Origin: a virus
Direction: 5' to 3' (one strand)
Virus record (IMG/VR): IMGVR_UViG_3300045256_000294
Location: 62,001 to 126,000 of that record
Length of the DNA stretch: 64,000 nt
How positions within the stretch are numbered: position 1 is the first letter of the stretch; the number at the start of each line of letters is the position of its first letter. This document shows positions 1 to 64,000 of this stretch, piece after piece. Under the pieces are notes generated by a model, which ran no database searches, had not been told where the DNA came from, and saw only the letters and a program-made list of their open reading frames with translations. The translations under genes and the position numbers were made by a program.

Positions 1-33
1 TCATAATCCTTCAATACAACAGCCGTATGCCGC

Positions 34-183
34 CTAATTCCCTGTTATGGCGTAACCGATGGCAGCGATAATGGCAATAGCCAGAAGAATACCGACCTTC
101 CACCAGAAAATGGGGTCCTTGGGCTTACCGCCGCTTGGGGGCTGGGTTGGGTTGAAGTCCCCACCCAGAGGTAGAATTGGCAT
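34..183 (-). CDS. Small single-pass membrane protein (49 aa)
   Basis: A 49-codon reading frame runs from ATG at 183 to TAG at 34. The first 25 residues are Pro/Gly-rich (MPILPLGG, then PPSGGKPKD). They are followed by FWWKVGILLAIAIIAAIGYAI, a convincing single transmembrane helix, and a four-residue tail. The start overlaps the 3' end of the RNase H-like gene by 59 bases, and the two run in the same direction. The shape resembles small phage membrane proteins such as holin-like or spanin-like proteins, but nothing else identifies a role. The function is unknown; the membrane segment is directly visible. Confidence 0.5.
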   Translation of the reverse strand: MPILPLGGDFNPTQPPSGGKPKDPIFWWKVGILLAIAIIAAIGYAITGN

Positions 184-628
184 TGGCCGCTCCTTGTGTC
201 AGAGAATCGAATTCTTTTTGGGTCTCCATCCCCATCTTCGCCAGTTCACGGGCACGAACGAGTTGTCCACCCATCTCCGCATGCACCATCACCTGGATGT
301 CTTTATAATACCCGTACCAGCGACGAGCATCCACCATGGCCGCAATAATACCATCTGGACCACCCTTGGTCAAGTAGGTGGCGACCTCCGGCGATTCGAC
401 GTGAACCGTTGCCTTAGCTCCCCGGAATGCTGGGGCCACAGACGCCAGGGCGAGTCGCACAGCCTGGAAGTCACAGAGTTCCTGAGGAGAACCACCCAGG
501 CCCCAAGCGAACTCCCGCCGTTGAGTCCGTCCGTGCTCATCCCGAAACAGCAGGACGATCCCACATCCACCCAGGATGTGGGGATCTTCACCTTGGCTTA
601 GACCGACGCAGTACAGATCGATCGTCAC
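125..628 (-). CDS. RNase H-fold protein, active site apparently degenerate
   Basis: The protein has 167 residues and starts with GTG at 628, overlapping the upstream stop in a GTGA arrangement, which implies translational coupling. The pattern matches the RNase HI fold: a first strand, then GGCGIVLLF (beta-hairpin), then a helix around CDFQAVRLALA, which corresponds to the Glu-bearing helix of RNase HI, then VHVESPEVATYL, the position of the TDS strand. The usual first catalytic Asp is not in place (YCVGLSQ), and the helix carries Asp instead of Glu. Either catalysis is lost or the protein is a distant variant. It could act on RNA-DNA hybrids near the replicase gene or be a structural relic. 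The fold is a moderate-confidence inference from pattern alone. Confidence 0.4.
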   Translation of the reverse strand: MTIDLYCVGLSQGEDPHILGGCGIVLLFRDEHGRTQRREFAWGLGGSPQELCDFQAVRLALASVAPAFRGAKATVHVESPEVATYLTKGGPDGIIAAMVDARRWYGYYKDIQVMVHAEMGGQLVRARELAKMGMETQKEFDSLTQGAANANSTSGWGLQPNPAPKRR

Positions 629-1140
629 AGAATGTTCCCCATTACATCAGTCATGTCCGGGTAGCGGGCCTTGGTGTAGGTGGACAGACTACGCAGGGCC
701 TCGGCTATCTCCTTAAGTAAAGCACTCTTGGCAGCGATTTTGTCGGGAAGCTGCCGGGCTTTACCGATGACGACAAGAAGGTTGTCACCCTTGTTCTGGA
801 TGCTCGCCGGGAACTGGTCTCCCTTGGCGGCAGCTTGGGTCGCACGTTGATCGATTGACTGTTGGACAAAGAGAGCAACGGACTCGACGATAGCGAAGGC
901 GAGCTTGGCCATCTCGGACTTTCGCCGTGTATCGTCCTTATCTTCAAGGAAGTCGATGAGCTTGACTAGGAAGACCGTCAACTGCGGCGACGGCCCCTGC
1001 ATGATGACAAGGTGAGTGCGAATTGAGTGCTTGAGTTCTTCGAGTAGCCGATCGGCAGATGGCGACAGGTTGGCGTCGATCGGTGTCCGCTCTTCTTCGG
1101 GCACCAAGGTGTCATCACCGGGCAGGTTCGCGTCCGACAT
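625..1140 (-). CDS. Hypothetical helical protein (171 aa)
   Basis: This 171-residue protein has an acidic, Pro-containing N-terminus (about residues 1-28) and an otherwise helical body. The body includes RLLEELKHSIRTH and two amphipathic helices around residues 60-105 and 125-160. I recognise no family. ATG 1140 lies seven bases after a GGAGG Shine-Dalgarno sequence that forms one arm of an 11-bp hairpin (1147-1175), so translation is probably structure-controlled. It sits downstream of dnaE in the same direction and is coupled to the RNase H-like gene by a four-base overlap. Confidence 0.6.
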   Translation of the reverse strand: MSDANLPGDDTLVPEEERTPIDANLSPSADRLLEELKHSIRTHLVIMQGPSPQLTVFLVKLIDFLEDKDDTRRKSEMAKLAFAIVESVALFVQQSIDQRATQAAAKGDQFPASIQNKGDNLLVVIGKARQLPDKIAAKSALLKEIAEALRSLSTYTKARYPDMTDVMGNIL

Positions 1141-1146
1141 GTAATA

Positions 1147-1175
1147 GCCTCCAGTAGTGGCTATCTACTGGAGGC
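1147..1175 (-). promoter_or_regulatory. Hairpin burying the Shine-Dalgarno of the 171-aa gene
   Basis: GCCTCCAGTAG (1147-1157) is a perfect inverted complement of CTACTGGAGGC (1165-1175), with a seven-base loop. On the minus strand the 3' arm contains GGAGG, the best ribosome-binding site for ATG 1140. When the hairpin is folded, that site is paired to CCTCC. There is no U-tract afterwards, so an intrinsic terminator is less likely than translational control. The same layout appears at 61587-61616. Confidence 0.5.
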
Positions 1176-1245
1176 CAAAATTTTCAATCACCGCCACAGT
1201 CCCCACCAACCACTAGTCCCAGAATCGCATCGTACATAGTTATCC

Positions 1246-4200
1246 TCAGTTTACTGGATCAGGCATACTCAGGTTCAGCATATACCCTCCACGCGATGGC
1301 GACAGGAAGCGGTCGAAAGACAGCCCCCACAGCAACGGGTCGAGGGTGTGAATACCGAGCAGGTAGCAGACCAGTGAACCACCAGCACTCCCACGTGGGC
1401 TAAAAGGCCAGCCCTGCTCGCGGCCGTGCAGCACCAGGGTCCGCGTAATAATGAAGTACGACGAGAAGCCCTTATCGATGAACCGCTTGAGTTCGATCTT
1501 AGCCTGCTCGACGTAAGTCACTTCTTTACCGTCGATGATGAACTTCTCCCGGCACGTATCCAGGCCAAGCTCACGGAGTCGAAGGGCGACCAGCCGCTTC
1601 AACTCCTCATCAGCATTCGGAATGTTCGGGATCTTTGGATCAGGATCGAAATCGAACGGCGTCACCTTGTCCGCTATGACCAATGAGTTATCGCACATCG
1701 TCTCGAATACGCTGTCCGGAATCCCCTTCGAGTAAGGATAATTCTTGAAGCGAGCCCAAAGCTCACCCCGTGTCTTCATATACTGCTCGTCAGAATTGAC
1801 GTGAAACAGGTCCTTGCTGTAAACGTTGGTGTCCTGAGCGATGGCCATCATCACTTTCTGCAACAGGAAGTCCTTCCGCGTCAGGTAATGGCAATTTGAA
1901 CTAGTAACCCCAACCAAGAAGCTGCTATCATCTTCCACTTGAATACACCATACCTCCGAAATATCAGATTCAATCCGACGAAATGGATTCTTAATCCAGA
2001 CAATATCGCCTTCAAGCTTCCATTTCCGCCGGACCTTAGCGGAATCATAAGAAACATCGTAACCGAGAGCACGCAGGCCAATTTTACCGACACTACCAGT
2101 ATAGCCTTCGCGGCGGTGTGTGCATATCACCCCACGCTTCTTACTCCTAATAACCATCTGTTTCGCCGGGCGAAGCGAGGTGGTGACCCCTAGCCCAACC
2201 GCCGCAAAAGCCTGAACCAGGTCCGTCAATAATTGAATTGAGACGGTGAAGAACGATTTACGACTCCGGCAACTATCACCATCAAAATAGCCACGCAGGA
2301 GCACCAGCAACTGGCGCTGAGACAGACTAGACCAAAATGCGGGTAACCGCTTCTTGTGCGATCTATTACCCATAAGATCTGAGAAGAGGTATGAGAAGCC
2401 AGAAGAACAAACCCTGGTACGTACCCCCCTCCCACTAATAGCAACGTGTCTGATCTGCGGATTAAAACCGAATCCAGAGAAAAATCCTTTGAGACGATTG
2501 AAAAGATGTGGCTCGTTCTCATGATGACCGAAAGTGAGACGATACCCGTCCGATGCCCCCTCGGATAGATACATGCCCATGGTCCAAAGCAGATCATCAG
2601 ATAATTCCAAATGATCTGGAATTGGATTAATTGTCTTGCCACCGACTGGGAACACCAAACCATTACGAATTGCGAGACGCGACCCTCGCAAATAGTCTGA
2701 AGCACGAATTGTTCGCAAATCATCACTTGGCAAAATGATGCGGCTCACGGCGATCTCAGCATTTGGGTCAAGTTGCTGGATTTCTCTAAACCCAACTACC
2801 CCATCGGCGTTGTGCCTAGATAAAAGTTTGTGATTACCAGTACACTGAATGGCCTTACTACCAAGATATCCATAAATGGCCTCACCGTCCCGAACCCGGC
2901 GTTTCCCGACTTGTATGACTTGCCGGAGCCGACCGCGATGAGTCCACACTAAATCACCAGGTCTCAATTCACAAAGTTTCTTAGATCCGGCGGCAGTCTG
3001 AACCGGCACTTCCGAATTCCAACAATCGTTCGCTAGAACCAGTGGGATCTTGTAGTTGTCGGCGAGCATAACCAGAGTGCGGAACACCCAAGCGTCGTCC
3101 TCTACGCCCGGCATTTGCAATTCCATGTAGTAGTCATCGCCAAAGACCGCCTTGAACTTCTTGACCCAGGTGACCGCCTCGTCCAACCGGGTCTTACGAT
3201 CACGTTCTAGGATCAAGTTACCATCCCGGTCCCGAAGTTCCTTATATCGCAATTCATGACATACCGGCCCGTTGAGGCACCCAGACAGGACGATAAGTCC
3301 TTCCTTGAACTCGCACAACTTATCAAACCAAATGCGGTTGAACTGCTTCTGACTGACGCCGAACAGCCCGGTGCCGTAAGCTTGGGTGGTCAATTTGACC
3401 AAATTCTCGAAGCCAGTCTTGTTCTTGCACAGCACCGTAAGGTGGCGGTTACGGATAATACGGGCTGCGAGTTCTGGGTTCTGCCGCCGCCACTCAGGAG
3501 AGCGGACTTTGTGACCACGCCTCTCCAGGTCTTGGCGGACCGGCTCGAAGTCGTTGAAGTAGATCTCACAGTTGTGGACAGCAACTCCTGTGTAATACGA
3601 ATTGTCGCCCTCAACTTCCATGTTGTACACTGTACCTGAGTAACGATCTTTCTCTACTGCATACACCGGGAGATAAATGTACTCATCGTCATAATCATAG
3701 TGAAAATGACCACTCTCACGCCTGCGAATTGTGTATGAGCCCTGGCGACCATCGACCCCGGGCAGTTTAGTCACTGCGGAGTGTTGCGGAACGTCTAGCT
3801 TCGTCATTAGCAACCTGGCTTGCCAGACGAGGGTCCTACTAGACAGTTTCAGGTAACTGCTTCGTTCACCACATTTGACATCCCCATCGTACAGACCATT
3901 AAGCAGTGCCTTGGTCTGTTCACGATTCAGACGATGTAACCACACATCTGGGATCTTCTTTTCGCTGAAACCGGAACCGAACAGGTGCACGAACAATCGG
4001 CCGAAGAAATCGGAATAGACCTGGACATCCATGACCTGCTGTCGCCGCGATTCACCGTCCCCGTCCCGCATACTAAATGATGTCTTGATGTCAAACTGAG
4101 CGAAATAAGCCGCGATTCGCTCATAGAAATGATATTCATCAGCGGCGAGAGAAAAGTGCGGACCACCATTGGGTGCCGATCCTGCGGCAAGCCAAAGACC

Positions 4201-5064
4201 CATAATCCACAGCAGCTCATCGTCCATGTCTAGGAACATAGGAAGGTTGACATCGACAGTGGTCCGGTAGCCCTCTTTGGTGTAAGTCGCCGATACGATC
4301 TGGGCACGCCCCGAGTCGATTAGCGGTTCCACAGACATATCTGACGGGAAGATTTTATCGACAAGATCGATATCTGTATATTCACCGACAGGGAGACGAG
4401 GCACACACAGATAAAATCTATGCCGCCGTTTGTTAGAACGATCCTGACTCCGATTGCTAGCATATGTTCGGCAATACTTCTCCCTGAATAATTCATCAGC
4501 ACGCCGAAACCCACAAGTAATAATATCTTCCCATACACCTTTCTTGACTTCGGCCCTGGTTACCTCACGGACCAGAAGCGGGTGCTCAGGCGTACAAACC
4601 TGATCTTCTACACCCCATGCCTTAATCCGTATAATGTCGCCATTGTACTGTCGAGTCTGCAGGTTCAGAACGCGACAAACACGGGCCCTATGGGTGAGCA
4701 CCATATCGTCCGGCTGGACATCTACGAAAGGCTTCACACCACTCGTGGTATAGATTGGTTGCAATGGTAAGAAACAGCCGGGGATGTACTTGACCTTCGC
4801 TTTCTTGAAGGCGAGGTACATGTCTGGGACACTGGCCATGTGCCCGTGTTCGGTCGCACTCATGGCGGGATAGCCACGCTTCTTACACTGCTCGGCGTAC
4901 TGCTCCGGGGTGGCCACTCCATCCAAGGTAGAGAAGACGGTGTGGTTGTGGAGGTGGACGAAGGTGCTGGAGCCGGTGTAGTCTTCCGGCTTATACTTCT
5001 CCTCAACCACCTTCGGCGTTGGGGCCGGTTGTTGGGGAGCGAGTTGTGGGTTAACCTCGACCAT
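1246..5064 (-). CDS. dnaE: DNA polymerase III alpha subunit (DnaE), N-terminal part only, with two inteins
   Basis: The 1272 residues reduce to about 493 after removal of two inteins. The extein opens with a PHP domain (FVHLHNHTVFSTLDG with its metal-binding HxH) and continues through DnaE hallmarks: VLSGCLNG, the LAND/CHYL junction (the family's xNDxHYL motif) and FSPRGSAGGSLVCYLLG. It then reaches FDRFLSPSRGGYMLNLSMPD and stops four codons later. In DnaE the MPD is normally followed at once by IDxDF, which carries the catalytic aspartates. So the palm active site, thumb, beta-binding and OB regions (more than 600 residues) are absent here. A second gene for the C-terminal half is presumably elsewhere, or the gene is truncated. 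The start ATG 5064 overlaps the preceding gene by 14 bases. Confidence 0.85.
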   Translation of the reverse strand: MVEVNPQLAPQQPAPTPKVVEEKYKPEDYTGSSTFVHLHNHTVFSTLDGVATPEQYAEQCKKRGYPAMSATEHGHMASVPDMYLAFKKAKVKYIPGCFLPLQPIYTTSGVKPFVDVQPDDMVLTHRARVCRVLNLQTRQYNGDIIRIKAWGVEDQVCTPEHPLLVREVTRAEVKKGVWEDIITCGFRRADELFREKYCRTYASNRSQDRSNKRRHRFYLCVPRLPVGEYTDIDLVDKIFPSDMSVEPLIDSGRAQIVSATYTKEGYRTTVDVNLPMFLDMDDELLWIMGLWLAAGSAPNGGPHFSLAADEYHFYERIAAYFAQFDIKTSFSMRDGDGESRRQQVMDVQVYSDFFGRLFVHLFGSGFSEKKIPDVWLHRLNREQTKALLNGLYDGDVKCGERSSYLKLSSRTLVWQARLLMTKLDVPQHSAVTKLPGVDGRQGSYTIRRRESGHFHYDYDDEYIYLPVYAVEKDRYSGTVYNMEVEGDNSYYTGVAVHNCEIYFNDFEPVRQDLERRGHKVRSPEWRRQNPELAARIIRNRHLTVLCKNKTGFENLVKLTTQAYGTGLFGVSQKQFNRIWFDKLCEFKEGLIVLSGCLNGPVCHELRYKELRDRDGNLILERDRKTRLDEAVTWVKKFKAVFGDDYYMELQMPGVEDDAWVFRTLVMLADNYKIPLVLANDCWNSEVPVQTAAGSKKLCELRPGDLVWTHRGRLRQVIQVGKRRVRDGEAIYGYLGSKAIQCTGNHKLLSRHNADGVVGFREIQQLDPNAEIAVSRIILPSDDLRTIRASDYLRGSRLAIRNGLVFPVGGKTINPIPDHLELSDDLLWTMGMYLSEGASDGYRLTFGHHENEPHLFNRLKGFFSGFGFNPQIRHVAISGRGVRTRVCSSGFSYLFSDLMGNRSHKKRLPAFWSSLSQRQLLVLLRGYFDGDSCRSRKSFFTVSIQLLTDLVQAFAAVGLGVTTSLRPAKQMVIRSKKRGVICTHRREGYTGSVGKIGLRALGYDVSYDSAKVRRKWKLEGDIVWIKNPFRRIESDISEVWCIQVEDDSSFLVGVTSSNCHYLTRKDFLLQKVMMAIAQDTNVYSKDLFHVNSDEQYMKTRGELWARFKNYPYSKGIPDSVFETMCDNSLVIADKVTPFDFDPDPKIPNIPNADEELKRLVALRLRELGLDTCREKFIIDGKEVTYVEQAKIELKRFIDKGFSSYFIITRTLVLHGREQGWPFSPRGSAGGSLVCYLLGIHTLDPLLWGLSFDRFLSPSRGGYMLNLSMPDPVN
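1894..3024 (-). other. Intein 2 in DnaE (377 aa, LAGLIDADG type, ends Ser-Asn)
   Basis: The intein is inserted between LAND and CHYL, the most conserved motif of the DnaE PHP/palm junction. It begins CWNSEVPVQTAAG and ends VTSSN before Cys. Block B reads TGNHKLLS. LAGLIDADG-like helices are LLWTMGMYLSEGAS and LLRGYFDGDSC. The penultimate residue is Ser rather than the usual His, a known but uncommon variant that can slow Asn cyclisation. The segment is richer in A/T than the flanking extein, consistent with a mobile origin. Confidence 0.85.
3571..4776 (-). other. Intein 1 in DnaE (402 aa, LAGLIDADG type)
   Basis: The intein begins at Cys97 of the precursor (after KYIPG) and ends with HN before Cys (CEIYFND). 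Removing it gives continuous DnaE sequence in the PHP region. Visible splicing blocks are an N-terminal Cys, a TPEHPLL block-B-like motif, and the C-terminal VHN followed by Cys. The centre has two LAGLIDADG-like helices, LLWIMGLWLAAGS and ALLNGLYDGD, so it is a full-length intein with a likely homing endonuclease domain. The second helix keeps an Asp-Gly-Asp, consistent with retained metal binding. Positions are exact from codon boundaries. Confidence 0.85.
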
Positions 5065-5761
5065 TGAGAATTTCTAGTCGCTGTTGGACATGTTCTGGTA
5101 CGCCCCGGTAGGCGGCGATCCCTCTATCCAGCACCACAGCCAATACAGCCTTGCACAATTCCGCGTCCAGATCATCGGTCTGAGGGAGCACAGGTTCCTG
5201 TGGTTCGCGGCCTAGCCGCTTGATGAACCTTTCGAACACGACGACAAGGCCCGGTCGATGTTTGGTAGCGAATTTCCACAGACGACACAGGTAGTTGTGA
5301 AAGCCATCATCGCCCAATTTAGCCCGAAGCTCATCGAACTTCTCGCGGACTTTAGCCGCCCAGACCGTCTCCAACTTCACAGGGTCTAGAGCTTCTATCC
5401 AGTAGTGCCGCCCATACTCACCCATCCGCTCCATCACCGCTTGCTTAGTAACCATGGCGGTGCGGAGTGCTACCGCCCTGAGATCGCCTGCTGAATAAGA
5501 CTTGGACAGACCAAGCTTAAATGCCGCTACAATATCCTTGAAGGACTGCAGGCTATAGCGTTGATGTGTCTTAGCCTGGAACCATGAATCCAGATTTGGT
5601 ATGAGTTGGGGCTTGAGGTCGCTGTCGAGGATACGAGGCACCGGCTCTAACTGCATGAACCAGAGGTCGAAATCGATGTTAAAGGCTACAAAGTTCCCCT
5701 CAACAGAATGCAACACTAGTTCCACCATGGTACTCTTATCAGGCAGAAGCCGTAGGACCAA
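5051..5761 (-). CDS. Hypothetical protein upstream of dnaE (236 aa)
   Basis: This is a soluble, mostly helical protein of 236 residues. An early segment reads VEGNFVAFNIDFDLWFMQ, and a long helical part follows. I recognise no catalytic motif. It overlaps dnaE by 14 bases and the preceding 108-aa gene by 23, so the three look co-translated. The overlap suggests that a shorter start, at Met12 (MVELVLHS), is also possible. FNIDFD is loosely like an exonuclease first motif, but no matching later motifs are visible, so I do not assign a function. Confidence 0.6.
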   Translation of the reverse strand: MVLRLLPDKSTMVELVLHSVEGNFVAFNIDFDLWFMQLEPVPRILDSDLKPQLIPNLDSWFQAKTHQRYSLQSFKDIVAAFKLGLSKSYSAGDLRAVALRTAMVTKQAVMERMGEYGRHYWIEALDPVKLETVWAAKVREKFDELRAKLGDDGFHNYLCRLWKFATKHRPGLVVVFERFIKRLGREPQEPVLPQTDDLDAELCKAVLAVVLDRGIAAYRGVPEHVQQRLEILNGRG

Positions 5762-6065
5762 GGCTCTGAGCGGCTAGGGGTTCATGGGTATATCTGGCAG
5801 TCCCGAAGACGAGCACGAAGCGGTAGGGAGCCTTTTTGGAATCCGGAGCCAGGGCTACATGGACATGATCGAGAGTCCAAGATTCATCTCCATACACCAC
5901 CATCACCTGTGGATGGTGGCCGCAGGAATCGAAAGGGTCAAGATCGGCGACCGCTTCCATGCTGCTCCAGACCGCCTTACCAGGGACAGGTCTCATTACC
6001 CCGTCAATCTCCTGCTCGGCGACGGTCAACGACGGCCGGACCACCTCATTTGCTATAACGTGCAC
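5739..6065 (-). CDS. Hypothetical protein (108 aa)
   Basis: This is a 108-residue soluble protein of mixed composition. Segments such as QVMVVYGDESWTLDHVHVAL suggest beta strands. I recognise no domain. It lies in the minus-strand run between the 135-aa unknown gene (5 bases upstream) and the 236-aa gene, with a 23-base overlap. Position alone suggests it is an early or replication-linked accessory gene; nothing more can be said. Confidence 0.5.
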   Translation of the reverse strand: MHVIANEVVRPSLTVAEQEIDGVMRPVPGKAVWSSMEAVADLDPFDSCGHHPQVMVVYGDESWTLDHVHVALAPDSKKAPYRFVLVFGTARYTHEPLAAQSLGPTASA

Positions 6066-6069
6066 GTTC

Positions 6070-6477
6070 CTACTCCAGGAGTTTCTTGCCGTAGCGGGTA
6101 ACGATACCCTTCGTCTTATTTAGTGTCTTGGGGTCAAGAACCGTCGGAGTGATCATTAACGGAACATAGGGGTAGTAGAAATAGCCACCATCGAAGAAAC
6201 TGCTACCTTTATAGCCCACCGCGTCGAGCTTCTTACAGATGGCGAAACGGTCTTTGAAATAACAAACCCATTCATTTTTACCGATCTCGGCGAGGACGAT
6301 AAAGAAGTCCAAAACGTCCGGATCTTCAATATAGTCATCAACGGTGACGATCGGGTGCCTAAATAGTGTGTTCTCTTCTTCTGGGGCAGCCCGTTCTGAG
6401 ACGTAGCGGAAGATCGCATGAGGTTCTTCAACCTCATACGGCTCACTATAATCGATGACTTGATACTCGTATTGCAT
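6070..6477 (-). CDS. Hypothetical protein, intact member of a tandem paralogue pair (135 aa)
   Basis: This acidic 135-residue protein has a central VEEPHAIFRYV and a later DDYIEDPDVLDFFIVL. The adjacent upstream frame (6477-6737) encodes the same pattern (VEEPHAIHRVI, then DGYIEDPNVSDFFVLL), so the two genes are tandem duplicates. A Lys-rich C-terminus follows a Tyr-rich patch (GGYFYYPYVPL). No known family is recognised. The stop of the upstream copy overlaps this start by one base. Confidence 0.6.
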   Translation of the reverse strand: MQYEYQVIDYSEPYEVEEPHAIFRYVSERAAPEEENTLFRHPIVTVDDYIEDPDVLDFFIVLAEIGKNEWVCYFKDRFAICKKLDAVGYKGSSFFDGGYFYYPYVPLMITPTVLDPKTLNKTKGIVTRYGKKLLE

Positions 6478-6737
6478 CAGAGTTGGGGATAGCGTTTCTT
6501 AACCAGTGGCATCGCGAACTTCCCGAACTTACGCATCACCGGCACGGCAACCACGAACTGCTCTCGGAAAAAGCAGATCCACTGGTTATCTTCGGTCCTC
6601 TTAAGTAGGACAAAAAAGTCACTAACATTAGGATCTTCAATATAGCCATCAACAAGGATCTCCTTACCGTGAGCCCTAGTCTTGATGACCCGATGAATAG
6701 CATGCGGTTCTTCGACCTCGCAATCCAGAATGCGGTA
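6477..6737 (-). pseudogene. Second copy of the 135-aa paralogue, 5' end missing or frameshifted
   Basis: Reading from about 6737 down to TGA at 6477-6479 gives YRILDCEVEEPHAI, then DGYIEDPNVSDFFVLL, then a basic end (VKKRYPQL). This is clearly homologous to the downstream gene. The frame is open only back to a TGA at 6789-6791 and contains no ATG, GTG or TTG. A CAT triplet run sits exactly where the homology begins. All three minus frames are open across 6740-7000, so the natural start is probably joined from another frame by an indel. This is either a real frameshift or a sequence error. Confidence 0.5.
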
Positions 6738-6788
6738 TGATGATGGCGAACATCGACGACAACGGGAACATCCACTTCTCCGACGGCT

Positions 6789-7001
6789 TCATCGTCCCTG
6801 TCGATAAGATCCCGCGGAGCGACAACCGGATATACTGATGGTTCCCCCATTCGGCAAAATAGTCGAAGCATTTCGACAGACGTGGTACGAGATCTTGGGG
6901 CCAGCCCAGCCCGTCGGAAGATACGACGGCAGATCTGATACAGCGAGGGCCAGACTCTTGGTCCGGCCCCTGAAAAGACGCTTGATGAATTCTGGGATCA
7001 T
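6789..7001 (-). CDS. Hypothetical short ORF after the ParM-like gene, frame uncertain
   Basis: ATG at 7001 overlaps the stop of the ParM-like gene (TAATG), a typical coupling arrangement, and opens a basic 70-residue frame (MIPEFIKRLFRGRTKS). The second half looks less protein-like. Another minus frame through the same bases reads more convincingly (DYFAEWGNHQYIRL). The likeliest explanation is a gene that starts here and is joined, through one or two indels, to the paralogue remnant at 6477-6737. Confidence 0.3.
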   Translation of the reverse strand: MIPEFIKRLFRGRTKSLALAVSDLPSYLPTGWAGPKISYHVCRNASTILPNGGTISISGCRSAGSYRQGR

Positions 7002-8086
7002 TAGAACATCTCAGCGGCCTTGAGCAACCCGTCAGCAACACAGTAGAGAGGCTGGTTCGACCGCTTGACCTCCCCCACACTGAACGGCAGGTCCGTCTCT
7101 TCGAGCTTCTTGATGACCCGTTGAGCGAAACCGCGGGGCGATGAGGTACCACCGGCCATGAAAATGTTCACGCCCTCTTCGATACGAGCCTCCGCCTCGT
7201 GTTCCTGGAACCCGGTGACGATCCCCTCAATCACCTTGCTGATGAGCACGTCGTAGTGCAGAACGATGTCCATACCCAGACGATCTTCCGGCTCCTTACC
7301 GGGGGTCAGATCAACCTCCATCTTGCGGCGGGAGACGGTTGTGGGCGTCTCCTTAGCCACCTTCTTGCGAGTCTTAGACAGTTCAGGATCATAACCGTGC
7401 CGCATAGCGACCTGAGTGTCAATCCAGTCGCCGGCCCCGACCCAACAGAAGGAGTAAACCTCCATGCCGTACTTGACGTAAGAGACGGTGACAGTACCAG
7501 CACCCCAAGAAATCCCGATACCAGTAGCGTCCTGACTCATATCCAGGACGATGGCATGCGATTCCTTGATGTTGTTGACTGTCTTCTTGGCCTTCGTCTC
7601 GTAGTTCTCAAGGATCATATTGACCACCCGCTGGTGGTAGTCAATGTTAGAGTCCTTGTTGATAGCCGGGGCGGTGGTGCAGTAACAGATCTTCACTTCC
7701 TCATCAAACTTGCCGAGATCATTCTCGGCCATATTGATGAGTCCGTGAATAATCGAGGATAGGACGGTCATCGCCTCCTCGTCTGGGCTGATACCGCCCT
7801 CGGCCATAGGCCGCAGGAGGGTGTCATTCTTGGCGTAGGCGAACTCCTCGGCGTCCCGGCCCAGGACGATGATACGGTTGTTCTCCAACTTGATCCAACG
7901 GGCTGGGCGTTCGGTGCCGTCGGACCGCTTCTTCTTGGGGTCGTTGAGCATGTTCTCCACAAACGGCGTAGCCCGCTCGAACGGCCAGTAACCGTTGATC
8001 TCGGAGATGAACCTGCTCTTGCCATCGTCACCCTTGAACGAGACGACGATGGTCTTGGTGCCGACGTCGAGGCCGAGATGTTTCAT
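7001..8086 (-). CDS. ParM/actin-like ATPase
   Basis: The 361-residue protein starts MKHLGLDVGTKT, with the phosphate-1 motif of the actin/Hsp70/ParM superfamily. A second phosphate motif lies around GIGISWGAGTVTVSY, and the adenosine loop is FMAGGTSSPRGF near the C-terminus. The reading frame extends about 139 codons further upstream, but that part is a shadow of the 134-aa membrane-protein gene, so I place the start at ATG 8086, just before the first actin motif. Phage ParM-like filaments can segregate or position DNA. No ParR-like partner or centromere repeat array is evident nearby. Confidence 0.7.
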   Translation of the reverse strand: MKHLGLDVGTKTIVVSFKGDDGKSRFISEINGYWPFERATPFVENMLNDPKKKRSDGTERPARWIKLENNRIIVLGRDAEEFAYAKNDTLLRPMAEGGISPDEEAMTVLSSIIHGLINMAENDLGKFDEEVKICYCTTAPAINKDSNIDYHQRVVNMILENYETKAKKTVNNIKESHAIVLDMSQDATGIGISWGAGTVTVSYVKYGMEVYSFCWVGAGDWIDTQVAMRHGYDPELSKTRKKVAKETPTTVSRRKMEVDLTPGKEPEDRLGMDIVLHYDVLISKVIEGIVTGFQEHEAEARIEEGVNIFMAGGTSSPRGFAQRVIKKLEETDLPFSVGEVKRSNQPLYCVADGLLKAAEMF

Positions 8087-8222
8087 GATGACTCTGATCC
8101 CTGTGTAGTCGTCGCCTAGCCTATATACCGTTGGGTGGTGCTCCTCCGCCGAAGAAGGGACGTCTGACAACCTTTCTAATCCCTGGGGCTGGGGGTCTAG
8201 GTGTGAGACGCCACTTTGGTCA

Positions 8223-8627
8223 TCAGACCTTACCGGGCGAGCAGGTTGAGGGTACGGTATCACCCTTTTCGTCGTCACCACCTTCTGGATCACTTGGTGG
8301 CTCTGGTTGTTTGTTTCCGTTACCTGGACCACCGAATCCGGCAGGCTTCGGGGCTCGCTTGAGAATGAGTTCCGGTGAGACGTCCGGGACACTGCTGGCT
8401 GTAGGGCGACGGATCTCTTGAGCCGCTTGGCTGACTTGGCCAGATGTGCCCTGAGTTGGGCTAGATGGCCAAAAGACGGGGGCGGGCTCCTTTCGTTGGC
8501 CATATAACTCTACCCATCTCTCTAATATCAACACCACTCTGTATCCTAAGTACAGCCAACCAAGACCCAGAACCCCCAGCAGGATGTGCCATAGCGGGTC
8601 GATCGTCAGCAGGATGGTGGAGGTCAT
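8223..8627 (-). CDS. Membrane-anchored protein with long proline-rich tail (134 aa)
   Basis: An N-terminal hydrophobic helix (LWHILLGVLGLGWLYLGY, about residues 12-29) is followed by a Pro/Gln/Ser-rich, poorly ordered tail (KQPEPPSDPEGGDD). This looks like an inner-membrane-anchored protein with an extended soluble tail. The start overlaps the glycosyltransferase stop (ATGA), so it belongs to the glycan operon. No family is recognised. A spanin-like or scaffold role is conceivable but unsupported. About 136 bases separate it from the ParM-like start, and I see no gene in that gap. Confidence 0.6.
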   Translation of the reverse strand: MTSTILLTIDPLWHILLGVLGLGWLYLGYRVVLILERWVELYGQRKEPAPVFWPSSPTQGTSGQVSQAAQEIRRPTASSVPDVSPELILKRAPKPAGFGGPGNGNKQPEPPSDPEGGDDEKGDTVPSTCSPGKV

Positions 8628-10039
8628 GCGTGGCTCACCCTGAGTAAGGGAATACCAGCGGCGTGAGCCAACCGACCAAGTTGGTCCAGCCCGAACTCGT
8701 AGAAAGCGAACCGCCGCCGGGTGCTATCAGTATCAGGCCAGAGCCGCCCATCGTCGTAATGGTCTATCTTCGACGTATGGCTCTTACCACCGATGATCTT
8801 ATTATCGAACCCGAAGACCGTCACCGACGCCGGCTCCAAAAACAGAGCGAAGTGGATCGCCGCCAGAGCCAGCGAGTCGAAATTCGCCAGCGGCGGGTCC
8901 AAAGAAGACGACCCCGCCCCGCTCTGACCAAGCTCGAACTGCTGGGCCGTAGGCACCACCTCCGAAGCGGCCACGAACTTCCCGGCCGTCCGGTCCTGTA
9001 GGGCCACCGGCACCACAAACCGGTTGTCCTGGTACTTCCCCCGGAGTTCCGCCAGGACGTGAACAGCGTCCGTGAACACGAAATCGCAGTCGAACATCTT
9101 CGCCACATAATCGACGCCGATCACCACGTCATGACGAAGAATCATCGCTGGATTGATGACGTCCAGGGACGGCCCCGGAGCCACCACCGCCACACTCTTG
9201 CCCTTCGCCGACGCCTTCAGATCATAGATCCCGAATAGTTCCGGCTGCTTCATGCCCAGGAACCACTCGAACGGCCGCTTCTGCTTCTCGGCCAGCCGAG
9301 TCAGATTGGAGAGACGGCCCACGTTCAGGGCCTCAGGCTTCAGACCGCGGGCGGCATAGAAATAGCCGGCCTTCCCAGGGAACCACGCCTCGGCGATACG
9401 GGCGAGATTGCTCAAGGTCTGTTGGCCGTAATCGATCTCCAAGGCGACCGAGATGGTCGAGTCGTCGCAGACCCGGCACGACCCGCCCAGCAGCCACGAC
9501 CGCAACGAAATCTCGATGTCCTCGCCGGAGCCTAGTTGCATCCCCTGGTCGAAACCGCCCAGGTAGTTGAACCAGTCCTTGGCGACAGCGATACAGTAGG
9601 AGGAGACGGCCGGGGATTCGTCGCGGCCCGTGTAGGTGCGGTCGTAGAGGTTCAGATCCCACCGCCAACCGAACCGCCGCCACCTCGACGCCTCGGTCAT
9701 CCACAGACCCAAGTCCAGGGTGTGGACCACCGGGCTCACCAGCGACTGTGGCTCCTCCTGAAGGGCCTTCAACAACGGGAGCGTCCAGTCGTCGGAGACC
9801 TTGGTCTTGTCTTTGAGGAAGATGAGGGTCTTGCCTGTGGCCTGTTCGGCAGCGGCGTTCCACGCTTTAGCCCGGCCCACTTTGTCGGTGGTGAGAACGC
9901 GAACGCCGGTCCTGGTATAACCCAGGCCGGCGTCGTCACAAACGATTATTTCGTCGATGCTAGGGGTCCTGTCCAGGAGACCGTCGATGGTTTTGTCCAG
10001 GTACTTCAGATCGGTGGCGTAGATGATGGCGGTGATCAT
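8624..10039 (-). CDS. Two-domain glycosyltransferase: GT2 plus DUF115/MptE-like domain
   Basis: The 471 residues start at ATG 10039 (MITAIIYATDLKYLDKT); the longer open frame upstream is shadow. Residues 1-240 form a GT-A family 2 transferase: DEIIVCDDAGLG at the end of strand 4 and GGFDQGMQLGSGEDIE, the acceptor-site Gly-Glu-Asp motif. From about residue 290, SVAVVAPGPSLDVI starts a Rossmann-like DUF115 (Maf/MptE-like) domain, followed by DVVIGVDYVAK and VTVFGFDNK. DUF115 proteins are linked to surface sugar addition in bacteria. Coupling to the flanking genes suggests one glycan-transfer operon. A second DUF115-like protein is encoded at 38731. Confidence 0.75.
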   Translation of the reverse strand: MITAIIYATDLKYLDKTIDGLLDRTPSIDEIIVCDDAGLGYTRTGVRVLTTDKVGRAKAWNAAAEQATGKTLIFLKDKTKVSDDWTLPLLKALQEEPQSLVSPVVHTLDLGLWMTEASRWRRFGWRWDLNLYDRTYTGRDESPAVSSYCIAVAKDWFNYLGGFDQGMQLGSGEDIEISLRSWLLGGSCRVCDDSTISVALEIDYGQQTLSNLARIAEAWFPGKAGYFYAARGLKPEALNVGRLSNLTRLAEKQKRPFEWFLGMKQPELFGIYDLKASAKGKSVAVVAPGPSLDVINPAMILRHDVVIGVDYVAKMFDCDFVFTDAVHVLAELRGKYQDNRFVVPVALQDRTAGKFVAASEVVPTAQQFELGQSGAGSSSLDPPLANFDSLALAAIHFALFLEPASVTVFGFDNKIIGGKSHTSKIDHYDDGRLWPDTDSTRRRFAFYEFGLDQLGRLAHAAGIPLLRVSHA

Positions 10040-10046
10040 GCCATAG

Positions 10047-11474
10047 TTACGCCCGCACCTTCTTGTAGAGGCGGAAGGTCTTGTAGTCTTGGACAAGTTC
10101 GCACTTCTCCTCCACCATCTGCACCGCCTGCCGGGTCGTCTTCCAGTTAGTGTCGTCGAACCAGACGTGGCCACCCACCTTCACCCGCGACAGGTACATG
10201 TGGACGTCACGGCTGCTCACGGCCTCGGAGTGATTCCCGTCGATATGCAGAACGTCGATCGACTCGAAGGAGAAGGTTTCGACCACCGTCTCGGACGGGG
10301 CAGCGATCACCCGGCAATGATGCCACAGGCCCATGGCGGTGACCGCCGTCATGAACTTGCAGTAGTGGCCGCTAAGGTCAACCGTCTTCCACCACTTCTC
10401 GTCATCACAACCACCTTCCAGGGCAGCCTGAACTGTCCATGGATCGATGCCGTAGATGACGCCCTTGCCGTTATGTTTGAGGGCCAGGGCCTGGGGGACG
10501 TAAGACCGCCCACCAAACACCCCGATCTCCACCACCAATTGAGGCTTGACACGGAGGACCAGTGCGGCCATGGCTTCGGCTTTGTCCGGCGGGCACCAGC
10601 CCTCAAGAGTGTAGGTGAAGTGGAGCTGGGCGGCGAGGTCCGGCGGGAGCTGGTAGTAGCCGACACCGCCGGCCCCCTCGATACACTTGAGGGCTCGCTG
10701 GCGGTCGTGGATGACCGGCGAGTCCATCCCGTAGCGGCACTGGTCTGGGTCCATCTTGAACGGCAGTAGCCGGGTCGGGTAGTGCTTGAGGAGCACGTAG
10801 CAGAAGGCGAACATGTCAATCATGATGGGGTATGGCGGCGGGTAGTCCTTCCAGTAGTCGTGGATGGCCACCATGTGCTCACACATCCTATCGAGAACGG
10901 TCATGGCGGTGAGCCGGCTCGCTCCCCACACCCCACAATTGAGGGGGAAGGTTTCGCCGTGCTCGTCGATGATGAACTGCTTGTACTCTGGCGGCAGATA
11001 GGCGAGCTGGTGCCCGAACCAGGGGTTGTCGTTGTACTTGACCCACTCCTCGCCGACCAGCACCGCGTCCTCCGGTGGATGTAGCTGGGTCCACCACGCG
11101 AACGGGTCTACGGCGAAGGCGACGTCGGAAATGTCGATGAACCAGCACCGCTGGATGTTGCTGTGGAGGGTGAGGTAGTTGCGGAACGCGAAGAACCTCC
11201 CCTCATAGTTATTAGCGGTAGGTTGTACCGGCACTTTCTCGAACTTGAGGAATTCGGTCTGGAGTTTGTTGACCAGCTCGTCGGAGAGACAGTCGTGGAG
11301 GATGACGCCCCTCAGACCGATGTGCTTGTGGATGGTGCCGACGAAGGGGCGGATATACTCCGCTTGCTGATCGATGGTGAGGGCTTCGGTGTGGGCGGTG
11401 CCGCCGATTTTCTTGTGGGCCGAGTTCCAGGGGTCCTTACCACCAGAAATAACGGCCCCGAATACGACGTCCAT
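10047..11474 (-). CDS. Fusion of glycosyltransferase-like domain and SAM methyltransferase
   Basis: The protein has 475 residues. The N-terminal half resembles a GT-A nucleotide-sugar enzyme, with a CWFIDISDVAF acidic motif and GETFPLNCGVWGAS. The C-terminal half (about 305-475) is a class I methyltransferase of the Methyltransferase_24 kind. It has VVEIGVFGGRSYV (SAM-binding Gly motif), VIYGIDPW, and IDVLHIDGNHSEA, then GGHVWFDDTNW. Fusion of a sugar transferase to a methyltransferase suggests a methylated sugar or cap. The gene lies seven bases from the long virion protein, so the glycan may be placed on the tail. Confidence 0.7.
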   Translation of the reverse strand: MDVVFGAVISGGKDPWNSAHKKIGGTAHTEALTIDQQAEYIRPFVGTIHKHIGLRGVILHDCLSDELVNKLQTEFLKFEKVPVQPTANNYEGRFFAFRNYLTLHSNIQRCWFIDISDVAFAVDPFAWWTQLHPPEDAVLVGEEWVKYNDNPWFGHQLAYLPPEYKQFIIDEHGETFPLNCGVWGASRLTAMTVLDRMCEHMVAIHDYWKDYPPPYPIMIDMFAFCYVLLKHYPTRLLPFKMDPDQCRYGMDSPVIHDRQRALKCIEGAGGVGYYQLPPDLAAQLHFTYTLEGWCPPDKAEAMAALVLRVKPQLVVEIGVFGGRSYVPQALALKHNGKGVIYGIDPWTVQAALEGGCDDEKWWKTVDLSGHYCKFMTAVTAMGLWHHCRVIAAPSETVVETFSFESIDVLHIDGNHSEAVSSRDVHMYLSRVKVGGHVWFDDTNWKTTRQAVQMVEEKCELVQDYKTFRLYKKVRA

Positions 11475-11480
11475 GGAAGA

Positions 11481-14400
11481 TCACACCTTAACCAGAGCTT
11501 TCTGAATCAGATCATCGCTCCAGAACAGCAACTCAGTCCACCAGTCGTGGACGCCGACGGACACCAACCACCGGCGATCTAGCTTGATCGCCCCGGCAGG
11601 CCAGATGGCGTTCGGCGGCACGTGTGGCGGGCGAGTCGCCGGGTCAGCCCATAGGATCGGCGAGGGCGTAATGCGAGTCACTTCGAACGGCGGCTTAGCC
11701 GCGAACGCATAGACGCCGATGTTATAAGTACGCCGCCCCGGTCCGTCCACCGCCCCATGCAGGAAACTGATGTATTCGTCGCCCACACGCACCGGCGGGG
11801 TACCACCCCTCAAGTAGCCACCCAACCACGGCAGTAACTTATTCGTTTGATAGATTTTCTCGGCCTTCCCCTCCCGCACCCTGATAATGATATGAGGGCT
11901 GATGGTGTAAGAACCCAGCAGCTCACCCTCATACTCGAAGAAGACCCAATTCTTTTCGATCGGGCCGGCATCCTCGTATTCCAGCTTCCACACCTTCACT
12001 GGTTGGTAATCGTCCCCCAGCACCATGATGCACTGCTTCGACGTCGCGTTGCCATCGCTGATCTCGATGAACGCGAACGACAGATGCAACTGACCCCGGA
12101 AGACGAACAGCCGCGGATCGTCAAAACCGCCATGCTGGTACTCCGGCGGCAGCACAATCTCCCTGGTGTTCTGGACCGTCAGGTCCTCTCCCAGCTCCGA
12201 CATGTACATCCGGGCGGCCCGCCAGCCCAGCCGCGTAGCCAGGAGGTAGCGACCCTTGTACCGGATGATGGACGAGTTGAAGTGCCCATCCAGCGGCACC
12301 CGGATCGACTGTTCCGGCCGGATCTCGCCTGAGTAGTCAAAGTAGGCCCGCTCCACCGCCCGGCTCCCTACCACAAGCTTCTTGCGGTCTAGATCAATCT
12401 TCTGGGGGGTGACGTGAGAGCCGCTATTAGAGAGATTCACCACCACCGGCAGGGTGTTCTGTAGCTGACCGATCGGGCCGCTGAAAGACATCGAGAACGG
12501 GCTACACTGTTGCACCGAAGCCGTGACCCCGTTCATCACCCAATAACCGTTACTGCAGGATAGGACAGCGTTCCAGCCACTAGTCTGGACCACATACGTG
12601 CCGGTGCCCTGATCCTGCATCGAATAGACGCCCACGTTGGGGCCGTCGTAGATGTGCAAGTAGAGCGTACCGGTAATAGCCTCGACACAACAGCCCGGAC
12701 CGCCCCTCTGTGCAGCAATCTGGACCGAAGTCTGGCCGGTCGCTTGGGCGTTATGGGCGTCGGTCGCTGTCGCCTGTGCAGTGTAGAATCCAGCGGCAGC
12801 ATGGGGGTGACCGGTCGGGTTGTGAGTGCTTGTAGTACCGTCACCGAAATCGATCGCGTAACTGTACGGTGGAGTACTACCGCTTGCCGTGGCCTGGAAT
12901 TCAACGTTATGGTTGGCCGTCTGGGGCTGTGGCTCAGCTAGCAACTGAACCGAGAACCCGCCGGGCGGAGGCGGCGGTGGAACATTGCTAATCACCACCA
13001 CGCTAATCTGACCCGTCGCCCTCTGCCGCTTCGAATCCTTAACCGTCACCGTCACGATCTTGACACCGGGGCTGGGGAAGGTCTGGTCAAAGGATTGGGT
13101 CGTCTGGCTGACGCCGCTGCCGCTCCACGACCAAGTGTATGGCGGGGTACCGCCGCTCACCTGAGCGTCGAAGCGGACCGTACCGCCGACCTCAACTCGG
13201 GTCGGGGTGGCGGTCGGCGTCACCGCCATCTGGGCGGTCGGCGGTGGGGCCGGGGGAGGTGGGGCGGGCGGCGGTCCACCACCGCCTGGGTCGCCAGTAT
13301 TATAGCACCCAACTTGGACGTTGGGGCAGTAGAAGAAATCTTCCTGACAGCACTCGTCCTTCTCAGGGGCCCGGGCCTTCCCGATGAACCACGGGTACTT
13401 ACCCGGCCGTACCAGCCCATTCGGGCCGTACCACTTGACGACCTCATCGCAGGCCGGGATATCGGTGTTCTTGACCCAATTGAATTTATGGCGGTCGTAG
13501 TGCCGCTTGGTAACGCAGCCGGGCTGCGGCGTCCAGTGCGCGAGGTCAAGCTCATCAAACTCATCATCGACAAGCTCTAGGGTATAGCTCTCGATGAGCT
13601 TGCAATCGTCCAGGACCATCTGGGCCGCAGCGAACGACGTGTTCAGAGCACTCCGGTCGTTCAGACTCCCAGAATTAGGAGCTAGACGCACGCCCTCGAC
13701 GCACACCTGACTGACAATATCAGAGCAGACCGAAAAAATCGCCTGCCGCTCGCAGTCAAGCCGGGCGGTGATGATCGGGCAAGTAGCGAACACACTGGTC
13801 TGATCGAGAGTACATTCAGTGATCCGTACTGTACTCTCGCCGGGCTTACCCGGCTGACCATCAGGCCCGCGCTGCCTCGACTTAATACAAAAGGTCCCTT
13901 CCCACGGCAGATTGTTTAGAAGGTAGATCGATCCGCAGACAATCCCGGTATCGGGATCATATTTGATAGTGTTTAGTGTCTTGCTCATATCGACCGGGAA
14001 ACGACGGTCGAAAGACACCCTAGGCTTCTCAACCCCCAGCGGGTCAACCAGCACCGTCACCACCGGCACACGATCTACCGTCGAGCCAATGGGAAGAGCC
14101 AGGACACGACTCAGGGCAATCGGGCAGACATTAACCGCCAAAGCACCCATGCTCTGCTTAACCAGCAGGTCACGTGTGGCCTGGAACGCTGCGGCCTCTG
14201 CCGGCAGCCCATGGTAGTATATCGCAAGGTATTGCAACTGGTCGTAGACAGCTACTTCACCCGGCTTTGGCTTGGTCCCGACCTTGGAGGCAACAAGCCC
14301 GTCGGTCCGCCGTGGTAGAGTGACCTTAAACACCCGCACCGATATGTCCGGAACGTGATTGTTCGGCAGTTCGATGTCGGTGCGATCTCCCAGTAGCGGC

Positions 14401-14918
14401 GTGGGGGTGATGATCGAGAAGTCAAGTCGATTCTTCTCAATCTTGGACGGCTCGTAGCAGATCTCAGCCGGACCCGGCTTCCCCTCTCGGCCGCGGTCAC
14501 CGACATCGCCTTTCTCACCCCGCGGTCCGGGGCAGACCTGCTTCATCAAGACCTGGAATAACCGGCCGCGGTCCACTTCGATGCGAAGTGCGTCCTCACC
14601 TTCAGGCTTGAAACTGACGAACTTATCTGAAGAGCGGAAATAGTACCAGTAGGCGTCTCGGCCTGGAGCGATCTTGAGGGGTCGCAGGTCGAAGCCGGAG
14701 TTAACGAAGGCGCGGACCTTCTGGAGGCGGTCGAAGATGTCGGGGGTAACCACCCCGTCATTGGTTTCGGTTACTGGAACCGGCGACTGTAGAAAACCAC
14801 GCGAGATCCAGGAGTCCTGCTTGGCGGAGAATCGCCACCGGTTGCCATACTTGTCACATACCTCTGCCCCGTCTTCAGGCTTTCGCGGCAGTCGAGGTAG
14901 TTTGCAGACCGTCTGCAT
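11481..14918 (-). CDS. Long virion-like protein: collagen triplets, two PKD domains and a glycosidase-like beta-propeller
   Basis: The protein has 1145 residues. Residues about 131-151 are seven Gly-X-Y triplets (starting GPRGEKGDVGDRG), and a second short collagen patch (GPDGQPGKPG) lies near 370. A Pro-rich hinge near 555-575 (GGGGPPPAPPPPAPPP) precedes two PKD-type domains (WSWSGSG and YAIDFGDGTTSTHN). The last 320 residues look like a five-bladed propeller of the GH130/GH43 type: GFDDPRLFVFRGQLHLSF, EKNWVFFEYEGEL, GGTPPVRVGDEYISFLHGA. The layout suggests a tail fibre or head decoration with a C-terminal sugar-binding or sugar-cleaving head. Catalytic residues are not proven. Confidence 0.65.
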   Translation of the reverse strand: MQTVCKLPRLPRKPEDGAEVCDKYGNRWRFSAKQDSWISRGFLQSPVPVTETNDGVVTPDIFDRLQKVRAFVNSGFDLRPLKIAPGRDAYWYYFRSSDKFVSFKPEGEDALRIEVDRGRLFQVLMKQVCPGPRGEKGDVGDRGREGKPGPAEICYEPSKIEKNRLDFSIITPTPLLGDRTDIELPNNHVPDISVRVFKVTLPRRTDGLVASKVGTKPKPGEVAVYDQLQYLAIYYHGLPAEAAAFQATRDLLVKQSMGALAVNVCPIALSRVLALPIGSTVDRVPVVTVLVDPLGVEKPRVSFDRRFPVDMSKTLNTIKYDPDTGIVCGSIYLLNNLPWEGTFCIKSRQRGPDGQPGKPGESTVRITECTLDQTSVFATCPIITARLDCERQAIFSVCSDIVSQVCVEGVRLAPNSGSLNDRSALNTSFAAAQMVLDDCKLIESYTLELVDDEFDELDLAHWTPQPGCVTKRHYDRHKFNWVKNTDIPACDEVVKWYGPNGLVRPGKYPWFIGKARAPEKDECCQEDFFYCPNVQVGCYNTGDPGGGGPPPAPPPPAPPPTAQMAVTPTATPTRVEVGGTVRFDAQVSGGTPPYTWSWSGSGVSQTTQSFDQTFPSPGVKIVTVTVKDSKRQRATGQISVVVISNVPPPPPPGGFSVQLLAEPQPQTANHNVEFQATASGSTPPYSYAIDFGDGTTSTHNPTGHPHAAAGFYTAQATATDAHNAQATGQTSVQIAAQRGGPGCCVEAITGTLYLHIYDGPNVGVYSMQDQGTGTYVVQTSGWNAVLSCSNGYWVMNGVTASVQQCSPFSMSFSGPIGQLQNTLPVVVNLSNSGSHVTPQKIDLDRKKLVVGSRAVERAYFDYSGEIRPEQSIRVPLDGHFNSSIIRYKGRYLLATRLGWRAARMYMSELGEDLTVQNTREIVLPPEYQHGGFDDPRLFVFRGQLHLSFAFIEISDGNATSKQCIMVLGDDYQPVKVWKLEYEDAGPIEKNWVFFEYEGELLGSYTISPHIIIRVREGKAEKIYQTNKLLPWLGGYLRGGTPPVRVGDEYISFLHGAVDGPGRRTYNIGVYAFAAKPPFEVTRITPSPILWADPATRPPHVPPNAIWPAGAIKLDRRWLVSVGVHDWWTELLFWSDDLIQKALVKV

Positions 14919-14926
14919 CGGTTACG

Positions 14927-15268
14927 TTACCCCATCGGAGTCTCCAATATCTTTGTCGTAGTTACAGCATGGCGAACGTACCGCTCCCGCTTGGCCATCC
15001 GACGATCGTTACATTTCCCAGACTCTGTATAGACCTGACGGATGGCAGCCGCCAGAGAGTCGAACGAATCCGGGGCAGCGATCTCCCACTTCCCGAACTC
15101 GGTGCGCAGGCTAAAACCTTCGAGCTTAATAATGCCGTCAACCAGAGAAATGATGAGCTTGATAGGACCGTAGACTTCGACAAGCCAGCAGAAGCCAATC
15201 GCTCCGCCTACGAAGAAGTGTACCATCCTGCTATCGAATCCCTCCTCACGAAGGAATTCATGAATCAC
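14927..15268 (-). CDS. Hypothetical protein, second member of a tandem pair (about 113 aa)
   Basis: The conserved pattern is EFLREEGFDSRMVHFF, then a hydrophobic strand pair, then WEIAAPDSFDSLAAAIRQ. The same order appears in the gene just upstream (FLRDVGFECRL, then YELADPGFFDQLLADVRQ), so the two are diverged tandem paralogues. I prefer GTG 15268, five bases after the upstream stop. The frame extends to ATG 15385 but would overlap the neighbour by over 100 bases. Function unknown. Confidence 0.5.
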   Translation of the reverse strand: MIHEFLREEGFDSRMVHFFVGGAIGFCWLVEVYGPIKLIISLVDGIIKLEGFSLRTEFGKWEIAAPDSFDSLAAAIRQVYTESGKCNDRRMAKRERYVRHAVTTTKILETPMG

Positions 15269-15272
15269 GAAC

Positions 15273-15704
15273 TCAAATATGCTGTCTGACGTCGGCGAGG
15301 AGTTGGTCAAAGAACCCAGGGTCGGCGAGTTCGTAGATTCTGATGATTTTGTCTTGGGTATTTTCACGGTGCAGACTTGGGTCACCGAATTCTGTCAGTA
15401 ACGTGAGTTTGTACACACCATTCTTATAGATTCCAATGCAGATGGGTGGGCGGACTACCTTGTCACTGTTGCGGAAATGATTCTTGTAGTCGTACTCGCT
15501 ATCGATATCCTGGCGGAATTGGAGACGTAGGCGGCACTCGAACCCAACATCACGGAGGAAGCCCAAGATAGCTCTGGTCGCTTCTGTTGGCTTGAGGTAG
15601 TCATCAACAGCAGCTTGCCCTTTCCGTCTTTCGAGGGCCTTGAGCAACCAGTTGCTGAGTCTGATCCACACTCGTTCGAGACGATCGGAAACCCAATCAA
15701 TCAT
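15273..15704 (-). CDS. Hypothetical protein, first member of a tandem pair (143 aa)
   Basis: The start is ATG 15704 (MIDWVSDRLERVWIR), which overlaps the stop of the preceding frame. The N-terminal helix is basic and amphipathic. The C-terminal half carries the FLRDVGFECRL ... ADPGFFDQLLADVRQ pattern shared with the next gene. There is no recognised family. Upstream codons to 15791 belong to another gene's frame. Confidence 0.5.
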   Translation of the reverse strand: MIDWVSDRLERVWIRLSNWLLKALERRKGQAAVDDYLKPTEATRAILGFLRDVGFECRLRLQFRQDIDSEYDYKNHFRNSDKVVRPPICIGIYKNGVYKLTLLTEFGDPSLHRENTQDKIIRIYELADPGFFDQLLADVRQHI

Positions 15705-15940
15705 AATCAACTCGAAGGTTGAAACTGCAGCGTTTGTTGACGATGATGCGAACGTAGTACGTCGTCCCGCCGACGAATTGGGTGTTATCACCCCATGAGG
15801 TCAGATAGTTCGGTCCAGGGTCATCGTTGACGCCCATATCGATGAGTGTACCATCTGCGTTATAGAACGTCGTCGCGATGCTCGTCGGAGCGGTACTTCG
15901 TGAATTATCAAAATGCGACCTTCTCTGTTGTCTCTGTCAT
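15697..15940 (-). pseudogene. Small beta-rich protein split by a +1 frameshift at TTT-TGA
   Basis: ATG 15940 opens MTETTEKVAF and meets TGA at 15908-15910. Skipping one T gives FDNSRSTAPTS, then TFYNADGTLIDMG, then FVGGTTYYVRIIVN, a clearly protein-like beta-rich sequence ending at 15697 and overlapping the next gene. The slip site is TTTT followed by GA. It resembles programmed +1 sites (a slippery codon followed by UGA, as in prfB), but a one-base insertion explains it equally well. No strong Shine-Dalgarno precedes ATG 15940. Confidence 0.45.
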
Positions 15941-16882
15941 AGAATGATTTATGCCAAAAATCCCTGCGAAGCAATTCAGGTATAGGGAAGAGTCCCCACC
16001 GTCCTAAAAAGATATAGGATAGACATTAAACATGTCTTCCCGTAGGACGTATAGCCACGCTACCCGTCTCAACCCTTTTCAGGCGGAGACAGGCGGGACT
16101 GACGAGTCGTAGGCAAGCTCCGGCAACTAACTCTTATTGTGGGGTTTTTGTGCCGGTCGAAATCCTACTCCCATGACTCTGCCGTCGTCACTCCTGTCCC
16201 CAGGAGCCGGACACTCTACCAGGTTCGGTGTCCTCAGAGTCTTCGAGTTACAAAGGGAGACACTACCACTGTCGATGCTTCCAGATTGCCACACGCCTGT
16301 TGCGGGTGCACACATTCTGCAGGTAGCGCAAGTAGTTGACGATGGCATGGCGTGTCGGGTCTGATGTTACACCGAGTAGTTCCAGGAAGTCCCCCCGTGC
16401 TTACGGTCAGTCAGCTGGTTCGGCCACAGGTATCCTGCCCCGCGTTATGCGGCCGGGCCGTTACTTTCAGCCGATGGCTCCATACCAAAGGCGGTCAGGA
16501 CGCAAGCGACCCGTCTGAGACGGAATCGGGAGGGAGACAATAAAGCTCCCTCAGTCAAGAACGGCCCTGAAAAACCGCGTCCTGATTAGCTGACCTAGTA
16601 AAAGGTTAAAGGCCGTGGCAAACTGAGCCACTATAGTCCAGAGGTTATCTGGGACGGCCTGGAAACCGTCTGCAACTTTAAATACAGCTACCGACAGACA
16701 CGTTAGAAATGGAACTGTTCTGGCAGGCTGGAAAAGCTTCCTCAATCTCGGTCCATAGCCCATCGTAAGACAGCACCGAACTGCTTCACTAGATCATCCA
16801 GAACCACGGGGCTGTTACGGCGCCAACCACACACAGGAGACAGTGAACATAGTGTCACCCACTCTTTGCAGCGATAAGTTCA
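15941..16882. other. 942-base stretch without an intact gene; decayed coding fragments and hairpins
   Basis: No frame here has start, length and protein-like content together. Fragments on the minus strand do look once-coding: 16263-16400 reads FLELLGVTSDPTRHAIVNY then VAIWKHRQW and stop, with no start codon. 16742-16858 (GTG start) reads VVLDDLVKQFGAVL. 16551-16763 is an open 70-codon frame. A 7-bp inverted repeat GAGGGAG/CTCCCTC and a CCGTC/GACGG hairpin lie near 16520-16560. I checked for tRNA features and found only a weak T-loop-like string near 16155. I read this as a graveyard of small genes. Confidence 0.45.
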
Positions 16883-17992
16883 TCACACTTCGGACTCTTC
16901 CACGGCGTAAAGTTCGTCGCCCTCATGAACGACGTCATCGTGGGCCTTGTCCAGGATAGCCGGGTCCAAGCCCTGGACGCCCTTCTTATCGACATCCAAC
17001 CATGCCTTAAACAGATTCCGGTGCGGTTGGGCCGTCACCTCCCCAGGTTTCTTATCAAGCCTTTGAGTCATGTCCCACCAGCGCACACTGGCAGCACCCA
17101 ACTCCATCAGCCAATCCTTGGCCTTCCGCTTCTCCTCCTGTGTATACTGACGTTGCAGAGCCACACGAATGATGTTCCCCTTGCACTCAGCAGCGGTCTT
17201 ATCGTTCAGATTCTCGTCCAAGAACGTATGGAACTGCGGCGGAGCCTTCTCACCAGGAAAGAACTTCTCACCAGCCTTCCACAAGTTCACGAATTTGTGC
17301 GTCCCCGTGTCCAGATCATAGACGTAGAATCCGTGAGCAATATCACCCTCATCGAACTTGAACGGAATCAAGCTACCTGGGTAGAAGACCGCCGGTTGCT
17401 CCACCCCGTCACCAAGTTGCTGCCTAGAGTGGAAGTGACCAGTATAGATCTTCCTGAACTTGGAATACTCGAAGTTCACAATCGACCAGTCCTTCAGGAG
17501 GAAACAGGTATTAAGAGACGCCCCGCGAACCCCGATGTGGGTCAGCAGCACGTCCCCCTCCTCATACTGATCCTCCAACCGCCGCAACACCTTCATATAA
17601 GACTTCTCAAAGGTGATGAACGGTAGTATCCAAAACCTCTTATCCTCCAGAGTCAGGAGTTTCACGTCGTCGATATAAGTGAGATATTTCCGCATAGGGG
17701 CCACGCTGTTGATCCGCCAGGAGTGGCGGAGGAACATGTCGTGGTTGCCGGGGAAGGTGACCCACTTCTGGTCGTACTTCTGGGCCGCTTCCTCGTGGAA
17801 ATCGACGGCCTGCTGCAGGACATTGATCGCTAGATTCTCACGGTTGTGGAAGAGGTCACCTAGGACCACAATCACGTCGATGTTCGCTGCCTTGGCATAT
17901 TCCCGCACGACCCGACAGGCGTAGTTGATATCACCGTCCCGGCCCGGTACGCCGCGGTGGATGTCGGCTGTGAAGATGACCTTTTTCGACAT
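16883..17992 (-). CDS. sbcD: SbcD/Mre11-type nuclease (T4 gp47-like)
   Basis: The 369-residue calcineurin-fold nuclease has all metal motifs in order: TADIHRG (Asp-x-His), VVLGDLFHNREN, FPGNHDMFL, LLTHIGVRG and YTGHFHSRQQ. It would form a complex with the SbcC/Rad50 homologue encoded at 28193 and process DNA ends for recombination-dependent replication. Unlike in most phages and bacteria, the two genes are 10 kb apart and on opposite strands. The C-terminal capping part is shorter than in cellular SbcD and rich in charged residues. It reads divergently from the 179-aa gene at 18119; the region between holds their promoters. Confidence 0.9.
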   Translation of the reverse strand: MSKKVIFTADIHRGVPGRDGDINYACRVVREYAKAANIDVIVVLGDLFHNRENLAINVLQQAVDFHEEAAQKYDQKWVTFPGNHDMFLRHSWRINSVAPMRKYLTYIDDVKLLTLEDKRFWILPFITFEKSYMKVLRRLEDQYEEGDVLLTHIGVRGASLNTCFLLKDWSIVNFEYSKFRKIYTGHFHSRQQLGDGVEQPAVFYPGSLIPFKFDEGDIAHGFYVYDLDTGTHKFVNLWKAGEKFFPGEKAPPQFHTFLDENLNDKTAAECKGNIIRVALQRQYTQEEKRKAKDWLMELGAASVRWWDMTQRLDKKPGEVTAQPHRNLFKAWLDVDKKGVQGLDPAILDKAHDDVVHEGDELYAVEESEV

Positions 17993-18118
17993 GACGTTTC
18001 ACCCCATATTTCCTTGTTTCAGAACACGTCCACATACCTGCCCCTTCCGTATCCATCCCGCCCCCGATATATCTCTCTCAGTGACCCCCTCAAAAATATT
18101 GGAAGGGAGGGCCACGCT

Positions 18119-18658
18119 ATGTTCCACGCCGAACTCATCTCGATGTCTCGTGGGCAGTCCTATGACCAAGTAGACATCCTGGAATCTCGACACGGCGACT
18201 TCGAGAAATACGGTATCCAGAAACCGTTCGGAGAGCGCACCGTGGCATTCTTCACCCAGCAGGGCCAGCTAGTCCTAGCCCACCCCTGGGGTGTGCGAGT
18301 AATCCACCTGGACAAGAAGCCGCGGAGGGGTAACAACGAGAAGTGCTTCGATTTTGACCGCATTATCCTGGATGGCGACATTAGCTACCAGAACGGAAAC
18401 TACATTGACGACGGGTGCTTCGCAGAACTTGGGGTGCCGGACCTCTTCGAGGACCCCGGCGAGGTCATCGACCAAGTGACATTTTCCTGCAGCCAAGGGG
18501 TCTTCATCACCCACGACGCCAACGTCGTCAGCATCTTCCAGCATTTCCCCCGCGGCACCCGCGGCGTTACCAAGACGGTCCACGTGGCAAGCGTAGGAGA
18601 ACTGCAGAAACTCGTAGTCCCCCAGCCTCAGGCCAAAATTCGCCGCCGGAAGAAGTAA
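18119..18658 (+). CDS. Hypothetical protein starting the plus-strand glycan block (179 aa)
   Basis: The start is ATG 18119, preceded by a strong GGAAGGGAGG ribosome-binding site. Codons upstream in the same frame are shadow of the divergent region. The protein reads MFHAELISMSRGQSYD, with alternating beta-rich segments (ERTVAFFTQQGQLVLAHP and HDANVVSIFQHF) and a basic C-terminus (KIRRRKK). No family is recognised. It ends two bases before the HAD/nucleotidyltransferase gene and is probably co-transcribed with it. Confidence 0.65.
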   Translation: MFHAELISMSRGQSYDQVDILESRHGDFEKYGIQKPFGERTVAFFTQQGQLVLAHPWGVRVIHLDKKPRRGNNEKCFDFDRIILDGDISYQNGNYIDDGCFAELGVPDLFEDPGEVIDQVTFSCSQGVFITHDANVVSIFQHFPRGTRGVTKTVHVASVGELQKLVVPQPQAKIRRRKK

Positions 18659-18660
18659 TC

Positions 18661-20028
18661 ATGATTAAGCTCATCATCTTCGACCTCGACGGCGTACTAG
18701 TTGACGCGAGGGAGTTACATTACGACGCCCTCAACATGGCACTGGCCACCATCGGCCGGCAATACGTCATCGAGCGTGATGAGCATCTCCTCTTCTACGA
18801 CGGGTTACCCACCAACAAGAAACTCGCCAAACTCACGGCCGAGAAAGGACTCCCTGAGTCCGAGCACAAACGGGTCTGGTCTCTCAAACAGGACATGACC
18901 CGCACCCTCATCAACAAATTCAGCTACGACGACCAGAAATGCGATCTCCTCAAGAAGCTTAAAGCTGCGGGCTACACTATCGCTGTGGCTAGCAATTCAG
19001 TCAGGGACACTGTGAAAATGTTCCTACTGCGAACCGGGATGATCGAGTTCGTTGATTTCTACTACTCGAACCAAGATGTGCAGCAACCGAAGCCCCACTC
19101 CGAGATCTATCTGCAGTGCATGCTGCGGGCGGGGGTGAATCCAAGCGAGACTCTGATCGTAGAGGACTCACATATAGGGCGACTAGGGGCTAAAGCATCT
19201 GGCGGCCACGTTTGTGCCGTCCGCAACCCCGGCGACGTCATCTATATCCGCCTCCACGAGGAAATCCAAGCCGTGAACAGTCACGACACCCCATCCAAGT
19301 GGCAGGGTGGAAACCTCAACGTCCTCATCCCTATGGCTGGTGAGGGCAGCCGCTTCGCCAAGGCTGGTTACACCTTCCCTAAGCCACTGATCGAAGTCCG
19401 TGGCAAGCCCATGATCCAGGTCGTCACCGAGAACCTGAACATGGATGCCAGGTTCATCTACCTGGTGCGGAAAGAGCACTACGAGAAATACAACCTCAAG
19501 TACCTGTTCGCCCTGATTGCTCCGAACCACGAAGTGGTTCTCGTAGACAAGCTCACAGAAGGTGCTGCCTGTACCACCCTACTGGCCCGCCAGTTCATCG
19601 ACAGCGACGATCCGCTTATCATCGCCAACTCCGACCAGTTCGTCGAGTGGGATTCAAACGAGTTTATGTACTCGATGGTCGGTGACTATATCGACGGCGG
19701 CATCCTCACTTTCGAAGCGACCCACCCCAAATGGAGCTACGTCAAGCTGGATGAAAAGGGCCTCGTCTCAGAAGTGGCCGAGAAGAAGGTCATCAGCAAC
19801 AAGGCTACCGTAGGCATCTACTACTGGAAAAAGGGCAACGACTACTGCCGCTACGCCGACCAGATGATCGCCAAGAATATCCGCACGAACGGTGAATTCT
19901 ACGTCTGCCCGGTTTTCAACGAAGCCATCGGGGATGGCAAGGTAATCAAGACCTTCGACATCAAGAAAATGTGGGGGCTGGGCACACCCGAAGACCTCGA
20001 CTACTTCCTGAAGAACCACCATGGCTGA
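18661..20028 (+). CDS. HAD phosphatase fused to sugar nucleotidyltransferase
   Basis: The protein has 455 residues from ATG 18661. Residues 1-205 are a HAD hydrolase of the beta-phosphoglucomutase kind: IIFDLDGVLVD (nucleophile Asp), AVASNS (motif II), KPHSEIY (Lys) and LIVEDSHIG (acidic motif). Residues about 222-455 are a nucleotidyltransferase: LNVLIPMAGEGSRF, then FPKPLIEVRGKPM, then PLIIANSDQ. This pairing is used to make activated sugars (dephosphorylation plus NDP-sugar formation) in capsule and LPS loci. It overlaps the next start by eight bases and is followed by GDPD-like and glycosyltransferase genes. Confidence 0.8.
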   Translation: MIKLIIFDLDGVLVDARELHYDALNMALATIGRQYVIERDEHLLFYDGLPTNKKLAKLTAEKGLPESEHKRVWSLKQDMTRTLINKFSYDDQKCDLLKKLKAAGYTIAVASNSVRDTVKMFLLRTGMIEFVDFYYSNQDVQQPKPHSEIYLQCMLRAGVNPSETLIVEDSHIGRLGAKASGGHVCAVRNPGDVIYIRLHEEIQAVNSHDTPSKWQGGNLNVLIPMAGEGSRFAKAGYTFPKPLIEVRGKPMIQVVTENLNMDARFIYLVRKEHYEKYNLKYLFALIAPNHEVVLVDKLTEGAACTTLLARQFIDSDDPLIIANSDQFVEWDSNEFMYSMVGDYIDGGILTFEATHPKWSYVKLDEKGLVSEVAEKKVISNKATVGIYYWKKGNDYCRYADQMIAKNIRTNGEFYVCPVFNEAIGDGKVIKTFDIKKMWGLGTPEDLDYFLKNHHG

Positions 20029-20331
20029 TCCTACTAACAAGTACACTGTCCTTCAGCGAGACACCTACAACGGTGGCTACTCGCAATGGCACGGCCACAA
20101 CAAGGACGTGATGATCGGCTCATTCGATAAGCATAATGCCCACGGGCCGTCTCTGCCTCAATGCCGCGGTTGTTGCACGGCGATTTTCTGAAAGTGGGTT
20201 TCAAGAACTTCGACCACACGATCATTCCGGCCCCACCCTACGAACCGCTTCACATTCACGATTCCTGGATTTTCGTAAGGGGGCAGAAAGATGTTCAAGA
20301 TCTCACACCGTGGCAATCTACGGGGTCCTGA
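20021..20331 (+). pseudogene. Small gene split by a -1 frameshift
   Basis: ATG 20021 gives MADPTNKYTVLQRD, then YSQWHGHNKDVMIGSFDK, and ends at TGA near 20191. From about 20161 a second frame continues sensibly: LLHGDFLKVGFKNFDH, then PYEPLHIHDSWIFVRG, ending at 20331. Both halves have the window's normal codon bias, and neither alone is a good gene. A one-base deletion between about 20130 and 20175 would explain it. The function of the joined protein (about 100 aa) is unknown. It sits between two glycan-related genes. Confidence 0.45.
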
Positions 20332-20746
20332 CTCTAGCCTTGAGAATAAACCGGAGCACGTAGCCTCCCTGGTCCAACAAGGATATCAGGTCGAAGTGGA
20401 CGTGCGGACGAGCCCCGACGGACGACTGCTGTTCCTGGGCCATGATGAGCCGCAGTACGCCATCCCGGAGTCGTTTCTACAGCTGCCGGGGCTGTGGTGC
20501 CACGCTAAGGACTATGGCGCTTTGCAGCGGTTGGCCTCCCTCAACGTACACTACTTCTGGCACGACATCGAGGATTTGGTGTTGACCTCGCATCGTGTGC
20601 CATGGGTTCACCCGCGGATGGAGCTTGAGCGGTTCCCGCTTGAACTCATCAAACGGTCGGTGCTGGTGCTCCCGGAAAAGTCGCCAACCAACAAAGACTA
20701 TGTGAAGCGGTGCTGTGCCGTCTGCACCGACTACGTGTTGGAGTGA
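20291..20746 (+). CDS. Glycerophosphodiester phosphodiesterase-like protein (151 aa)
   Basis: The N-terminus reads MFKISHRGNLRG then SSLENKPEHV, followed by YQVEVDVRTSPDG and FLGHDEP. This is the HRG...ENK...ExD...H order of GDPD-family TIM barrels. At 151 residues it is shorter than typical GDPD enzymes (about 240), and the later strands appear reduced. Short GDPD-like proteins of this form occur in phage and bacterial polysaccharide clusters. It overlaps the end of the broken gene before it and precedes the glycosyltransferase by four bases. Confidence 0.6.
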   Translation: MFKISHRGNLRGPDSSLENKPEHVASLVQQGYQVEVDVRTSPDGRLLFLGHDEPQYAIPESFLQLPGLWCHAKDYGALQRLASLNVHYFWHDIEDLVLTSHRVPWVHPRMELERFPLELIKRSVLVLPEKSPTNKDYVKRCCAVCTDYVLE

Positions 20747-20750
20747 TCCC

Positions 20751-21470
20751 GTGAAACGTACTGCCGTGTGTCTGTCGGGTCTGGTACGAACTTTCGAACA
20801 GACCCATCAGAACCTCCATGACCAGCTTCTTGTCGTTAACCCAGACTTCCAATTCGACTTCTTCCTGTCCACCTGGGCCAACGCCGACTCCCGCAAATCC
20901 ACGCAGAAGATCCGGCTGGAGCAGTGGGGCCATCCCGTCGAAGAACTCATCCCGATTAACCCAACTCCAGTAGACCGACTCAAATTCATCTACAAGCCGG
21001 TAGCGATCAACGTCGAGGAGAAAAGGACATGGGATGTCACAAAGTATACCAGTAATAAGGATAAATTGGCCAGTCCTGAGGCGTGGCTGGGGATGACTTA
21101 CAAAATCGCCGACTGTGATCGTCTCCGTCGTCAATACCAGGCACAGATGGGTTTCATATACGATGTTGTGATTCGCTGCCGTTTTGATATTCTCTTGCCT
21201 ATCCCGATCACCCTGGATCTCGATCCGGCCAAGTTGTACGTCCCCAAGATGTGGGCTCCATCCTACCGGGAGCAACCGTGAACCAATGACATGTTCGCCA
21301 TTGGTTCCGACAAGGTGATGGAGATTTACGCGGGGGCTCACGAGGCTACTGACGCTCTGTTCGACCGTGGGGTCATTTTTCAGCCTGAAATTCTGCTCCA
21401 TAACCATCTGGCCGAGCACGGCGTGCCGGTTGAGGTTATGGACTTCGATATGACGATTCTCCGCAATTAA
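20751..21470 (+). pseudogene. Glycosyltransferase-like gene interrupted by an in-frame TGA
   Basis: GTG 20751 starts MKRTAVCLSGLVRTFEQTH and continues to SYREQP, where TGA (21279-21281) occurs. The same frame then continues for 62 residues with strong coding character: TNDMFAIGSDKVMEIY, then FQPEILLHNHLAEHG, ending TAA 21468-21470. Proteins of this kind normally have an aromatic residue just before NDMFAIG, so TGG to TGA is the simplest change. The result is either a truncated 176-aa protein or about 239 residues by UGA readthrough. The fold resembles small glycosyltransferases found in sugar clusters. Confidence 0.6.
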
Positions 21471-21541
21471 AGCAAGTCAGGGGTCTTGCCACACGTCGGT
21501 GATTCCCCCCACGTATTAAACCGGGAACCACCGAGGAAGCT

Positions 21542-24439
21542 ATGTTCAATCTGGAAGCCATCGACGACCACTTCCCGAAGCGTGTGGATGGCCAAGCCTC
21601 CTATCGCGAGGGCCAAAAGAAGGCTATCGAGTTCGCCCTCAATGCCTTCAACAGCGGCAAGCGGGTCGTACTAATTGAGGGGCCGACCGGCTCCGGCAAG
21701 AGCGCCATCGGCATGACCCTGGCCGACATGGTGCCGCGGTCCTACTACTTGACCGGTAGCAAAATCCTGCAAGACCAGTTGGTCGGAGAATTCGGCGATC
21801 AGATCGTCGAACTCAAGGGCCGCAATGCCTACCCCTGCACCTTCTACCCCCGGTTCGGGCCGGAGATGGTCCGCCGCGGCATCTGGAAGCAGCAACAACT
21901 CGATACGCATCTCAAGAAGAACCACAACTGTGCAGACGGCTTCTGCAAGTCCAAGAGCGGCAGGCAGGGCAAGAAGCAGCAGTGCCTCAAGTGTTTCACT
22001 CCTGGTGGGCCGCACGGCACCGGTCGGCCCAGCGGCGACCTAGAAGTGCTACCCCTGGGAATGCGATACAGTGCCTGCCCGTACTACGAGCAGGTGTACA
22101 AGGCCCTCGCTGGCCGCAAAGTGACGATGAACTTCTCGTCGTTCCTGTTCCAGACGCAGATGACCAAGCGGTTCGACGAGCCTCGCGACCTGATGATCGT
22201 GGACGAGTGCTTCCACCCCCACACCCGAATCCAGACGGAGGCCGGTCTGATTCCCATCGGGAAGCTAGTCAACGAGCAGATGGTAATACGTGTGGTAAGC
22301 TTCAACTTCATGACCAAGGAAATTGAGTATAAGCCAATTGCCCGCTGGCTCCGTCGCGGCAAGCAACAGACTTATAAAGTATTAGTCGGCAATCGAACGA
22401 TGTATCCGACCGCCGACCACAAGATCTTTACGCCCTATGGCAAGAAGAAGCTCATCGACTTGAAAGTAGGCGATAAGGTATATGTCCGTCAGACAGAAAT
22501 CACCCCGGACCAACAGCAACTGGTATTGGGGTCGTTGCTAGGGGACGCGAGCCTGCAAGTGGTCGAGTCCAAGAAAATTGGGAAGAAGTATATCAACAAG
22601 GCCACCAGGGGGCGGGTGCGGTTCCGTCACGGTCCTAAGCAGTTTAATTACCTCATGTGGAAGCATAAAATTCTTGGTCCGCATGCCGGGACCGCTCCGA
22701 GTCTTAAGCCATCCGCCGGCTATACCAAGACGACAGCTTCGTTTAGCACTAGTTGTGATTTCTATGATGTCATCGAACCCACCATCATCAATGGCAAGAA
22801 ATCACCGAACCCGGTATGGCTGAGCAAAGTGGGAGCAATGGGTTTAGCAGTCTGGTACATGGATAATGGTGGAATCAGTAACCAAAGTGCCAGATTCAAC
22901 ACCCATGGTTTCGACCTCGCTGCGAACAATCTACTGGCCGGATGGCTACGTTCTACGTGGGGTTTAGAGTGCGAAGTAAAGCCAACCGTCAAGAACGATC
23001 AGACTCTCTACTACATCCAACTTGGGCGGGAGAGTACCAGGTTGTTGATGCGACTGATCTCTCGTTATATTCCGCCTTGTATGCGGCACAAGTTGATAAA
23101 GTACGTGCCGCACGAACCACAGACTGGCTATGCTTTGCGTAACCCACACCGTAAGTTAGACCTAGAACGCAGTAATACGCCTCTTCTAGATTTGCAGGTC
23201 GCAGTTCAAGAGACTGATTGGGAGGGTTACGATTCAACCGTCGAAACTCAAGTCTGCCGCGAAGTGTCTGAGAGCGTGATCCGATCGATTGAACCATACA
23301 AGGAAACCGTTACCTATGATTTGGAAGTAGAGGATAATCACAACTACTTCGCCGGCAATACACTAGTATCCAACTGTCACAACATCGAGTCGCAGCTGAT
23401 GGACTTCGTGTCCCTCTCCATCAGTGACGCCCACCTGCAGCAGCACGGAATTGTCCTGCCGAAATTGGAGACGCCGGAGGAGTATGCGGTGTTCTTCGAG
23501 GACTCGAAGCTACACGAGGCCCTGCTTAAGGTCTATAACGACGCCAACGAGCAGGACCAGATATGGCTGGCTGACGAAATCTCGCGGACGCTCAAAAAGT
23601 ACAAGATGTTCCTAGACCACATCCAGACCGAAGGGTCGGTGTGGGTGAGCGAGTACGAGTCGTCGCAGAGCGGCCACAACAAGGTGACCCTCAAGCCGGT
23701 CTACGTGCACAACATGGCCAGCGAGCTACTGTTCCAGTATGCCCATCGGGTGGTGTTGATGTCGGCCACCATCCTGGACGTGGACGTGATATGCAAGAGC
23801 CTAGGTATCCCGCGAGAAGAAGTGGCGGCGGTTCGGCTCAAGAACCGTTTCCCGGTCAAGAACCGTCCCATCCACATCCGGCCGGTTGCCAAGATGACCG
23901 GCGGAGCCGAGGGGATGAAGAAATGGGGTCCGGCTCTCGTCGAAGGCGTCAACCAAGTCGCCGACGAGTACCCGGATAAGCGTGGTATCATTCATACCCA
24001 CAACTTCTCTATCGCCAAGCTGCTGCGAGAGAACTGTGACCCCGGGGTGAAGCGGCGGTTCCTGTTCCAGGATGAGTTCAACAACGACAAGAAGGCGATG
24101 CTAGCCGCCCACGCCAAAAGCCCGGACTCGATCTTGGTGGCTCCGGCCATGCACGAGGGGATCGACCTGCATGGCGACCTGTCGCGGTTCCAGGTGATCT
24201 GCAAGGTCCCGTACGCCAACTTCTATGACAACCCACAGTTGGCGATGCGGGTAGAGGCCGACTGGAAATACTACATCTGGATCACAGCCCTCAAGCTCGT
24301 TCAAAGCTATGGTAGGAGTGTTAGGTCGGACACCGACTACGCCGACACTTATATTCTAGATGAATCTATCAATAAATTCATTCGGGACGCTAAGAACATG
24401 CTCCCGGATTGGTTTCTTGAAGCCATTAAGTATGAGTAA
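21542..24439 (+). CDS. DinG/XPD-like superfamily 2 helicase with an intein in the DECH box
   Basis: The 965 residues become 576 after intein removal. Walker A is EGPTGSGKSAIGMTLA. Four Cys in a spacer (HNCADGFC, QQCLKC, ACPYY) resemble the Fe-S cluster domain of XPD/DinG helicases. Motif II is restored across the intein as VDE-CHN (DECH). Motif III/IV-like RVVLMSATILDVD and motif VI-like SYGRSVRSDTD follow. This is likely a 5'-3' DNA helicase in repair or replication. The C-terminus ends DWFLEAIKYE and overlaps the homing endonuclease start, while a second copy of this end lies downstream at 25974. Confidence 0.85.
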   Translation: MFNLEAIDDHFPKRVDGQASYREGQKKAIEFALNAFNSGKRVVLIEGPTGSGKSAIGMTLADMVPRSYYLTGSKILQDQLVGEFGDQIVELKGRNAYPCTFYPRFGPEMVRRGIWKQQQLDTHLKKNHNCADGFCKSKSGRQGKKQQCLKCFTPGGPHGTGRPSGDLEVLPLGMRYSACPYYEQVYKALAGRKVTMNFSSFLFQTQMTKRFDEPRDLMIVDECFHPHTRIQTEAGLIPIGKLVNEQMVIRVVSFNFMTKEIEYKPIARWLRRGKQQTYKVLVGNRTMYPTADHKIFTPYGKKKLIDLKVGDKVYVRQTEITPDQQQLVLGSLLGDASLQVVESKKIGKKYINKATRGRVRFRHGPKQFNYLMWKHKILGPHAGTAPSLKPSAGYTKTTASFSTSCDFYDVIEPTIINGKKSPNPVWLSKVGAMGLAVWYMDNGGISNQSARFNTHGFDLAANNLLAGWLRSTWGLECEVKPTVKNDQTLYYIQLGRESTRLLMRLISRYIPPCMRHKLIKYVPHEPQTGYALRNPHRKLDLERSNTPLLDLQVAVQETDWEGYDSTVETQVCREVSESVIRSIEPYKETVTYDLEVEDNHNYFAGNTLVSNCHNIESQLMDFVSLSISDAHLQQHGIVLPKLETPEEYAVFFEDSKLHEALLKVYNDANEQDQIWLADEISRTLKKYKMFLDHIQTEGSVWVSEYESSQSGHNKVTLKPVYVHNMASELLFQYAHRVVLMSATILDVDVICKSLGIPREEVAAVRLKNRFPVKNRPIHIRPVAKMTGGAEGMKKWGPALVEGVNQVADEYPDKRGIIHTHNFSIAKLLRENCDPGVKRRFLFQDEFNNDKKAMLAAHAKSPDSILVAPAMHEGIDLHGDLSRFQVICKVPYANFYDNPQLAMRVEADWKYYIWITALKLVQSYGRSVRSDTDYADTYILDESINKFIRDAKNMLPDWFLEAIKYE
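22208..23374 (+). other. Intein in the helicase (389 aa, LAGLIDADG type, ends Ser-Asn)
   Basis: The intein starts at Cys223 (CFHPHTRIQTEAG) directly after VDE and ends LVSN before Cys (CHNIE). Block B is TADHKIFTP. Two LAGLIDADG-like helices are visible: QLVLGSLLGDAS and GLAVWYMDNGG. Placement inside Walker B means splicing is required for helicase activity. The penultimate residue is Ser, not His, as in DnaE intein 2. Base composition is richer in A/T than the flanks. Confidence 0.85.
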
Positions 24440-25973
24440 GCGAATCAAATTCAATTGTGCACGCTGTAAAGCTGAAACATCAAAAACAGCTTCGAATTTC
24501 TACAAACAAAAGAAACGTATCGGTCAGTCACTATGTGCGACTTGCGCCAAACAGGTGGGGGTTAATAAAACCAGAGCCATAGCCGCGTTAAGACATCCGG
24601 TAACCAATGAAAGCCGGGTGACCGTCACATGCAGCTGTGGAGCAACGCGGGAAGTTTCATTTCGTCAGAGCAAGACAGCGAGCAAGTGCTTGTCATGTGC
24701 TAGCAAATCACGATATGCCTCTCATAGATCGACATATCTTCAAAATGCTGCTGAACGTTCCGGTGATCCAACATTTTCCGCAGTTGTATCGCGTGGGATG
24801 GCCACTATCCCGCCAGAAGCGAAGAGCCGAAATGGTGCAATAGCATCGGCTGCTCTGTGGAATGATCCAGGTCGCCGTGCGGCTGAATCTATGAGACGAC
24901 AGACAATAGCCTGGCGGGATAGATTGAGTCAGTCACTTAGGGGTGTTAATACACTAACCACTGACGAATTTGTGGCTAGAGCGGTTAAGGTGCATGGTGG
25001 TAAATATGATTATTCACTAACGAATTATACACACAGCAAGTCATCGATTATTATTATTTGCCCAACACATGGGCAATTTATTCAATGCGCTGCCGATCAT
25101 TTGTATCACGAGAATGGTTGTCCTAATTGCTATTCGCCAATATCCAGGCCACATAGTCAGATTAACGATTACTTGGAGTCACTTGGCCACTTCGTAAGTG
25201 TTAATGATCGTTCTCACGGGTTTGAGATTGATTCATTGGTAGGGAATTTTGGAATTGAGTATCATGGATTGTACTGGCATTCATATTCACGTTTAGAAGA
25301 CAAGAAAAGTCGTTATCGACACCATGATAAGGCAACCGTAGCAGCCGCCAAACACATTAGACTTTATCAAATTTTCGAACATGAATGGCGCGATCGACGT
25401 CCGATAGTCGAGTCAATGATTGCGAATGCTCTGGGTCATACTATACCAATACACGCTAGAGAATGTGTTGCAGTTGAATTAGATGATTCATCCGAATTCT
25501 TTGAATATAATCATTTACAGGGGTATCGTCCCGCTTTGTTTAGCTTTGGCTTATATCATGGCAACGAATTGATGATGGCCATTTCAGTATCGCGACATCA
25601 TCAATTCGAATTCGAATTGATTAGAGCGGCGACGATCAGAGGCTACCGAATTAGAGGTGGACTTAGTAAACTTCTGACCTTTTGTCAACGCAGAACTGGA
25701 ATGCGGTCATTGATGACTTATGCCGACAGACGTTTTTCAACAGGGAATTCGTATTTGCAATGCGGTTTCAAAATGCTATCTATAACTAAACCAAATTATT
25801 GGTATACGAAGAATGGTTTGGTTTTCAGCCGTCAGCAATTCCAAAAATCGAAACTTAGTTCTATTCTGGCAGCGTATGACGATAGTAGTTCAGAATCAGT
25901 GAATATGTTTAATAACGGTTATCGCCGATTTTGGGATGCAGGGCATTGTAAATTAGTTAAAACTTGGCCTTAA
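24432..25973 (+). mobile_element. Free-standing homing endonuclease, Vsr-like nuclease with zinc-ribbon repeats
   Basis: The protein has 513 residues from ATG 24432, overlapping the helicase stop. The N-terminal half has CxxC zinc ribbons (NCARCKAET, LCATCAKQ, KCLSCASK) and a DNA-binding segment of the kind seen in phage homing enzymes (GGKYDYSLTNYTHS then CPTHGQFIQ). The central part, GFEIDSLVGNFGIEYHGLYWHS ending FEHEWRDR, matches the EDxHD/Vsr-like nuclease core: acidic FEID, then EYHGLYWH. It is markedly A/T-richer than the helicase. It replaced the helicase 3' end and left a copy of that end downstream, the hallmark of homing with co-converted flanks. Confidence 0.8.
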
Positions 25974-26108
25974 TGGACTGGTTCATAGAAGCCATCAGCG
26001 TCCGAGAACGAGTGCGAATGCATCGAGTTCGGCCCCGGTGTGGACAATTTCGTCGGCGGGTTAGACCCAATAGATCCGGTCTACATCGAGATCGCTGACC
26101 CTAACTAG
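25974..26108 (+). pseudogene. Displaced, decaying copy of the helicase 3' end
   Basis: Directly after the homing endonuclease stop the DNA reads DWFIEAI, matching the helicase end DWFLEAI. It then shifts frame into ECECIEFGPGVDNF and DPVYIEIADPN with TAG at 26106-26108. Codon bias in that second frame is typical for the window. I interpret it as the original helicase C-terminus (about 40 residues), cut off by the homing-endonuclease insertion and carrying a small indel. It ends convergently against the 2H phosphoesterase gene. Confidence 0.6.
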
Positions 26109-26679
26109 TTTGATCGTCTGTTGGACCTACTTCGCCACCGAGGAGTGATTGCCGACGCCGCGGCTGACTCCCGAACTTCTGGACATAAGTCTGGTGAATG
26201 ATGTTCTTGGCGGCAATGTAGCCGTAGGTGACGTGAGGGATGCATGGTTGACCGCCCGGCATGATTGGCAATGCCGGCATACCCAGCTTCTCGCGGATAT
26301 GTGCCATAGCCGGGCACCGCACTTCTTCGGCAATTAAGATTGGCCCCTTTGGATCGGCCTCGTCTTTGTAGAACGCCGCCTGCAGCACCCGCAATTTATG
26401 GGTGTACTGGATAGTACACCGCACACCCTTACCGTTTGGCTCGAAGAATCCGGTTTCCATAAGCGTCTGGGTAGGGTTTGGGCCGAGGGCTTTAGTAAGT
26501 TCAGGCCCCATAGAGACGGTGATGTGAGCCTCGCCCACGTGGGTCATCTTCCGGCCTGGGTTAGGAATGATGCGGGCTTCTGGTGGGATACGTGATTTCT
26601 GAGCAGATGGGATGACCAGACCGCCTTGTCCTTCGACGAAATAGGCGATCTGGTCACGTGACAGGTAGCGAATCATCAT
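26101..26679 (-). CDS. 2H phosphoesterase-like protein
   Basis: There are about 192 residues from ATG 26679. The same frame continues upstream with protein-like sequence (FLYIPVPLGRV), so the true start may be further 5'. Two His-x-Thr motifs, GEAHITVSM and CIPHVTYGYI, about 110 residues apart, define the 2H superfamily. Members include RNA ligases/cyclic phosphodiesterases and the phage anti-CBASS enzyme Acb1. The separation of the motifs and the compact size fit a single catalytic domain. Whether the substrate is a cyclic oligonucleotide or RNA cannot be told. It follows a 120-aa unknown gene and FolD on the minus strand. Confidence 0.6.
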   Translation of the reverse strand: MMIRYLSRDQIAYFVEGQGGLVIPSAQKSRIPPEARIIPNPGRKMTHVGEAHITVSMGPELTKALGPNPTQTLMETGFFEPNGKGVRCTIQYTHKLRVLQAAFYKDEADPKGPILIAEEVRCPAMAHIREKLGMPALPIMPGGQPCIPHVTYGYIAAKNIIHQTYVQKFGSQPRRRQSLLGGEVGPTDDQTS

Positions 26680-26761
26680 CCTGACCCGGCCAAGCGGGAC
26701 AGGAATGTACAGGAAGTTGGGCCTTGATGGGTCACCGGTCCCGTAGTTGAGCGTTTCAGGC

Positions 26762-27124
26762 TCACCCGTTCCCAGCGAGTTCTGTAGGTTGCCCAGCCAC
26801 GCCGTTGTCGCTTCCGTGATTGATGACAATCTCATAGTCGCCCGGCTGCAAGTTGAGGGTGACGGGAGTGCCGTCCTTGAACTCACCCTGTATCTTTTCA
26901 CCCATCTGGGAACCGTAGGTGCACTCTATAGAGTACCTACCATCCCCGCCGGTGACCAGCAGGTTCGTCTGGAGAGCCATTACCACGGGCATGCCGATGT
27001 CAGGGGTGTCATCCGGAGCGTCGACCGGGCAGATGCTGGTAGTCACGTCCAATTTGAGCGACTCACCATCCCCTAACATCCAGGTCCATTTCTGACCTCC
27101 GGACCGCATTAACATGATACGCAT
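26762..27124 (-). CDS. Hypothetical beta-rich protein (120 aa)
   Basis: The protein starts MRIMLMRSGGQKW and has several short strands (SLKLDVTTSICP, LLVTGGDGRYSIEC, PVTLNLQPGDYEIVINH). The segment order resembles an immunoglobulin-like or jelly-roll module, but no family is recognised. It lies 29 bases after folD and before the 2H phosphoesterase in the same direction, so all three may be one transcript. Confidence 0.55.
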   Translation of the reverse strand: MRIMLMRSGGQKWTWMLGDGESLKLDVTTSICPVDAPDDTPDIGMPVVMALQTNLLVTGGDGRYSIECTYGSQMGEKIQGEFKDGTPVTLNLQPGDYEIVINHGSDNGVAGQPTELAGNG

Positions 27125-27153
27125 CGGTGTCTCCTGTTGGATGGTTCTCTGTG

Positions 27154-28134
27154 TCAGCGGAGGACTCCGCCGTAAATGGTGTTGACTGTATCCAGGGGAG
27201 GGGGTAGTGGCGGTGCCTTGTATTGGAGTTTCTGGGCCTCTATGGTGTTGTGCAGGAGCATCGTCACCGTCATTGGACCAACCCCACCCGGAACCGGGCT
27301 GTAAGCGGCAACGATGTCGTAGACGTCACGCCGCACGTCGCCTACGATCTTACCGTCTACCCGGTTGATGCCGACGTCCACCAAGACGGTCTTGGTGTTC
27401 ACCATGTTGGGGGTGATAAAATCGGGCTTGCCAACTGCTACCACGATGATATCGGCGGACTGGCATACGTCCTGTAGTCGTTGCGGTGGTGTCCGGTCGT
27501 GGCAGATGGTGACCGTGGCGTTGGCTTCCTCTTTGTCCTGGATCAACAGAGCCTTAAGCGGCTTGCCAACCACGTCAGAGCGGTTGATGATGACGACCTT
27601 CTTCCCCTCGATCTCGACGCCCGATCGTGTCAGAAGTTCTTGTATCCCGTGTGGCGTGCAGGGGATGAATCGGGGGCGGCCCTGGAGCAGCAGGCCAGTA
27701 TTGACTGGGTTGAAGACGTCTACGTCTTTAAGAGGGTCGATGCGGTCGAAGATCTCGAAGTTGGTGATATTCAGTTCCTTTGGTAGTGGTAACTGCACTA
27801 AGATACCATGAACATTGGGGTCCAAGTTGAGGTAGTCGATAGTCCGGATCAGGTGTTCCCGCGGGTCCGACCAGTTCTGGATGCCGTTCTCGAAAGGGCG
27901 GAGTACGAAGCTGTTGATCCCCACTTCGGCACAGGCTTCGATTTTCTTCTTGACATAAACCTTGCTGGCCGGGTCGTCTGAGCATAGGACTACGGCTAGG
28001 GTTGGTGGTACCGATGGTGGCTTGGGCTTGTTGTGATTGTAAGGCGTCCAGGCCGACTTCCTCGCCGAGAGCATCACCTTCATTTCGTGGCGGATTTCAG
28101 CCGAGATGTGGTTGCCATTCAGGATCTGGGCCAT
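27154..28134 (-). CDS. folD: Bifunctional methylenetetrahydrofolate dehydrogenase/cyclohydrolase FolD
   Basis: The protein has 326 residues; cellular FolD has about 285, and the extra length is an N-terminal insertion (residues 27-45) and a Pro-rich C-terminus. Signatures are SKVYVKKKIEA (Tyr and catalytic Lys), GILVQLPLPKEL, PCTPHGIQELL, NRSDVVGKPLKALL (NADP loop) and PVPGGVGPMTVTML. It interconverts methylene-, methenyl- and formyl-tetrahydrofolate, feeding thymidylate and purine synthesis. A phage copy fits the purine genes near 41-46 kb. It is transcribed divergently from sbcC, with 58 bases between the starts. Confidence 0.93.
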   Translation of the reverse strand: MAQILNGNHISAEIRHEMKVMLSARKSAWTPYNHNKPKPPSVPPTLAVVLCSDDPASKVYVKKKIEACAEVGINSFVLRPFENGIQNWSDPREHLIRTIDYLNLDPNVHGILVQLPLPKELNITNFEIFDRIDPLKDVDVFNPVNTGLLLQGRPRFIPCTPHGIQELLTRSGVEIEGKKVVIINRSDVVGKPLKALLIQDKEEANATVTICHDRTPPQRLQDVCQSADIIVVAVGKPDFITPNMVNTKTVLVDVGINRVDGKIVGDVRRDVYDIVAAYSPVPGGVGPMTVTMLLHNTIEAQKLQYKAPPLPPPLDTVNTIYGGVLR

Positions 28135-28192
28135 TTTGACTCCTAACGGTGTTACGGGGGCTCGTATTTAATGCACAACACGGAGTCCCTCC

Positions 28193-30103
28193 ATGCTTGA
28201 GATCGAGAAAGTAGCCTGGAAGAACTTCCTCTCATATGGGGATTATACCACTACACTCGAAGTCTCAAAGCTTGGCCAGTGTCTCATCACTGGCGAAGTC
28301 GAGGACGAGGAAGAGAAGGAAGCCTATAACGAGGGCTTGGGTAGTACTATCCGCAAGTCCAACGGTGCCGGCAAGACTACCATCATCAGTGCGATGCAAT
28401 GGATCCTGTTTGGCCGTACCTCGCACTCCCACGCCCCCGGCGATCAGGTCGTCAACTACTTCATCGGTAAAGACTGCTGGGGCCAAATCACCTTCAAAAA
28501 CGGCGACTCCATCACCCGTACCCGCAACTATGAAGGACACAACGAACTCATCTATGTTCGGGACGGCGACGAAACCCGGCTGAACTGCGACACCCTTGGC
28601 ACGTCCAAGATTCAGCAGGGCCAACTAGCCAAAGCATTCGGCCTAGATTGGGAGATCTTCTGCGGGTCCGCCTTCTTCAGCCAGTACAGCAAGCCATGGA
28701 TGGAGATGGCGGATCAGGCTCGGAAGAAAGCCTTGGAACGGCTTCTGCACGTAGACCGCTTCGCCTACTACGCTGACGTCGCCAAGAAGAAGTCTGAGAA
28801 ACTCGACACCGCGGTCCAGCGGCTCAACGGGCAGAAGTCCAATCTTGAGCGAGAGATCGAGCGTCTGGAAGCCGAAATCGGCCGTCTTGAAGAAGCGTCA
28901 GCCACCTTTGGCACCAAACAGCAAGCCCGTAGCCAGCAGGCCCTAGAAGCCGCTGCTCACGAGGACGACAAGAAGGCCCAGATCAAACTCCCGGACCTCG
29001 ACAAGCTCAAGGCCAAATGGGAAGTCGTCGCCAAAATCGAAGCGAAGATCCGTGAGCAGCAGACCCAAGCCGCCACTTATCGCGATCAGGCCGATGACAT
29101 TAATGACGAGGCCAACCGGCTGGACGGGCAGATCTCACGGCACGAGTCCAACGCTGCCGCCATCGAGCAGAAAGTGAAACTGTGGCACGATCGCGGCGGA
29201 AAAGTCTGTACTTCTTGCGAACAACCGATCACCCACGAGCATATCGGCAACAAAATCGAACCTCTGGTTGCCCAGGCTACCAGTGAACGGGAGAAAGCGG
29301 AGACACTACGCAAGCAGCAAGAGGAAATCAGAGCACGGGCAGTGGTGGCTCGCGAAAAGTACAAGAAGGCTCTCGCAAATGTCAAGCAGGCCGAGGACCT
29401 CCTGGCCTCCAAGAAACCCACCATGACCCTACAGGACGCCGAGAGCATCTATGACCGATACAAACAACATGAACGAGAGGCCGGGCGGCTCCGCAAGCTT
29501 GCCGAAACGATCCTCACCGAGGAGAACCCCCACCAGACTAGCATCGCCATCGCCAAGGAACGGATCGAACAGTGCCACGCTGAGATCGCGTCCCTGGACG
29601 GTGACATTGCTCGCCAGGAACTCCTCAACAAGCACTTCTACTACATCTATAAGGCGTACAGCGACCGGGCCAAAATCAAGAGTTTCGTGTTTCGCGACCA
29701 TGTGCCGTTCATTAATGCTAGGCTACGCCACTACCTGGACGTGTTCGGGCTGGACATCAAGCTAGAACTGACCGAATCTCTGGGGATCAAGAGTAACCTA
29801 TGGGGTTACGAGTTTGAGAGCGGCGGCGAGAGGAAGCGGACCGACGTGGCCTTCATGTTGGCTACTTTCGACTTCCACGAGCACATGTTCGGCCGGCAGT
29901 GCAATGTACTGGTGATGGATGAAGTTGATGGGCGGTTGGATGATGACGGGATCGAATCGCTCATTAACATCATCAAGAACGACCTTGCCAACCGTGTCGA
30001 ATCTATACTCATTATCTCGCACCGGGAAAATATGAAAGATACGTTCCCGCGGGAGATCAAGGTCCGCCGCAAAAACCGATTCAGCCGGCTAGAGGTCATA
30101 TGA
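28193..30103 (+). CDS. sbcC: SbcC/Rad50-type ATPase (T4 gp46-like)
   Basis: The protein has 636 residues, close to phage gp46 and far shorter than cellular SbcC. Walker A is KSNGAGKTTIISAMQW. A long coiled coil spans about 200-500, interrupted by the zinc hook CTSCEQPI. The ABC signature is FESGGERKRTDVAF, Walker B is VLVMDEVDGRLDD, and the final His loop is IISHREN. It partners the SbcD homologue at 16883 in DNA-end resection. A GGAG ribosome-binding site precedes ATG 28193. The stop overlaps the next gene by four bases. Confidence 0.93.
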   Translation: MLEIEKVAWKNFLSYGDYTTTLEVSKLGQCLITGEVEDEEEKEAYNEGLGSTIRKSNGAGKTTIISAMQWILFGRTSHSHAPGDQVVNYFIGKDCWGQITFKNGDSITRTRNYEGHNELIYVRDGDETRLNCDTLGTSKIQQGQLAKAFGLDWEIFCGSAFFSQYSKPWMEMADQARKKALERLLHVDRFAYYADVAKKKSEKLDTAVQRLNGQKSNLEREIERLEAEIGRLEEASATFGTKQQARSQQALEAAAHEDDKKAQIKLPDLDKLKAKWEVVAKIEAKIREQQTQAATYRDQADDINDEANRLDGQISRHESNAAAIEQKVKLWHDRGGKVCTSCEQPITHEHIGNKIEPLVAQATSEREKAETLRKQQEEIRARAVVAREKYKKALANVKQAEDLLASKKPTMTLQDAESIYDRYKQHEREAGRLRKLAETILTEENPHQTSIAIAKERIEQCHAEIASLDGDIARQELLNKHFYYIYKAYSDRAKIKSFVFRDHVPFINARLRHYLDVFGLDIKLELTESLGIKSNLWGYEFESGGERKRTDVAFMLATFDFHEHMFGRQCNVLVMDEVDGRLDDDGIESLINIIKNDLANRVESILIISHRENMKDTFPREIKVRRKNRFSRLEVI

Positions 30104-30645
30104 GCCAGATGCCGTACAACACTCGCGTGGAACCGGTCGAGGTCTACCTGGAGAATATTCCAGGGTTCAACTCGATTAAGTTCCACAAAGTACCCGGTCC
30201 GGTTTTCCTCGACCACGCCATCAAGAGCCACGCGGTTCGCACTCACCGTTACACCCTGACCGAGATGGAGGAGGCTCTGCGGAAGGCTACCGGTCGAGTC
30301 TACGTATACAAGTGCATGCGGACCTACGAAGATGTCCAAGAGGACAAGTACACACTGATGTGGTTGGCAGTAGAAGTGCCACCAGCCCAACTGTTCAGCC
30401 ATTTCGATATCGCAGCTGGGGTAGTTATTGACTCCGGCACCATGAAGCCTATGCTCAAGGCTGATTTCCTCCTGAATATCGAGGACTACAAGTCGCTGGC
30501 TAGCTCCTGGGGCATGGATGAGTTGGCCAAGCAGCTTGGCGAATTTATCATCAAAGCGATCGCCACCCGCGACTACGACGGGAAGCCAGAGCTACCCAAT
30601 GAGTGTCCTAATTCTGTCGATTCACATCCCACACCGGCACAGTGA
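30100..30645 (+). CDS. Hypothetical protein coupled to sbcC (181 aa)
   Basis: ATG 30100 overlaps the sbcC stop, so it is translationally coupled. The protein has a mixed alpha/beta body (VEVYLENIPGFNSIKFHK, then TGRVYVYKCMRTYEDV, then YTLMWLAVEVPPAQLF) and a helical second half. No catalytic motif is recognised. Its last 47 bases overlap the following glycosyltransferase gene. Position suggests an accessory to DNA processing, but that is only context. Confidence 0.6.
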   Translation: MSQMPYNTRVEPVEVYLENIPGFNSIKFHKVPGPVFLDHAIKSHAVRTHRYTLTEMEEALRKATGRVYVYKCMRTYEDVQEDKYTLMWLAVEVPPAQLFSHFDIAAGVVIDSGTMKPMLKADFLLNIEDYKSLASSWGMDELAKQLGEFIIKAIATRDYDGKPELPNECPNSVDSHPTPAQ

Positions 30646-31348
30646 CTACTGGCGGAAGCTTCAGCCCTTATTCGTGTCCGAGAGTGCCGGTGATTATGAG
30701 TACGGGGTTATCGTCAATGGTGGCGACCCCAAGCTCTATCCAAACTCTGTCTTGCATATTCCGACTAAGGTGTCGCACTCCCAGGGTGTTAAGCACGTCC
30801 TGGATATCTTCCGAGCTCATCGGCACCGGTTCACCCATTTCCTGCTGTTAGACAGTGATTGTTGGCCGGTCCGTCCGGATTGGATCGATGTGCTGAACAA
30901 CCTGATGGGTGACAAGTACCTGTACGCGGCCCCGATACGGGTAGAGAACTTCGACACCTTTCCACATCCATCCGCCTTTTATATGAAGGCCGAGTTCCTG
31001 GATCAGGTGAACTTCGGTTTCGACAGGACCGCGAATCTGCTTGGGGTAGGGGTGTCGGATGTGGCGGCGGCGATGCCGCAGTACCTGAACGACCAGCAGA
31101 TCTGGTATCCGCTCATTAAGACGAACTACTTGTCGCCTCATCCGCTCTACGCCACTGTCTACGGTGACCTATTCTATCACCATTGCGCGGGGTCGCGGGG
31201 GCTGGGCTTCCGTGCGAACAGCTTCGGTTTTTACGGGCACATCTTCACCAAGAAGACCCATCGAATTATTTATAACCAAGTAACAGCCCATCTACTCCAA
31301 AATCCGCGGGGCTTTGTGGATGATCTTCGCGGCATACGTCTCCGTTAA
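30599..31348 (+). CDS. GT-A type glycosyltransferase (249 aa)
   Basis: The start is ATG 30599 (MSVLILSIHIPHRHSDYW); upstream codons are shadow of the 181-aa gene. The protein has HFLLLDSDCWPVRPDW, a DxD-type metal/nucleotide motif, then KYLYAAPIRVENF and a C-terminal HHCAGSRGLG. Together these fit a small GT-A transferase like those that act on phage or surface glycans. No close subfamily can be named. An HNH remnant follows. Confidence 0.6.
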   Translation: MSVLILSIHIPHRHSDYWRKLQPLFVSESAGDYEYGVIVNGGDPKLYPNSVLHIPTKVSHSQGVKHVLDIFRAHRHRFTHFLLLDSDCWPVRPDWIDVLNNLMGDKYLYAAPIRVENFDTFPHPSAFYMKAEFLDQVNFGFDRTANLLGVGVSDVAAAMPQYLNDQQIWYPLIKTNYLSPHPLYATVYGDLFYHHCAGSRGLGFRANSFGFYGHIFTKKTHRIIYNQVTAHLLQNPRGFVDDLRGIRLR

Positions 31349-31370
31349 ATCTAGACAGGAGAACATCTAT

Positions 31371-31632
31371 ATGGTTGACAAAGTTTGTTCCGCGTGTCTG
31401 GTACCGAAGGCTCTAACCGAATCCCATCGCTTGTTGTGAAGCGTCTCAGTACGAATTTCTGTCGATAGACAATACCGATGGCGGGGGGTATGACCATCGT
31501 CGTAAGATCGGGGGCGGTGGGCGAATATACAGTTGGCTGATTTCGAACGATTTTCATAACGGCTTCAGAACACTGTGCCACAACTGTAATATGGCGTGCG
31601 GACTGTACGGTCACTGCCCGTATGATTCCTAA
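31371..31632 (+). pseudogene. Broken HNH endonuclease
   Basis: ATG 31371 gives MVDKVCSACLVPKAL, a typical N-terminal zinc ribbon half, then TGA at codon 23. Another frame continues with ACCEASQYEFLSID, then GGGYDHRRKIGGGGRIYSWL, then FRTLCHNCNMACG, then HCPYDS and TAA. This matches the CC-E...FLsIDH...HR...LCxNCN...CP layout of phage HNH homing enzymes, but the catalytic DH has become DN. With a frameshift and a lost active-site His, it is a dead mobile gene. Confidence 0.7.
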
Positions 31633-31670
31633 AGCCGATCAACCGGGCTGGCGACCTCTGGGGGTAAACC

Positions 31671-32270
31671 ATGCGGCCACCACGTAAGTCTAAGCTGGAT
31701 ACCTTCTTCAAGGGTCCCGCTATCGACTCCTACACGATCGACCGGATCAAGCACGTCTCGAACACCGAGGTCGTCCGGCGTCTGCTCATCAAGTATTTCA
31801 TGGACAAGGGGTTCACAGAGTCTTTCGACCGCCAGATGTACCCGGCTCTGATCCAAGACCTTCCGAACGTGATCCCGGTCCTGTCGCCAAAGCTGGAGAT
31901 TGTGCCGCACGCGAACGAAATCGACACATCACAGGGCCGGGCCGTCCTTGGCTGGAACCTGTTCGTGCTTGGCAACCAGCGGATGTACCTGGGCGAGACA
32001 TACCACAACTCTCTACATGATCTAGCTCGCCAGATCCGCACGGGTGTGATCCGCGTCCCTGAGTCTGGCTTCCACACGGCCCGTCGGCAGACGACGCCAC
32101 GGCGGGTCATCTCGTTCATCACGCGGGTACTCGGAACGCACGAGGCGGGCTACGTGGACCTGAACCCCGGCACGCGGCCTATCCGGGCTCCAGGCGAACC
32201 GTACGCTGCCAAGCAGACGCTGGCGGGTATGCCGCAGCAGTTCTTCAGCCGCAGCGGTTTTGGGACCTAG
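31671..32270 (+). CDS. Hypothetical protein (199 aa)
   Basis: This basic protein begins MRPPRKSKLDTFFKG, with a helical middle (VVRRLLIKYFMDKG) and a Pro/Arg-rich C-terminus (NPGTRPIRAPGEPY). No recognised domain. It is an intact frame of good codon bias, placed after the dead HNH gene and before a run of small, partly broken genes. The function is unknown. Confidence 0.6.
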   Translation: MRPPRKSKLDTFFKGPAIDSYTIDRIKHVSNTEVVRRLLIKYFMDKGFTESFDRQMYPALIQDLPNVIPVLSPKLEIVPHANEIDTSQGRAVLGWNLFVLGNQRMYLGETYHNSLHDLARQIRTGVIRVPESGFHTARRQTTPRRVISFITRVLGTHEAGYVDLNPGTRPIRAPGEPYAAKQTLAGMPQQFFSRSGFGT

Positions 32271-32291
32271 AATTGGCAAGAGAATCATATC

Positions 32292-32384
32292 GTGCTGGTG
32301 AACCTCGCTAAAGGGAAGTTCTCAAACGACGAAATCCGGACCGTTCTGACGAGATTTGCCATCCACCATTGCTACGGAACGTAA
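32292..32384 (+). CDS. Possible 30-aa peptide
   Basis: A GTG-started frame reads LVNLAKGKFSNDEIRTVL and ends ATHHCYGT-like (AIHHCYGT) at TAA. Codon bias is reasonable and it falls in an otherwise empty gap, but there is no clear ribosome-binding site. It may be a fragment of a former gene. Confidence 0.2.
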   Translation: MLVNLAKGKFSNDEIRTVLTRFAIHHCYGT

Positions 32385-32399
32385 GGGTGTTGTTGTGAT

Positions 32400-32596
32400 A
32401 TGCAGACTAGAACGATCCTGGCGATCATCGCCAATGAACTCAGCGAACTTGGGTTTGATGTCGCTTCCAGATTAGACGGATATGGAGGGCGAGAGTTTTC
32501 GTGCTAGTTGGTAGTAATCCGTATTTTTACAAACGCCATATGTCAGATCCAGCTGGCCTAGATGAACTAATCAGACGCCTCTCGCTGCCGAGATGA
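32400..32596 (+). pseudogene. Small gene with a -1 frameshift (about 65 aa when joined)
   Basis: ATG 32400 reads MQTRTILAIIANELSELG then ASRLDGYGGREF and stops at TAG 32505. Re-reading one T in the TTTT run gives FVLVGSNPYFYKRH, then GLDELIRRLSLP, to TGA 32594-32596. Both parts look like one small alpha/beta protein. A lost base in the T run, or -1 slippage, accounts for it. The function is unknown. Confidence 0.4.
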
Positions 32597-32639
32597 ACGT
32601 CATGGGCTAGCCATCCACCTGGAAAGAGCAAGATTTATA

Positions 32640-32765
32640 ATGACCGACAGGCTCGCCACAGCAGGGGGTGATTACTGGACTTTTGAACTGGCCGACCTGG
32701 ATTGTATTGAGAAGGTCGTCGGTCTGTTCAAGAGGATGTTCCCCCTACCACAAGTGAGGAAATGA
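32640..32765 (+). CDS. Small acidic/aromatic protein (41 aa)
   Basis: ATG 32640, preceded by GGAAAGAG at a slightly long spacing, opens MTDRLATAGGDYWTFEL, then CIEKVVGLFKRMFPLP. The TGA overlaps the next gene's ATG, a strong sign of real coupling. The 41 residues form one amphipathic helix. The function is unknown. Confidence 0.45.
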   Translation: MTDRLATAGGDYWTFELADLDCIEKVVGLFKRMFPLPQVRK

Positions 32766-33562
32766 TGGCAACTACCCGGCTACTGTCGGCAGAGGACATT
32801 TACGACGTCTACGGTCTTGAATGGGTGCTCAAAGCCCGCCAGGGGCAGGACCTGGACGCGGAAGATCGCTCCATGATCTCGTTCCGTCTACAGGAAATCC
32901 GCAACATCTACGTTGCCGCCTGCAAGTCTCGTATCCGGGCTGAAGCACGGTTCCTGGGGATCGACCTGGAAGGCGACACCTTCTCGTTCGAGTACGTCCT
33001 CAAGGAAATCAAGAACAACATCGGCAAGGCGATGGAGCAGAACGCCGAGAAGATGATGCGGGGTGGCGGCTTCAACCTGATGGGCCACATCCTGAACGCC
33101 CACAAAGCGGCCGGTGCCGACCTGACCGGTATCGACACGGCCCGTTTCGGGGTGGGGGCGGCAACTGCCCCGCCGCCTAAGAAGGACGTGGACCCGAACT
33201 GGTTCATGGACACCAAGAAGCACGGCGGGCGGGTGTGGGAAGACCCGCGATGGGCGGAAATCGCCAAGGCGTTCGTGGCGATCGAGGAAGCCCACGGAGA
33301 CGACGAGATCATCCGGTCGATCGACCGCATCAACCAACTGCAACACAACTCCTTCCATGTCCTGATCGACCTGCAGACCGGACGGATGCTGACCGACTAC
33401 ACCAACCAGACCGACGACCGCGAGGCCCGAAAGCGTCTCCAGGAGGTCCTCAACATGAAACTGGAAGCCACCAGTGTCGAGGACTTCAAGGACCGCATGT
33501 CCGCCGATGTCCGGAAACTCCTGCGCAAGTACCGCGGCTCAACCACACGGGTGGCGAAGTGA
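32762..33562 (+). CDS. Hypothetical helical protein (266 aa)
   Basis: The N-terminal two-thirds are helical (EDIYDVYGLEWVLKAR, then YVLKEIKNNIGKAMEQNAEK). A Gly/Ala linker with KKDVDPNWFMD leads to a final helical domain rich in Arg and Glu. No family is recognised. The composition is compatible with a virion or scaffold component, but nothing proves it. The start overlaps the 41-aa gene, and the stop overlaps the next frame (GTGA). Confidence 0.6.
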   Translation: MMATTRLLSAEDIYDVYGLEWVLKARQGQDLDAEDRSMISFRLQEIRNIYVAACKSRIRAEARFLGIDLEGDTFSFEYVLKEIKNNIGKAMEQNAEKMMRGGGFNLMGHILNAHKAAGADLTGIDTARFGVGAATAPPPKKDVDPNWFMDTKKHGGRVWEDPRWAEIAKAFVAIEEAHGDDEIIRSIDRINQLQHNSFHVLIDLQTGRMLTDYTNQTDDREARKRLQEVLNMKLEATSVEDFKDRMSADVRKLLRKYRGSTTRVAK

Positions 33563-33914
33563 CAGACGCAGTGAAAAAGGTTCTCGACAAGAACTACGCC
33601 AAGTGGAAAGTGTCACCTGGGGGTGTGGTAGTGGTCCTATCCCACCCCTGGTCGTACACCAACACCAGAATCCACGTCAATTGTGACGCTTTCGCAAGGT
33701 CCAGAGTGACGAGATTCTTCTGTTCCCACCAGATTATCCGGACGACCCTGAGTTGATTCGTATCAGCGATCTAGCTGACTCAAAGCTATACCACAAGGTC
33801 CTTGGTTATTTCAAGAAGCCACCAACATCTGTACTCACACTCCATTTAATATTCGTCAGGATCAAACATTTCAAGGTACTTAACGAGCACGCCCGCCATC
33901 AACAGGGGCTCAAC
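33559..33914 (+). pseudogene. Small gene with a -1 frameshift near 33695
   Basis: GTG 33559 overlaps the previous stop and reads MTDAVKKVLDKNYAKW, then VVVVLSHPWSYTNTRI, then HVNCDAF. Sense is then lost in this frame but continues in the -1 frame: RKVQSDEILLFPPDYPDD, then IRISDLADSKLYHKVLGY. The switch is at GCTTTCGC, explained by loss of one C. The joined product would be about 115 residues before the next likely start. The function is unknown. Confidence 0.4.
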
Positions 33915-34274
33915 ATGCCTAATTGGAATCTCTCGGCGACAATCGCTTTCAGGAGTGGCCAGTGGACCTCGATTGAACTGGTCAAGGACGAACTTGGCTT
34001 CCGTTCGTCCGGCCCGGTTGGGATGCTCGCCCTGCCGGAATTCTGTGAAATGGTCGAGCAACTTGGCCTCAAGGCTCACGGCTACTTCTCTTCCAAGAAA
34101 GTGAAGATGGTCGTCTACCGGCTGAGTATCCAGGACGGGAAGGATGTGCTGATGGTATCTGGTGGAACCATGGGGCACAACAAGTTCGGGAAGCATCACC
34201 TTGGCAAGATCATGTTCCACGATGACGACTTCTGCGGTAGTCTACCAGTCGTGTGCGAAGCGGGATCGTCCTGA
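33915..34274 (+). CDS. Hypothetical protein (119 aa)
   Basis: ATG 33915 follows AGGGG at normal spacing and opens MPNWNLSATIAFRSG, then KDELGFRSSGPVGML, then a basic patch (YFSSKKVKMVVYRL) and an acidic end (MFHDDDFCG). It is open in the same frame as the upstream fragment, so it might instead be that gene's 3' part. No family is recognised. Confidence 0.45.
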   Translation: MPNWNLSATIAFRSGQWTSIELVKDELGFRSSGPVGMLALPEFCEMVEQLGLKAHGYFSSKKVKMVVYRLSIQDGKDVLMVSGGTMGHNKFGKHHLGKIMFHDDDFCGSLPVVCEAGSS

Positions 34275-34302
34275 CGTGTCTTCTCAACAAGAGGAGACAA
34301 CC

Positions 34303-34596
34303 ATGGGCTGTCTGGCGACGCCGATTTCCAAAGAATAGTTCGAGGAGCCACCGAAGTGTGCTGCCATCGGCGTGGTGGCGGAGGATGTAGCAGGAGTGTT
34401 CATTAGGCCACGACGTGTGGACCTTCTCGAAGTCCTAGAATCCTTCCACAAACAGGCCGATGGTAGTATTCGTAATGTGTATCCTCCGATAGAACAACAC
34501 CCGACCGTCACTTCTTCTTGTCGGCCACCTTCTTCACCGCGGGCTTCTTGGCTGGTGCTTTGGCCGCGGACTTCTTCGCGACTGGCTTCTTGGTAG
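34303..34596 (+). pseudogene. Small gene interrupted by an amber codon at codon 12
   Basis: A very good ribosome-binding site (GAGGAG) precedes ATG 34303. The frame reads MGCLATPISKE, then TAG (34336-34338), then FEEPPKCAAIGVVAEDV, then VDLLEVLESFHKQADG. CAG to TAG (Gln to stop) is the simplest history. The frame end runs into the convergent Lys-rich gene. Intact genes in the window end in TAG, so a code change is not the reason. Confidence 0.4.
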
Positions 34597-34648
34597 GGGC
34601 CTTGGTGACCAGCTTCTTCGACACAGCCGGTTTCTTCGACGTAGCCAT
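34508..34648 (-). CDS. Histone H1-like Lys/Ala/Pro-rich small protein (46 aa)
   Basis: ATG 34648 to TGA 34508 encodes 46 residues dominated by KKPA, KAP and VKK repeats (for example TKAPTKKPVAKKSAAK), with about 17 lysines and no aromatic residue. This is the composition of bacterial H1/Hc1-like DNA-binding tails. GAGG lies nine bases before the start. It is the only minus-strand gene in this stretch. It probably binds DNA or RNA non-specifically, perhaps in packaging or nucleoid control. The composition is certain; the role is inferred. Confidence 0.6.
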   Translation of the reverse strand: MATSKKPAVSKKLVTKAPTKKPVAKKSAAKAPAKKPAVKKVADKKK

Positions 34649-34767
34649 CAGTGCACATCCTCAACAGGGGACAAAGGGTTCAGGCGGGCAGTCAACAGCC
34701 CGCCTACGTACGCTTCGGAATCTCACAGACTGAAACATACGGTGCAGACATCAGCCGAGGGACCCCT

Positions 34768-35523
34768 ATGCGACTAACTGAGCTACACCGATTCCAGTCG
34801 CCGTTTCTTGACGGAATCATTGCCTTGTACCACACCGAAAGTGCGGTCAGCGAAGAAACTCGTCAACTATCATGGCCACAGGAATGGGCTGACGAAGTAA
34901 TACGGAGTCCTCGCTTCCAACGCTGGATGGAGTCCCTGGGGGTGACCGGACCGATCGGTAAACCCATGCAGGGCGGCGTTGGCCGAGCCTACCCTGTAGG
35001 CAAGAACCATATCGTCAAATTCACCACCGACCAGAAAGAAGCCCAGGCAGCGGCCATCCTCAAAGGTCACGACTCGCCGCACGCAGCCGACATCTACGGC
35101 GTCCACCGGATCAACAGTTTCGACCACAACGGCAGGCGGGTCAACCTGTTCGCTATTGTCATGCAGCGGCTGAACACGGGAGTGGGTGCGAGGATGAGAG
35201 CAGCCGGTAACGCCGTCTACCAGTATCTCGATGATAACAGTGGTTTCATCGAAGACGTGGATGCCGTCATCAACGTCGTGATGGCCAAGTATGTGGACCC
35301 GAAGCTGCGGGCTGATGACGGGATGAAGTTCGCAGTGACGAAGGTGGTGAACGCCCTACATGACGTGCAGAAGAGGACGGGTGTGCTGTCCCAGGATCCT
35401 CACGGCGGAAACGTGGCCTTCAAGGGTCGGGAGCCTGCCTTCTTCGACTTCGGGCGGTCCAGTGTGAACTATGACCACCCGAAGTCAAAGGGTGCCCGAA
35501 TCACGGCTCTCCCAGAGTCGTGA
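34768..35523 (+). CDS. Protein-kinase-fold protein
   Basis: The protein has 251 residues from ATG 34768 (GAGG ribosome-binding site); codons upstream are non-coding. The pattern is that of a small kinase: GGVGRAYPVGKNHIVKF (nucleotide loop and Lys strand), then SQDPHGGNVAFK (catalytic-loop-like, with Asp replaced in the HxD position but Asn kept) and FFDFGRSS (DFG). It resembles ABC1/RIO or aminoglycoside-kinase-like folds more than eukaryotic Ser/Thr kinases. It might modify a host protein or small molecule. Its end overlaps a convergent gene by 23 bases. Confidence 0.5.
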   Translation: MRLTELHRFQSPFLDGIIALYHTESAVSEETRQLSWPQEWADEVIRSPRFQRWMESLGVTGPIGKPMQGGVGRAYPVGKNHIVKFTTDQKEAQAAAILKGHDSPHAADIYGVHRINSFDHNGRRVNLFAIVMQRLNTGVGARMRAAGNAVYQYLDDNSGFIEDVDAVINVVMAKYVDPKLRADDGMKFAVTKVVNALHDVQKRTGVLSQDPHGGNVAFKGREPAFFDFGRSSVNYDHPKSKGARITALPES

Positions 35524-35770
35524 TCTTGGCTTCTGGCAGTAGCAAGTCTTTGTCCTTCCAATAACGTTGGTCCACCCCAGCCGTCTGCATCAGGACTTTC
35601 CAGGCGGCTCGCTGATTCTTGGGGACCATGCCGTAGCTGTCCAAGGCAATCCCATATGGGGCCAGTTTTGGGTTCAGTTCAGCGGGGTTCTGGTGCTGGA
35701 CAATCACCCGATAGGAGGTCCCGGTGGGGACTCCAAGGTACAGGTCCAGCTTTTCGAGGTCGTGGGGCAT
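35501..35770 (-). CDS. Hypothetical protein (89 aa)
   Basis: This compact 89-residue protein starts MPHDLEKLDLYLGVP, with YRVIVQHQNPAEL and a basic/aromatic second half (NQRAAWKVLMQTAG). It overlaps the kinase-like gene tail-to-tail. It lies downstream of the sigma-like gene with a GC hairpin between them. No family is recognised. Confidence 0.55.
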   Translation of the reverse strand: MPHDLEKLDLYLGVPTGTSYRVIVQHQNPAELNPKLAPYGIALDSYGMVPKNQRAAWKVLMQTAGVDQRYWKDKDLLLPEAKITTLGEP

Positions 35771-35787
35771 GATCGTTTCAATGCAGC

Positions 35788-35817
35788 ACCGCCCGCGGAG
35801 AGGTCACAGCGGGCGGT
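35788..35817 (-). terminator. GC-rich hairpin after the sigma-like gene
   Basis: ACCGCCCGC (35788-35796) pairs perfectly with GCGGGCGGT (35809-35817) around a 12-base loop. It lies 18 bases past the stop of the minus-strand sigma-like gene. No clear U-tract follows on the minus strand, so termination is plausible but not secure. Confidence 0.35.
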
Positions 35818-35834
35818 AGCATTGTAGCAGGTTG

Positions 35835-37271
35835 TTAATTCGGCACGAAGTCGTTGTAGTGCATGTGGACGCTGATCGTCTTCTTGTGGACGTTCACCGC
35901 TCGCGTGGTGATGCCCAGGAATTCGGCGATGTGGTTGATCTTGGGCGGACCGTCGCCGTACTTAGTGGTGAACCGGACGGAGATTTCGCCCTGGCCGGAC
36001 AGGATGTCGAACACGTCTTTGCAGTGGCCGTCGGGGATGGCGTCCCGGATGGCACGCATCGCTTCCGAGTTGTCCACGATGTCCACGTGGTTATCCGGAT
36101 CCATACGCTCTCCTCCGATGGTTCGGTGGCTGATCTGGGAAATCGTGAAGTCGCTGCTGTCCTGCTCTTCGGTCGGGTTGGCGAAGTTGTCCATCACACT
36201 GACGTGTTCCGGACGGTAGACCTTCACCTGAAACTGCTGCAGGAGCTTGCCGCCCTTCGGCGGTTCTTGCATCTGAGCGATGATCCACTCGCTCTTGTTC
36301 TTACCCGCGGGCAACCACTCTTGATAGAGGGGCATCGGGGTAGCGTCGGGGTTGACCACTACTTCGATTGTCTGTTCGGTGGCCCGGATAAGTACGCCGT
36401 ACAATTCGCCTTTGGCCTTGAGTCTGGCGAATTCGGCGGTGAACTCCGGCGGGGTGGTCAGGCCGCAAATCTTGATGTTGTAGGCCCCGTTCTCCGGCTC
36501 GATCCGCTCGCAGTAGTTGTAGTCAACCTCCATTTGGTTGCACAAGCTCAGGATTTCCTGAGTGAGCAGCCAGTCGGTGTTGCCGACGATCCCCTGCGGC
36601 TCCTTGTTGTGTTCTTTCCGCTTATTTTCGTTGATCTGTTGGCGGAAGTAGTTCCACACGAACTCGCCGAAGAATTTCCGCAGTTGCTTGTCGTCATCGA
36701 CGATGGCTTGCGGGTTCTCGTACTTCTTGGCCCCGGCGATCGCGAAGATGGTGGACTTGTAGGTCGGGGCGGCGAAGCCGTCCGGCATGTCCGCGTAGCT
36801 GGCCTGGAAGTCCTCGATGGTGATGTACTTGTCGTTGTTCCGTACCCGTTGCTGCAGAGCCTCGATGTCGCCGGGGGAGTCGATTTCGACGCACCGGCAG
36901 TTCGGACAAGGGGTCTGGATGCGGTCGATGGCTTTGGGCTTGGCCCGCTTGGTCGTATAGGTGGCGGAGCCGCAGGCCCGGCACTCGAAGGTGTACTTGC
37001 GGTGGTAGAAAAGGTCCACGACACCCCGCCAGATGGCGACCCGCAGTTCTTGCTCGGCGATCTCCCGGTCATCGGCGTAGTCCGCCGCGATGGTGACCGA
37101 GAGTTCCTTCATGAACTTGATCTTGTGCCGCTGCATGTCCGGGTGGGCGGAGATCCTCCGCACGAGTCCCTCGATATGTTCCCGCTGGTCGGCGGTGAGA
37201 CCCTTCATGGTGATATTGGCGAGGGAGCCACGAAGGTACAGTTCGGGCATCTGTCGAACGTTAGCCATCAC
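35835..37271 (-). CDS. Zinc-ribbon protein with sigma-region-4-like C-terminus
   Basis: The protein has 478 residues. The first 90 are helical with an acidic, aromatic pattern (EQELRVAIWRGVVDLFYHRK) reminiscent of sigma region 2. A zinc ribbon follows (ECRACG ... TPCPNCRC). The final 60 residues (KINHIAEFLGITTRAVNVHKK) look like the helix-turn-helix of sigma region 4. This order suggests a phage transcription-initiation factor, perhaps for late genes, but the long middle is unfamiliar. A 492-codon open frame exists on the opposite strand, but this strand has the protein-like sequence. It is divergent from the second sigma-like gene. Confidence 0.5.
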   Translation of the reverse strand: MMANVRQMPELYLRGSLANITMKGLTADQREHIEGLVRRISAHPDMQRHKIKFMKELSVTIAADYADDREIAEQELRVAIWRGVVDLFYHRKYTFECRACGSATYTTKRAKPKAIDRIQTPCPNCRCVEIDSPGDIEALQQRVRNNDKYITIEDFQASYADMPDGFAAPTYKSTIFAIAGAKKYENPQAIVDDDKQLRKFFGEFVWNYFRQQINENKRKEHNKEPQGIVGNTDWLLTQEILSLCNQMEVDYNYCERIEPENGAYNIKICGLTTPPEFTAEFARLKAKGELYGVLIRATEQTIEVVVNPDATPMPLYQEWLPAGKNKSEWIIAQMQEPPKGGKLLQQFQVKVYRPEHVSVMDNFANPTEEQDSSDFTISQISHRTIGGERMDPDNHVDIVDNSEAMRAIRDAIPDGHCKDVFDILSGQGEISVRFTTKYGDGPPKINHIAEFLGITTRAVNVHKKTISVHMHYNDFVPN

Positions 37272-37422
37272 TCAGAACTCCTGGTAGGTTGCGATTTATT
37301 AGCCACTTGAACGTTATACCGGTCTTAGGGATACCATGAACGTTTACGGGACATTCATTGTATTGGGTCCGGCTAGTGCGACCCACCCTATTCACCCCGA
37401 TATCTGTGGCAAGGGAACCGTC

Positions 37423-38208
37423 ATGGCTCAATATTGCGATTCCCAGAAGCTAGAGCGGAACTGGTTCCACTGGCTCCTGTCGTCGCGGGTGCCCACCCTC
37501 GAACACTATCGGAGTATCGGACTCCTCTGGACCAAGGTCATCGGAGTGGTCACCGACGATGAAGGTTCTCCACTCCATCGTCACGGGAAGGTCCTCCCCG
37601 ATCCCTCTTATCCAGTCCGGGCTCACTGCATCGCTCTCGCGACCCCCATCTACTTCAACAGTCACGACGGGCAAGTACAGTCAACCGGTACCGTGTTCCA
37701 GGATGGCAAGCCATTGCGTCAGGCTCTGCCGCCAACCGAGATCCTGAACCTCCTTTCTGACGACTCGTTGCACCGTCTAGGGGACCCCCTGGTGCAACTA
37801 ACCAAGGTCATCCCCAGCCTACAAAGCAAGGGGTACATCCGCGAGATGTCCACGAACACGACTTGGCACGCCATGCTGGAAGATGTTAACCGCATCTGCC
37901 ACGGCATCGCGATGAAATTCAAGCCGAGGAACGAGGACGAGCACGCGGAACTGACCAACGAAGCCGTCTACCAAGTGATGAAGAAGCTGGCTGAGTACAA
38001 GCTGGTGTACACTCCCGGCCGGGCACCGGTCTTCAACCTGCTGACAACCACCATCCACCGTGTTCTCTACTCCGTGATGAACAAGCGGAAGCACCAGCGG
38101 GAAGGGCTTGGCCGAATCCTGGCCGAAGCCGAGGCCGGCACCCTTCCGGAAACTCATCGCAGCTTGCGAGTGCAGAGCGGTCATCGCCGAACCATTAGAA
38201 CACGGTGA
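37423..38208 (+). CDS. Phage sigma factor-like protein (region 2), possible frameshifted C-terminus
   Basis: The start is ATG 37423 after AGGGA; an ATG at 37336 would add 29 unlikely residues. The C-terminal third reads ICHGIAMKFKPRNEDEHAEL, then EAVYQVMKKLAEYKL, then RAPVFNLLTTTIHRVLYSVM. This is the order and spacing of sigma-70 region 2 (helices before and within the -10-binding part), as in T4 gp55-like late sigma factors. In this frame the protein ends soon after (THRSLRVQ...). The +1 frame continues with good codon bias (LIAACECRAVIAEPLEHG, then VGLAISIKHIGTYLKHIV) to TAA at 38365. A one-base insertion near 38140 may have cut the C-terminus. Confidence 0.55.
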   Translation: MAQYCDSQKLERNWFHWLLSSRVPTLEHYRSIGLLWTKVIGVVTDDEGSPLHRHGKVLPDPSYPVRAHCIALATPIYFNSHDGQVQSTGTVFQDGKPLRQALPPTEILNLLSDDSLHRLGDPLVQLTKVIPSLQSKGYIREMSTNTTWHAMLEDVNRICHGIAMKFKPRNEDEHAELTNEAVYQVMKKLAEYKLVYTPGRAPVFNLLTTTIHRVLYSVMNKRKHQREGLGRILAEAEAGTLPETHRSLRVQSGHRRTIRTR

Positions 38209-38504
38209 TTCTGGCCTGTCAAGGTCGGTAGCCACCACCGTTCAAACACTTTCGGCCAATCTTCGCCATGTCGGCATTCCTGGTGTGGTAGGATTAGCCA
38301 TATCAATAAAACACATCGGCACGTATTTGAAACACATTGTGTATATCGAAAGGTTCGCCGCCTAAGCTTGTTCAGGCTCTTATCAGGACGTCCCGATCAC
38401 CATGTCTTGAACGCCAATCGTCGTTTTAGTGTCAATGTATTAAAAGCTAACGGGTATCGGGAGTACCGTACCAGTGTCGTGCGACTCCACAACTGCAGGT
38501 AATC
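38209..38504 (+). other. Gap after the sigma-like gene, partly open in another frame
   Basis: Bases up to 38365 are open in the +1 frame and look like the lost C-terminus of the sigma-like protein. From 38366 to 38504 I see no gene and no strong hairpin, only an A/T-richer stretch (38425-38450) that could hold a promoter for the following operon. Confidence 0.35.
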
Positions 38505-38780
38505 ATGACCACGTCCGACCCGCGTTTGCGGAAAGTCAGGACTCCTTTGGCCAGCCCGGAGGCCCGCAAGTTACTTAAAGACCACAAGGAAGCTATCGTC
38601 ATCACCGTCAATCCGGACATGAAGGGTGACGGCGAAGTTAACTTGGCGGTCTACACCAAGCTGGCCAACGAGGGGGGCGTGTTAGCCACCTACCTCGAAC
38701 AGGTTTTGAAGAACCTGATGCGGACACGAAATGACAAACAAGCACATCGTACGGGCAAAGCCGCCCCAACTGGTGCGTAA
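38505..38780 (+). CDS. Hypothetical basic protein (91 aa)
   Basis: The protein starts MTTSDPRLRKVRTPLASP, then KEAIVITVNPDMKGDGEVN and a helix TKLANEGGVLATYLEQVL, ending with a basic tail. No family is recognised. Its last 50 bases overlap the DUF115-like gene, suggesting coupled expression. The Shine-Dalgarno is weak. Confidence 0.55.
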   Translation: MTTSDPRLRKVRTPLASPEARKLLKDHKEAIVITVNPDMKGDGEVNLAVYTKLANEGGVLATYLEQVLKNLMRTRNDKQAHRTGKAAPTGA

Positions 38781-40779
38781 GCGGATCCAAGTGGTCTTGC
38801 CGAAGAACGTCTCTGTCGTCATCAAACCCAGCCGAGCCCAGGTTGTCAACCTCAAAGACCTGAGGAAACAGGTCCCACAACCGGCGAAGCCTATACCACA
38901 GCCCAAAGTAGAACCGGCCCAACCACAGAATCTGGCAATGCCGGCGGCCGCGATCGCCCGACAAAAGCTCATCAAGAGTCGGCGATCGCAACAGGGACGT
39001 AAGAAAACCGAAGTCAAGTACGTCAGCCGGGACATCAACCCCGAATCTATCAACCGCATCGCATTGCTACGAAACGCGGGGAGGGGGAAGCTGTTGATAA
39101 TCGTGGGGAACGGCCCATCCATCCTCGAAGCAGACCTGGGCAGGCTCCGCAACAACCCCCGCATCCAGATTCTGACCGTCAACAAGCCCGATGCCCGGCT
39201 CTGGCCCACAGACTTCTGGGCCTTCTTCGACTCATCCCAATTCCGACGCCACGAAGAATTGTGGAACGGCTACAGTGGCCTCATCTTCAACAGCACCGCC
39301 ATCAAACGGCAGAAGTCCACCAGTATGCAGTTCAGGAATAAGGGTGGCAAAGGATGGAGTCGTGACCTACTATCTGGAATCCATATCGGCCGCTCGTCCG
39401 TCTACGCCAGCATGCAAATCGCCAGTTGGATGAACCACGAGCACGTCTACATCTTCGGGTGCCTGCCAGACGGAGAGAAGATTCTAACTGGCAGGGGTAT
39501 GGTCGCCATCGATGCCCTAGGGCCACTCGACCAAGTTTATACTACTCAAGGTTTCAAACAGTTGACAGGATACCAAAGACGCTGGTATGAAGGCACGCTG
39601 GTGTCGCTCACCACCAGGATGAATAATATTCCTCTAAATGTTACAGAAGAACATCCAATACTGGTTGAACGTCAAGGACAAGAGTCATTTGTGCGGGCTG
39701 GGGATATTGGCGTTGGTGATATAGCAATCTATCCGATTGACCAAAGTGTTGAAGAGGATCGACATAGCACAGACTTCTGGTGGTTAGTGGGTGTCTACGC
39801 TGCTCAAGGATATATTAGACCGGTTCGTGACAAGTACAAATACGCAGTGATGTGCTTGGGCCGTCACGAAGCTAGTTTCCAGCAAAAAGTCGCTAAGACT
39901 GCCGCCCTTTGTCTTGGATGCAGGACCACTGGAGACAAGCGCAATCGCTCGACCACCGAGCTTGTCATTAATAACGACTATTTCGGGCGATTCGTTGCCG
40001 AACATGTAGGCCGTGGTTCTACTACTAAATTTCTTAGCCCCACAGTGATGCGGCTTCCCCCCGACAAACAAGCCGCGTTTGTCGCAGGGTATTGTGAGGG
40101 TGATGGTTCTCTGTTCGTAAAAAATAAACTCGGCAAACATGAGTGCACATTCTCTACGGCATCGGAAAGTTTGGCCGAGTGTCTCCAGAAGCTTTTACTC
40201 AGATTCGGAGTTATATCGTCTCTGGTGAAATCTAAGCGCCCATCCGGATTTGATCGCTCCGGTTGTGGTCAATATGGGGTCCGTTATCATGTCCATGTTA
40301 TAGGGGCGGTTCTTGACAGCCTTGCCAGTCGTTGTGGATGGACAGTTACCACGAGCAAGAAAAGACCTTTATTTGATACTGAGATTTTGGATGGGCGGCT
40401 TCGCGTTCGGGTCAGGAGTGTGTCCCACACATCGTACGTTGGTTATGTCAACAACATCGAGGTGAAAGGGCCGCACACCTATAGTTCTCGTCTCCTCATG
40501 ACACACAACTGCGACATGAACCCCGACGGTATCAACGGAAAACTCCACTTCTACGGGCAGAACCCAGACGTCGATCAAGAACAGCGGAAGCAACGGTTCG
40601 CCAAGGAAGCAGTATTCTACGATCAGGCTGCTGACATCATGACCCCGGACGAGCGGCTGAAATTCACCTTCTGCTCGGCTTACAACAAATGGCCATTCGT
40701 CGAGAAGTATGGGCGTCTGGACCATCGCGAAGCAATTGACCACATCTTGAAACATGCTGAGCAGCTAAACAAATCCTGA
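38731..40779 (+). CDS. DUF115/MptE-like glycan protein with an intein
   Basis: The 682 residues become 332 after intein removal. The N-terminal 100 residues are basic and Pro/Gln-rich. The Rossmann-like core starts KLLIIVGNGPSILEADL (the GxGPS loop), then ILTVNKPDARLW, WAFFDSSQFRR, and HVYIFG joined to CDMNPDGINGK. The same loop and final strand occur in the DUF115 half of the glycosyltransferase at 8624. DUF115 proteins act in transfer or synthesis of surface sugars. The C-terminal tail is helical. It is followed after 60 bases by the deoxyribosyltransferase-like gene. Confidence 0.7.
   Translation: MTNKHIVRAKPPQLVRKRIQVVLPKNVSVVIKPSRAQVVNLKDLRKQVPQPAKPIPQPKVEPAQPQNLAMPAAAIARQKLIKSRRSQQGRKKTEVKYVSRDINPESINRIALLRNAGRGKLLIIVGNGPSILEADLGRLRNNPRIQILTVNKPDARLWPTDFWAFFDSSQFRRHEELWNGYSGLIFNSTAIKRQKSTSMQFRNKGGKGWSRDLLSGIHIGRSSVYASMQIASWMNHEHVYIFGCLPDGEKILTGRGMVAIDALGPLDQVYTTQGFKQLTGYQRRWYEGTLVSLTTRMNNIPLNVTEEHPILVERQGQESFVRAGDIGVGDIAIYPIDQSVEEDRHSTDFWWLVGVYAAQGYIRPVRDKYKYAVMCLGRHEASFQQKVAKTAALCLGCRTTGDKRNRSTTELVINNDYFGRFVAEHVGRGSTTKFLSPTVMRLPPDKQAAFVAGYCEGDGSLFVKNKLGKHECTFSTASESLAECLQKLLLRFGVISSLVKSKRPSGFDRSGCGQYGVRYHVHVIGAVLDSLASRCGWTVTTSKKRPLFDTEILDGRLRVRVRSVSHTSYVGYVNNIEVKGPHTYSSRLLMTHNCDMNPDGINGKLHFYGQNPDVDQEQRKQRFAKEAVFYDQAADIMTPDERLKFTFCSAYNKWPFVEKYGRLDHREAIDHILKHAEQLNKS
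39460..40509 (+). other. Intein in the DUF115-like protein (350 aa, LAGLIDADG type)
   Basis: The intein starts at Cys244 (CLPDGEKILTGRG) after VYIFG and ends MTHN before Cys (CDMNPDG), restoring the last core strand and its Asp. Block B is TEEHPILVE. LAGLIDADG-like helices are FWWLVGVYAAQGY and AAFVAGYCEGDGS; the first lacks the usual acidic residue. The insertion point is a conserved loop near the active site of a sugar-pathway enzyme, an unusual host for an intein. Composition is clearly richer in A/T than the extein. Confidence 0.85.
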
Positions 40780-40838
40780 TACGTATTGTAGAATCCGTAT
40801 CACAACGCGGGGGGCGGCCGGCAGGCCGTATTGTAGCT

Positions 40839-41222
40839 ATGTCGGCAGTCTATGTTGGGTCGAGCCTGCATAACGCCCAGCGAGTCCGAGAGGTCCAACA
40901 ACGGTTTCGTGATGTAGGGATCGACATCACTTACGACTGGACCACCCACGGTCAGATCTTCGACGAAGCCCTCCTAGCCGAAGTCGGGGAGCTAGAGGAG
41001 AAAGGCGTCCGAGACTGCGACGTCTTTTTCATGCTTCATCCCGCCAGAAATGGCACTCACTATGAGATGGGCCTCGCTAAGGGGCTCAATAAACTCATCG
41101 TGATGGTGGCAGAGCAAGAAGTTGAGAAGAAGACCTTCTACTACACCAGCGGCATCGTCAAGTTCACCAACCTCGATGAAGCTATCGAATTCGTCAAGCT
41201 AACCCTGAGAGAAAGACCATGA
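40839..41222 (+). CDS. Nucleoside 2-deoxyribosyltransferase-like protein (127 aa)
   Basis: The pattern is MSAVYVGSSLHNAQRV (first strand and nucleotide loop), then ITYDWTTHG, then CDVFFMLHP and THYEMGLAKGLNK, where the Glu in the YEMGLA helix is the family nucleophile. This matches small deoxyribosyltransferase/RCL-type N-glycosidases acting on deoxynucleosides or deoxynucleoside monophosphates. The stop overlaps the DeoC-like gene (ATGA), and the PurZ-like gene is 1.7 kb downstream. A role in purine deoxynucleotide turnover is inferred. Confidence 0.65.
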   Translation: MSAVYVGSSLHNAQRVREVQQRFRDVGIDITYDWTTHGQIFDEALLAEVGELEEKGVRDCDVFFMLHPARNGTHYEMGLAKGLNKLIVMVAEQEVEKKTFYYTSGIVKFTNLDEAIEFVKLTLRERP

Positions 41223-41965
41223 GTGGCATCTTCAACCGCCTCGAACTGGACGTGATGCAGGCCAACGAACTCAAGGAGAGCGTCGAGCTAGCCTTCAAGT
41301 ATAAGTTCCCCGCGATCGTCGTACATCCCGGCCTCGCCTCCGACGCTCTACGAGCCCGCGGTGCCGTCCGCGGCCAGTTCAAGATCATCACCCCGGTGGA
41401 TTGGCCCAAGGGCGATAACTTCGGCATCGTGAAATTCCGCGGCCTGTCTCTCGACGCAGTAGAGACCGACGGGTTCGAGATCATGCTCACCGGCGGAAAG
41501 TCGGAGGGCGACACCAGGAACGAGGCCAAGGCCCTCACCGAATTCGTCAAAAGGCAGATCTCCGACCAAACGGAGGTTCGGTTCGTGCTAGGCAGCTTCA
41601 TGCGGGACAACGACAACCTCGCTGCCCTGTGCCGGGGGCTCTTACACGTTCGTACTCCTACCCTAGTTCGCACCGACACCCAACTCAAGCTTCAGGTGTC
41701 CAAGGCGAACACCGAAGAGCATAACCGGGTGGTTAATCTCATCCGCAGCATCGTCCAGGTGCCGGTGAAGGTGGCCGGCAATATCGCCGGGGTGCGGTCG
41801 GTGACCGGCTGCCCCGACGCCGCCCGGTACGCGGTGAACCTATTGCAGGCCCGCACGATCATCAAAGAGTTCCAGCAACAGCCCGGTGGCTTGCGAACTC
41901 TCCTAAACAGCCCGCCGCCGGACAACCCGGCCGAAGTGGAGCAAGAGGATGATGCTACCGTGTGA
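41219..41965 (+). CDS. DeoC-like aldolase-fold protein (248 aa)
   Basis: The protein reads as a TIM barrel: FPAIVVHPGLASDAL, then FKIITPVDWPKGDNFG, then TPTLVRTDTQLKLQV and VPVKVAGNIAGVRSV. The last two resemble the KTSTGF and KxSGGI strands of deoxyribose-phosphate aldolase. The catalytic Lys of the first appears replaced by Arg, while the second Lys is kept. Activity is therefore uncertain. The coupling to a deoxyribosyltransferase-like gene suggests joint handling of deoxyribose compounds. A Pro/Glu tail ends the protein. Confidence 0.45.
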   Translation: MSGIFNRLELDVMQANELKESVELAFKYKFPAIVVHPGLASDALRARGAVRGQFKIITPVDWPKGDNFGIVKFRGLSLDAVETDGFEIMLTGGKSEGDTRNEAKALTEFVKRQISDQTEVRFVLGSFMRDNDNLAALCRGLLHVRTPTLVRTDTQLKLQVSKANTEEHNRVVNLIRSIVQVPVKVAGNIAGVRSVTGCPDAARYAVNLLQARTIIKEFQQQPGGLRTLLNSPPPDNPAEVEQEDDATV

Positions 41966-42272
41966 TGCCTGCGGGAGCGAGCAAGAATTCGACGCGGGCA
42001 ATGATTATATCTTCTGCACCCGTTGCGGCCACTCGATCCCTGTAACCATGGAAACGGTACACATCGGTGAGAAGTTAGGGGAGGCCCTCCTGCTACCGCC
42101 GCCACAGGTATTAGAAGAAGGAACGGTCGTCATTATTGACCATGAGGATCACGTCTGGCACAATGAAATCGCCGTCATCTGTGGTGTTAAACACAAATTC
42201 TACCGCCTGGAATTCGGCGGTAGAAAAACCTGGGTCCCCTGCGAGTGGGTGAAAGAACATGAACCTCATTAG
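41949..42272 (+). CDS. Zinc-ribbon protein (107 aa)
   Basis: The N-terminus holds a zinc ribbon: LPCDACGSE and IFCTRCGHS. A short helix and an SH3/KOW-like beta barrel follow (EGTVVIIDHEDHVWHNEI then YRLEFGGRKTWV). This could bind nucleic acid or a ribonucleoprotein. It overlaps both neighbours by 14-17 bases and so belongs to the operon leading to the PurZ-like gene. No exact family is named. Confidence 0.6.
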   Translation: MMLPCDACGSEQEFDAGNDYIFCTRCGHSIPVTMETVHIGEKLGEALLLPPPQVLEEGTVVIIDHEDHVWHNEIAVICGVKHKFYRLEFGGRKTWVPCEWVKEHEPH

Positions 42273-42630
42273 CGAAATGGAGGAACTCGGCCAAGACGCC
42301 GACCTCCTGACCCGCAGCGACCCCTGGCTCGAACAGGAGCGGGTCCGCCTGTCCGAAGAGTTAGAGAAAGTTGCCACCCACCTACGGGCCGTGCACGTAG
42401 CCCAAAAGATCAAGCGGCAACTCCAGCAAAAAAACCTCGTCGCCGTCCAGCAACTCCTACGGGACGCCGACGGTGAGGTCAAGAACATCATCGTCCGGAT
42501 CATGAACCTACCGGACGCCCTGTCGATGCTCTCGACCTCAGACACCCTGGACGAACTGAACGTCGCCGCCCAACTCCACGGGTGGAAAGAGGACGGTTAC
42601 GATCTGGTGGCCAGCGCAGCCCTCCGATAA
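42259..42630 (+). CDS. Hypothetical helical protein (123 aa)
   Basis: This is an almost entirely helical protein with likely coiled-coil stretches (RVRLSEELEKVATHLRAV, then QKIKRQLQQKNLVAVQQ) and a short C-terminal domain. No family is recognised. It overlaps the zinc-ribbon gene by 14 bases. A GC hairpin follows its stop. Confidence 0.6.
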   Translation: MNLISEMEELGQDADLLTRSDPWLEQERVRLSEELEKVATHLRAVHVAQKIKRQLQQKNLVAVQQLLRDADGEVKNIIVRIMNLPDALSMLSTSDTLDELNVAAQLHGWKEDGYDLVASAALR

Positions 42631-42655
42631 GGTCTATACCCACCCACAGTCCAAT

Positions 42656-42679
42656 CGGGCCAGCCGGAAGGCTGGCCCG
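42656..42679 (+). promoter_or_regulatory. Strong hairpin with a GGAA loop, ten bases before a start codon
   Basis: CGGGCCAGCC (42656-42665) pairs with GGCTGGCCCG (42670-42679) around the loop GGAA. ATG 42688 follows nine bases later. There is no U-tract. It may be a terminator, but a GGA in a hairpin loop near a start codon is also the classic CsrA-binding shape, and the window encodes a CsrA. Confidence 0.45.
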
Positions 42680-42687
42680 GCCCATTT

Positions 42688-42963
42688 ATGGAGCCAATAG
42701 TCTATCGTGTCATCGAGGCTACACCCAACGATAAGGGCATTTCTCTGCTCCTTAGTCAGGATGGGATCGAAGACCCAGAGGCTGACATCGTATTGGTGTG
42801 GCGGGATGACCAAGACGTCGAATGGGCACACTGGAAAGAACAAGACCACAGAGTCGATGCTCTATCCTGGCGATTCCCGCTAGACTCGTCAGACGACGAA
42901 ACGCACGTGTTGGTCAGTAACAACAAACTCTGGAGCAACAATAATGCAACCGCGGAAATTTAA
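42688..42963 (+). CDS. Hypothetical acidic protein (91 aa)
   Basis: This acidic 91-residue protein has MEPIVYRVIEATPNDKG, then ADIVLVWRDDQDVEWAHW and THVLVSNNKLW. It overlaps the PurZ-like start by 20 bases. The only ribosome-binding-like bases (GGAAGG) lie in the hairpin just upstream. No family is recognised. Context suggests co-expression with the PurZ-like gene. Confidence 0.55.
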   Translation: MEPIVYRVIEATPNDKGISLLLSQDGIEDPEADIVLVWRDDQDVEWAHWKEQDHRVDALSWRFPLDSSDDETHVLVSNNKLWSNNNATAEI

Positions 42964-45900
42964 CATCGTGACGGACGGGGCCTGGGGCTCGTGCGGCAAG
43001 GGCCTCATCACCACCGCCCTCGCCTGGAAGCACCGGCCACAAATCATCAGCACCACCAACATGGCGAATGCCGGACACTGCCAGACGGCTGACACCTACG
43101 TTATTACCGATCGTGGGCTGGAGCGTCTAGGGTCTGTCGTCCTCAATAGGACCGCCTCCCAAACCGTGAACATGGACGGGAACTTTGAGATGGTGTCGCA
43201 TCACCACTATGATGGCGTACGGCACATCAACGAGATCGCCCTTCAAAACGGAGTGAAGCTCCGGTGCACCGATGCCCATCGCTATTACGTCTGGGACATC
43301 CAGAACGCGGCGTTCAGATGGGTGGCCAGTAACAACCTCAACGCCGACCACCACATCTTTCTCTTCCCCAAGGAGGTTGCCTTCCCGAACAACAAACTCC
43401 TACCAGACCGGTGGTCGATGGAGCCTCTTCCCAACCGCACCATCATCACCCTACCGCCGGACTCGACCAAGACGGACGTGCGATTCGCCGAATACTTAGG
43501 GCTGCTGGTGGGTGATGGGTATTACGCCGGTCTGCAGAAGATCTCAATCGCCTTCCACAGCGATCGACTCGACGTGGCTGAGACGGTGGCCGACCTGTAT
43601 CGCGACATGGGTATTACGGCTGTCGAACTGCGGCGAGTACCGGGGAAGAGATACTCTACCCTTACCACCCGCCAGACCTCCGGCTTGAATGAACTGTTCA
43701 AGATCGTGGGCCTTGATAGGGCCACCAAGTCTGCCAAGAGGACGCCATCTGGCGTCCTACGGTCCAACAAGTTGGTCATTGCCGCCTATCTCCGTGGTCT
43801 GTTCGATGCGGACGGCTCGGTTAAGAAGGACCGCGTGCAGCTCACCAATTGCTCACGGGTCGTTGTGGAAGACGCCCAGCAGATGCTCTATGTTCTTGGT
43901 ATCCATTCATGTCTGAGCGTCTATCACTGTGACCGCCCCATCAAATCAGGCGTCCGGCTCCCACAATTCATCCTGTCAGTCTCCGGAAAGGCAGACCTGA
44001 TGGCCTTTCACCGCACGGTCGGTTTCCTGTCACGGGTCAAGACGGAGCGTCTCCTGGGACTTGTCGGCCAGACTGAGGAGCAAGGTCTAGTCCTACCCCT
44101 GTCACTGCAGCTGCGGCAAAAACTGCGACAATCTGGGCTGGCGGGCCGAACCAACACCCGCACCGCTTCGGTGGTGGAAAAACTCGCTAACAGCACCGAT
44201 CCGGAAATTGTGCGTCTCGTTGATCTGTGCCGAGACTATCACCCCGTACGCATCAAGTCGATCCGCTTACACTGCGATCAAGCTGAGGTGTTCGACATTA
44301 CCGTTCCCGGTACTCACAGCTATTTGGCCAACGGGTGTGTGTCGCACAACACCGCCGTCTTCACCGACGGCCGGACGTTCGTGGCTAAGGCCCTCCCCTC
44401 CGCCACCATCCTCACCAAGTGGCTCACCGACTACCAGCCGCAGATCGTCGTCGGCCCCACCGCCGCCTTCGACCTCGACCAGATGATGAAAGAGATCCAT
44501 GAGTGCGGGGTTAACCACTCCCTGACCATCCACCCGCGGGCCGGCGTCATCACCGAAGCCCACAAGCTGGCCGAGAGCGGCAACGGCGAAGGCTCAACCA
44601 AGCACATCGCCTCCACGATGCAGGGCTGCGGCGCCTTCCTAGCCGACAAGATCCTCCGCAAGAAGGGACTCCGGCTCGCCCGCGATTACCCCGAACTGAA
44701 CAGCTTTATGGCGGACTACCTGCCGCGGAAGCTAACCATGCTGGGAGCCGAGGCCGCTGCCCTCGAAGGACTCAGCCTGCCGGAGATGCTCTACCGGCTA
44801 ATGACCCGGCACGGCTACACCATTCTGCACGAAGGGAGCCAGGGCTTCTCCCTCGACATCAATCACGGCTCCCACTACCCCCAATGTCACCACATCGATA
44901 CTCTGGTTCGCGTCCGTACCGGCGATGGTGTTGTGGAAACGATCCGGTTGCAAAATGTGGATGTCTCCAGACACACCGAGATCGAGGACATCGGTGGATG
45001 GGTGCGTTTGCACAAATCGTGGGAGAATCTCGACCCGGAGCCGATGCTTGCCATCGTCGCCGGACAGAATTTGCTTATGGTGACCGCCGGGCACCCGACC
45101 ATCATTGAGCGTGATGGGGTACGGGTGGAGATTAGGGCCGACGCGGTTCGCCCCGGTGATCGCGTCTATACACCCACCCCCAACCGTCCTGTCGCTAACA
45201 AAGCCCTTGGACGCTCGCTTGCGTACGCGGTTGGCTATTTTCTGGGTGACGGATGGATCAGCGGAGAAATGCGGCCGGCGGCTCACCGTCCTACAGCCGG
45301 CCAGAAGAAAACCACAGAACTCGCCCGCTACCGAGCACGCAAACAAGACATGGTCGTCGAAACGCCGACACACCGGATGGCAGCAGCCCGCAAGACTCAG
45401 ATGTTGGGTGTGATCTTCTCGTCGCAGGATTTTTACCGCCTACCTGGGCATCTTGACCGTCTCAGTCTGACGCATCACATGCGGGCGACCAAGAGCAAAG
45501 CGTTCCGGCTCAACGTCTGGTCATCCGATTTCGCACGTCAACTGGACTCGATGGGCATCAAATCCGAACTCGCCCCTAACAAACGGTTGATGCCCGACTA
45601 TCTGGACTACGACGACGTGACCTTAGCGATGATCTTGGCCGGTTATATTGACTCTGACGGGACCGTGACCAAGACCGGCCGCGTCGTCTTCGAGGTTACG
45701 TCGTTGTGCCTGTGCCAGCAGTGGCAGCGCTGGTTGCATTCGTTGGGCATTAAGTGCTCGATCCGTCCCCGAAAGAAGTATGGAACACACTATAGCACAC
45801 ACACCACGACCGACCACTGGTTGATGTCGATCGTTTTCCACAAGAACCAGACCGAACACCCGGTATACCAGACTCTGCTTGCCGAATCCGCCAAGGCCGC

Positions 45901-46582
45901 AATTCGCCTGCGGCCTCAGGCTCGCTGCTGGGATCGTGACGCAACCCATGTCCGTTCGGCTTTCTCCGGCGGTCTGTCGAAGGTTACGAGAATCGTCCGA
46001 CTCGGTTTGCGGCGGGCTTGGGACGTCACTACCGACACCGGAACTTTCCTGGCCGGCGGCATCTTAGCCCACAACTGTACCAGCCGTGGGACAACCGGCA
46101 TGCAGAACATGGCCGACATGGGGATCAGCCACTTCGAACTCGGCGACGTCTACCTCGTCATCCGCCCATACCCGATCCGGGTGGGCAACGTGATCGAGAA
46201 CGGCCAACAGGTCGGCTACTCCGGCGACTGCTACGACGGCCAGGAGGAGATTACCTGGGAGCAGGTCGCCAAGGAGTCTGGCATGCCGGATGACGTGGCA
46301 GCGAGCTTGCTCAAAAAGGAACTGACGACGGTGACCAAGCGACTCCGCCGGGTATTCACCTTCTCTGACCGGCAGCTTCGGGAAGCGGCCCTCATTAACG
46401 GGGCCACCAAGATCGCCCTCAACTTCGCCAACTACATCGACTACTCGGTCGCCGGCAAAAACCAGTACGATGAACTCACCCCCAAGGTGAAGGACTTCAT
46501 CGCCCGTGTTGAGGACGTGACCAAGCTGCCGGTCACCGTGGTGGGGACCGGGCCACAGGTGGACCACGTGGTACTCCTCTGA
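42944..46582 (+). CDS. purZ: PurZ-like adenylosuccinate synthetase family enzyme with two inteins
   Basis: The 1212 residues become 391 after removal of two inteins. The N-terminal loop is DGAWGSCGKGLITTALA: the family's GDEGKG loop with Ser in place of the catalytic Asp. NMANAGH joined to TAVF follows, then KALPSA. This Ser variant and the NM-NAGHT pattern are those of phage PurZ (2-aminoadenylosuccinate synthase, which uses dGMP on the way to diaminopurine) rather than PurA. Downstream SQGFSLDINHGSHYP joined to CTSRGTTG is the nucleotide-binding loop, and QVGYSGDCYDGQ belongs to the C-terminal Asp-binding part. PurZ homologues also occur in phages without diaminopurine DNA, so the base modification is not proven. 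No DatZ- or MazZ-like gene is visible in the window. Confidence 0.75.
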   Translation: MQPRKFNIVTDGAWGSCGKGLITTALAWKHRPQIISTTNMANAGHCQTADTYVITDRGLERLGSVVLNRTASQTVNMDGNFEMVSHHHYDGVRHINEIALQNGVKLRCTDAHRYYVWDIQNAAFRWVASNNLNADHHIFLFPKEVAFPNNKLLPDRWSMEPLPNRTIITLPPDSTKTDVRFAEYLGLLVGDGYYAGLQKISIAFHSDRLDVAETVADLYRDMGITAVELRRVPGKRYSTLTTRQTSGLNELFKIVGLDRATKSAKRTPSGVLRSNKLVIAAYLRGLFDADGSVKKDRVQLTNCSRVVVEDAQQMLYVLGIHSCLSVYHCDRPIKSGVRLPQFILSVSGKADLMAFHRTVGFLSRVKTERLLGLVGQTEEQGLVLPLSLQLRQKLRQSGLAGRTNTRTASVVEKLANSTDPEIVRLVDLCRDYHPVRIKSIRLHCDQAEVFDITVPGTHSYLANGCVSHNTAVFTDGRTFVAKALPSATILTKWLTDYQPQIVVGPTAAFDLDQMMKEIHECGVNHSLTIHPRAGVITEAHKLAESGNGEGSTKHIASTMQGCGAFLADKILRKKGLRLARDYPELNSFMADYLPRKLTMLGAEAAALEGLSLPEMLYRLMTRHGYTILHEGSQGFSLDINHGSHYPQCHHIDTLVRVRTGDGVVETIRLQNVDVSRHTEIEDIGGWVRLHKSWENLDPEPMLAIVAGQNLLMVTAGHPTIIERDGVRVEIRADAVRPGDRVYTPTPNRPVANKALGRSLAYAVGYFLGDGWISGEMRPAAHRPTAGQKKTTELARYRARKQDMVVETPTHRMAAARKTQMLGVIFSSQDFYRLPGHLDRLSLTHHMRATKSKAFRLNVWSSDFARQLDSMGIKSELAPNKRLMPDYLDYDDVTLAMILAGYIDSDGTVTKTGRVVFEVTSLCLCQQWQRWLHSLGIKCSIRPRKKYGTHYSTHTTTDHWLMSIVFHKNQTEHPVYQTLLAESAKAAIRLRPQARCWDRDATHVRSAFSGGLSKVTRIVRLGLRRAWDVTTDTGTFLAGGILAHNCTSRGTTGMQNMADMGISHFELGDVYLVIRPYPIRVGNVIENGQQVGYSGDCYDGQEEITWEQVAKESGMPDDVAASLLKKELTTVTKRLRRVFTFSDRQLREAALINGATKIALNFANYIDYSVAGKNQYDELTPKVKDFIARVEDVTKLPVTVVGTGPQVDHVVLL
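43079..44350 (+). other. Intein 1 in the PurZ-like enzyme (424 aa, LAGLIDADG type)
   Basis: The intein lies between NAGH and T of the nucleotide-binding NAGHT motif. It starts CQTADTYVITDRG and ends VSHN before Thr, so the +1 nucleophile is Thr. Block B is CTDAHRYYV-like. LAGLIDADG helices are FAEYLGLLVGDGYY and IAAYLRGLFDADGSV, both with their acidic residue, so the endonuclease looks intact. Composition is close to that of the host gene, suggesting a long residence. Confidence 0.88.
44885..46075 (+). other. Intein 2 in the PurZ-like enzyme (397 aa, LAGLIDADG type)
   Basis: The intein lies between SHYPQ and CTSRGTTG, the second substrate-binding loop. It starts CHHIDTLVRVRTGDG and ends LAHN before Cys. 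Block B is TAGHPTIIE. LAGLIDADG helices are LAYAVGYFLGDGWI and LAMILAGYIDSDGTV, both acidic. The two inteins in this gene differ in +1 residue and sequence and so were acquired separately. Both must be removed for a working enzyme. Confidence 0.88.
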
Positions 46583-46806
46583 TGACCTTCTACAGCGACA
46601 ATGCAACCTTCGCTTCGAACGCAGCCCAGGCCCTGGTGAACCGGGGGCTGGGCTTCACCTTTTACAAATCTCCCGGCAATGGACACGGTGAATTCGCATT
46701 TCACGTTATGGATGATAAGGCCATAGACTTGATCCGCTATATGGGTGACCATTGGGCGGTGTCCCTCTACGAGGTCCATGATAAGGACCAGCCCAACAGG
46801 GACTGA
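46582..46806 (+). CDS. Hypothetical small protein (74 aa)
   Basis: ATG 46582 overlaps the PurZ-like stop. The protein reads MTFYSDNATFASNAAQAL, then GLGFTFYKSPGNGHGEFAF and DLIRYMGDHWAVSLYEV, a compact alpha/beta fold of 74 residues. No family is recognised. Its coupling to the PurZ-like gene makes it a candidate partner. Confidence 0.55.
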   Translation: MTFYSDNATFASNAAQALVNRGLGFTFYKSPGNGHGEFAFHVMDDKAIDLIRYMGDHWAVSLYEVHDKDQPNRD

Positions 46807-46836
46807 CTTCGGTAGCTATGGAAACCCGGAGCTACC

Positions 46837-47634
46837 ATGCTACTCGATAAACTGAAAATTGCAGCCTACCTGGATGAAGCCGGCGAGGATATCCTGTCCG
46901 CCTGCTCAGTTCTGGCGGAACACAAGTTCAATTACGTCGTCCTCCGCCACGCCTGGAGTGGCAATATCCTCGACGTCAACGATCAGACCTGTGCCAAACT
47001 CCGCAAGACTCTACAGGATCACAACCTGAGCGTGGTCGCTCTGGTGACTGACCTGGGTAAAGTTGAGACGCCACAACTGATGCGGACGCCCAAGGAGAAG
47101 ATCGAGCGTCTGTTCAATCTGGCCACCTACTTCCAGGCCAGTATGGTGCGGGTGCACTGTGGGGTCAAGTCGCGTAACCAGGACGAGAAGGCGATTGAGT
47201 CCTGGATGCAGATGATCACCGAGAAGTGTCTGATCTCGACGACAATTCCGCTATATGAAGTAGTGGATGAGAGCGTCTACCGCGAGCCGCCAGAGGTCGC
47301 CAAATTACTATCGGCGAACCGACGCTGGAAGCTGCTGTACGACCCCGTTCAGCTTATCATCAAGCAGAACCAAAACCCATTTTTGCGGTATTGGACGTTG
47401 TTGAAGGCGTTCATAGCCGCTGTGGATCTTCGTGATTTCAAAATTGGTCACGGCTACAAGCCGGTTGGTCTTGGCGATGCCCGGATGAAGCTAACGGTTG
47501 ACGAGGGGCTGGGCGGCACGTATAAGGGCTGGTATTTCTTCGAGCCCTCTCTTGGCCGTCGCTACGCTTCCGCGGTAACTAAGGCGGATACTTTCAAGCT
47601 CGCTCTAGGAGCACTTGAAAATATCATGGCTTGA
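46837..47634 (+). CDS. Sugar-phosphate isomerase/AP-endonuclease-2-like TIM barrel (265 aa)
   Basis: The barrel strands are visible in order: LKIAAYLDEAGEDI, then FNYVVLRHAW, LSVVALVTDLG, ASMVRVHCGV, IPLYEVVDES, WKLLYDPVQL and FIAAVDLRDF. This is the xylose-isomerase-like/AP endonuclease 2 layout, with acidic residues at strand ends suited to a metal. It is most likely a sugar isomerase or epimerase rather than a DNA repair enzyme. It lies 30 bases after the 74-aa gene. Confidence 0.55.
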   Translation: MLLDKLKIAAYLDEAGEDILSACSVLAEHKFNYVVLRHAWSGNILDVNDQTCAKLRKTLQDHNLSVVALVTDLGKVETPQLMRTPKEKIERLFNLATYFQASMVRVHCGVKSRNQDEKAIESWMQMITEKCLISTTIPLYEVVDESVYREPPEVAKLLSANRRWKLLYDPVQLIIKQNQNPFLRYWTLLKAFIAAVDLRDFKIGHGYKPVGLGDARMKLTVDEGLGGTYKGWYFFEPSLGRRYASAVTKADTFKLALGALENIMA

Positions 47635-47672
47635 ACCCAGGGCAAAGTTTCGAGTAACACAAAGGCAAAACC

Positions 47673-47885
47673 ATGGTTGCGAACATCAACGAAGCGGTCG
47701 AAGCGATCAAGCGGGTGGGCGGGACGAACGCCCGCATTGTCCCTATGCCTGGGCAGGATGTGAACGGACGCCAACAGGTCGAAATCCGCGAGGGCACCTC
47801 ATGGTATCCTGTGGTGACCGGGGTCAGCAGGAAGATGGCCGAAGACATCATCGCACAGGCTGTCAACAAGGTGATTCTTGGGTAA
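47673..47885 (+). CDS. Hypothetical small protein (70 aa)
   Basis: The protein reads MVANINEAVEAIKRVGG, then ARIVPMPGQDVNGRQQVEIR, then a C-terminal helix (MAEDIIAQAVNKVIL). Its TAA overlaps the next ATG, supporting reality. No family is recognised, and the function is unknown. Confidence 0.55.
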   Translation: MVANINEAVEAIKRVGGTNARIVPMPGQDVNGRQQVEIREGTSWYPVVTGVSRKMAEDIIAQAVNKVILG

Positions 47886-48331
47886 TGATGCCTGAGCAGC
47901 GGAAGATAAAGAGTGTCACCGAACTCGCCAAATATCGCGTGGGCGATACGGTGTGGTGGGTTATTCTACGTCCGCTGCAGGCCGGCCTCACTCGTGGCCT
48001 GCCGGAACACGACGAGTGGATGAAAAAACACCACCCCAAAGTCCTCTATGAATGGGGGCCTGGGAAAATCGTGTGGGGAAAGGCACTACTGCCGAAACTA
48101 CAACACGTCGATTTCGGCAACATTGTACCGCTCCTCACCAGCAAAATCCTTGTTGACCAGTTCCCGATCTGCGACATTCTCCGCAGTCGTGACACCGGAG
48201 AGTTCTTCTACTCCAATGCCGATGACGAGTGGATGCCAGAATCGTACTTGCTAACCACCAAGATCGCCGCGGACCGTGAACGGACCCGCATCCTCCGGTT
48301 GTTTCAAAAGTGGATCGACAACAACAAATGA
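47885..48331 (+). CDS. Hypothetical protein (148 aa)
   Basis: The start is ATG 47885 (TAATG coupling); a second ATG follows at once. The protein reads ELAKYRVGDTVWWVILRP, an SH3-like opening, then LLTSKILVDQFPICDILR and a basic C-terminal helix (RERTRILRLFQKW). The stop overlaps the next gene. It may bind nucleic acid or protein; no family is recognised. Confidence 0.55.
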   Translation: MMPEQRKIKSVTELAKYRVGDTVWWVILRPLQAGLTRGLPEHDEWMKKHHPKVLYEWGPGKIVWGKALLPKLQHVDFGNIVPLLTSKILVDQFPICDILRSRDTGEFFYSNADDEWMPESYLLTTKIAADRERTRILRLFQKWIDNNK

Positions 48332-48693
48332 TCTGGTCATCGGATCAAGGCGATCCACCATACTACACCCCTGTCGCCAACGGTGTAATCGAGCAATTGC
48401 TCGGAAACAACTACTTCGTATCTGCCTATTGGGACCAAACCAGGGCGGAGGGGATGCAGGTAGTAATCGACATCTCCTTACCACACGGCATCTTCTCAGA
48501 ATTCCCCGGAATGACCATTAGCCGCGTTGTCTGTGGTCCACCACCCACAGCCATTACCGCAATTGGTCGGCACCGGGAAGCTGGGCTATACCTTGATGCC
48601 GTCGACCCTGAATCGTTCCAGAAGTTGAATCGTTTTCTCAAAGCTGCTGGTCGTCACGATCCTTCTGGTTCCGCATCCAAGTCGCCTGCATGA
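48328..48693 (+). CDS. Hypothetical protein (121 aa)
   Basis: ATG 48328 overlaps the previous stop. The protein reads MIWSSDQGDPPYYTPVA, then LLGNNYFVSAYWDQTRAEG and VVIDISLPHGIFSEFPG, with strands and loops but no recognised motif. The final 56 bases overlap the convergent dehydrogenase gene. Confidence 0.5.
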   Translation: MIWSSDQGDPPYYTPVANGVIEQLLGNNYFVSAYWDQTRAEGMQVVIDISLPHGIFSEFPGMTISRVVCGPPPTAITAIGRHREAGLYLDAVDPESFQKLNRFLKAAGRHDPSGSASKSPA

Positions 48694-49465
48694 TCGGGGT
48701 ATCAACCCCAAGCCGACGAGCACCGATCATCATATTGGCGAGGTCCTTCGGCAGACACTTCCCGCCAAACCCGAACTTCCCGTCGTGCCCCGGCACCTGA
48801 GTGTGCGATTGGGTGATCCGACCGTCCGCCAGTATCGCCTCCCGGCAGTGCTCCCAATCGAGTTTACCGGCGTCGGCGATTTTGCGAAGTTCATTGAACA
48901 GACCCACCTTCACGGCCCAGATCACGTTCATCGACAGCTTCACGTACTCGGTTTCTGCTGCCGACATCACATACACCGGCACTCCGGCGAACCGCTCCTT
49001 GCACATCGCTTCGAAATCGCGAGCCGCGTTCATCGACTTCTGGTCCGGAGCCCAGCCGATGAGATTGCGGGACGGAGTGTACGAGTCGATGAGGCTGAGT
49101 CGTTCCGTGAGAAATTCAGGGTGGTGGATGATGGTCAGGTCTGGGTAGATTTTGGTCATCTCGCCGGTGAAGCCCATCGGAATGGTGGATTTGATGACCA
49201 CCACCCCACATTTGGGGAGTTCGGCGAGTTTCTTGAAGACGCTCTCTATGATGTCGGTGTCGCACTCATATGATCCCGGCCGGCGGTTGGTTGGTACTGC
49301 GATGAATACATAATCGCAGGCGGCGGTTTCTTCGAGGGAGTGCACGCTGCGGTTGGGGTCGGCGTCGTGAATCTTGATGTCGGCCACGTATTCAGACCAG
49401 ACCTTGGCGTGAGCTTTCCCTACTACTCCGTGGCCAATGACCCCGAACGTTGGTTTTTTGGTCAT
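48638..49465 (-). CDS. UDP-glucose/GDP-mannose dehydrogenase family, short form
   Basis: The 275-residue protein has an N-terminal NAD-binding Rossmann fold (FGVIGHGVVGKAHA), then DYVFIAVPTNRR, VVVIKSTIPMGFT and EFLTERLS. It also has the dimerisation helix (ETEYVKLSMNVIWAVKVGLFNE) and the catalytic Cys in FGFGGKCLPKDLANM. Family enzymes are about 400-450 residues; the C-terminal UDP-binding domain is absent. It may still oxidise a sugar nucleotide or act on another substrate. It is the only minus-strand gene among plus-strand ones and has its own promoter gap of 35 bases. Confidence 0.8.
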   Translation of the reverse strand: MTKKPTFGVIGHGVVGKAHAKVWSEYVADIKIHDADPNRSVHSLEETAACDYVFIAVPTNRRPGSYECDTDIIESVFKKLAELPKCGVVVIKSTIPMGFTGEMTKIYPDLTIIHHPEFLTERLSLIDSYTPSRNLIGWAPDQKSMNAARDFEAMCKERFAGVPVYVMSAAETEYVKLSMNVIWAVKVGLFNELRKIADAGKLDWEHCREAILADGRITQSHTQVPGHDGKFGFGGKCLPKDLANMMIGARRLGVDTPIMQATWMRNQKDRDDQQL

Positions 49466-49500
49466 GATAGATACTCAATCTCGAACAGGAGTTCTGGGCG

Positions 49501-49962
49501 ATGGGAAAGAAGAGCCGCCAGAAGAAAGCCCGTCGGAACGAGCCACACCCAACGATCTTTGTCCTTGATGGAACCATCCAGCACTTCCCGGATGGTTCTA
49601 TGATGGAACTATATACTGGCGTGACACCGGATGAGTGGCAGGAGATCGTCATCAGCAGCGTCCAATTCAAGATCTTCCTGGACTGTCTCAAGGATGTAGC
49701 CTGCCCACTTCTGCACGAGGTCTGGACCAAGGAAGATGAATGGTATCGACTGATGCTGGAACACAACATCAGCCGGATGCGGAACCTCGATCCCATGATC
49801 TTCCTGCCGATCGACCAGGACGAGATCAAGCGGAAATTCGAAGACAAGATCCGCACACAGTCGATCGAAGTCGCCGCGGATATCAAGAAGTTCCGTGATC
49901 AGCACTACTCATTCCTGGGAGAGCGGTCCGACCACAGCAGCACCGACGTGTCGGAGCTATAA
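49501..49962 (+). CDS. Hypothetical protein before the giant virion gene (153 aa)
   Basis: The start follows an AGGAG ribosome-binding site. The basic N-terminus (MGKKSRQKKARRNEPH) leads to an acidic alpha-helical body (DEWQEIVISSVQFKIFLD, then DEIKRKFEDKIRTQSIEV). It ends 34 bases before the 1905-residue virion gene and is probably co-transcribed. It may be a chaperone or small virion protein; no family is recognised. Confidence 0.55.
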   Translation: MGKKSRQKKARRNEPHPTIFVLDGTIQHFPDGSMMELYTGVTPDEWQEIVISSVQFKIFLDCLKDVACPLLHEVWTKEDEWYRLMLEHNISRMRNLDPMIFLPIDQDEIKRKFEDKIRTQSIEVAADIKKFRDQHYSFLGERSDHSSTDVSEL

Positions 49963-49995
49963 CCCAAAACTAAAGTGGACTTCTTAGGGGTGCAT

Positions 49996-52900
49996 ATGTC
50001 CACTGACCCATTCAGCGATATCGCATTCCAGCAGGAGATCGGACAGCCGACCTTCGCTGAACTCATCTATACAAAAGTGCGAGAGGGCAAATCGTTCCCG
50101 CCCTCCACGGCAACCGTGGAAAACTCGGTCAACCGGCTCGCCTTCGGCAAGCCGGGGCCGTACCGCGATATCGATGCCCAGACCCCGCCGAAGATCGTCA
50201 CTACCCCACCGAACCCAACGCGGCGGCAATACAACTTGTCCGGGACTACTACGCCCCAGACGGCCCAAGCCCTCAAAGCCCAGAAGATCCAGGCTGACTT
50301 CCGCAAGTTAGTCACCAACCCCGGCACGGACGACCAGATTAAAAATCTGATCCGCAAGCAGTCGGGCGACCCGGTCCTCAACGCCCCATTTGACACCGTA
50401 TACGACATCGTCAACCTTGGTGCTCCAATCGGGCTGCCGGTCCCATACGCCGGTTTGGTCTTCTCCGCCAACGATCCCAACGTCATCTGGGCGGGCGGTA
50501 GCGGCAACAACCCCATCGCCGGTGGCCTGTATGCCGTGCCCGTGACACGCGGCTCGGACGGCCACATCACTGCTGTCGGGTCAGCTACCAGGATCATCGA
50601 CGCTCCCAACATTGATGGCGGTGTGGCTTACCACCCCTCTGGTGTTCTGTTTGTGTGTGGTTGGCCCAGCAACACCCTACACCAGTACAAGCCGGGATCG
50701 ACGGCACCAGACAAAACCACCAATTTGAGCTCTCTCGGTGTCCAGAGTTCGGTAGGCAGCATCGGCTTCGTACCAATCGGTTATCCCGGTGCCGGAAATT
50801 GTTACATCGTGACTTGGCCTGCGGGCGCGACCTACCGGCTCGATCTGACTCCCGACGGTAACGGATTGTTCAACGTGGGACCGGCTGCGGCGATGACGGA
50901 CCAGGTTCCTGGTGGCCCGGAAGGATTCGTCTACGTACCTTTGGGTTCGGCGCTGTTCCCGAACCCCAGCATGATGGTAACGGAATATTCAAGAGGGCAA
51001 GTGTCGGCTTATGAGCTTGGCACTGCCGGACAGCCAGACATCTCCACTCGGCGGATCTTTCTGACCGGTCTGGCTAACGCTGAAGGGGCGGCGGTTGACC
51101 CGCTCACCGGCGACTACGTGTTCTCGACATTCGGCGGTTCCAACCTATTCTTCCTGATCCGTGGTGGATTCGTCCCGCCGAACCCCGGCACACCGCCGGC
51201 ATGCAACAAAGTCGTGAACTCGACCTTCGATAATGATATCGCTAGCTGGACCCCAAGTTCTGGGGCAGTGTTCTGGGAATCTGTTAGAGGACGGCTACGG
51301 ATCAACGCTCAGAACGCCTACGCCACGCAGATCATCACCGGGCTGACACCGGGTGCACAGTACACCATCAACTTCAAGGCATTCTTCAGCGGTAACGGAG
51401 TCGGCACTGTCGGCTATTCGACGGTTGGTACCGGCCAGTATCTGTTCAGTGGGAATAACGGGGAACTGAAGAGCTTCACTATCGAAGGCGGCTTTGTGCC
51501 AGCCAATGGCCAAGTCCAGATCGATTTGGTCAACAACGGGTTGAACACCATCGATTTCGATGACGTGTTCCTTTGTCTCGTTGACCCCACCGGCGACGAC
51601 GGCACCACCAACCCGCCATGCAACAAGATCGCCAATGGCTTTTTCGACACTGGCGTCCAGGGTTGGACCGCTGCCGGACCCAGCGATACTTTCCTATGGG
51701 ACGGAGCAAATAGGCGGATGACCATCCTCAACGGACTTACTTACACCGCCATCACAGGACTGACTCCCGGCAAGAAGCTGAATATCTCGCTCAAGGTATA
51801 CTGGCTCAGAATCCCAAGTGCACCACCTGGTTTCAGTCTGCCTCCAGATACCGTTACCTGGGAAGTAGAAACGCAGGTGCGGGCTGATATCGTCAACGGC
51901 CCGCAATTGGCAGCCAAGACCGTCTCTGGCACGCAGAATAGCAATCAGAGTGTAGTCTATGACGTCCAGGTCACGGTGCCCCCAAGTGGTATCATCTACT
52001 TCTGGGTCTGGAACAAGAACTACAGCGAACAGGTCCCCAATAGCCCCAATGTCCAGATGTTCTTGTCCCCAATCCAGGTGGACAACATCATTATCTGCGA
52101 AGTTGAAGACACCGAGGGGGCTTGCACTGACCCGATCACCGGAGTACGGACCCTAGTCCAGTGGAACGGCATCCCCAGGCAGCCACTCAACGTCTTCAAC
52201 ATATTGTTGCGGTTGGTCTATCGGAACATTAACGATCCATTCTCCAAGATCACTAGTGAAGTTCTTGCCGTCGCCGATGGACGGCTAGGAACCGTCACGC
52301 CCGCAAGCTGCTCAACCGGCAACACTGCCGACTTCTGGAAGCAGGACGGCGATAACACCGGCCAGCCCCAATCGCTCATCACCGCACAAGGACTTCAGGG
52401 GATCACCTCCAGCATCACGGCCGGGCAGTTCGCCAGTGTAGCCGACCGCGAGAACTTCTTGTGGTCGATCCCCGGCAACACCGGCGGGACCCTGCAGGAT
52501 GCTCTGGTGTCGCTCTTCGACGACCCGACTCCGCCAGCTAATCACGTGCTGGAGTCGGTCGAGATCCTAGCTCTGATGCAGGTCCTGAACCAGACCGGCT
52601 TATCTGGTGTCTCGGAAATTCTGGATGTGACGGGATCTGCGGCTGTGCCCGGTGAGCAGTCACTGATCTCGGTGCCACTGATCCCCGGTGGATCGCCGCC
52701 AACCGGGGACCCGCAGCTAGACACCAATGGGTTTACCTCGTATTGGCGGTCATCGCCAACCCCAATCAGCATCCCAAGTCCACCGGGGCAGCATTACGTC
52801 ACGCTGGGAGCAATCGACCTACCACTGTCGTTGCCCACAACCCAGCCACCATATGCCAACTTCTCGGTGCCGGCTAGTAGCCTCTGGCTCCGGCACTATT

Positions 52901-55713
52901 ACGCCACTAATACCAATAACACTGCATTCCTGCAGGCGTCACTCTTCGTCAATGGCAACCTGATCGGCAGCAGCAATGTGCAACTACCTGCTGGTATCCC
53001 GCCAAACGATGAGAGCTTTGAGGCCACCAACGGCAATATCTTCGGTGCACTGCCGACTGTGGCCGCTCCGATCACCAGCATCGTGATGCGGTTCCGGGTC
53101 ATTGTGAGCATCTCAGACGAGTCGGGTGGCATCCCCAGAATTGATCTCGCTATCCGGCAACTGGCCCTGGTCAGCATTGGTAGTCTCACTGGTGACTCGA
53201 CCTGTCCCGGCCCATTCCAAATCAGCCCCGATCCCGGCTTTAGTCTGGATCTGGTGTTGCGGTACGTCAACAACAGCAATCAGGCCCGCGAATTCCGCAA
53301 AACCTTCTTGCTGACCGCACTACACCAAGTGAGTGTCGGGTTCCCGACCTCACCGAAGTGGGACGCCCAGACCGCAACTGGTGGCGGCATCTTGGGGTCT
53401 ATAGCCCGCTGGGAATCGGCCAAGTTCGTACTTGATGCCGTGGATGGCAGCGGGTTGGATCAGTGCACAACCCCGTTGGAGTTCGTGACGACCGGTACCG
53501 GCCGGTTCAATTTCAACAAGTTCAGGCTCCGGGGTCGCGGTTCGGCGATCGCCGCCTGCGATGCCAAGCTCGTGGTGACCGAAATCAACAAAGGCGTGGC
53601 CGTCAACGAAATCCAGTCAATCATTCTGCCCAATCCATCGGGTGGACACTGGGCCTTGACGTTCAATTTCGCTGGCACCACTGCAACCACCACCAACATC
53701 CCGTGGGATGCTACCGCAGTACAAGTCCGCAACAAGCTCGAAGCTCTGTCGAACATCGGTGCGGGGAATGTCGAGGTCACTGGCAAAGGCACACCGGACG
53801 TGCCGTTCAACATCAAGTTCATCGGCACCATGGGCGGTCGTGACCTCCGACCGCTCGTGGCTGATGGTAGCGGCCTGACAGGGGCTTCCACTGCCTTCGC
53901 TATTAAGGTGAGTACCGGTACCCGGAACGAACGGCAAACTATCACCAAGACCGCCGGGGTGAACTCGGGTCTGCTAGTAACCTTCAGCGGCATCCAATCT
54001 CAGCCAATCGCCTTCAACTCATCCCTGAACGAGATGCAGGCGATCTTAGAAGGGATCTCGACCATCGGGCCGGGCAACGTACTGGTCACCGGGGCCACAA
54101 CCAATCGGGACGCCGACTACCAAGGCCCCTGGTACGTTGATTTCGTTGGTGCACTGGCAGGCCAAAACGTCCCCACTTTCAACGTCCAGACGACCGGCTA
54201 CTCGGCTTCTACCAACTGGCAGGGCGGAACCGGTATCAACGACGTACAGAAGATCATCGTTTCGGCCGTGGCTGGCTCCTTCAAGCTGGTTGTAACCAAG
54301 CCTGGGGCGATCCCTGATGTGACTGGCTTCAACGCCCAGACCTCTAGCTTCGTCGGTGGAGTCAGGATCACTTGGACACCTAATCTTACTCCTGGTTTAA
54401 ACATCACGATCGATGATTCAGCGGATGGCGTTACCTGGAATCTCAACACCAGATCTGTAGGAGCCAGCGTCAGTGAGGTCAACTATACTGCCCTGCCAAC
54501 GGGTCAGCAGCGGCTCTTCAGGGCTCGGTTCACGGATGGCACGAATTTCTCGGCGAACTACGCCACCGATGACGCTATTGCTGGAGATGGTTCCACTCCG
54601 GCTCCTCCGCCGCCCGCTCCGCCGGCTCCTCCGCCGCCCGCTCCGCCGGCTGCCGGTAGCAGCACTACTGACCCGATCGACGTAAACGCCGAGGCTCAGC
54701 AGATCAAGCAGAAGATTCTGGCGGTAGCTGGTTGGTTGGATGGGAATGATCTGGTGGTGACCAGACTCCCAGATACCCCAGGTGCACCTGATCTCAACCA
54801 GTGGACCATCGAGTTCACTGGCGATTGGGCCAAGCAGAACATCCCACTGGTGGGCGTCCAAGATGTCAACCTGCGGGGTGCCAGTGTGATCGTCCGCGAA
54901 ACGTCCAAGGGTTCAGGCTCCGGCGAGCGGCAGAAGATCAATATGTTCAAGGCGGCGGGTGGCACCTACCGGCTCAAGGTGACCGTTAACGGCGTAACCG
55001 GAACCACCGTGCTCATACCGTGGGATGCGTCGGCTGAGAGCGTGCAGTTGGCTCTCCAGGCCCTACCGCTCTTCCCGTTGCCAGACGACATCAGCGTGAA
55101 GGACGCCGAGATCCGTGAGCCGGATGTTGTGAACTCCTTCATTGTGAGCTTCAACCGTCGTTTCGGTGACGTGCCACTCATCGAGACGGTCAACAATCTG
55201 CAGTGCAACCCACTGACTCTGTCGGCAGTTGGCCCACCACCATACGATTACAAGCTACCGGAATGTGACGAGGAGATCGAGAATCTCTTCTGCTCGCCTG
55301 GGGCACTGCTATGCCGCCCTGGGGAAGGTGACCCAGAGGTCCCGGAGGAGACCTGCTGCGATCCTATTACCATCCGTGATTCGGCCAATTACTACCGTGA
55401 GGTGGTACTGCAGCGTGATCTGTTCGATCCGAATTCGCACACGACATCAGGGAAAGCTCTGACCATCAAGGATATGGCGGTTCTCAAGGGTCTACGGCCG
55501 TCACAATATAACGCTTACCTGCGTGATTTCTATACTGGTATCCTGCGGCCGGTGGATATGACGACTGCTGTCGATACCAAGATGAGTGTACTCCTGGTCG
55601 GTGTGGACATCGACACCAAAGCTACTAGGGAGAGGTTGAGTCGCGAACTAAAGCGGCGGCCGGGCGTCCTGCCGTCGCGGATGGTCTGGTCCAATCCAGC
55701 ACTACAGGGGTAA
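49996..55713 (+). CDS. Giant repetitive virion-like protein (1905 aa)
   Basis: The start is ATG 49996 after AGGGG. Layout: residues about 120-400 are a propeller-like region (NVIWAGGSGNNPIAGG, then GGVAYHPSGVLFVCGWP). Two similar lectin/CBM-like domains follow, each opening CNKxxNxxFDxxxxxW and ending IDFDDVFLC or VDNIIICEV. A middle part is rich in Asn/Thr/Gly. At least three diverged copies of a domain with the pattern ERQKI ... IPWDATAVQVRNKLEAL ... VTG precede a Pro hinge (APPPPAPPAP), with another copy after it. The final 120 residues are Cys-rich. It is probably a tail fibre, baseplate or head-fibre protein that binds carbohydrate. No transmembrane or signal peptide is seen. Confidence 0.7.
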   Translation: MSTDPFSDIAFQQEIGQPTFAELIYTKVREGKSFPPSTATVENSVNRLAFGKPGPYRDIDAQTPPKIVTTPPNPTRRQYNLSGTTTPQTAQALKAQKIQADFRKLVTNPGTDDQIKNLIRKQSGDPVLNAPFDTVYDIVNLGAPIGLPVPYAGLVFSANDPNVIWAGGSGNNPIAGGLYAVPVTRGSDGHITAVGSATRIIDAPNIDGGVAYHPSGVLFVCGWPSNTLHQYKPGSTAPDKTTNLSSLGVQSSVGSIGFVPIGYPGAGNCYIVTWPAGATYRLDLTPDGNGLFNVGPAAAMTDQVPGGPEGFVYVPLGSALFPNPSMMVTEYSRGQVSAYELGTAGQPDISTRRIFLTGLANAEGAAVDPLTGDYVFSTFGGSNLFFLIRGGFVPPNPGTPPACNKVVNSTFDNDIASWTPSSGAVFWESVRGRLRINAQNAYATQIITGLTPGAQYTINFKAFFSGNGVGTVGYSTVGTGQYLFSGNNGELKSFTIEGGFVPANGQVQIDLVNNGLNTIDFDDVFLCLVDPTGDDGTTNPPCNKIANGFFDTGVQGWTAAGPSDTFLWDGANRRMTILNGLTYTAITGLTPGKKLNISLKVYWLRIPSAPPGFSLPPDTVTWEVETQVRADIVNGPQLAAKTVSGTQNSNQSVVYDVQVTVPPSGIIYFWVWNKNYSEQVPNSPNVQMFLSPIQVDNIIICEVEDTEGACTDPITGVRTLVQWNGIPRQPLNVFNILLRLVYRNINDPFSKITSEVLAVADGRLGTVTPASCSTGNTADFWKQDGDNTGQPQSLITAQGLQGITSSITAGQFASVADRENFLWSIPGNTGGTLQDALVSLFDDPTPPANHVLESVEILALMQVLNQTGLSGVSEILDVTGSAAVPGEQSLISVPLIPGGSPPTGDPQLDTNGFTSYWRSSPTPISIPSPPGQHYVTLGAIDLPLSLPTTQPPYANFSVPASSLWLRHYYATNTNNTAFLQASLFVNGNLIGSSNVQLPAGIPPNDESFEATNGNIFGALPTVAAPITSIVMRFRVIVSISDESGGIPRIDLAIRQLALVSIGSLTGDSTCPGPFQISPDPGFSLDLVLRYVNNSNQAREFRKTFLLTALHQVSVGFPTSPKWDAQTATGGGILGSIARWESAKFVLDAVDGSGLDQCTTPLEFVTTGTGRFNFNKFRLRGRGSAIAACDAKLVVTEINKGVAVNEIQSIILPNPSGGHWALTFNFAGTTATTTNIPWDATAVQVRNKLEALSNIGAGNVEVTGKGTPDVPFNIKFIGTMGGRDLRPLVADGSGLTGASTAFAIKVSTGTRNERQTITKTAGVNSGLLVTFSGIQSQPIAFNSSLNEMQAILEGISTIGPGNVLVTGATTNRDADYQGPWYVDFVGALAGQNVPTFNVQTTGYSASTNWQGGTGINDVQKIIVSAVAGSFKLVVTKPGAIPDVTGFNAQTSSFVGGVRITWTPNLTPGLNITIDDSADGVTWNLNTRSVGASVSEVNYTALPTGQQRLFRARFTDGTNFSANYATDDAIAGDGSTPAPPPPAPPAPPPPAPPAAGSSTTDPIDVNAEAQQIKQKILAVAGWLDGNDLVVTRLPDTPGAPDLNQWTIEFTGDWAKQNIPLVGVQDVNLRGASVIVRETSKGSGSGERQKINMFKAAGGTYRLKVTVNGVTGTTVLIPWDASAESVQLALQALPLFPLPDDISVKDAEIREPDVVNSFIVSFNRRFGDVPLIETVNNLQCNPLTLSAVGPPPYDYKLPECDEEIENLFCSPGALLCRPGEGDPEVPEETCCDPITIRDSANYYREVVLQRDLFDPNSHTTSGKALTIKDMAVLKGLRPSQYNAYLRDFYTGILRPVDMTTAVDTKMSVLLVGVDIDTKATRERLSRELKRRPGVLPSRMVWSNPALQG
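54601..54648 (+). repeat. Perfect 24-bp tandem repeat encoding a proline hinge
   Basis: A 24-base unit (54601-54624) is repeated exactly at 54625-54648 and encodes two APPPPAPP octapeptides in the giant virion protein. Copy number could vary by slippage and change the hinge length. Confidence 0.9.
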
Positions 55714-55793
55714 TACAGTGCGACCATAATGGTGTCTGGTATAACGATTCTGACCTCGTATCCTGAACAAAATCAGAAACCAGGGGTCTAAAA

Positions 55794-56084
55794 ATGTCAA
55801 TGTCTGATATCAGAATCCATCGGGACGTCCCTTCGATCGACGGCTTCTTGCAGGTGCCGCCGAATAAGGAGAGGAACAAGAACAAGGGTCAGCGGATCGA
55901 TAACACAATCAACCTCACACCGCCGCTGGGGACCATAGTGCGGCTGACCGGCGGTTCGGGCCGGCAACGTGGGTCCAAGACCGGGGCCCAGGAGTTCTTC
56001 CGGCTCGACGGCATCCGTCCGGACCAGTGGTACGGCACAGATGGTGTGGACCCGATGGATAGCCTGCGTACAGATGAAGATTAA
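55794..56084 (+). CDS. Hypothetical basic protein (96 aa)
   Basis: The start MSMSDIRIHRDVPSIDG is followed by a basic patch (PPNKERNKNKGQR) and GTIVRLTGGSGRQRG, then an acidic end. It lies 80 bases after the giant virion gene and before a strong hairpin, so it probably closes that transcript. No family is recognised. Confidence 0.55.
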   Translation: MSMSDIRIHRDVPSIDGFLQVPPNKERNKNKGQRIDNTINLTPPLGTIVRLTGGSGRQRGSKTGAQEFFRLDGIRPDQWYGTDGVDPMDSLRTDED

Positions 56085-56113
56085 GCCATATTGCGGCTAG
56101 ATGGTAGAAGCGA

Positions 56114-56143
56114 GTGACCGGCGGCTGCTGCCCCGCCGGTCAC
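56114..56143 (+). terminator. Hairpin ending the virion gene block
   Basis: GTGACCGGCGG (56114-56124) pairs perfectly with CCGCCGGTCAC (56133-56143) around an eight-base loop. It is followed by CCTTATATAA, a weakly T-rich tail, and lies 30 bases after a stop codon. This is a good intrinsic terminator candidate. Confidence 0.6.
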
Positions 56144-56177
56144 CCTTATATAACCAACCTCGTGGAGGAGGAAGGTC

Positions 56178-56711
56178 ATGTCTGCTTGTAAGTACGGGGG
56201 CTGTTCTATCTGCTGATCGACGCACTTGCGATGAGTGCAAAACCGCAAGGCATTAAAACGTAGGAGCTATGCCCGACGCTCCGAGAAAATCCGTGAACAC
56301 AATCGCACCTACGAACGAGAAGACGGCCACCTATCGGCACAATCTCCGAACGTACTTTTGCTACGTCATCCAGAATGTCAAGGCGAAAAGAGACAAACAC
56401 CGCAATCCGAATCGATCGACGAAAGAGTTTGCTGTCGATATCATTTTGTGGTCGATTTGTGGCATCAACAACGTGGACGGTGTGCGATTACTGGAATGGA
56501 AATGCTCCATCGGCCGGACGATTTATGCAGTGCTAGCATTGACAGACGGGACAACTCGCGGGGCTATTTTCCGGACAACGTACATCTTGTGTGTCGGTGG
56601 GTTAATCTAGCTCGCGGTAAATTCACGTTAGACGAATTCACAAAGGTCTTGGATGGACTACGCCATCAATTCACCACTCGACCCGAACAAACCGTTCTGT
56701 CTCTATGCTAA
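56178..56711 (+). pseudogene. HNH homing endonuclease broken by several frameshifts
   Basis: Pieces in different frames join into one HNH enzyme. They run MSACKYGGCSIC, then RTCDECKTARH, then RRSYARRSEKIREHNRTY, then YFCYVIQNVKAKRDKHRN, then LWHQQRGRCAITGMEM. They end with SIDRRDNSRGYFPDNVHLV, the catalytic D..N..H part, and a helix. At least three frame changes fall between 56213 and 56450. The conserved end (Cys-x-Ile-Thr-Gly and Asp-Asn-Val) is intact, so decay is recent. Its 3' end overlaps the NucS-like start. This many frameshifts in one gene argue for real decay rather than an isolated sequencing error. Confidence 0.75.
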
Positions 56712-57318
56712 CTGCGAAGTTTTATATGAGGGCCGAGCATCTTCGACTCTTGAACGTGGCAATTACCTCGTCGTCTACAAGAATGACCGTAGTGTCTCCA
56801 TCCACGGAGCTACTATCGTCATGCCACGCAACTATATGAGGGCTGGCAGCAAACTCCGCGAAGTGGGCAACCAGATCCTTTTCCAAAGGAAGGGCGAGAC
56901 AGTCTGCATTAAGATCAACCACATTCACTTCCTAAACTACCTCGACGATTGGTCAGAATCGAAGATCGTGATTTGTCGTACAGAGAAGGAATTAGCCAAG
57001 AAGATCTTCGATAACTGGTCTGATCTGTTCGACGACAACTTCGAGATCGTCGAGATGGAGTTCGGCACCGATCTGGGGCCTATCGATCTAGCTGGTTTCA
57101 CTCCTACGGCTGACTATATTGTGGAAGTCAAACGGAAGAGGGCTAGTCTTAAGGACGTAACCCAACTACGTCGCTATGTCGAAGCCATGGAACACCGTGG
57201 CCGTCCGTGCCGTGCTTTCCTGGCCGCACCTGAGATTGCGAAGAATGCTATGAAGTATTTGGAGAAGCATAATCTACAGTTCCTTGAAGTGAATTTCGAC
57301 GGGCAGCGGGAGGGGTAA
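56653..57318 (+). CDS. nucS: NucS/EndoMS-like endonuclease
   Basis: The protein has 221 residues. The N-terminal DNA-binding part reads CEVLYEGRASSTLERGNYLVV, then VSIHGATIVMPRNYMRAGS. The C-terminal PD-(D/E)XK nuclease has LGPIDLAGF, then YIVEVKRKRASLKDVTQLRRYV, with the catalytic D, E and K in place, and CRAFLAAPEI. NucS cuts DNA at mismatches (EndoMS) in archaea and actinobacteria and binds the clamp. A phage copy could serve replication fidelity or attack host DNA. The start overlaps the dead HNH gene, so the first ten or so residues may not be original. Confidence 0.8.
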   Translation: MDYAINSPLDPNKPFCLYANCEVLYEGRASSTLERGNYLVVYKNDRSVSIHGATIVMPRNYMRAGSKLREVGNQILFQRKGETVCIKINHIHFLNYLDDWSESKIVICRTEKELAKKIFDNWSDLFDDNFEIVEMEFGTDLGPIDLAGFTPTADYIVEVKRKRASLKDVTQLRRYVEAMEHRGRPCRAFLAAPEIAKNAMKYLEKHNLQFLEVNFDGQREG

Positions 57319-57346
57319 GCCCCTTCACACGTTCTTCTTGAAAGCT

Positions 57347-58606
57347 TCACGAGGTGCCTCCGCCAGTGGCCAGCTTCGGATTAAGAGCGTAGACGATTTG
57401 GAGGACTTTCTGTTGGGCTGCCTGGAGCTTAGTCGCCAGATCCGGTGGAGCTTTTCCGCTCTTAGAAATGGCCATCAGTTTCTTCCACGTCGCCAGGGAC
57501 GTTGCCATGTCCTGGTAGGTCAGTCCAGCCACCTGCAGACGGTTATTGATTTCAGAAGTGAGCCAGTCAGTCATGTACCGTACGGCAAGCTTGGCCGCAC
57601 GTTCGTTGTAGCTCTTCAACTCCGAATTCTGATTCTGCATCTGGGCGTGGCCTGGATTGGCGATCGCTGTACGCAGGTTGCTGAAAAAGTCCCTGAACCC
57701 TTCTTCCACCGGCCGCTGTTCGAAGCCACGGACGAACCTCTTGAGCCAGTTGACTTCCTGGACGGGGGTAGTGCTGGCGTAGCCCAGACGCCGCATCAGG
57801 TTCGAGGCGACGAACTTCAAGTTGGACTTGACATCTCCTTCGTTCAGGAGGGCCACGGCAAGGGCGTTGAAGACGTCTTCCGTGGCCGGGACCGGTGCTG
57901 GGGCGGTCCCGCCCTGCTTAGCCGCACGCTGGGCACGGAGAGCGTCTATCTTGCCCTGCAACTCACGGATGCGGGCCATCGACGCTTCGCGGGCGGCGGC
58001 GTTCCTGGTCAGCATGTCCTGGAGTTCGGCCTGATTCCTCTGGACGGCCTGCCCCTGGGACTGTGGTTGGGCCAGGAGAGCCGGGTCCATCTGTTGAGTA
58101 CCGGTAGCAGCACCTTGGGCCGGAGTTCCGGGGGCGGCTTGCTGTGCTTGTGCCGCGGGGCCCTGTCGCGTCTGTTGGTACGCCTGCTGCTGGCCGGGTG
58201 GTTGGCCCGCCCCCTGAACCGTTTTAGCCTGGATCTGCTGTTGGACGCTGGGGTCTTGCAGGTTGAAGATGGTGAACAATTCCTGCCACCAGTTCTGGTC
58301 CTGCTGGAGTGGAGTCTGGAGTTGCCCGGCCTTGGTGATAGACTCCTTGACTTTGGCGATACCACCCTTGTTGTTGGCGACGAACCAAAGCATTGTTTCA
58401 AGGTCGGTGGATGGTCCGGGCGTCATGAAGTTCTGTAGCCGGCCGATGGCCGCGTTGACCATACCGTTGAGTCGGTTGGCCCCAGCCTCAGACAACACGC
58501 CGCTGCCCACTACCGATTCAACGAATAGATAGGAGGCTGGCAAAGCCCCAAACCGGTGACGGCTCAAGGGATGCCCAGCGTCGTGTACAAGATTGCTGAG
58601 TTTCAT
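57347..58606 (-). CDS. Glutamine/alanine-rich protein with helical ends (419 aa)
   Basis: The N-terminus (MKLSNLVHDAGHPL) leads to a helical part, then about 70 residues rich in Gln, Ala, Pro and Gly (for example QQAYQQTRQGPAAQAQQ, about 130-190). A predicted coiled coil follows (MARIRELQGKIDALRAQ), then a second helical domain. The layout resembles virion internal or scaffold proteins with a flexible linker. A 366-codon frame on the opposite strand is a shadow. No family is recognised. Confidence 0.55.
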   Translation of the reverse strand: MKLSNLVHDAGHPLSRHRFGALPASYLFVESVVGSGVLSEAGANRLNGMVNAAIGRLQNFMTPGPSTDLETMLWFVANNKGGIAKVKESITKAGQLQTPLQQDQNWWQELFTIFNLQDPSVQQQIQAKTVQGAGQPPGQQQAYQQTRQGPAAQAQQAAPGTPAQGAATGTQQMDPALLAQPQSQGQAVQRNQAELQDMLTRNAAAREASMARIRELQGKIDALRAQRAAKQGGTAPAPVPATEDVFNALAVALLNEGDVKSNLKFVASNLMRRLGYASTTPVQEVNWLKRFVRGFEQRPVEEGFRDFFSNLRTAIANPGHAQMQNQNSELKSYNERAAKLAVRYMTDWLTSEINNRLQVAGLTYQDMATSLATWKKLMAISKSGKAPPDLATKLQAAQQKVLQIVYALNPKLATGGGTS

Positions 58607-58629
58607 ACTTCTATCTTTGCGAGATAGTG

Positions 58630-59073
58630 ATGCAGATCCCGTTCCTCGTTCTGAGCTATGGAGACTTCGCTAAGTCCAAAAAGCTGTTCAGCTACGAACG
58701 GGACGGCGTACACACCCTACCCATCTTCACTGATGCTTCTCGTGCTATCAAATTTGCGGAATCGATGACACAGACTCTCCGCCGGCAATTCAAAGACAAG
58801 CGGACTTTGAGTACTCAACTCTGTAATGACCCAAAGCGGGCTCTGCAGATGTTCGAGACAATTACCGCCTACTGCCCAGATCTGATGCGGGTGATTATAG
58901 ATCCACATCCGCCGGTCCGAGACGATGAAGCTCTCACCGACCTGGAGAATCTCTCCTGGGTCGAGAATTTCCAGGATATCGATGACGTCCTGGAACAACT
59001 TCAGGATTGGGTGTCTGCCGACAAGGAGGCAGACTCTATCACAAAAGGCGAGCCGGAATCGAACGGCACGTAG
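58630..59073 (+). CDS. Hypothetical protein (147 aa)
   Basis: The start is ATG 58630 (a GTG three bases earlier is possible). The protein reads MQIPFLVLSYGDFAKSKK, then LPIFTDASRAIKFAESM, then an acidic C-terminal helix (DDVLEQLQDWVSADKE). LPIFTDASRA resembles SseB-like small proteins, but that is weak. It overlaps the convergent 58-aa gene by 73 bases. Confidence 0.5.
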   Translation: MQIPFLVLSYGDFAKSKKLFSYERDGVHTLPIFTDASRAIKFAESMTQTLRRQFKDKRTLSTQLCNDPKRALQMFETITAYCPDLMRVIIDPHPPVRDDEALTDLENLSWVENFQDIDDVLEQLQDWVSADKEADSITKGEPESNGT

Positions 59074-59177
59074 CCTTCCGTCTCCTCGTAGTAAACCGGG
59101 GCTTTCTTTACCGGCTTGGCAGTCGGGGCTGGGGCCTCGTCTGTCGGGGGATCATCTAGTGGGATCTCTTCTTCCAT
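59001..59177 (-). CDS. Small acidic Pro-rich protein (58 aa)
   Basis: ATG 59177 is preceded seven bases upstream by GAGGAGG, one of the best ribosome-binding sites in the window. The protein reads MEEEIPLDDPPTDEAPAP, then KPVKKAPVYYEETEG and a Ser-rich end at TGA 59001. It overlaps the convergent plus-strand gene by 73 bases. The function is unknown; disordered and acidic. Confidence 0.5.
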   Translation of the reverse strand: MEEEIPLDDPPTDEAPAPTAKPVKKAPVYYEETEGYVPFDSGSPFVIESASLSADTQS

Positions 59178-59226
59178 TGGGAACCTCCTCGCATTATCTT
59201 TCGAGGGCGGTGGTGTGGGTTACCTA

Positions 59227-59334
59227 ATGACTGCTCGTGGGATAAATAGCTACGGCGACTACCAGTCATACCTATTGGTCCGCCGCAAGCCCTCCACGCT
59301 ACGCTACTATGTCGGAGAAGTTCATGCCTATTAA
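59227..59334 (+). CDS. Possible small protein before the HNH gene (35 aa)
   Basis: The frame reads MTARGINSYGDYQSYLLV, then a basic/aromatic end (STLRYYVGEVHAY), and overlaps the HNH start. There is no strong ribosome-binding site. It could be a leader or a fragment. Confidence 0.3.
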   Translation: MTARGINSYGDYQSYLLVRRKPSTLRYYVGEVHAY

Positions 59335-59710
59335 CAACAAGGCGGTATCCTCCTGGGTCCGCCAAGCTCGCTACAGGGCCAAAAGGTATTCAATCCACAG
59401 CGACCTGGATGTCAGCGATGTGCAGGCGATCCTGAAAGCGTCCGACGGGGCTTGCCGATATTGTGGAAAGGAGGGCCAGACATTGGACTGCCCTTTTCCA
59501 CTGAAAACCGGTGGTCCGAACGTCCCCGCCAACGTGGTCCCCTGCTGCAAGAAGTGCAAGTCCGCAAAGAACAACAACGATGTAGTGTGGATGTTCTCGT
59601 CTGGCCTCCTGACCGAGGTCCAGTACATGGCCATACTACAGGAATTGTTTCAACGTCGTGGGGGTGATAAAATCAAGGAGCACGTCCGCCGGGCGACTGG
59701 CATGGAGTGA
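59324..59710 (+). mobile_element. HNH endonuclease (128 aa)
   Basis: The start is ATG 59324, with GGAG six bases before it; an ATG at 59309 is less well placed. The basic N-terminus (WVRQARYRAKRYSI) precedes ACRYCGKEG, then LDCPFPLKTGGPNVPANVV and PCCKKCKSAKNNND. This is a zinc-stabilised HNH with two CxxC pairs and the Asn-Val after the central loop. The usual first His is at DCP..., so the active site may be altered. A free-standing homing enzyme is the likeliest role. Confidence 0.65.
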
Positions 59711-59712
59711 TT

Positions 59713-59964
59713 ATGGCGAAGGCCCCATACCCTGGATATAGTCCAACATTTCAGGCGGTGGACAAGACCGGCGGGTACGACCGCACCTGCATTGTAGTAG
59801 AATTGTTGTCGGACGGGCGGCTGGATGCCACCCAGCTTGCCTATGTCCAGGAGCAGTTAGAGGTGACTCTGGCTAGGGTACTCCCATCTGTCATCGAGAA
59901 GTCTCAAGTAATTACGCCCGACCGTTTCGACCCGATGCTCCGTGAAGGTCTGCGTGTTTCTTGA
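59713..59964 (+). CDS. Hypothetical protein (83 aa)
   Basis: The start is ATG 59713 (an in-frame GTG lies six bases earlier). The protein reads MAKAPYPGYSPTFQAVDK, then TCIVVELLSDGRLDATQLAYV and a C-terminal helix. It is coupled to the HNH gene by a three-base gap. No family is recognised. Confidence 0.5.
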   Translation: MAKAPYPGYSPTFQAVDKTGGYDRTCIVVELLSDGRLDATQLAYVQEQLEVTLARVLPSVIEKSQVITPDRFDPMLREGLRVS

Positions 59965-60066
59965 GAAAGTGAGAGTGTTCGAGAGCTCTTCACAAGTATT
60001 TAAATGCTCGGCGGATTCCATTCTGGAGTTTACCGAAGCCTGTCGCTGTGCCACACAGGGGGTAGC

Positions 60067-60942
60067 ATGACCGACGACGATCTTCCTGAAGGTGGAGACA
60101 ACGACATGTCAGACACAGCGACCATCGAAGCCAACTCCGGTGGGCGGGTGCGGTTCCAAATCGGAGCCGAGGTTCGGTACGTGCAGATTGACGGGACTAT
60201 CAGCCCGGACGTCTACCTCATCGACCAGGAGCGGAGCGACCGCAAGGGACACATCTCTCTGAAGGAGAAGCTGGCCGACGAAGGAGACAAGAGGACTCCC
60301 CGCGTCGTCCGCGTACATCACCGCCGTATTCTTCCACTCAACATGGACGGTAAGGCAGTGGTGATCGAGTCCCAGGGCAAGCACTGGTGCCTGTGCCCCG
60401 ACGACGGGATGGCCATCGAAGTGTCCCCCGGTAACACCGAGACGGTCTGCCCGAAGTGTTCGAAAACCTTTACCTTTCACTGGATCGGAGTACGACCGAT
60501 GGCTGACGCGACGAAGACCAAGGAACCCAAAGCCGAGAAGGAGCCGAAGGCGGAGAAGGCAGAGAAGGCCGCTCCCAAGCCCAAGGCGGAGCAAGCCCCC
60601 AAGGAGCCCAAGGCCGCGAAGGAGCCGGTGCTGGTGGACCTCACCGCCCTGGCCAAGCACAAGCACGTCGAACTGTGGACCAAGAGGAACGTCAAGTTCG
60701 ACCACGAGCGGATCGACGTTCAAGCCCACGTCCTGCTGTTCACCGGCGACAACCCCCGAAAGCTCTGCTTCAACACCTACAACGGTGCCTTGGGGAAAAA
60801 GGCCCCCGAACTGCCGGTCGAGGCGTTCCTGGCGAACGAGACCCTCAAGGGGGCCAAGAAGGACACCCCGTGGTTCCCCATCCCGGACCTGGAGAAGGCC
60901 CGGACCAAGCTCAGCAAGGACGGGTACGAGCAACACAAGTGA
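60067..60942 (+). CDS. Zinc-ribbon protein with Lys/Glu/Ala linker (291 aa)
   Basis: The start is ATG 60067, six bases after AGGGGG; upstream codons to 60004 are unlikely. An N-terminal beta domain (GRVRFQIGAEVRYVQID, then RVVRVHHRRILPL) precedes a zinc ribbon (HWCLCPDDG, VCPKCSKTF). A highly charged linker (KEPKAEKEPKAEKAEK) then leads to a basic C-terminal domain (FDHERIDVQAHVLLFTG). This looks like a nucleic-acid-binding protein with a flexible tether. No family is recognised. A GC inverted repeat and csrA follow. Confidence 0.6.
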   Translation: MTDDDLPEGGDNDMSDTATIEANSGGRVRFQIGAEVRYVQIDGTISPDVYLIDQERSDRKGHISLKEKLADEGDKRTPRVVRVHHRRILPLNMDGKAVVIESQGKHWCLCPDDGMAIEVSPGNTETVCPKCSKTFTFHWIGVRPMADATKTKEPKAEKEPKAEKAEKAAPKPKAEQAPKEPKAAKEPVLVDLTALAKHKHVELWTKRNVKFDHERIDVQAHVLLFTGDNPRKLCFNTYNGALGKKAPELPVEAFLANETLKGAKKDTPWFPIPDLEKARTKLSKDGYEQHK

Positions 60943-60959
60943 CCGCCGGGTTGAAGCCG

Positions 60960-61006
60960 CTGGCCGCGGTAAACCGCCTCACCGGGGGGTAGTTCGCCGC
61001 GGCCAG
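60960..61006 (+). promoter_or_regulatory. Inverted repeat upstream of csrA
   Basis: CTGGCCGCGG (60960-60969) pairs perfectly with CCGCGGCCAG (60997-61006). The 27-base loop includes a GGGGGG run. It ends 40 bases before the csrA start. It may be a terminator for the zinc-ribbon gene or part of the csrA leader. Confidence 0.45.
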
Positions 61007-61046
61007 AGACTACATAACTAAACCGCACCCTTGCAATAGAGTGCAC

Positions 61047-61247
61047 ATGCTAGTCCTATCTCGCAAGAAAAACGAATCAATCGTCGTCGGTGGCAACATC
61101 AAAATCACCGTCATCGAAATCGCCCCCGGCAAGGTCCGGTTAGGCGTCGAGGCTCCCAGGGACGTACCCGTACATAGGCTAGAAGTCTACGAGGCCATCC
61201 ATGGAAAGCCCAAGCCCCCAGAAACTACCCGTCCCGAAGGAAGTTGA
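61047..61247 (+). CDS. csrA: CsrA/RsmA translational regulator
   Basis: The protein has 66 residues from ATG 61047 (an in-frame GTG lies six bases earlier). It is textbook CsrA: MLVLSRKKNESIVVGGNI, then KITVIEIAPGKVRLGVEAP and VPVHRLEVYEAI. The key residues (Leu4, Arg6 near the start; Val-x-x-His-Arg near the end) are kept. It binds GGA motifs in hairpins over ribosome-binding sites. In a phage it could redirect host carbon and motility messages or control phage genes. At least two window hairpins bury a GGAG ribosome-binding site (1147-1175, 61587-61616), and one has GGA in its loop (42656-42679). Confidence 0.93.
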   Translation: MLVLSRKKNESIVVGGNIKITVIEIAPGKVRLGVEAPRDVPVHRLEVYEAIHGKPKPPETTRPEGS

Positions 61248-61485
61248 GCAACTCACCTACGAGTTGTTCGTCCTCCGGCGAATGCTACAGCAACTTCCTG
61301 GTAAAACCGGGGAGTTGATGCTTATCCAGTACGACAAAGTAATCGCCGCCATGAACGAACGCGACCGCGTATTCCGAGAGAAAGTCACCGGGCTCGTCGA
61401 TGACGCCATCCTGGAAGTGAAACTCCAGGAGTTCGACCTCGAAGCCACCCGTCGAGAACGTGACGAACTAAGAGACCAGTCCTGA
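61201..61485 (+). CDS. Hypothetical coiled-coil protein (94 aa)
   Basis: ATG 61201 lies inside the end of csrA (47-base overlap in another frame). The protein is helical with heptad character (VEQLTYELFVLRRMLQQL, then LQEFDLEATRRERDEL). It may be a partner or antagonist of CsrA, as with overlapping csrA neighbours elsewhere, but this is inference. No family is recognised. Confidence 0.55.
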   Translation: MESPSPQKLPVPKEVEQLTYELFVLRRMLQQLPGKTGELMLIQYDKVIAAMNERDRVFREKVTGLVDDAILEVKLQEFDLEATRRERDELRDQS

Positions 61486-61586
61486 GCCCCCGTAGGCCCG
61501 TCCTTGGCCTCCCGCCACTTCATCCGACCTCGCGGCCATCTCGCCCGATAAACCCAAAGGAAGGCAGAAGAAAGCTCTACGTAGAT

Positions 61587-61616
61587 ATTCCGACACTCCA
61601 CCCGGAGTCTCGGAAT
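61587..61616 (+). promoter_or_regulatory. Hairpin burying the ribosome-binding site of the epimerase remnant
   Basis: ATTCCGA-C-ACTCC (61587-61599) pairs with GGAGT-C-TCGGAAT (61604-61616), one C/C mismatch, four-base loop. The GGAG in the 3' arm is the ribosome-binding site for ATG 61618, two bases after the hairpin. The csrA gene lies 340 bases upstream. This is a likely translational switch. Confidence 0.55.
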
Positions 61617-61617
61617 T

Positions 61618-61971
61618 ATGGATCTGACCAAGAAGTGCATCCTCGTCGCCGGAGGCAGCGGATTCCTAGGCCAGCACGTCATGGTTGGCCTCACTGAACG
61701 TGGACTTATCAATACCCCACTCGGTCGCATGAATGGAGACGCCGACCCCAACCAACCCGGCCAGCCCAAAGGCACCGCCGTCACCTTCCGCAGCAAGCTG
61801 TGTAAGTTCACAGGGAAGATCAACTGGAACTCAGCTTACCCCGACAGCCAACCACGCCGCTACCTCGACACCCAGCGGGGCAAAAACGAGTTCGGCTTCC
61901 AGGCCACCCCCAGTTTGGAAGAGGGTCCGGCGGCGACCATCGAATGGGATAAGAAAAAGAGGACATCATGA
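61618..61971 (+). pseudogene. Internally deleted GDP-fucose synthase/epimerase
   Basis: Residues 1-27 (KKCILVAGGSGFLGQHVMVG) are the NAD-binding start of an extended SDR epimerase. Residues about 66-117 (KINWNSAYPDSQPRRYLDT, then FGFQATPSLEEGPAATIEW) match the C-terminal end of GDP-L-fucose synthase enzymes. About 190 residues, including the catalytic Tyr-x-x-x-Lys, are missing. The frame is intact across the join (GLINTPLGRM, then GKINW), so a 117-aa protein could still be made. It cannot be an active epimerase. It overlaps the DUF6165 gene by four bases. Confidence 0.65.
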
Positions 61972-62375
61972 TCGTCAAGGCCCCGGTCAGTCTCGGCGAG
62001 CTAATAGACAAAATCAGCATCCTGAAAATCAAGCAAGCTCGGATCAAGGACCCAACCAAGCTCGCCAACGTGAATTTCGAGCATGACGCCCTCTACGCCC
62101 TGTTCAACGACATCTACGAGAAGCTTCCAGCCGGCCAGCAACCAGCCCTAATTGATCTATCGGTCAAGCTCAAGAACATCAACGAGAAAATCTGGGATAT
62201 CGAGGACGGCATCCGCGAGTGTGAAAAGAACAAGGACTTCGGTCCTAACTTCATCGTGTTTGCCCGCGGTGTCTACCACAACAACGATGAACGGGCCGCC
62301 CTCAAGCGAAAGATCAACGACCTAGTTGGTTCCCAAATCGTCGAAGAGAAATCCTACACGGACTACAAAGGATGA
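61968..62375 (+). CDS. DUF6165-family protein (135 aa)
   Basis: The protein reads MIVKAPVSLGELIDKISIL, then KQARIKDPTKLANVNFEHDAL and a long helical body ending VGSQIVEEKSYTDYKG. The VSLGELIDKISIL opening is characteristic of DUF6165, a helical family found in polysaccharide and LPS gene clusters, with no known biochemical role. It overlaps both neighbours by four bases, so the epimerase remnant, this gene and the GT2 gene form one operon. Confidence 0.7.
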   Translation: MIVKAPVSLGELIDKISILKIKQARIKDPTKLANVNFEHDALYALFNDIYEKLPAGQQPALIDLSVKLKNINEKIWDIEDGIRECEKNKDFGPNFIVFARGVYHNNDERAALKRKINDLVGSQIVEEKSYTDYKG

Positions 62376-63091
62376 AGAAACTCGTGGTTATGGTGTCGGT
62401 GTATAATGCCGGGGATTTCATCGAGAATCGACTCGATAATCTCCAAAAAAGCACTATGGCCAAAGACACCGAAGTCTGGGTTGTCAACGCCAACAGCCCA
62501 GACCCACGCGACCACGCCATCCCACACAAGTTCGACGTCAAGTACGTGAAACTCCCTGAGAGGGTAGGGGTATACGCGGCTTGGAACTACATTATCAAGA
62601 ATTCAAAGAGCGTCTACCTCACCAACGCCAACGCCGACGACCTCATCGCTCCCAACGGCTACGAGACACTAACCAGGAACCTCGATCAAGTCAAGGCTTG
62701 CGACTTCAGTTACCCATCTTGGTTCACAACTGACACCCCCAACCTCACCTGGGAAGATGTGAGAAAAGGGAAAGCAGCTGCTTGTGACAAGTCCGGCAAA
62801 CCCGGCCAGTATAAAGGGAACCTGGATGACGGCGGTGTCGGCCATTTCCCCATATGGCGGCGAGCACTCCACGACAAGTTGGGGCTGTTTGATGAAGAGT
62901 TCAAAGCTCTGGGCGATGCCGATTGGTGGGCACGCTGCTGGTGGGTCGGCAAAGCCGATTTCCACTGGCATAAAGAGTACCTAGCCTGCTACCTATTCCG
63001 CAACGGCGAAAACCTCTGGCATCGTGAGGTCAACGAAGTCGAATGGCAACGCTACCACACAAAGGTCGCCAGCTACCGAAAGCCGGTCTAA
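62372..63091 (+). CDS. Family 2 glycosyltransferase (239 aa)
   Basis: This is a GT-A transferase: KLVVMVSVYNAGDFIENRL (opening strand), then TEVWVVNANSPD, VGVYAAWNYIIKNS, VYLTNANADDLIAPN (the DxD position), and FDEEFKALGDADWWAR (the acceptor-side acidic motif). The length is normal for single-domain GT2 enzymes. It probably adds one sugar of a surface or virion glycan, in the operon with the DUF6165 and GT9-like genes. Confidence 0.85.
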   Translation: MKKLVVMVSVYNAGDFIENRLDNLQKSTMAKDTEVWVVNANSPDPRDHAIPHKFDVKYVKLPERVGVYAAWNYIIKNSKSVYLTNANADDLIAPNGYETLTRNLDQVKACDFSYPSWFTTDTPNLTWEDVRKGKAAACDKSGKPGQYKGNLDDGGVGHFPIWRRALHDKLGLFDEEFKALGDADWWARCWWVGKADFHWHKEYLACYLFRNGENLWHREVNEVEWQRYHTKVASYRKPV

Positions 63092-63165
63092 ACATCAAGA
63101 AGCCAATCGTCCAGCAACAGCGAATAACCAACCCCTGCCGGCCCCATACGTCCGGCGGAGCACAA

Positions 63166-64000
63166 GTGACTATCCCACATTACAACGGCGACGAAGACTA
63201 CACCAAAATCGCCCTGATCCAGCCAGCATCCTGGGGCGACAACATCAACAGCACCTTGATGTTCAAACCGCTCAAAGACCACTATGGCTCCATGGTCCTC
63301 GACGTCTACACCGCCGAAAGCTACGCCTCCGCCTTCTTCAACAACCCCTACATCAACCGACTCATCGAGTTCCCGGCCCCCACCAAAGAGAAAGCCCTCG
63401 ATCTCCTCAACGTAATCCCACCCCTGGTCCAGGGAAGAGGCTACGACAAAATCTTCTGTCCACACCCCATGATTAACGGGGACAAATGGACCAGTATCCG
63501 CCACGGCGAGCTAGGCACCAACCTCATCAACGCCTGGGTACGGGCACTTGAAGAGACAGACATCGCGTTCGCCCTACCGCTAGAGACGATTTTAGTTCTG
63601 ACCCCGAACGAAGTGGCGAACGTCGACAACTTCTGCTCGCGGGTGAACATGAACTCCCGCAACATTCTCATGGAAGTCGAGGGACTTTCGGGGCAGACCT
63701 ACTGGAACCACCACTGGACTGAACGAGTAGGAAAATACCTCCTACGTGGCGATACCAACCTGTTCCTGTCGCGTCGAGCATCAGGTTCGGACGTGGCTGC
63801 TCTGGAACGGCACGCCCCCGGCCGCATCCACTTCGTGGGCGGGCTCAGTATTCGGGAATGTGCTGAACTGTTTAACCGCTGCGACATCTTCTTCAGCGTC
63901 TCGTCCGGCCTGTCAAACGCTTGCAACACCAACTGGTGCAAGAAGGACGGCAAGTGGATCGAGACGGTCAATTCAGACGCCGTGTCCAGTGCTCCAATTC
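63166..64000 (+). CDS. Heptosyltransferase-like GT9 protein, 3' end outside the window
   Basis: GTG 63166 follows GGAG; an ATG at 63043 in the same frame is possible but overlaps the GT2 gene. The protein reads IALIQPASWGDNINSTLM, then SYASAFFNNPYINRLIEFP, then IFCPHPMINGDKW and FNRCDIFFSVSSGLSNAC. Those are the N- and C-lobe motifs of ADP-heptose:LPS heptosyltransferases and related GT9/GT-B enzymes. About 278 residues are visible before the window ends. It extends the glycan operon. Confidence 0.65.
   Translation, partial: MTIPHYNGDEDYTKIALIQPASWGDNINSTLMFKPLKDHYGSMVLDVYTAESYASAFFNNPYINRLIEFPAPTKEKALDLLNVIPPLVQGRGYDKIFCPHPMINGDKWTSIRHGELGTNLINAWVRALEETDIAFALPLETILVLTPNEVANVDNFCSRVNMNSRNILMEVEGLSGQTYWNHHWTERVGKYLLRGDTNLFLSRRASGSDVAALERHAPGRIHFVGGLSIRECAELFNRCDIFFSVSSGLSNACNTNWCKKDGKWIETVNSDAVSSAPI

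What the first reader, a model, noticed from the sequence alone, without database searches (positions are those of the whole stretch)
42944..46582. PurZ-like enzyme with two inteins in its active-site loops
The catalytic Asp of the GDEGKG loop is Ser (GSCGKG), and the NM-NAGHT pattern follows, both PurZ-like. PurZ makes the precursor of diaminopurine (Z) DNA. Known Z-phages pair PurZ with a family A polymerase, whereas this window has a DnaE. Two inteins interrupt the NAGH/T and the YPQ/CTSRGTTG loops. An intein-bearing PurZ next to a DnaE replicase would be unusual.
Basis: partly seen in the sequence, partly recalled or inferred. Interest (0 to 1): 0.82.

Follow-up and report, generated by a model that had tools for sequence, protein, structure and literature searches.

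The report
Intein-split PurZ in large DnaE phages
A large virus of bacteria carries a gene for the enzyme that starts making the unusual DNA letter Z (2-aminoadenine), interrupted by two self-splicing inserts; it belongs to a lineage of big phages that seem to copy their DNA with a different polymerase and lack the usual helper genes, so whether their DNA really contains Z is a clean, testable question.

Summary
Window 42944-46582 (+) is one 1212-aa ORF. Removing two LAGLIDADG inteins (aa 46-469 and 648-1044) leaves a 391-aa extein of the adenylosuccinate synthetase family. In a tree it lies inside the PurZ clade (phiVC8, S-2L, SH-Ab 15497; support 100/99), outside PurZ0 and PurA; AU tests reject moving it to either. 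Ser for Asp13 alone does not prove PurZ, because PurZ0 and alphaproteobacterial relatives share it; Asn in place of the GTP-selecting Asp does separate them. The extein scores 210 bits against NCBIfam's PurZ model (cut-off 300), so the lineage is divergent.

The lineage lives in large phages (contigs up to 408 kb). All 13 records of at least 137 kb encode DnaE; none has DatZ, and none of the eight tested has MazZ. Their PolA-like gene is a fingers-less remnant. A conserved nucleoside-monophosphate N-glycosidase-like gene sits upstream of purZ. Among relatives seen, only this PurZ has inteins.

Best explanation: PurZ feeds dZTP to a DnaE replicase, with pool control by the glycosidase. Z in virion DNA is inferred, not shown. 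New variant of a known kind.

The parts
42944..46582 (+). purZ-type gene with two in-frame inteins; 1212-aa precursor, 391-aa extein
42944..43078 (+). Extein 1 (aa 1-45): GSCGKG loop with Ser16, catalytic His45 at the splice junction
43079..44350 (+). Intein 1 (424 aa), class 1 LAGLIDADG, inserted between His45 and Thr of NAGH|T
   Evidence: splice blocks read from the sequence
44351..44884 (+). Extein 2 (aa 470-647 of the precursor)
44885..46075 (+). Intein 2 (397 aa), class 1 LAGLIDADG/Hom_end, inserted in the dGMP-pocket loop YPQ|CTSRGTT
   Evidence: pocket residues Y203/C204/T205 of S-2L PurZ per PMC8342488
46076..46582 (+). Extein 3, with R258/V259, R314/R315 and the ATP-type NFANY motif (N342)
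40839..41222 (+). 127-aa NDT-superfamily nucleoside (mono)phosphate N-glycosidase/transferase-like protein, conserved upstream of purZ
   Evidence: Pfam PF05014 2.2e-6, just under its cut-off; PDB profile hits to CMP N-glycosidases; AF2 model pLDDT 93.8 with fold hits MilB, NDT, BcmB, DNPH1; synteny; 18 of 27 contigs with the family also carry a PurZ
41219..41965 (+). Protein with deoxyribose-phosphate aldolase (DeoC) fold; Schiff-base Lys apparently replaced by Arg151
   Evidence: AF2 pLDDT 83, Foldseek E 5e-11 to DERA; strand register read by eye against E. coli DeoC
42259..42630 (+). Conserved 123-aa protein directly upstream of purZ, function unknown
46837..47634 (+). Conserved AP_endonuc_2/xylose-isomerase-like TIM-barrel protein downstream of purZ
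1246..5064 (-). DnaE N-terminal part (PHP domain and start of the polymerase core) with two inteins
   Evidence: palm/fingers part at record 59106-61229

Best explanation
After protein splicing removes both inteins, the enzyme works like PurZ: it joins aspartate to dGMP using (d)ATP to give N6-succino-2-amino-dAMP. Host PurB and kinases would turn this into dZTP. The phage DnaE, the only polymerase found with intact catalytic motifs, would insert Z opposite T. With no DatZ or MazZ, dATP competition is probably limited another way; the likeliest candidate is the conserved NDT-superfamily N-glycosidase encoded just upstream of purZ, which may split dAMP as DmtZ does in PurZ0 phages. dGMP could come from degraded host DNA or host phosphatases. 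Shown computationally: family placement, splice sites, gene neighbourhood, DnaE, missing DatZ/MazZ/DpoZ. Inferred: splicing, substrate, Z in DNA, role of the glycosidase, source of dGMP.
For: Tree with 100/99 support inside PurZ; AU rejects joining the lineage to PurZ0 (p 0.001) or to archaeal PurA (p 4.5e-77). Ser16, Asn342 in place of the GTP-selecting Asp, and R227, as in PurZ. All 13 records of at least 137 kb with PurZ of this lineage have DnaE. DnaE motifs PDIDID and KWDLLGLKTL are intact. The PolA-like gene lacks motif B and scores 23 bits against the DpoZ model, cut-off 500. The NDT-like gene is syntenic and co-occurs with PurZ in 18 of 27 contigs. S-2L genes in E. coli put Z into chromosomal DNA, and most polymerases do not discriminate A from Z (PMC8342488). 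DmtZ, an NDT-family dAMP hydrolase, is known in PurZ0 phages (PMC12884076).
Against: The extein scores 209.5 bits on NCBIfam PurZ (cut-off 300) and 211 on archaeal-type PurA (cut-off 368); neither cut-off is reached. No DatZ or MazZ. Ser-type relatives also sit in alphaproteobacterial plasmids and chromosomes, where no Z-DNA is known to me. The profile link of the NDT-like protein to DmtZ is weak. Nine contigs with the NDT-like family show no PurZ (all at most 84 kb). The record may be incomplete. There are no biochemical or nucleoside data.
Confidence: 0.58

Rival explanations
1. The enzyme is PurZ-like and makes dZMP, but the DNA is only partly or not substituted: dZTP serves as a competitor or a partial modification, because the DnaE does not discriminate and dATP is not removed.
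For: No DatZ, MazZ or DpoZ. Most DNA polymerases do not distinguish dATP from dZTP, and about a quarter of plasmid adenine was replaced when the S-2L genes were expressed in E. coli (PMC8342488).
Against: The conserved NDT-like neighbour looks like an alternative pool-control enzyme. The gene is conserved over a deep lineage of large phages.
Confidence: 0.22
2. It is a Ser-type adenylosuccinate synthetase relative with another substrate or role (for example GMP, or a modified purine made for something other than DNA), like the uncharacterised alphaproteobacterial group.
For: Ser-type homologues occur in plasmids and chromosomes of alphaproteobacteria. Scores fall below the PurZ cut-off.
Against: Those homologues keep the GTP-type Asp and branch outside PurZ, while this one has the PurZ-type Asn and clade position.
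Confidence: 0.12
3. A PurZ0-type pathway (PurZ0 with DutZ and DmtZ).
For: An NDT-family neighbour and a dUTPase-family domain in the record.
Against: The tree rejects it. The Asp and Ser/Asn typical of PurZ0 are absent. The dUTPase domain is fused to a DHFR-like domain beside thyA and has the DxDYRG hairpin, not the DAGYRG of DutZ.
Confidence: 0.04
4. An ordinary PurA that boosts adenine nucleotides.
For: Same family, PF00709 match.
Against: The essential Asp13 is Ser; the tree and AU test reject it.
Confidence: 0.02

Closest known systems
PurZ (succino-amino-deoxyadenylate synthetase) of Vibrio phage phiVC8, cyanophage S-2L and Acinetobacter phage SH-Ab 15497
   Same: Family, Ser for Asp13, His and Arg residues, ATP-type NFxN/QY motif, one supported clade
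   Different: About 32-35% identity; longer mid-region; large phages; DnaE; no DatZ/MazZ/DpoZ; two inteins in this record only; below the NCBIfam PurZ cut-off
PurZ0 of Arthrobacter/Gordonia phages with DutZ and DmtZ
   Same: Ser for Asp13; an NDT-family enzyme encoded near the synthetase
   Different: Different clade; PurZ0 keeps the GTP-type Asp; no DutZ signature here; the NDT-like protein is only weakly similar to DmtZ
Bacillus phage vB_BpsS-140 adenylosuccinate synthetase
   Same: Best-scoring named phage hit (36%), inside the PurZ clade
   Different: 55 kb phage; no inteins; separate branch with Clostridia MAG sequences
Fractured phage genes with split inteins and free-standing homing endonucleases (recalled from general knowledge, not tested against a reference)
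   Same: DnaE here is broken by a split intein with an endonuclease-like ORF between the halves
   Different: Occurs in a PurZ-bearing phage; the published description was not fetched here

Membership tests
PurZ | Ser in place of catalytic Asp13 (GSxGKG) | tested here: met
   shared with PurZ0 and alphaproteobacterial homologues, so not sufficient
PurZ | Falls inside the clade of characterised PurZ | tested here: met
PurZ | Asn/Gln instead of the GTP-selecting Asp, and Arg in TSR | tested here: met
   N342, R227
PurZ | NCBIfam NF038379 curated cut-off (300 bits) | tested here: not met
   209.5 bits; relatives 215-236 bits; known PurZ 350-421 bits
PurZ | dGMP plus Asp plus (d)ATP activity | not testable with these tools
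   needs purified spliced enzyme
Classical Z-genome system (PurZ/DatZ/MazZ/DpoZ) | DatZ dATP triphosphohydrolase | tested here: not met
   5 of 5 positive controls found
Classical Z-genome system (PurZ/DatZ/MazZ/DpoZ) | MazZ / DUF550 | tested here: not met
   5 of 5 controls found; one borderline hit only in G011
Classical Z-genome system (PurZ/DatZ/MazZ/DpoZ) | DpoZ family A polymerase | tested here: not met
   fingers-less PolA-like gene, 23 bits vs cut-off 500
Classical Z-genome system (PurZ/DatZ/MazZ/DpoZ) | Virion DNA with Z instead of A | not testable with these tools
   metagenomic sequence only
PurZ0 | PurZ0 clade and GTP-type Asp | tested here: not met
PurZ0 system | DutZ | tested here: inconclusive
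   DHFR-dUTPase fusion with canonical-looking DPDYRG hairpin; no tree of dUTPases made
DmtZ | NDT-superfamily dAMP hydrolase/transferase | tested here: inconclusive
   superfamily and Glu motif fit; specific link to DmtZ weak
PurA | Catalytic Asp13 and PurA clade | tested here: not met
Class 1 LAGLIDADG intein | N-terminal Cys, TxxH block B, C-terminal HN with Cys/Thr at +1, two LAGLIDADG motifs | tested here: met
   read from sequence for both inteins

The most novel reading that the evidence does not exclude
A distinct Z-DNA system in large phages: a deep PurZ lineage paired with a DnaE-type (family C) replicase that copies Z-containing genomes, with dA removed at the monophosphate level by an NDT-type N-glycosidase instead of DatZ/MazZ/DpoZ.
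Probability: 0.38. Interest if true: 0.85.

Novelty: new variant of a known kind. Interest (0 to 1): 0.66.

Why it matters
Published Z-phages are sipho- or podoviruses (PMC8599892) that use a specialised PolA (DpoZ) or, in S-2L, a PrimPol. A Z-genome in 140-400 kb phages copied by a DnaE would show that a bacterial-type replicase can carry a whole genome with Z, and would point to another way of clearing dATP. The two inteins at catalytic loops make enzyme activity depend on splicing. The gene set is small and intein-free relatives exist, so the key claims can be tested directly.

Tried and rejected
(1) MazG Pfam family as a MazZ test: discarded because it missed the known MazZ of S-2L; replaced by a MazZ/DUF550 alignment. 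(2) Ser16 as proof of PurZ: rejected, not specific. (3) The DeoC-like neighbour as a working deoxyribose-phosphate aldolase: the fold matches, but the Schiff-base Lys lines up with an invariant Arg, so activity is doubtful; no sequence-level PDB hit. (4) The PolA-like gene as DpoZ: rejected. (5) The dUTPase domain as DutZ: not supported by the hairpin motif. (6) A search for the NDT-like protein in named phages: no match. (7) Papers on PurZ with inteins or DnaE: none relevant found.
Full report
Observation. The ORF at 42944-46582 (+) encodes 1212 aa with no stop. Pfam finds an intein splicing domain, LAGLIDADG/Hom_end domains and adenylosuccinate synthetase in it. Cutting at C46...N469|T and C648...N1044|C gives a 391-aa extein. 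Both inteins have an N-terminal Cys, a TxxH block B, a C-terminal HN followed by Thr or Cys, and two LAGLIDADG-type motifs, so both look able to splice and to home. They interrupt the enzyme directly after the catalytic His45 and between Q223 and C224 of the extein. The second site lies in the loop that in S-2L PurZ lines the dGMP pocket (PMC8342488). The window lies at 62001-126000 of a 136,952-bp virus record. That record has T4-like parts: tail sheath, gp15, gp23, gp32 and a weak UvsY match.

What the extein is. Its nearest solved structures are archaeal-type PurA and phage PurZ. Named phage relatives are at most about 37% identical. PHROG 1211, annotated as the PurZ family, matches. A 71-sequence tree places it in a 100/99-supported clade with large-phage sequences L009-L019. 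That clade is nested in a 100/99-supported PurZ clade containing phiVC8, S-2L and SH-Ab 15497. PurZ0 (Wayne, Ghobes, Archimedes, Hiyaa) branches elsewhere. Holding the lineage with PurZ0 is rejected (p 0.001), and with archaeal PurA strongly so. Ser16 is found in PurZ, PurZ0 and alphaproteobacterial homologues alike, so it is not decisive. N342, which replaces the GTP-selecting Asp, is shared with PurZ only; R227 separates it from PurZ0. NCBIfam's PurZ cut-off is not reached (209.5 of 300 bits) and neither is any PurA cut-off. This is therefore a divergent lineage; I call it PurZ-type, with the substrate inferred.

Relatives. A scan of viral contigs gave 13 loci, 11 of them at 54-66% identity. 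A wider scan gave more, in contigs up to 408 kb. Their PurZ frames are continuous, 366-425 aa in those translated, so the inteins are private to this record among those seen. The neighbourhood is conserved: a 477-aa gene on the other strand, a 290-aa gene, an NDT-like gene, a DeoC-fold gene, two small genes, purZ, a TIM-barrel gene and further small genes.

Replication genes. DnaE finger domains occur in 16 of 22 searched records whose PurZ is at least 50% identical, including 13 of 13 records of at least 137 kb. In this record DnaE is in pieces: an N-terminal part with two inteins (window 1246-5064, minus), a palm/fingers part ending in an N-terminal split-intein half, a free endonuclease-like ORF, then a short C-terminal intein half and the rest. 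Catalytic motifs are intact. A PolA-like gene occurs in 12 of the 13 large records. In the eight lineage copies aligned it keeps motif A and the motif C Asp but lacks the fingers motif B. It scores 23 bits against the DpoZ model, cut-off 500. A full-length PolA match is present only in G011 and in more distant records.

Pool-control genes. A DatZ alignment found 5 of 5 control phages and no convincing copy in the lineage (PF12917 also negative). A MazZ/DUF550 alignment found 5 of 5 controls and none in the lineage apart from a borderline hit in G011. The dUTPase-family domain of this record follows a DHFR-like domain (read from the sequence) beside thymidylate synthase and lacks the DutZ hairpin. 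The NDT-like protein (window 40839-41222) matches CMP N-glycosidases and deoxyribosyltransferases by profile. Its confident model matches MilB, NDT, BcmB and DNPH1. It has an invariant GxHxExG Glu motif. Of 27 contigs carrying this family, 18 also carry a PurZ. Its specific relation to DmtZ is weak, though both share a WT(x)HG stretch in the Ghobes sequence. The next gene has a DeoC fold, but its Schiff-base Lys is apparently Arg, so I do not claim aldolase activity.

Mechanism, with shown and inferred steps. Shown by sequence: intein-split PurZ-type gene, lineage, neighbourhood, DnaE, lack of DatZ/MazZ/DpoZ. Inferred: splicing, dGMP as substrate, conversion to dZTP by host enzymes, insertion of Z by DnaE, and dAMP cleavage by the NDT-like protein. 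Published support: the S-2L gene set put Z into E. coli DNA, and most polymerases do not discriminate (PMC8342488); an NDT-family dAMP hydrolase works alongside PurZ0 (PMC12884076).

Novelty. The 2026 survey of NCBI viruses split PurZ phages into PurZ0 and PurZ and reported a PolA-type DpoZ group for each (PMC12884076). The large-phage, DnaE-bearing lineage and an intein-split PurZ are not mentioned in the papers found here. I rate it a new variant of a known kind; Z in the DNA is unproven.

Noticed in passing
record 56325-61229 (L006/L007, minus strand): DnaE palm/fingers gene ends in a split-intein N-half; a free endonuclease-like ORF and a short C-intein half (ending HRN|S) follow before the DnaE C-terminus.
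   Followed up: partly
window 1246-5064, 21542-24439, 38731-40779, 42944-46582; L005:8541-11549; L006:6727-8937; record 57300-59300: Intein-rich phage: about nine inteins, in PurZ (2), DnaE (2 plus a split one), a helicase, RecA, a glycosyltransferase and another conserved protein.
   Followed up: partly
L006:2140-3504 (minus) and orthologues L027-L035: Conserved PolA-like protein of about 400-450 aa without the fingers motif B; role unknown.
   Followed up: partly
L008:5110-7067: Thymidylate synthase followed by a DHFR-dUTPase fusion.
   Followed up: partly
L004:15380-16705 (minus): Dihydroorotase/allantoinase-like amidohydrolase, below NCBIfam cut-offs.
   Followed up: no
window 7001-8503 (minus): Volactin (actin-like) protein, 500 aa.
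   Followed up: no
L138-L141 and L094-L109: Short archaeal-type adenylosuccinate synthetase homologues in alphaproteobacterial plasmids and chromosomes, many with Ser at the Asp13 position; one Rhizobium plasmid copy (L141, with Asp) sits with purB, folE and queE.
   Followed up: partly
L058-L073: Clostridia MAG contigs carry PurZ-clade genes related to Bacillus phage 140; may be phage sequence in bins.
   Followed up: no
L245-L255: NDT-like family members on contigs without detected PurZ; neighbours include Prim-Pol (L246), MazG (L250) and ThyX (L254).
   Followed up: partly
window 49975-55713: 1912-aa ORF without Pfam match, partly conserved in relatives.
   Followed up: no
L048 (Flavobacterium phage MaF61, 168 kb): Long-branch PurZ-clade protein beside terminase and ribonucleotide reductase genes.
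   Followed up: no
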